Shown: positions 1 to 28,817 of the stretch, one piece after another
Layout of the letters: each line of letters opens with the position of its first letter
Position numbering within the stretch: position 1 is the first letter of the stretch
Source: Saccoglossus kowalevskii
Taxonomy: Eukaryota; Hemichordata; Enteropneusta; Harrimaniidae
Assembly (NCBI RefSeq): GCF_000003605.2
Contig: NW_003156234.1
Location: 344,678-373,494, forward strand
DNA length: 28,817 nucleotides
Reading direction: 5' to 3'
Program-made: the position numbers and the translations under genes
The notes under the pieces: model-generated
What the model was told of the DNA's origin: nothing
The model's database searches: none
Seen by the model: only the letters and a program-made list of their open reading frames with translations

Positions 1-597
1 GCAGGTAACTAGTAATCCCTATCCTCGGGGGCGGAGCTACGTCACAGACGTTCTACGTTGCTAAGACGCGCGCCACTGTACCACGTATTTCTATGGGCTT
101 TGTGCGCGCTGCTGTGGAACGCCGGTGGAGCCGGTGAAAACTCGAGAAAACAACACAAACCCTTTGAAGTAATCCTGAACAACCAAATTTATATATGTTA
201 CACACGTAGGACTAATCTTGTTACACTGTTCAGGGGAGTCTCAACAAACATCCCAAAGTACCGTTTTCTGCGAGTTTTTGGTCTTTGTTTTCACCTCGAG
301 GGTTGCCAGGCGGTAGAAATTGCCCGGATGTCCGCCCCCGAGGATATTGTTCCATTTGGGCCGGTTTTCAGACCGGAAGGAACGCGACTGGGTGACGTAA
401 TTTGAAAACATTCCAAGTTCCGTTTTGCGTAAACGTGTCTGTAATGCTACAATAAAGCCACGCTCATACATACTGCCTGCTTAGATTTACAGATTTGATA
501 TGTTCTGTGCAAATTTATAACAAAAGAAACAATTCTTTTTATTCGCCCAACTTTCGAAAGTAAAAGGAAACCCCTGAACGGCCACGAGCGTAAGCGC

Positions 598-605
598 TGA
601 CGTCA
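598..605. promoter_or_regulatory. CRE octamer TGACGTCA
   Basis: Perfect palindromic cAMP-response-element/ATF site, one of five in the first 8.7 kb. It is not near a recognised start codon, so its function is uncertain. Confidence 0.3.
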
Positions 606-763
606 GGTAACTAAGGGAAATGGAACAAGCAACGAGAAAGTGATGTACCAATCAGAATGCCAGAACCGTTACTAGTTACCGGCCTCTTGTGGCTTGGTAC
701 GCCATGACACTTGAGGCGGGAACCAGCCAACGCTCAACGCAGCTATGAAGTACGAAATGATAT

Positions 764-921
764 AGCGGGGAAGTCGTCAGCTGCGCATGCGTCAGATAGC
801 CATCGCGTGTCATTGTTTACAAACAAGCGTCTGCCCACAGGCCTTTGCGTTTTTAGTGTGTGTTGTTATCATCGCTTGGGACTTAAATTCCCGCGCGTGC
901 GCAGGTGACGAGCCTCCCGCT
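764..921 (+). mobile_element. TTAA-type miniature element, family 1, copy 1
   Basis: This 158-base segment is about 80-90 % identical to the reverse complement of 7853-8008. It starts AGCGGGG, continues with a GTCGTC and TGCGCATGCG block, and ends with the inverted version TGCGCAGGTGACG...CCCGCT. The right flank is TTAA (922-925); the left flank is TATA, a decayed form. A TTAA target duplication is typical of piggyBac-like transposons, but the terminal bases are not the usual CCC, so the superfamily is inferred. It has no coding capacity. Confidence 0.75.
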
Positions 922-1495
922 TTAACGCTATAATCCGGATATCATGCGAATATATTTGGCATTACATACTCACAATGGCAGTTTTTTGGTTACTTATATA
1001 AACCATTTTTTTTTTGGATATTCATTGGTACTACTGTAATAGTTGTTGGCTCATAGAATCAGAAGCGCATTGTCGCTATAAATCGCTACATTTAGTTACG
1101 AAACGCTTCTGTAGTGTCAGGATGACAAAAATGGGTGGAGTCAATGTCGTTCGTCATCTAGAATATAGTAGAATCTCTAACTAAACATAATATCCATTGA
1201 CTATATATCAAAACAATATTAACGCTAGGAAAGCTGTATTGGGCGCTCTTTTCTTTTGACAAATAAATAAACTGAGCAGTGATTCAAAACTAGTGGTTGT
1301 ACATCCTATAAAGGGGTACAAAATGCAGCCTATATTTTTTGACAATGTTGGCACTTTTTGGACTTTATTTGCATCCTTTTTTTACCTTGACCTTGACATC
1401 GTTTGACAAATTCCTAAATTAGTTTATAATTGCCACACCCAAACACTATCCCACCCCCCGCGTCAAAACTCGGATTGTTCATTTTAAAGTATTAC

Positions 1496-1616
1496 CTGAC
1501 CGAGTAACACCACATCAAATGTCATCTGGTCGATGTGTGTAGGACGGTTATAGCGGTGTAAAGTAACGAATTTGAACAGACACATTTGCCGATTACGAGT
1601 CGAAATTCTTGGTCGA
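1496..1616 (-). CDS. Possible second exon of gene 1
   Basis: On the minus strand a pyrimidine-rich acceptor (TTTTTCTAAATAG, with TTCTAAT as a plausible branch point) precedes 1616, and a CAG|GTAAT donor follows 1496. Splicing from the gene 1 donor at 1680 would remove a 64-base intron and continue the frame for 40 codons, including the peptide RQMCLFKFVTLHRYNRP and ending in DQMTFDVVLLGQ. The phase fits. It shows no similarity to the coiled-coil exon of the paralogue. A 40-codon open stretch arises by chance fairly often, so this exon is only a proposal. Confidence 0.28.
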
Positions 1617-1680
1617 CTATTTAGAAAAATTAGAAAATACGCACTCATCAATTGTAGACGAATGTAAACAGAAAACTTAC

Positions 1681-2231
1681 GTGTCGTGGTGTGCGGGAGG
1701 TAAACTGTTCCGTTGTTTACGCTTCTCGTTTCTTCGTTTATAGACCATAGCATAGTCGTAATCGTACTGACACACTGCATCATACTCGCCGTCTTGGTTA
1801 GTGATGTGTCCCTTGTTGTCGTACTGCACAGGTTTTCCGTTAATGAAAGTGTTATCATCGCACTGAATAACTGTGATTATTTTTCCATCGTCGTCAGCAC
1901 ATGCAGTTATTTCCAAACTTCCAAAACAATTAAAGTAACCTATCGATTTGTGAAACGTGCCTGTAGATGTCAGTGACTGGCGGGCCTGGTTGGATTTGGT
2001 TTTCCTCACAACCGGGGGGGTAGACCGGTCAGCGCCAAACTGTACCGTCACCGACCGGTACTTGAGCAGTTTCTTTCCATCTTTCGGTTTTCTGTTCGAG
2101 TTTGGTTTGCTTTGCGTTGATACTGTTGGGTTTTTCTTTAGCTTGTTGTCATCCCCGCTTTCTCTGCGCTGCGATGAAGATGCAGAGAATGACGTCTGCT
2201 TGTTTGGCAGCCGTGATGTAGCCATACCCAT
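1681..2231 (-). CDS. Gene 1: first exon of an unrecognised myristoylation-type protein, paralogue of gene 2 (partial)
   Basis: This exon encodes 183 residues plus two bases of the next codon and ends at a strong GTAAGT donor (1680-1675). The start at 2231 is chosen because it gives MGMATSRL: Gly2, Ser6 and a basic residue at 7 fit the N-myristoylation consensus, and the paralogue begins the same way (MGTINSKL). An in-frame upstream Met at 2321 would mask this. Residues 7 to about 100 are rich in Ser, Lys, Arg and Asn. Residues 103-184 form a domain that aligns without gaps to gene 2, with about 36 of 82 positions identical by hand count. Shared marks include FGS, NGxPVxY, the QYxYDYAM block and LPPxxH. 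I do not recognise the family. A membrane-attached protein is inferred from the start motif alone. No coiled-coil exon equivalent to that of gene 2 exists in 1-1680, so the gene continues differently, continues off-window, or is broken. Confidence 0.68.
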
Positions 2232-2433
2232 TGTGCACAGAAACAACTTAGCACATGTATACTGTTCGTGGTGTTGCGAACGTGTGATTGCCAAAATAGA
2301 AAACTCGATTATTTGGAACACTCACGATGAACGTTCATTTCATTCCACGCGTTTCTATGTAACGCGCGATCTGCTCTCATGCGTGGTGGTAAACGCATGC
2401 GTAGTAGATCTATGATGGTTCGGATTGGGACGG

Positions 2434-2441
2434 TGACGTCA
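2434..2441. promoter_or_regulatory. CRE octamer TGACGTCA upstream of gene 1
   Basis: A perfect CRE/ATF site 203 bases upstream of the gene 1 start codon, a position compatible with a promoter-proximal element. Function is inferred from motif and position only. Confidence 0.4.
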
Positions 2442-2928
2442 TCTGCGATGTGTTTAGCTGTCCACTCTAATCCAGCCCAACATATAGTAATTCAACATAC
2501 TAGTAGTTGTCTCTTCATGGCTAATTCTTGGGAAGGGATATTTTCCACGCAAAAAGCACAACATAATAATATCATGGATGCGACAAAAAATTAACTGCAT
2601 GCTGTTGAAGTCAAATAGTTCTTCGATTTGTCTAGTTTAGGTTGAAGATTTTATTTTATTTTGTCCATGATGACCGTTTTGGGCCAAACTCCCATTTGGG
2701 CCTTATATGTGAACCCGGTTACTTGTTTACACACGAAAAATATTACATACACACATACACTGTCGCACACGCACCCCCCCCCCCTCCTCACCGAACCCAA
2801 TTAAAACTGAGTGAATAATGTACTATATGTATGATAACCCACGTGTAGCTACAACCTGTGCGACACCGTACTACATTTAGTAGAAACATAGCTCGCGCTT
2901 AACTCAATTTTGCTTTGGTCAACATTAA
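2442..2928. other. Spacer upstream of gene 1
   Basis: No coding exon is supported. It contains a short CA-rich stretch and a C12-type run near 2743-2790, and otherwise unremarkable AT-rich sequence. Confidence 0.5.
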
Positions 2929-3183
2929 AGAACGGTGGTCGTCGCGCCGCGAACGTGCAACATTATGTGTATATACATTGATTTTCCAACATTCCAATGC
3001 GCTCTTCTAATGAAATCACGACTACGAGTTTTTGCCTCGGCGGAACTTGCACTAATTACCGCCGGTGACTCCTTCGAAACCTTCCAATCACCGAACAATA
3101 ACTTAATTAAAGCTTGATATCGTCATTTTTGTTTATGATGAGACCCATATCTCGCGCATGTGTGGCGCGACGACCACCACCCT
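2929..3183 (+). mobile_element. TTAA-type miniature element, family 2, full-length copy
   Basis: Flanked by TTAA at 2925-2928 and 3184-3187. The left end reads AGAACGGTGGTCGTCGCGC and the right end is its inverse (GCGCGACGACCACCACCCT), giving terminal inverted repeats of roughly 22 bases. At 255 bases it is the longest uninterrupted copy of the family. Its reverse complement aligns along its length to the two halves of the disrupted copy at 17233-17715. It has no coding capacity; a TTAA target duplication suggests piggyBac-type mobilisation. Confidence 0.85.
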
Positions 3184-3187
3184 TTAA

Positions 3188-3690
3188 TAAGTGCGCATTA
3201 TCCGTGCGATTACAATTCAGTGTGATTATTTTTTAATCTGGTGTGCCCAGCGAGGTATATATGGCGTGTCGGTGTTGGCAACAACGCAATTCATACGTAC
3301 ATGTAATTCAATCTGCACGCGCACTGATGTTTTCATCGCTGCTATGTTTGCCCCAAGCATAGAAGGTACTAACGCTTGAACCTTCCTTGCTCCAAAGAAA
3401 TTGATATACCAAATTCATACTAATATCTGGGCTAATTTTAATATTCGGTTAGCGATCGACCACTCAAAATAGTATACAAATGCGTCTGAAAACTTATATG
3501 GACACTTTATAAAATTACCTATTAAAGTATAACATCAGAGAGCCAGGGTAGTTACATTCAAATAAACTTTATTATAATTATAGTAAATTTGTGCAATTTG
3601 ACATTATAGTTTAAGTTTATCGTTTCTGTGTTCTTTGGGTTATGACTTAACGTAGTATAAACTTACTGCGCGACTTCCGTTGGAAAATAA
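3188..3690. other. Spacer between the gene 2 terminus and a TTAA element
   Basis: No gene is supported on either strand. It contains the probable polyadenylation signal of gene 2 at 3568-3573 and is otherwise AT-rich, with scattered short open frames that have no recognisable content. Confidence 0.5.
3568..3573 (-). terminator. Polyadenylation signal of gene 2
   Basis: AATAAA on the minus strand, about 118 bases beyond the gene 2 stop codon. A plus-strand AATAAA overlaps the same spot (3561-3566), making it a two-way AT-rich signal. Assignment is by motif and spacing. Confidence 0.55.
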
Positions 3691-6144
3691 TCAAATTCTT
3701 TCGGAATACCCATCACATGATGACGTCGCCTCTTCCTCGCCCAACCCTGTCGCCATTACGTCCCTGGTTGGCTCGTCGCCAGCCTCGTCCAAGGACCACC
3801 ACTTCGCGTTGAGTGGTTGCTCGGGAATAAGCGCAACGGTTTCTCGGGACCTCTGTTGGTGTTCTACGCAGCACTGTGCAGATACGTTGGTGCCTAATCG
3901 CCCAATTTTCTTCCCCAGACTTGTGTTTTCTTTGCTCCATTTTGTGTACCTGTCTTTGATATCTTTGTGAACGGAGTCCATGTCTTTGATTGTGCCGTAC
4001 AGCGAGGCAATTTCGGCAATGAGTTCATCCACCCGCGCTGCCAACCGCCTGTTGTCGTCACGTAAAGCCTTCTCGGTGGCGTGTTGCTGGACGAGCAACT
4101 TCTTCTTTGCCATAACGTCGTCGACGAGACTAGTACATCGCTTCTCAAGTTGATCGTTCATCGCCTTAAACTTGTCGTTCTTCCTTGTAAGGGTAATTAT
4201 CTGTTCATTCTGCTGTGTTGCAGCCGATGTGTTACGCTGTACGCGCTGTTCCATTTCGCTTACCCTGCTGAGAAGTTTCTCGTTTTCCTCTTTTAACTTG
4301 CAAATCTGGATCTCCATGTTAGCTTTTGTCTCCTGCGCCTTCTCAAAATGTTGTTTCGTCGTGGAGTAAACAATCTCTAAACGATCACGACTGTCCATGA
4401 CTGTTGATTTTTCTCTTCTCAGCAGGGTCACTGACTCACTTTTCGCGTTCAGTTCGTCGCTCACTTTTTGATAGAGAGATTTGAGCTTCAAGTTCTGTTC
4501 TTCGGAACGCGTGAGGTCGCTGTTCTTCAAGTGCAGGCTGCGTCGACTGGTTTTCAGCTGGGCCGCGATTTCCGCTTTATCTTCTTCAGCTTCGCGAAGT
4601 TTACTTTTCAGATCTACTTGGACATTCTCAAACCTAACGATCTCGGATTTCAATCCTTCGTTTTCACACTCAATTCGTTCCAATCTCTCTTTATACTGGT
4701 TACCATGGTGATCATTCTGGAGCTGTTTGATGCGGTCCTCATACGTGTTGAACATGGAACTCATATCGCAGTTCACTTTCTGTAGTTGGCACACCCGTCT
4801 TTCCACTGACAGAAGCTCATTGTTACAGTCACGTAGCTGGTCTGACCGCTGGCGAAGCGCGCTTTTTAATCTATCGACTACTTTTCTCAAATGACGCCCG
4901 TCTTGCTTCGCGCTCATCTCCGTGCTCTCAAATCCCGCCACGGCATTCTCCGACAAAGCTGATTCTAGCGCTAGTCCTAACTTATCCAGACTCTGTTTCA
5001 ATCTGTTGTTTTCTTGGTTCGTCTCTTTGAATACCCTTTTCAATTCACTGCTTTCCATTTCCAGATTTTCGGCGCGAACCTGAGCTTTGACACGTGATTC
5101 TTCTACATCGTAAAAAATAGTTTCTAACTTTTTATTGTACTTTTCAGCTTCTGCCAGCTTGCCGGAAACTTCGGCTATGGCTGCTTCGGTTTTCTCGAGG
5201 TCTTCCTCGCTGATATGACTTGTGTTTTGAAATCTAGACTTGTCCGTTTCATTTTGAAGCTTGTCGTTTTCGTTCATTAGTTCTTCGACTCGTTTCGACA
5301 GTTCTTCGAGTACTTTCTCAAAATCTTCGGCATCAATCGCTTCATCTTCGGCATCAATCGCTTCATCTTCGTCGATGTCCTGCATTTGCCGGGAACTATG
5401 TGGTACGCTGTGAATGAAACAAGGTACACGTTTTTAAGAACAGATTTCCCAGAAAGTGTCACCGAATAGTTAATACAAATACAGTCTTTTGAATCTTACA
5501 AAAACGTTCGAAATGCATGTATGTGTCCAACGGGTGGGTTTATAAACATGATATAACCGGAATACATGGGAACGCCAACACGCAACTTACGCTTCATGAT
5601 TGCCAGGAGGCAACTGGTTTCTTAAATTGTGTTTCCCTTTCTGTCGTTTGAAGTTCATGGCATAGTCGTAGTAATATTGCAACAACGGATCTAGCTCTCC
5701 GTCTTTGTTGACAATCTTCTCGTCACCATAGTAATGTACCGGTTGCCCGTTCACGTAAGCTTTATCACAAAATTCTACAACGACGACTTTACGTCCGTTG
5801 TCAACAGTACAAATAGTGACGTCATAACTTCCAAACGACCTGCAGTAACTGCTACTAGACCGGAGGAGTGCCTGCGTCGATGATCGCTTTTTGGTGATGT
5901 CGCCGGATCTACATTTCCTCAGACGCGAGTGACTGGATTTTTTATGGTGTAACTGGAAAGTCACCGACGGGTATTTCACAAGTCGACTGCTAGACCGACA
6001 GTTAGTGATGGACTTTCGTGGCTTCGGCGTAGGAATCACACGTCGTTTGATAACGTCTTCCTCCGCTGATGTTACACTTTCACGCGGTGACGTCACCGGC
6101 GAAGCATTGCGATGCTGATACAGTTTTGAGTTAATCGTGCCCAT
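3691..6144 (-). CDS. Gene 2: unrecognised protein with myristoylation-type start, conserved domain and long coiled coil
   Basis: Two exons, 6144-5591 and 5407-3691, encode 756 residues. Exon 1 ends GAAGC|GTAAGT and exon 2 follows TTTCATTCACAG; the join completes a split Ala codon and runs straight into the long frame, which supports the model strongly. Order of parts: MGTINSKL start (Gly2, Ser6, Lys7: N-myristoylation consensus); basic Ser/Arg/Lys-rich stretch to about residue 103; 82-residue domain shared with gene 1 (104-185) with NGQPVHY, QYYYDYAM and LPPGNH; acidic linker with a doubled DEAIDAE unit; nearly continuous heptad coiled coil from about 214 to 688, rich in Leu, Glu, Lys and Asn; then a 68-residue non-coil tail with Cys-Cys and Trp-Trp pairs. 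The coil resembles myosin-rod or golgin tethers only in general composition. A membrane-tethered elongated scaffold is inferred. Ending in a stop at 3691 is the simplest reading; an extra 3' splice is not excluded. Confidence 0.8.
5330..5371 (-). repeat. Tandem 21-base duplication inside gene 2
   Basis: Two identical 21-base units (5330-5350, 5351-5371) encode the repeated acidic heptapeptide at the entry to the coiled coil. The exact identity of the copies suggests a recent in-frame slippage event; copy number may vary between individuals. Confidence 0.85.
5408..5590 (-). other. Intron of gene 2
   Basis: 183 bases, GTAAGT donor and TTTCATTCACAG acceptor on the minus strand, phase 2. No in-frame continuation exists across it, since TAA follows the donor immediately. 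Confidence 0.8.
5817..5824. promoter_or_regulatory. CRE octamer TGACGTCA inside gene 2 exon 1
   Basis: A perfect CRE lying in coding sequence, where it encodes part of SYDVTI. It may be coincidental coding sequence; it is listed because of the clustering of this octamer nearby. Confidence 0.25.
6087..6096. promoter_or_regulatory. Extended CRE palindrome GTGACGTCAC in gene 2 exon 1
   Basis: A 10-base perfect palindrome containing the CRE octamer, about 50 bases inside the gene 2 coding start. Its position near the 5' end would suit a downstream promoter element. Inference only. Confidence 0.3.
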
Positions 6145-6155
6145 CTCGGAGTCAA

Positions 6156-6162
6156 TGACTCA
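6156..6162. promoter_or_regulatory. AP-1-like TGACTCA just upstream of the gene 2 start
   Basis: Consensus AP-1/TRE heptamer 12 bases upstream of the gene 2 ATG, probably within the leader or close to the transcription start. Motif evidence only. Confidence 0.3.
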
Positions 6163-6753
6163 ATATTGTGTTGAAAATCACAACACGTATGAGAGATTGC
6201 GTGTAAATCGAATGTTAAACGCTGGAACCATGGAACAACGTTGTTTATTTCGTTCCCGAACACCGAACAGTTCAGATACGCGCAAAGACCCTGGGGAGCG
6301 TTGTGTCGTCATAGGAAGCGCTGTTCCAGCACAGACAACACCGATCTGCAACGTCAACGCCCTGGGGAGAAGAGTGTATTGTTCTACACCAAGCGCCCTC
6401 ACTCGTGCGATGGATCAGAATGTGGTGTGTGTCAGTGAGAGAAGCTGAATCCAGGCGGTTGGCTGATGGGTTCACAAGCAATGAAAAACTCTAAATTGCG
6501 CATAATGTTTTCAATAATTGTTACCAGTGACAACTTTCTTAATAAGTGTGCGTTTCGACTACAAATGCTCTATCCAGATCGGGGATTGCCCTCTCGTGCC
6601 ACCAGGGCTAAATCTAAATACTAGTGTTTTTTTGTCAATGACACGTACCATGTAAAGTACACAACATTGGCGATAATGAGAAGTAGTATGTTTTATTGCA
6701 ATATGAATATTTGCATTGCTATGGGCTTTGCAAGCTGTATTTTGTGTCATTAA
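6163..6753. other. Probable 5' flank of gene 2
   Basis: CpG-richer than the rest of the window up to about 6430, as expected of a promoter region. No TATA box was identified in a defined position and no coding exon is supported on either strand. Confidence 0.4.
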
Positions 6754-6872
6754 AGGGCGGCAGTCGTCGTGCCGCGTCCTGTTTGATATCATAGCGACGT
6801 ATACAACGCGTGTAAAATACATTGTTTATATACATGAAATTCGAACACGCGCTGCGCGACGACCACCGCCCT
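6754..6872 (+). mobile_element. TTAA-type miniature element, family 2, short copy
   Basis: Exactly flanked by TTAA (6750-6753 and 6873-6876). Ends are AGGGCGGCAGTCGTCGTGCC and its inverse, differing at a few positions. At 119 bases it is an internal-deletion form of the 255-base copy at 2929-3183. Non-coding. Confidence 0.85.
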
Positions 6873-6876
6873 TTAA

Positions 6877-7852
6877 ATTTGTTTATTTAAACAAAATAAA
6901 AACATCGGAAGAAATGGCACGAGTTTTTGCTGTGACGTATTTATTTTCTATACTGTCATTTTTTGTTCTATTTTAATTTTATTTTAATTGAAAGTAATAC
7001 AAATATTGATAAATAAAAAGTGTCATAGCATATATACAAGTTGTTGACCGAATTTGATGCATTTTGGTGAGCATATATGATGGTCAGTGGCCGCAGATTG
7101 GTCAGTAATAGATAAATTCAATAGGTGATTTTCCGTACAATTGCGAGATCTCGCGAGATGCATGAAAGACGCGCGCCGAACGTCTGCTGCAAAAATCGAA
7201 CGATTTGATTTTGAACTCGAATTTCTTAATTTCGTAGCTCACATCGACCGGTCGATCTTCGACAGAGCAATATTGCTTCCGAATGCCTATCATCAAATGT
7301 GGAAAGCACATTATTAAGCATGGAAATGTCCCCCGAAATACTTTCGCGTTTGTCGAATCCCACGCGATGTTTGACGCCACTACGACGCTATGACTTTTGT
7401 TTGTCCTGTTTTTACGTTCGATTTCACGCGAAACGCGTGATTCTCACAGTGAACGGAAAATGGTCTATTGGGAGGTATGGAATGAAAATGAATTACGATT
7501 GGATTTAAATAGTTCAAATATGAATGAATCCAAATTTGTATCACTCTCTGTAACAATTACTGTTATTTATTAACTTTATTCCAGGATAATATGAAAATAG
7601 TATATTCTATATCAGACGACACCTAAAAACGACAAATTGTTTAAAAAATACGTTTTAAGGAATAATTTTATTATTGCTGTTATCGCCCCTGGGGGCCTCA
7701 ATAATAACGTTATTATTTACACATGTGCCTATAGCGTTGCAGTCCTTAGCAACCCTGGTACATGTAGTATTAATACAGTTTGTTTGTTTTTTTTCTAAAA
7801 TTACACCATAAATTGAAACAATACATGTTAGTACGGAATATAGGCACTTTAA
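6877..7852. other. Intergenic region without a supported gene
   Basis: Open frames on both strands around 7100-7510 overlap each other, start with non-ATG codons or lack splice support, and resemble no family I know. A CpG-rich patch lies at 7140-7440. The rest is AT-rich. Confidence 0.45.
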
Positions 7853-8008
7853 AGCGGGGGGGGGTCGTCACCTGCGCACGCGCGGGAATTGAGTCCCAAG
7901 CGATGATAACATCACCCGCTAAAAATGCAAAGGCTCATGGGTACGCTTGTTTGTAAACAATGACATGCTATGGCCATCTGACGCATGCGCAGGTGACGAC
8001 TCCCCGCT
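7853..8008 (-). mobile_element. TTAA-type miniature element, family 1, copy 2
   Basis: Flanked by intact TTAA (7849-7852, 8009-8012). The ends are inverted repeats beginning AGCGGGG with a GTCGTCACCTGCGCA block, interrupted on the left by a lengthened G run. It lies in reverse orientation to the copy at 764-921 and preserves the central TTGTTTACAAACAA region. Non-coding. Confidence 0.8.
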
Positions 8009-8012
8009 TTAA

Positions 8013-9070
8013 CTGCATTTATAGAAATTTGAAGTTGCCATAGAATAAAGTACATTGAATAATTCACATATTTTACCTGTTTTGGGGAAACTCATATAAT
8101 AAAGAGTATTTTGTCGAAAGCTACCTTACAATCAACAAATGTGCAATAAATAAAAACTGTGCGTCATTTTTTTCGTTCATGTATAATATACCAAACAATT
8201 TTTGAAGCAGAAATAGAACTAATAGATGTCCGCCCTCGGTGTTAGTTTGTCATACGGAAGAGATATCAACAGAGGGCGCTATATTATGTAGACCAGTGTT
8301 TGTATTATCATGACAGGTTGATAACTACCTGGACGGCCTCGTTGAGTTGGTAACCTTCGGTCATTTGTCATCATGTTCTTCAAACCAACTCTGACCCTGT
8401 CATGATTGCAGCACTACTAGCGACAACACTGTCCGTAGAATCGCTAAACTGAGTAAACGTTTTTAGTATTTGCACTATGGGTAAGTACATAGAAATTGGC
8501 TCCATGGTAGGTATTGAACACATTGAGATTTGTATCACATTGTTGACCGGCGCGACGATCGATCGCCAGTCGTCTGTGATCTGCACCACGATTGTCTTAA
8601 GATGGCGGAGGGCAGCCACTTTTCCAGTTTTCGAATGCACAGCTCTCTAATAATAGTGACGTCACCAATTAATATCATCTACAAACAAACAAGCCTCTCA
8701 CCGAAGCCTGTCATGTCCCGGGAGGAGAGGTATGTATGGGGGTCTAAAAACTAACTCTGCGACGCGCCGAATGTCGATTATTGCACTCTGCGACAGGATC
8801 GCAGTGTCATTCTGCGAAGAGCACGATTCCCATTGGTTGGTTGGTTGGTCGAAAAGCGTGAATCTCAATGGTCGATCGATGTAAGGGTACACAGCATGCC
8901 TTGTATAGAAATGTTCAGTTTTAAATGGTTATTTCACCGACTGCTCGCGAACTACGGTAAACAAGTATTTACCGCCGACATGCCGCACGGTTCGGTAATC
9001 AGCAAGTATTTAACATTGATTTATTAACATATATAACATCCCCGGGGGGTGAAAGGGGTTACAAAACACA
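8013..9070. other. Intergenic region without a supported gene
   Basis: A minus-strand frame at 8380-8640 is open for 86 codons but has no splice context or family resemblance. A short GCCCTC/GAGGGC inverted pair flanks about 45 bases at 8230-8280. A perfect CRE lies at 8657-8664. Nothing else is supported. Confidence 0.45.
8657..8664. promoter_or_regulatory. CRE octamer TGACGTCA
   Basis: Perfect CRE within GTGACGTCACC. No nearby gene start is recognised. Confidence 0.25.
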
Positions 9071-9640
9071 TGCACGTTGGTGTTGGCTGCCTTATTACGG
9101 TGTAACATCAGGGAGCAACATTAACGCCATCTTGAAGTTGTAAGGCTTCGTCCGCAACTACTAGTATGCTCATTAGCACGCGCGAAGTACGTTTCACACG
9201 ATGTTACGTTCTTTTTTTTGTCATTAGCAAGTATAATTTGTTATGCCTATATTCATCACTTTGAATTCCCAAATAAAGCGTGTAGCGGGTCAAACTGTTT
9301 CTAGGCAATCAAAATCGTTTAATTAAGAATATTAGAGAAAAAAAACGTAGCTGTGTGAATGGATTGAAACTACTGCTGAAGATAGAAAACTAAAACGGCA
9401 GTGTCAACGGAAAATTAGATGGGTGCATGCTCTCTGCATAAACGGAAACGATGGCTTTGTTTATTTGGCCGATGTCGACGAGCAACAGATTTCCTGTACT
9501 CACTTCCTCGTCTAACCACCGGCCTTCAACGGTCTCACGTATCGGTGTCGTAATCGGTTAAGTAGTTGAAACTCTTGATGCGAATATTTCAGCCTAATCG
9601 TCCCTTTCAAACCAATCGCGAGTTTGGTCATAATATGACC

Positions 9641-9771
9641 TAGACGTGCTTGCAATCTGTTGCGATTCCGATGAAAAATTCTTGAAAAATAAATATAAAT
9701 TGCGTAAACGAGGGGTGAACGCGAGAGTCCTGTAATTTTTCATCGGTATCAGAACAGGCTGCAAGCAAGTA
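9641..9771 (+). mobile_element. Miniature element with 9-base target duplication (hAT-like)
   Basis: The 131-base element is bracketed by the direct repeat AATATGACC (9632-9640 and 9772-9780). Its ends are imperfect inverted repeats over about 35 bases: TGCTTGCAATCTGTT and CCGATGAAAAATT on the left, mirrored by AATTTTTCATCGG and AACAGGCTGCAAGCA on the right. Eight-base duplications typify hAT elements; the ninth base may be chance. Non-coding. Confidence 0.7.
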
Positions 9772-10105
9772 AATATGACCCTGAGGTGCAGATTTTTTTT
9801 TTGCCTCGTCTATCATTGGCGCCTTTGCTTTCTTTTTTTTTTCATCGTCATTGCGTTAGCAAGATGGTGTTATTAAAATAGAATATAGACTTAGAAAATA
9901 AAACGATTTCTCAGGCGAAGTCTTGACTGATAATAATGCTGACAGTGGACGTTAGATTAATATGCATTGTTTGCGACCGAAAGCTTGTCACCCGTTCTAT
10001 CAGCATTGTCAACAACAGAGTGTTACCTGTAGTATACATATACATGTTATAAACATTATGCAAATATTAACGAAACGATAGTAGTGTTAGCGTTTGAGCA
10101 CTGGT

Positions 10106-10125
10106 CTTTTCAAAATTTTGAAAAG
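10106..10125. repeat. Perfect 20-base palindrome
   Basis: CTTTTCAAAATTTTGAAAAG reads identically on both strands. It lies inside the foldback structure. It could be a protein-binding dyad or a chance AT palindrome. Confidence 0.5.
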
Positions 10126-10868
10126 CTGGGATGATGAATCAAGGTACAAAGTAATTGTTTAATCAATTATTGGAAATCAATAAGAAAAGAAATTCCCTTC
10201 CCGCTACATTAAGATCAATATGGACCACCGAAATTTGGCGTTCATTTAAAAAAATAAAATTATGATACAAAAATAATCCATTCATACCACAAACCAACGC
10301 CGTTTTTGTTTACTTTTCACAACTGTTACAAAGTATTTCATTTCTGGTGGTTAAAATACCAGCTAATTGATCGTAGACCACAAGTTTGGAGTCTGTTTAT
10401 GATCTAAACGAAGGCAGACGATTGCAAACAACTGCTGTCATGGCAAAACGTTGCACATCGTGAATGATTTTTTTTCACTGCATGCAAATTATTTTGCCTT
10501 GATGCACTCAACAAAGTCAAAGCAGACGTACAACATTCGTTGCAGAACGCGTGAAAAGTACTTCGCGTTCCACTCGCTTTGAAGCTGCCACCTATGCTAA
10601 TGAGCATAGTCGTCAGGACGAAGCCTTACAACTCCAAGAAAGCGACAACGTTACATCGTAAATAGGCAGTCAAAACCAACGTGCACGTTACACTATTTAA
10701 TTAATTTTTCTAGCCAGCGGTGTGATGTGTCTAATCACCGTAAACCATGTGTCATTTGTTTGGTCTCACAATTTGTCTTCCATGTGCTTGCCGATCACCG
10801 AACAGTGCGGCATGACGCCGGTACATAGTGTTTACACACTTTTTTTTACCATACCATTTTTACCATTT

Positions 10869-11774
10869 NNNNNNNNNNNNNNNNNNNNNNNNNNNNNNNN
10901 NNNNNNNNNNNNNNNNNNNNNNNNNNNNNNNNNNNNNNNNNNNNNNNNNNNNNNNNNNNNNNNNNNNNNNNNNNNNNNNNNNNNNNNNNNNNNNNNNNNN
11001 NNNNNNNNNNNNNNNNNNNNNNNNNNNNNNNNNNNNNNNNNNNNNNNNNNNNNNNNNNNNNNNNNNNNNNNNNNNNNNNNNNNNNNNNNNNNNNNNNNNN
11101 NNNNNNNNNNNNNNNNNNNNNNNNNNNNNNNNNNNNNNNNNNNNNNNNNNNNNNNNNNNNNNNNNNNNNNNNNNNNNNNNNNNNNNNNNNNNNNNNNNNN
11201 NNNNNNNNNNNNNNNNNNNNNNNNNNNNNNNNNNNNNNNNNNNNNNNNNNNNNNNNNNNNNNNNNNNNNNNNNNNNNNNNNNNNNNNNNNNNNNNNNNNN
11301 NNNNNNNNNNNNNNNNNNNNNNNNNNNNNNNNNNNNNNNNNNNNNNNNNNNNNNNNNNNNNNNNNNNNNNNNNNNNNNNNNNNNNNNNNNNNNNNNNNNN
11401 NNNNNNNNNNNNNNNNNNNNNNNNNNNNNNNNNNNNNNNNNNNNNNNNNNNNNNNNNNNNNNNNNNNNNNNNNNNNNNNNNNNNNNNNNNNNNNNNNNNN
11501 NNNNNNNNNNNNNNNNNNNNNNNNNNNNNNNNNNNNNNNNNNNNNNNNNNNNNNNNNNNNNNNNNNNNNNNNNNNNNNNNNNNNNNNNNNNNNNNNNNNN
11601 NNNNNNNNNNNNNNNNNNNNNNNNNNNNNNNNNNNNNNNNNNNNNNNNNNNNNNNNNNNNNNNNNNNNNNNNNNNNNNNNNNNNNNNNNNNNNNNNNNNN
11701 NNNNNNNNNNNNNNNNNNNNNNNNNNNNNNNNNNNNNNNNNNNNNNNNNNNNNNNNNNNNNNNNNNNNNNNNNN
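10869..11774. other. Assembly gap (906 N)
   Basis: An unbroken run of N. No content can be inferred. It adjoins a probable transposon fragment, consistent with a repeat that failed to assemble. Confidence 0.99.
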
Positions 11775-11815
11775 AAATTTTAAATCTCCATGCGGTAATT
11801 TGGTGGGTCTCCCCC

Positions 11816-12079
11816 TTATTCAAGACTGATGGTTTTGTCTAACTTTTTACGGACCCCGGCCGCGGTTATTGAAAACTTACGCCCTACTGCAGGGAACACT
11901 GCTCTCAGTACCTCACCGGTATTCATATTACCACCACTCTCCACAATTTCCTTTATGATTATTTGAGATAAATCATCGCTGAGTGACGTTCCCTTCTGGT
12001 AGGGTATGTTGTGACAGTTATAGTTTGCCATAACCAATATTACATCAGAATCTGAAACACTGACACGGACGGCGGGCAC
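11816..12079 (-). pseudogene. Possible transposase N-terminal fragment
   Basis: A minus-strand frame of 87 codons stops close to the gap. The segment LSDDLSQIIIKEIVESGG, followed about 25 residues later by GRKFSITAAGVRKKL, has the spacing and flavour of the helix-turn-helix recognition region of paired-like or Tc-type transposases. The opening codon at 12079 is GTG rather than ATG and the initiation codon is not convincing. Either it is a fragment of a decayed transposon, or an exon (a GTAAGT donor occurs inside, after GGGC near 11878). Family assignment is by impression only. Confidence 0.3.
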
Positions 12080-12134
12080 GATCAGGCTTTCTTTTCCATG
12101 TAGTTTGTAGTAAAGACGCCAAGTAAACGAAGTG

Positions 12135-12310
12135 TTACATTATATATATTATATATTTTTATTAGACGCATAAAATCCTTAGGAAAGGATAAAAAGGGTC
12201 TTACAGAAAGAAATTAAAAAAAAAAAAAAAACTACAATCTAAAAAATAAAAATAAAAATAAAAACTTTTCAAAAAAAAAAAAAAAAACAAGTCAAAAACA
12301 AAAAAATACA
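12135..12310. repeat. AT-rich simple-sequence tract
   Basis: ATAT-rich sequence at about 12138-12165 is followed by A-rich runs with AAAAAT units and poly-A blocks at 12216-12290. Low-complexity DNA with no coding content. Confidence 0.8.
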
Positions 12311-12785
12311 ATTTGCAGCCAATGGTGAATACAGAATATAGAATGAACACAAAATGTGGCCTAATACACTGATAGTTGTTGCTGTTTTGTTCCATAGCTG
12401 TTTTTTAAGAAGACAGCTAAGGCTGGTGCTAGAGTATGGTTTGCCATAATCAAAATGTGATCACCATTTGGTTAAAATAATAAAGAGTGCAACCTGATTT
12501 GTCTCAATGTTTGGCTGTCTAATAATGCTACATTCATGCATCTAACTACCAAATCGAAACACTATTTTATAAAATCTCTGTAATTGACATTCGGCGAGTT
12601 GCACAATCAGGTACAGAACAATATACTAGTTTAAAATCATGGTAAGTAAATAAGTCTACCATTGTCACATATCACACATTATATCATCACAGCAAAAAAT
12701 GAATCTTTTGATTCTGCAAAATGTCAAAAAGAGATCCTTTGACCATTGGAGATGTTGAAAAGGTATCCCCTGCTTCAGAAACATA

Positions 12786-13389
12786 CTGTAAAACATGTTG
12801 AAAAAGCGACATGCAATTTTAGCGAATTGTGGTAAAATGACGTAATAGCGAAATGATTTAGCGAATCGCTCTTGTCATTGTTGATTTCCCGTTTTCACAA
12901 TACTTGTCTGTGTTGCGCAAAAACAAATGCGCAGTTATCATCTCCATAAAAACAATGACAAACTCTCAAGTGTAATTTGATTATGTTCGCAATGATAAAA
13001 AACTTATTTATCAGAGATTTAAAAAGCGAGTATTGTTGCTGAGTTACATCCAGAACATTGACCTTTTATATTGGGACCCAAAAATTACTAAGTACTACTA
13101 ATTTCCGTAATAATATATCAGTATCACTTCATTTATTTATTTTCATTGAAATAATGACCACAATGAATACGTTTATTTTTTTGTGTTAATTTACTTTTCA
13201 ATAAAGTGTATCTATCATGTCAGTACGTTTTCTTTGTGTTCTTTACAAAGTGTGTGTGGAGAAAAAAGACGTTGTTTGGCGACCATTTTGAATTTATAAT
13301 AAAGTCATTAGCTACATCTTGAATTAGCGAATCAGTTCTCTTGCTAAATTCGCCTAAAAACATGCTCGCGAAAAAAACATGTTTTACAG
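12786..13389. mobile_element. TA-flanked element, long copy (604 bases)
   Basis: Flanked by TA on both sides (12784-12785, 13390-13391). The termini are perfect 14-base inverted repeats, CTGTAAAACATGTT, extended imperfectly inward by blocks related to AATTTTAGCGAATT. TA duplication and short inverted ends fit Tc1/mariner-type non-autonomous elements. No transposase frame is present. A shortened relative lies at 25412-25604. Confidence 0.8.
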
Positions 13390-13391
13390 TA

Positions 13392-14000
13392 ATTTAAAGA
13401 CTCCTTGGCATCATGTTGCCATACCAACTGATATTATCATTTTTCATGGAGATCACTGTATGTAATCATTGGCCGGGAGATGTTCTGCAGATAATACAAA
13501 GTCAGAATGTAAATTTAATTCACACAGTACGTGATCAGATAATACCTCATTTGACGACTTAATTTAGTTCCAATTAAGTGCCCTCTATTCAAGACAATAA
13601 GTACATGTTTACATGTGCAGTGAAGCAAATACTTGCACAAAATTCAACTTTTGTCATCCCAAAAATTAAACACACTCATATTTTTCCTATATTTGTTCAA
13701 TATTTTTTTTCAATACACTTCATGCAGCCAATAGAATGTTATGTCAGTTAGGTACAAAAACAACTAAAATATTATAGAAAAAAACATAAAAATGGTAATA
13801 GATTTGTTTTTATATTAATTATCATATAAAAAGGTGGCTATCATTGGCACCAAAAATTTGTTGAGTATATTTGAAATCTACAATACACATGTATAAATAT
13901 AGTCATCTAGATTTATGCAAATTATTTCATATTTAACCTTTATTATATGTACCGGTACGCCTGTACTATTGCAAATTATTCAAACAATTTATTTATGATC
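13392..14000. other. AT-rich intergenic DNA
   Basis: No gene, RNA or mobile element is supported here; it has scattered poly-T and poly-A runs only. Confidence 0.5.
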
Positions 14001-14003
14001 AGT

Positions 14004-14029
14004 GGGGGGTTGGGGCGGGGGAGGGGGGG
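14004..14029 (+). repeat. G-rich tract with G-quadruplex potential
   Basis: Four G runs of 6, 4, 5 and 7 bases are separated by loops TT, C and A, which satisfies the standard quadruplex pattern with very short loops. The surrounding sequence (CAGTGGGGGGT and CAATTT-like flank) resembles the right end of the element at 14164-14612, so the tract may be the end of another copy. Confidence 0.7.
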
Positions 14030-14163
14030 TGTTAAGGAACTTTGAATCACATGCTAATGTATATTGATCAGGTATGTCCTGAGGTAGCTTTTGATTTTTC
14101 AGGTCCTGGTAGTACAAAATTATCGGTCGCAGCTGGTAGCAGATTATTCTATTTTCAGTAACG

Positions 14164-14612
14164 TTTAGGGACGACATCAAATAATCGATGTCGGATAAAA
14201 AAACTTATTTTCTTTAGTTTGGGGGTGGGGAGAGATTGACCTCAAAATTTTCCATCCTACAAAAACGATTTTATTTTTCAATGAAGTCAAAAAAATCTTG
14301 GAGTATTTGTAGTTCGTTTTTTTTTTTTTTTTTTCTATCCAATCATGGACAAAAATAACTGAAAATGGAAAGAAAAAAACATTCAAGACAAGAAAATGGT
14401 TGGTCTGAGTATAAATATGTGCGTCAAATGAGGTCAATTTTAGGGCTTTTTACACCCATCCGACAACCAACTGCTATGCCAAACTACTGTTTGATTATCA
14501 ATTTGTATTTGATGGTAAATGTGGTCTGACGCCATGATCAATATTTATCAATTAAGTTTCAGTGGGGGGTAGGGGGATTATCCTACATTGAACTTTTGAT
14601 GTTGTCCCTTAA
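14164..14612. mobile_element. Non-autonomous element with GGGACRACATCAAA ends
   Basis: The left end, TTTAGGGACGACATCAAA followed by ATGTCGGATAA, is mirrored at the right by TTATCCTACAT followed by TTTTGATGTTGTCCCTTAA, giving imperfect inverted repeats of about 38 bases. TTA/TAA at the borders could be a three-base target duplication as in Harbinger-type elements, but the borders are uncertain. It contains a poly-T run and G-rich blocks near both ends. No coding capacity. Confidence 0.65.
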
Positions 14613-14984
14613 TGAACTATATGTTTTGAACAATAATTTCTCATATTGACAGTCAGAATTAAATTGGTTGCTTGATATTACAGGTTTTTTTGAGTGGTAG
14701 TCGGACATTCTTAATATACGGTGCCATATTGGTTTGACTGTTCATAGTCAAGTTGTTCATGCTGCTTCCCCATCATTACGCTTGACAGAAAAAACATATC
14801 ATAAATTTGGATTGTATTAAATCAGATAATAACGATAAACTGATAACATGTGGTGAACATGATGGTGAACTTGATATATTAAAGACAAATAGTCAGCAAC
14901 TAGAAATGTACATTTGTTGCCATGATGTTAATAAATTTGACATCTGCATAACTCTGTCAACAGAACATGACATTTTATGATCTA

Positions 14985-15250
14985 CTGTAGAATACTTTAT
15001 TTTAGCTTGGAATTCATTTTCGCTGAAGGAATGATTAAGTGAAAATAAAATCCAGTGAATATACTTTTTTTTGTATATTTTACATTCAACTCGTCAAAAA
15101 TCAGTGAAAATAAAATCCAGTGAATATACTTTTTTTTGTATATTTTACATTCAACTCGTTAAAAATCGGTGAAAATAAAATCCATACAAAACATCCAATA
15201 AGTCTTCTTAGAGCGAAAATTCATTCCAGCTAGAATGAAGTATTTTACAG
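14985..15250 (+). mobile_element. TA-flanked miniature element, copy A (with internal duplication)
   Basis: Ends CTGTAGAATACTTTATTTT and AAGTATTTTACAG are inverted repeats with TA on both sides (14983-14984, 15251-15252). It is closely related to the copies at 17427-17617, 22200-22407 and 27786-27993. At 266 bases it exceeds the 208-base standard because a 65-base internal unit is tandemly repeated. Non-coding; Tc1/mariner-like by its TA duplication. Confidence 0.85.
15039..15190 (+). repeat. Tandem 65-base duplication within miniature element copy A
   Basis: The unit beginning GTGAAAATAAAATCCAGTG starts at 15039 and 15104, and a partial third begins at 15169, each 65 bases apart. The first two copies are nearly identical, so duplication is recent or homogenised. 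Confidence 0.85.
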
Positions 15251-15441
15251 TATATTAAACTAACAACGCTACAAGGAAATCACAATTGTTTCAATAAAAA
15301 AATATTTTTATTTGGTCTTGTTATTTGCTTGTTGGAACTACCACAAAATATCAAGAATCTGTAGAACTTTTATAATTTCCAATTTTTTTTTTTTCTAGTT
15401 TACTAACTTTGTCCTTTCATATTTTGTCTGTAGCTCCAATT

Positions 15442-18400
15442 ATGAAATTGTTGATCTGCATCTTTGTGTGGATTTTGTCAACTGTGGATGCTGAACATTC
15501 TGAGATAGTGAACACTCGTAATGGTCCTGTTCGTGGAAAGCGTGAAGATGGCCAGATCGGTTATTATGGAATACCGTATGCAATGCCACCACTCGGGGAT
15601 TTGCGCTTTCGTCCTCCACAACCCCCTGACCCTTGGAATACAACATTTGATGCGTTGAAAATGAAATCGTCATGTTGGCAGAAGCATGACCGGCATAACA
15701 AAACTGGAGATGTTCCATTAGATGAGGATTGTCTTTATCTTGGTGTTGTCGTTCCGGACTCCATTCCTAAAGCAGCTTCCGTACTCGTTTGGATCCACGG
15801 GGGTGGATTCACATGGGGTACTGCTGAAAGGCACTTAGGTGACCATAATAATAAACTTACATCACATGAAAGTGTTATTTTTGTTGCAATGAACTACCGC
15901 TTGGGTGTGTTCGGTTTCCTCGCCATGAATTCACCAGATGCTCCGGGCAATATGGGACTACTGGACCAGCAGCTGGCTTTAAAGTGGGTGCATGAAAATA
16001 TAGCGGCGTTCGGTGGTGACCCAGATAAAATTACAATTGCTGGAGTAAGTGCAGGTGGCACGTCTGTGGCATATCATCTCTTCTCTCCTGGAAGTCGAGG
16101 TTTATACAGGCGAGCGATTCTCCAAAGCAGTTATGTCTTGAATCATAAACGGTCATTTGTCAGTGGAGGGGATGCAAAAGACAGAAGCATGCAGTTTTCA
16201 AAGAAGGTGAACTGTGACGGAGATAGTGGAGATGTCAAACTCCTACAATGTCTGCGAGGCATGCCCGCAGAGCAATTAATGAATAACCAGGATGCATTTA
16301 CTGTTTACCGAACACCGTTTCCACCTGTTATTGATGGGCAGTTCATCACAGATGAACCTCGAGCGTTAGTGAAGAAGGCTGAGTTTGAGAAAATTCCAAT
16401 TCTTTTAGGAACCCTACAGCACGAAACCGGTGATATGACGTTCCGGGCCGGGATTCCTGGTCTCTCTGCGAACAATGGGTTCCAGTTTAAGTACAACAAA
16501 CTACATGATGTTTTAACCCATTGCTTTCCAACCGCAGCAGATGTCTCACCTATTATAGAACAGTACGTGAAACGTAATAATTCAGAACCGACTTACTTTC
16601 GAGACTTACTAATGGACATAACTGCCGACTACTCATACGTCTGTCCATCATTAGAATTTGCCACATTATACAGCAATGTGGGTTTGCCTGTTTACTATTA
16701 CGAGTTCGATCACCGTCCTTCGGTGAGTATAGCGCCGGAATGGATGGGCGCAGTTCACGGCGATGAAGTGCCTTTCCTGTTTGGCTTCCCGTTAAAAGAA
16801 GGGCAGGACATTAGGCATCACACCATTGAAGAAAAAGCACTGAGTAAAAAGATGATGAGATATTGGACCAATTTTGCTAGAACAGGGTGAGTGGAATAAA
16901 GGATTTTGATAAAACTGTACTCAGTATCCACCTGAAGTATATTAAAATGATTTAGCCTGATACAAATCAGCACCAATTTTAATGGCTCTCTGAATCTATT
17001 TTAATCTTTTGATTGGTTTAATGTTCAGGACGTTTTTTGCGATTTGTTGGTTTGAAAGTTTTCTGAAAGTGACTTTCTAACCGTAGATAAATTCTCATTA
17101 CTACAAGACTTTTCCATTTTCTGTGATCAGTAAAAATTTATCACTTGTGAATATAAAACAGTTTACAGTCCTCATTTGCATATATCTAATCAAGTCAGTT
17201 TCCTGTGCGTCACTGTTCACTGTGATACTCAAAAAGCGGTAGTTGTCGCGCCACGCATGTGCGAGATATGTGGGTCTCATATAAACAAAGATGGCGACTT
17301 TGACTGTTGTGCATATCAACGAGTACAAACTAAGACGTTACCAAGCTTTAATTAGGTATTTTTAGGTGATTGGAAGGTAATAAATGAGTCACCGCTATAA
17401 TTAATGCAAGTCGCGCCCAGGTCAAACTGTAAAATACTTTATTTTCCCTGGAATTAATTTTCACTGAAAAGGCTTTTTGGGCGTTTTATATGGAATTTAT
17501 TTTCACTGATTTTTGATGAGTTTAATGTGAAATATAGGAAAAAAAGTATATTCGCTGTATTTTATTTTCACGGAATCATCCCTTCAGCAAAAATAGCGAA
17601 AATAAAGTATTCTACAGTACTTGTTATTGCCATTAGAAGAGCGCATTGGATTGTGGGAAAATCAATGTTTATCAACACAAATGTTGCACATGCGCAGCGC
17701 GACGACTGTCGCCCTTTAAACCAAGATTTAAACCACTTGTTGGATTGTGAGATGGCCTCTTAATAAAAGTTGGATTGTTAGAAAACTTAGTTGATGAACT
17801 TTTAATTTTGAGTAAATAGGCTGAAAATCAAATCTGAGAGTTACACATCATGCTATACTGATTAAAATCATTCATGAACTAAGTTATCTAATGTCTTCAA
17901 TTAAAATAATTCCCTTCATGCATTTCTGCTCGGATTCTACGTCGGGGTGCGCTAAACACAACTAACCTAGGAAGGATGTACCGTTAGATGTTTACTTTGA
18001 AGCAGTAGTAATATATAAATAATGAATAAAATGTTGTCATATAATTTTAAGAATTATACTGGAAACAACTCATGAATCAATGCCTCACATCTAATATTGT
18101 TTATGAAATATAGCCCACTTTTGATCACCGAATAAAGAATTTTGTGTTTGATTCGCGGACTTTATGGCATTCTAAGATAACTTTTGCCGAAAATAAGGGG
18201 GTTTTGAAAAATCACATTTGTTGGTAAAGCTTTGCGCATGAAATGTCCAATATGGATTCCATATAACATATACATTGTATAATACATCGTTTGTTTACAT
18301 GATGACCATACAGGCATTTCAATGTCTGGATGTACAAATTACATAACGCATGGATTCTACATGATGTCAGAATACTACAAAATATTCCTTTTTCCCAAAT

Positions 18401-21400
18401 TGATAGTGTTGTCTATTTTTTATGTGCTTATATATATATTGTGTGACCTGAGGTCAATAAACCAGAAGGTTGGACATATTTTGAATGTTTCCAACTGGCA
18501 GCGTAAAAAATACCCTCAAATAAAAAAGCCATCTTTCAACTAAGTCGTATCACTCTCAGAAAATTTGCACACTATTCTACCTAAGCAAGCAATGATAATG
18601 TAACACATCTGTAACAACAACCTTTATTGATATTGTATCCCTTCTGGGATCTAGATTAGAATACAATAAGGATATAAAGAACAATAAAATACATAAGTAA
18701 TAATAATAAAATTAAAAAAAAGGAAATAATAAATAGTAATGTAAATTATCTTTGGCTATAGCGGAATATTTTTATGTGTTTTTTTTTTGGAGGGTTATGG
18801 TTATATTTACTAGGCATAACACACACATGCCATCTTTTTCTCTGCAAGAATCTTCTTATTCAATTGTTTTTCAACTGTCTTCTTTTAGCTATACTTTACT
18901 GTGCCCACCCACGCTCACGATGTGATCTTTTAAAAATTGCTTTAAATATGTCGCTGACTTCTTCCAGGGATGTTTGTCTATTGTTTTTTCGTTTTGTTTT
19001 TGTCCTACCCTCACCTGTTGCTAGGTGGGTTACACTTGCACAAAAAAATGACATCGCATCTGTCAGTAATTCAGAATTCAGTCTGATAACTATCCATATT
19101 TATTTGTTTCCTCAGAAATCCCAACACAGAAAGTGAAAATGATATAGATGAAAATGAATGGCCACAATTTGGGAATGATGGTAAATATATTTTACTGAAT
19201 GGCAATAATGTTGATAAACCAACTGTACTTACCAAACTGAGACGTGAATACTGTGATTTCTGGAAACAACAGAGTGTATTTATGCAAAACAAGGTAAGTA
19301 CTGTAAAATCTGTATTAGAAGCTGTTACAGTAGTTTCTATTGAAATGGTACAATGCAACAGAGGGGATGTGGTTTCTATTAGAACATCTACACAAATTAG
19401 AAATTGGGATTTTGTGATTCTCAATTGTTAAAAAGAATAGATGCGACTTCTATTAGGGGATGCAGCTGTAATACAGATTTTTACGGTTGTTATTTTTTTC
19501 ATAACATTGGGTCTCTTTTATCAAGGATTGTGAACAAAAATAATATCCCCTGTCAGGAGGATATATACTAAGTATCATATTTTATCAGACTTGTTTAGAT
19601 CGAGTACCAGTAACTCTTGATTAATCCTCTTCACTAATTCTTGCATAGCCAATGTGGTATTTGACTGCTAGGGGCAGGGTATGATACTGGGCATGTGTCC
19701 TAGAGTATTTGACTGCTAGGGGCGGGGTATGACACTGGGCATGTGTCCTGGGGGTATTATTCATTTTTTTAGGAGATGTTATTTCCGCTGTAGGCACTCC
19801 AACAAATATAATGATTTCTTCCTTGTCTCACTGTGAGTTCACCAGGCTTTATTATTTCTGCTACGTGCAAGAGGTATCATTTTTACATTTCATATCAGCG
19901 ATGGGGTATTATTTTTGCTAGGTGTATTGTTTTCTACTAGATGTAGTGTTTGCTATTTCCACTATGGGTAATATTTCTGGATGGGGCATTATTTTGTCTA
20001 CTAGTGGATATTAAGGCCAGACTTATTTTTATTCCTTGTTTCTCGATTTTTTTATAAAGCAATTTTTTTGAGGAGGGCGGAAAAAAAATAAAATTAATTC
20101 TTTTTTTCCCATTAGATTTGTGTGATTCTCAAAGAATTGTAAGTGAGATCATTGATCATAGAGAAGAAATGAAATAACATTTTATTCTATGTATAACCTT
20201 GTTTCTCATCTGCGTGAGACTTCGGTACTTTGATCATTATACTCCCACGAAAATGCAACTTGGATTTGTTATGCGGCGGGCGGTAACAAAATTAAGATAA
20301 AAATAATATTTTTTTAGCATTGTTTGCGCTTACAAGGTGGCGGGCACGAGAAATTACGCTGAAATAAAATTTTTATTTTTATTTCATTTTCGGCTCCTGT
20401 TCATTCCGCGGGTTCGCGAAACAAGGGGTAATAAAAGTCTGGCCTAACTTTGCTAGGGTTTTTATTTTTGCTTGGATTTATTTCTGCTACATGTAGGTCT
20501 GTTATTATTGCTGAAGGTGTTATTTCTGCCAGAACTATATTATTTTGTATTGGAAAAGTATAATTTCTGCTAAGGGTTCTATTTTTTTCAAGGGAGGGGC
20601 GGAGAGTATTTTTGATTCCAGAGAATGTACATTTTTCCAAAATGACACTTACAGACCATGTGATTCCATTCTTGCAAATTATTCAACACCCCTACAGAAA
20701 AAATGGTTTCTCCCTATTCTCAGTGTGAGGTCATATTGGTGATGCATGGACTCACATGGATAGTCTGTGTTATGATTAATTAATTACAGTAATTAGTAAT
20801 TCTTACTTTAAAAAACACAACTCAGTTCTAGTGGAAGCAAATGTGAACTACATCATTTATTTCGGACATAGATGTATATTTAAGTATATCTCATAAATTG
20901 TTATGTAATATTGTTATTGAAGGCTTTTTTTTTTCAGTTGATTCAAAATGGCCGACTCTAACAGTACATTGGATTGACATATTCACTAGTGCATTCATGC
21001 GAAGGGTTATGTTGATTATCTCGACTGAAAAGCTAGCCACTTTTCTGAGCTCCAATCTGCCTGTTCTCAATTAATTTTAATACACAACTTGAATCAATCT
21101 GTTTCTAAAATCCACATATAATAAATCGATAAATATAATAATGTTTATACAGTAATAATAATAATAACATTTCTTAAGCCATGTTCACTGCATCACACAC
21201 CGCTGTACTATACATGAATACAAATCAAATTAAAAGGAGGATTAACTGTTTTATAAAAAAATAGAAGATATCAAAATACCTTAAAAATAACTTTAGCATT
21301 AAAATCAAAATTAAATGAAGAACTTTCTTCTAAACAGATGAGTATTCAGACTTCTCTTTAAAACATTGATATTGATTGATTGACGAATAAAGATTGGAAG

Positions 21401-21957
21401 TTCAATCCACAAAAAGGGGGGCATAATTGCTAAAAGAACGCCAACCATATGGTTTTGTGCTGCATTTCAAATCTTGTCCCTTTTCAGTAACAAAAGATCA
21501 GTGTTAGATGACCTGAGGTCACTATGTCCTAGTTCTCTGTGTCTTGATTACAGCATGTCTGTTTGTTCAGAGGTCATGTAATCAGAAATTCTACTTTAAA
21601 ATGTGTAGCTTGAAAAAGGAAAATATGAATCAGCCAATATATATTAGTCAAGTTATTTCTGAAATTGCACTGTAGTTGAAGAAATATTGGACAGGTTAAA
21701 TTTTCAAATTAATTCCATAGATTTCATGCTCGTAGGAGAAAATTTCATATTCAAAGAAACATGTGTACCTTTATGTTATTTTCATTTGATGCATTTTTTC
21801 CCATGATGCAATAGGTAAACAGAGTAAGTTCTCTAGTTACACATGTTTGTTAATGACATGTACACGTACATGTAACATTATTATTATTAATGTTTTTATC
21901 TTTTTTTTTCATTTTGTTTTTCAGAATTTAGAAGAACTCAAGAAAGATGAGCTATGA
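15442..21957 (+). CDS. Carboxylesterase/cholinesterase-fold hydrolase with signal peptide and C-terminal KDEL
   Basis: Three exons, 15442-16886, 19116-19293 and 21925-21957, encode 551 residues with all junctions in phase. The ATG at 15442 is chosen because it opens a signal peptide (MKLLICIFVWILSTVDA); an acceptor-like TAG lies 8 bases upstream, so a non-coding 5' exon probably exists. Family marks: HGGGF oxyanion loop; catalytic Ser203 in GVSAG (commonly GESAG); Glu328 in HETGD; His439 in GAVHGDEVPFLFG; paired Cys around the first loop (SCW...EDC) and the second (NC...QC); WxNFARTGNPN spanning the first intron; C-terminal CDFW. Length matches the family. The tryptophan of the cholinesterase choline site is absent from the shortened first Cys loop, so a general carboxylesterase is more likely than an acetylcholinesterase. 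The last exon encodes only NLEELKKDEL, an ER-retention ending that predicts a soluble lumenal enzyme. Substrate unknown. Confidence 0.93.
17233..17715 (-). mobile_element. TTAA-type miniature element, family 2, split by another element
   Basis: The left segment (17233-17426) and right segment (17618-17715) align consecutively to the reverse complement of the intact copy at 2929-3183, including GTCGCGCCAC, GCGAGATATG, GGTGATTGGAAGG and ATTAGAAGAGCGCATTGGA. The right flank is TTAA (17716-17719); the left is TCAA, a decayed form. The interruption is the TA-type element at 17427-17617. Confidence 0.85.
17427..17617 (-). mobile_element. TA-flanked miniature element, copy D (nested)
   Basis: Ends CTGTAAAATACTTTATTTT and AAAATAAAGTATTCTACAG. 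TA is present on the right (17618-17619) and mutated to AA on the left. It is 191 bases, inverted relative to copies A-C (the AGGGATGATTC-type block appears as GGAATCATCCCTTCAGC). It lies inside a TTAA element, so it inserted later. Confidence 0.85.
18444..18456. promoter_or_regulatory. Palindromic nuclear-receptor-type dyad TGACCTGAGGTCA
   Basis: Two AGGTCA half-sites in everted arrangement with one central base. The identical 13-mer recurs at 21509-21521 in the next intron. Binding is inferred from motif only. Confidence 0.25.
19301..19486 (+). mobile_element. TA-flanked miniature element, third family
   Basis: The left end CTGTAAAATCTGTATTAGAA is mirrored by the right end TGTAATACAGATTTTTACGG, with AGCTG blocks inside each. 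TA precedes it (19299-19300); the right flank is TT, so the duplication is decayed. It begins 7 bases after the exon 2 boundary. Non-coding. Confidence 0.7.
19657..19752 (+). repeat. Tandem pair of 48-base units
   Basis: Two units beginning GTATTTGACTGCTAGGGGC (19657 and 19705) differ at only a few positions. They grade into the looser array that follows. Confidence 0.85.
19753..20600 (+). repeat. Degenerate minisatellite, GGTATTATTTYTGCTA-like
   Basis: Variants of a 20-35-base unit containing TATTATTTTTGCTAGG or TTATTTCTGCTA recur through 19753-20010 and again through 20446-20600. The two blocks are separated by the inverted-repeat element at 20012-20446, so one array appears to have been split by an insertion. 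Confidence 0.6.
20012..20446. mobile_element. Element with AGGCCAGACTT terminal inverted repeats
   Basis: The left end TAAGGCCAGACTT...CCTTGTTTCTCGA is mirrored by the right end TTCGCGAAACAAGG...AAGTCTGGCCTA, imperfect inverted repeats of about 35 bases. The interior has two further pyrimidine-rich and GGCGGG-containing segments. The target duplication is unclear (TTA/TAA or TA). Non-coding. Confidence 0.65.
21509..21521. promoter_or_regulatory. Second copy of palindrome TGACCTGAGGTCA
   Basis: Identical to 18444-18456, about 3.1 kb away within the same gene. Flanks of the two copies differ, so they do not look like parts of one longer repeat. Function unproven. Confidence 0.25.
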
Positions 21958-22199
21958 GAAAAGATCAAGTCAGTTGGTTGGACCAAAACAATAGTCAACA
22001 ACTTTGTTATTCTATAAGAATTCATTTATAGAAAGTATTTGTAATGTTGGTTAATTGTGTGCAGTGAACCTATTATAAAAGAAAGAATCACTTGACAACA
22101 TGGGAATCAACATGCTTTGTGTTTGATGAGAATGCTGGAAGTTTTGTACATATTATGTATTAACTAAAACAAAAATGAACTCTCTATATTGTCATATTA
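21958..22199 (+). other. Esterase 3' untranslated region (start)
   Basis: Sequence after the TGA at 21955-21957. No AATAAA or ATTAAA occurs before the miniature element at 22200; the first AATAAA lies inside that element, near 22268. Confidence 0.5.
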
Positions 22200-22407
22200 C
22201 TGTAAAATACTTTATTTTCGCTTGGACTTAATATTCGCTATTTTCGCTGAAGGGATGATTCAGTGAAAATAAAATCCAGTGAATATACCTTTTTTCCTTT
22301 ATTTTACATTCAAATTAATTCCATACAAAATTAAATTCCATACTACAAAACACTCAAAAAATCTTTTCAGCGAAAATTAATTCCAGCTAAAATAAAGTAT
22401 TTTACAG
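22200..22407 (+). mobile_element. TA-flanked miniature element, copy B
   Basis: 208 bases with ends CTGTAAAATACTTTATTTTC and AATAAAGTATTTTACAG, flanked by TA (22198-22199, 22408-22409). It matches copy C at 27786-27993 in length and in internal order. It carries AATAAA on the plus strand at two places and the same signal on the minus strand. Confidence 0.9.
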
Positions 22408-22409
22408 TA

Positions 22410-23112
22410 GATGAGAGTTGATTCTTAGCGATGTGTAATTGGTATATTGACTGAGAGTGAGGAATATTATTATTATGATATACTAATATTGGGATACCCT
22501 AGCTTCCTCCATCTGTTTCTCCGCTCCACTACAGAAAATACAAAGCGGAGACAAAAGAAGTTAGAGTAGGTAAGGTGTTATTCCAAACCAAAAACCTTTC
22601 GGCTTATTTTAAACCCAAAATGTTAAAACATTAAATTCCTAGTGATTTAATCATTTCAGTTTATTCAGATTAATATTTTGTTTTATTTCTTCGCAATAAA
22701 GGATATTTTGTTCTCTGCGAGACCTTACATAATGCGTAACTTCAATTTTTTTTTATAGTTCAAATTCTGCGTTTCCAGAGGGGAAAATGGCGTTGAGATC
22801 TACTTACTTCATCAAAATTAATCATCAAGTGTGTATTGCACATTATTATACATCTGTCATCGTAACGCCATAAGTTACAGCGTGCCGTAATTTTGCGGTA
22901 TTTTACGGGGTATTTGCATCCTACCATATTAGGAAATGTAAATTCCAAATATGGAATGATTACGCACATAAGTGTCCTCTAATTATAAAAACAAACATGG
23001 CTGCCACCAGGCTTTGACCAGACTCCACACAAAGAAGTTCGCTAATTCTGTTCTAAATTTTTTGGATTTTGGCATTCCCATGGTGTATCCTTGGACGGAA
23101 AAGATGTATATG
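22410..23112. other. Intergenic AT-rich DNA
   Basis: No exon or RNA gene is supported. Short open frames around 22760-23190 on both strands overlap and have no recognisable content. Confidence 0.45.
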
Positions 23113-23254
23113 AATAAGGTTATTATGAGGATACCTCAATGTATGCACTCAGACAGTACACTGTATCATCGACCTCCACTGCGCGTCAGTTGATACTGCC
23201 TCTGTACTGTCTTCGTGCATACTTTGACGTATCCTCGCAATAACCTCAAATTAT
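23113..23254. mobile_element. Short foldback element / long hairpin
   Basis: The left arm GGTTATTATGAGGATAC, GTATGCAC, AGACAGTACA, GTATCA is mirrored by the right arm TGATACTGCC, TGTACTGTCT, GTGCATAC, GTATCCTCGCAATAACC, so about 50 bases pair with few mismatches around a loop of about 30 bases (GACCTCCACTGCGCGTCAG). Most likely a foldback-type miniature element; a transcribed hairpin is an alternative. Confidence 0.75.
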
Positions 23255-25411
23255 TATTATCATAGAAATACCATAAAAATACTTGAATCCCACACAAAGT
23301 TTTGGTGTCACTATGAAGCTACATTGTATAAACTTTTTTTGTTAGATTTTTACATTCCGTTTATTTCATGCACAACACATGAACGCACAGTGAATGGAGA
23401 TTCTATTTCATAAACAGGTTCACAGGTCAGTGAAAAGCAATGTTTGTCGGATACACAATGTTGAAATGTGGACATAGTTTTAATGTAGTGTAGCGTTCAC
23501 TTTCCATGCTTCTTTCCTAAGCATAACTACCAATGATATCCACATCTGTGTTTGTAATTATGGTATTAATTGTACGTTGTAATTGAAATCTGTATGTGAG
23601 TGGCCTTTAGCCATTGCTAAAACTAGTGATTTCTTAAAATATGGTTTTTTTTAAATACAGAAATTTAAACTTAAGTATTCTTACCTGATTATAGGGGCAA
23701 TATTTTACTTACAGTATTAGCTGTATTAGTACATGCAGTTACTTAAATAACAGTGGTGTGTCTTTGATCAAAATAAGTAATATTTGAAATAATCAGTATA
23801 CAGTAATGCAATTAATGTAAATTTAGTCAAAATTTATATTTAATACTGGTATTTCATATTTTGCTTTCAGGTCTTAGTCAGTGTTTGAGTAAATATGGGC
23901 AAAAATTATACGAGTTAATTTTGTGAAATGGAACAAGTGATAAAAATAATAATGATATGTATCGTCTTTGCAGTTCATGGTAGTCACAAAATGAAAACGT
24001 GTAATGTAAAATTGTAATATACTCGTAGATTTCTTCAGGTATTTCAGATTGATGTATATCGGTAATACTATTTTATGTATATTTTTTTATACAGAATTTT
24101 TAATTATATTATTCCCTGTATATAAGACATGCTGGTTATATAGCTTGATCACAGATTAACCGTATCGCAAATTATAACATTATGTGCATTGTGGAATACT
24201 TTTTAACAGAACGAAAAACGAAGCACCCTTGCCAAAACCGGACACTATCCGACAAGTCACAGTAATTTGGAATTTCCATATGGTCTACTGTGTATCATGC
24301 GTGTCCCATACAGAATTCAAAACACTTGCTGCAAGATGACTACTAGTAATTCAATAAACTTGCATAAACTAATGATGTCACCCTAGCAACACTTAGTAAC
24401 ACTTTAAATCTCAAGATGTAATGTACAAACGTTAATACATGTCATCTCAACGTTTTCAACTCTGCTCACTTACATATGCCCGACTCTTGGTTGAATATCT
24501 CAACCAATCAGAGATAGTTTTACATACAGAATGATGATTTGCTGTTTGAAAAACACATTCATTCTCATTCAAGATTTGAACGAGACTCTTTTGAGAGTTT
24601 TTCGAATTACCGATATATGTGGTTTTTAGACTAAAAAGTATTAAGTAAAGAAAACGGATACTTTTAAAACCAAAAAAATAGATCTTATTTTAATTGCCGA
24701 GTTGTTGTTGCTTCCACTTTCGTTCTAATGTAAATAAACCCCTCGAGGGCCTTTATTTTTACTTTTATAATTTAAGAACATTTTGCCTTTTTATGAGTTT
24801 TTCTATAATTTTGGATTAAATAGGCAAATTTTCTGTTGGCTACAGGGTTGATCAAAATTTAGGGGAAAAGTTGACTTTAAAGTTTTTAAGACATCAGATG
24901 AATAAAAAAAGATATCTACCAGAAGATAAATAATTATAATAGTCGAAATGTACAACATATATGACTACAATGCAGAATTATGCGAATAAACTGATGACAG
25001 TAGTAAAAAGGTTTTCAAGAGTTTGTTTTAATGTCAACTAGCATGTTAGATTTATTTTATTTTAGTGTACTTAGCAGATTGTTGCAGTAAATATTTATAG
25101 ATGTCAACTGAAAAAACGAAATATACACCAATGTGTATGCATGTCTTGCATTTTTGCTGTTGTCTGACCATTACAAAAGTTTTGCATCAAAAATAATGAT
25201 TTTATGAATCAAAAAAATAAACATTAAAAAATCATGCAAATACAAAATGAAAATGGTATAGAAATAGATAATGTATGTATGTGATGTTAACATGAATAAA
25301 ATCGAAGTATGTCCACACTTACTGTAAGTTGTATTTTTGTGTGAGTACAGTCAAAACTATGAGAATGTATTATTTCAGTATATTCATACATGTACTACCG
25401 TGCCTCAGCTA
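23255..25411. other. AT-rich intergenic DNA
   Basis: No gene is supported. One 8-base-arm dyad (TTGGTTGA/TCAACCAA) is at 24487-24507. The remainder consists of AT-rich unique sequence on both strands. Confidence 0.5.
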
Positions 25412-25604
25412 CTGTAAAACAAGCTGAAATACAATTTTAGCAAATTTGCCTTAATGCTCAAGTTTTAACAGAATCTTGATTCAAGTAAAGTGCCAATGAT
25501 CTGTGTGCGATACTTTATTTTAAATTAACAGCATCCTGAAGCTTGAAATTATGGATTAGCTAACTTTGTTAAATTAACATGCCTAGCTATCAAGACATGT
25601 ACAG
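25412..25604. mobile_element. TA-flanked element, shortened relative of 12786-13389
   Basis: TA flanks at 25410-25411 and 25605-25606. The left end CTGTAAAACAAGCTGAAA and the AATTTTAGCAAATT block match the left end of the 604-base element; the right end (GTTAGCTAATCC, CATGCC, ACATGTACAG) matches its right end. Eroded and internally deleted. Confidence 0.6.
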
Positions 25605-25606
25605 TA

Positions 25607-26290
25607 CTGTAAAAATGATTTAAATATCATTTTTAATGGATTGTTTGGTTCAACAATGTTTGATTTTATATACACCTGGAATTATGTGTTCCCCCATTTT
25701 AAAACTGTGACAAAAAATAAATAGAAAACCAACAAAAAATTTACTCAGTGGCTGTATAATAATAGCAACAGATTAGTAAAAATGCGAATATAAAATTGTT
25801 ATCAGGCATATGGGAATAAAGTGAGTGTTTTTCAAAAAATAAATTCATAAGGCTCTCCCAAATTTCTAATGATCAGTATTAAAATATCATGCTGCTGGGG
25901 AAAAAAAGATACGCCAAGGGTAGATGACAAGGTAAGGGTAGGCAACTTTCATAAACGTGGCATGTGACTAAAATCTTATTGAAAACATAATACAGAGAAA
26001 ATTTTGCAGCTTATGAAATTTATTTTCTATGTAAGGTCGATGTCATTGCTGCTGGGTATTGAAGGAAGCAATGGTAGATAAAAAAAGACATTTGTGGATA
26101 TCCCGCAAGTTGCATAAACCTTGTCTATATTTCACAGGAACTCAGTGCTATTAGGCCCGAGAAAATAATTTAATGTTTCTGGTCCTTGCACGCTGTGGTC
26201 AAAAGTTTTAAAAACAATTCGCTTATGGATTTTGGATAACAAATTGACCATAAACTTTTCAGCTTAACACAAACGAAATATATACCTTAG
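25607..26290. other. Intergenic region upstream of SURF2
   Basis: AT-rich, no supported gene. CpG content rises only in the last 60 bases before SURF2. Confidence 0.5.
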
Positions 26291-26343
26291 GTCACCGCAC
26301 GAGGGCGCCCATAATGAACCATCGTCAGTGAGTTCCGTCAGTG
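26291..26343 (+). promoter_or_regulatory. Probable promoter-proximal/leader sequence of SURF2
   Basis: A locally GC-richer stretch (GTCACCGCACGAGGGCGCCC, then CCATCGTCAGTGAG) directly before the start codon, in contrast to the AT-rich surroundings. No TATA box is visible, as expected for a housekeeping gene. Confidence 0.4.

Positions 26344-28817
<2,474 letters not shown>

Follow-up and report, generated by a model that had tools for sequence, protein, structure and literature searches.

Two tandem acorn-worm genes share a basic-tailed head exon, and one is predicted to continue into a long coiled coil

In a 28,817-nt stretch of the genome of the acorn worm Saccoglossus kowalevskii (the window), the first exon of a two-exon gene with a predicted product of 756 aa (185 + 571) proved to have a tandem copy, located 3.9 kb downstream. 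Our favoured reading, which we hold to be evenly balanced between right and wrong, is a family of two tandem genes built on this exon, in which a putative myristoyl and basic-tail anchor precedes a compact head and to which the 756-aa gene would add a coiled-coil rod. The first-pass annotation of this DNA had described the 756-aa gene alone and had proposed a lipid-anchored, rod-like tether from its layout. What it observed is confirmed, being real and now strengthened by the copy, while its interpretation is partly supported: the layout of MGxxxS start, basic tail, compact domain and long coiled coil holds, and would fit a lipid-anchored tether.

Table 1 Coordinates of the gene, its parts and the tandem copy (positions in the window; residues of the 756-aa product).
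Feature	Position	Strand	Description
Exon 1	5591..6144	(-)	554 nt, ends in phase 2; MGTINSK start, basic Ser-rich tail (1-103), head (104-185)
Head domain	5591..5835	(-)	residues 104-185; strands and helix predicted by AlphaFold2
Intron	5408..5590	(-)	183 nt, phase 2, GTAAGT...TTCATTCACAG
Exon 2	3691..5407	(-)	acidic hinge, coiled coil, acidic C-terminal tail, stop
Acidic hinge	about residues 195-215		exon 2
Coiled coil	residues 198-343, 356-390, 417-663		COILS-type segments
Acidic C-terminal tail	residues 691-756		exon 2
AATAAA polyadenylation-like signal	3568..3573	(-)	~117 nt past the stop; consensus match only
Tandem exon 1 copy	1681..2231	(-)	MGMATSR start, basic tail, head; then GTAAGTT from 1680

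Results

The tandem copy, which was absent from the earlier reading, starts with MGMATSRL where the 756-aa gene has MGTINSKL, and the two proteins share 38% of their residues across 136 aa (E = 1e-31) and 32% across the whole exon. Their heads align without a gap across 82 residues, 36 of the 84 columns of the head alignment are invariant, and the phase-2 donor CGTAAGTT is common to both exons. Identity at the first, second and third codon positions amounts to 59%, 59% and 39% between the two exons and to 65%, 72% and 43% in the head only, with NG86 values of dN 0.63 and dS 1.53 for the whole exon and a dS too poorly resolved by NG86 to be given for the head. Exon 1 is thus beyond chance, because it has a tandem copy whose codon positions 1 and 2 are more alike than position 3, and at the level of sequence comparison the pair reads as an old duplication maintained through selection on the protein. 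The copy also identifies exon 1 as the unit that is shared.

A second exon of the copy was not found in positions 1-1680, either by a tblastn search of the window with the rod as query, which returned the rod itself plus weak matches (best E 0.054), or by coiled-coil scoring of open reading frames, in which the minus-strand ORFs of at least 28 aa in 1-1700 reached at most 0.90 vs 2.05 for the real rod; the search ended at window position 1 and hence spanned 1,680 bp. The copy may have a rod, a different second exon or no second exon at all, and the rod is possibly not family-wide, given that no rod exon of the copy was found within these 1,680 bp. Across the visible genome (572 Mb), searched exon by exon with only the best candidates scored and the window's flanks left out, which could hide more copies, we counted two heads and one rod exon, with no second copy of the rod exon and a sole other match to it at E 8.9.

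The basic Ser/Arg tract described at first is real, with 23 K/R vs 5 D/E in residues 1-103. Net charge of the tail is +18 in the 756-aa gene and +16 in the copy, and Ser/Thr number 29 and 26, respectively. At the very start M1, G2, S6 and L8 are kept in the copy together with K/R at position 7, only S19, K33, T39 and S45 are kept between the copies across residues 9-54, and residues 55-64 form a conserved block, L(V/L)KYxSVTxQ, that could be a motif for contacts or for phosphorylation. Myristoylation prediction, which the first-pass annotation had suggested as a check, gave a match in both copies to the PROSITE N-myristoylation pattern, G-{EDRKHPFYW}-x-x-[STAGCN]-{P}, a permissive pattern. Myristate combined with a basic stretch is the usual build of a membrane anchor. 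Since the pattern is permissive, the MG start might be coincidental and the protein no membrane protein but a scaffold of the cytoskeleton or centrosome, with its basic tail bound to acidic partners, for instance microtubules or nucleic acid, and microtubule-binding proteins, too, can have basic Ser-rich tails; however, G2, S6, the basic residue 7 and L8 are kept though the tails otherwise largely differ, and we regard such a scaffold as somewhat unlikely. A membrane tether or scaffold is the likeliest role, at about an even chance; myristoylation, membrane binding, dimerisation and tethering are inferred.

The gene structure can be read directly in the DNA: the join of 5591 to 5407 that had been proposed restores the frame into a 571-residue open frame, with the GT opening at 5590, exon 2 starting at 5407 and the stop codon ending at 3691. 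Between 5620 and 5300 there are two GTRAG donors (5590 and 5499), and 2 of the 15 [ACT]AG sites listed in the same interval keep the frame. Judged by its letters, the CAG before 5407 is the better of the two frame-restoring acceptors, with 11 of 15 pyrimidines compared with 8 of 15 for the alternative in-frame TAG 12 nt on. Both splice sites had been called strong, which was slightly generous for the donor at 5590: its intron side is a perfect GTAAGT, but it is weak towards the exon, with C at -1. The AATAAA beyond the stop is one of ten AATAAA/ATTAAA matches on the (-) strand in positions 1-6200. From the sites themselves we infer that exon 1 would be spliced to exon 2.

Left unspliced, exon 1 would instead be a complete gene of 185 aa (184 in the copy) that ends at the TAA contained in GTAAGT. 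The coiled coil would then be encoded separately, by its own gene or as the second cistron of an operon, from the ATG located 22 nt past the acceptor. This ATG is the first one past the acceptor and is in frame, an AATAAA match at 1369 lies ~310 nt beyond the copy's stop, and both exon 1 copies do end at a stop when unspliced, which follows from the phase-2 GTAAGT necessarily including TAA. Yet the C and G before the TAA and the GTT after it are common to both copies despite differing flanks, an in-frame, pyrimidine-rich CAG acceptor stands 183 nt on, and AATAAA/ATTAAA is absent on the (-) strand between 5408 and 5590, so that two separate genes appear very unlikely to us.

In the predicted spliced product, the part encoded by exon 2 has coiled-coil character. 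COILS-type scoring, with a matrix modelled on that of COILS, assigned P > 0.5 to 420 of 485 residues (206-690), whereas 20 shuffles averaged 106 and never exceeded 191, and the hydrophobic period of 3.5 across residues 214-700 had z = 8.2, with 0 of 2000 shuffles as strong. When residues 218-683 were tested for this period in 14 windows, each 63 residues long, 11 had p < 0.05, and together these values uphold the long heptad region noted earlier; the heptad register is interrupted, since the remaining three windows (218-280, 311-373 and 404-466) stay short of p < 0.05. Proline is absent between residues 187 and 713. Coiled coils rise by ~0.15 nm per residue, and the span 198-663 would consequently extend up to ~70 nm. 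Within the acidic hinge, a 21-nt direct duplication (window 5367-5326, minus strand) encodes DEAIDAE twice.

For the head, AlphaFold2 was given the 184-aa exon 1 with the tandem copy as its sole relative and predicted strands at residues 107-113, 119-125, 128-131, 134-139 and 143-145, followed by a helix at 153-177. Block-mean pLDDT was 75-85 over residues 111-170 and 53.3 for the whole model (pTM 0.40), which comprises a disordered tail and a head unit of moderate confidence. The copy's head modelled alone (AlphaFold, two sequences) had a mean pLDDT of 83.9, with 46 of 84 residues at 90 or above and a pTM of 0.68; among the five models the mean ranged from 66.3 to 83.9, and the order of the elements was that of exon 1, without the short fifth strand. 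In this predicted fold the block NGxPVxY, guessed to be hairpin-like before, indeed falls on a turn and a strand, and QYxYDYAM lies in the predicted helix.

The first-pass annotation knew of no described family with this order of parts, and the searches placed the 82-residue domain in no known family of Pfam, NCBIfam, PHROGs or PDB sequences. The best Pfam matches of exon 1 were NUP50 (E 0.057, in the tail) and PAAR (E 0.15), both unrelated families and below the cut-off, and a link of the basic tail to NUP50 was judged to be chance. The heads had no match in NCBIfam and one in PHROGs (E 0.061), while the best match among PDB sequences had E 0.64; PIM7 (E 0.64), phosphocholine cytidylyltransferase (E 1) and Psb28 (E 0.95 and 1.4) were set aside as chance matches. 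Profile scans gave 194 pattern hits in viral contigs and 98 hits in prokaryote genomes, with 0 confirmed in each, the eukaryote sequences compared were those of the PDB and of the acorn worm's own genome, and a literature search returned no description of such a protein. By sequence comparison, the head is undescribed within the libraries searched here (Pfam, NCBIfam, PHROGs, PDB).

A single polo box that has diverged strongly, which would make the whole a kinase-free polo-box protein on a membrane-anchored rod, is a hardly probable identity for the head. The polo box, as in PLK1, PLK4 and Cdc5, is defined by a six-stranded antiparallel sheet and a C-terminal helix packed against it; the acorn-worm head is predicted to have fewer strands. 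Neither a sequence nor a profile match linked the two: PF00659 is absent when both heads are scanned against Pfam up to E 10 (the HMMER filters drop most matches above ~0.1), and it gives 8 matches at E <= 10 in the whole genome, 0 of them in the window. No kinase was detected in exon 1 or exon 2 (Pfam, E <= 1).

Regarding the neighbourhood of the gene pair, a carboxylesterase or cholinesterase-like gene occupies 15376-16890 on the plus strand (PF00135, 452.6 bits), and the plus-strand frame at 19090-19431, without a Pfam match at E <= 1, may be a later exon of it. Inverted copies of a ~150-bp element at 768-918 and 7858-8005, with aligned pieces 83-94% alike and 24-bp terminal inverted repeats in one copy, bracket the two-gene region and look like MITEs. 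Pairs of inverted arms that start with TTAAAG or nearly so are located at 6750-6876 and 2924-3188, ~600-950 bp upstream of both genes, and could be a shared promoter element or TTAA-flanked MITEs. In bins of 2 kb, the CpG observed/expected ratio runs at 1.06-1.42 for the first six and at 0.42-0.89 for the next nine, and a compositional boundary (1-12000 vs 12001-28817) lies near the N gap at 10869-11774. Elsewhere in the genome, contig C4830 (17,037 bases) is mitochondrial: COX1 (PF00115) is on the minus strand, opposite to frames read as ND1, ND2, ND4, ND5, COX2, COX3, ATP6 and CYTB, one further minus-strand frame resembles ND6, and at conserved sites of ND1 the codon AAA fits Lys and AGA fits Ser. 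For Saccoglossus kowalevskii, a Rhabdopleura paper (PMC3121625) describes COX1 as inverted relative to Balanoglossus, with AAA coding for Lys and AGA for Ser, and PMC2697986 likewise assigns AAA to Lys; this acorn worm or a close relative is therefore the most likely source of the window.

Discussion

In the favoured reading, the two tandem acorn-worm genes would give rise to a small family of cytosolic proteins that share exon 1. The initiator Met would be removed and Gly2 myristoylated, and the myristate together with the ~100-residue basic, Ser/Thr-rich tail would hold the protein at the inner membrane face, from which phosphorylation of the tail could free it. The compact head, with four to five strands and one helix, would probably bind a partner. 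The 756-aa product would continue with an acidic hinge and some 430-470 residues of coiled coil, which would pair chains and extend up to ~70 nm into the cytoplasm. A more far-reaching version, namely a hemichordate-restricted tandem family whose new or polo-box-like head is myristoyl-anchored and joined to a long rod, as a kinase-free tether without a described animal counterpart, seems distinctly unlikely.

In a key deuterostome lineage, the pair contributes a small undescribed domain whose fold is well predicted, and a family of two genes. Should the anchor and the rod prove real, the 756-aa gene would be a simple model of how the joining of exons builds a membrane tether out of a lipidated tail, a head and a coiled coil; beyond this, it is an orphan protein of one lineage with a familiar architecture.

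Among known systems, tropomyosin offers a generic heptad likeness (PF00261, E = 3.2e-5, 23.9 bits); membership was rejected with 23.9 bits below the PF00261 cut-off of 38.6 bits, and no PDB sequence matched the rod at E <= 0.001. MARCKS-type proteins, of which Pfam returned no match, likewise combine an MG start that fits a myristoylation pattern with a basic region rich in Ser, but are not known to have a folded head or a long coiled coil. CCDC69-type proteins, compared by description only, are not known to have the 100-residue basic tail or the beta head, but share the MG start and a likely lipidated N terminus that is followed by a coiled coil. The two acorn-worm genes are an orphan family with a familiar, tether-like architecture.
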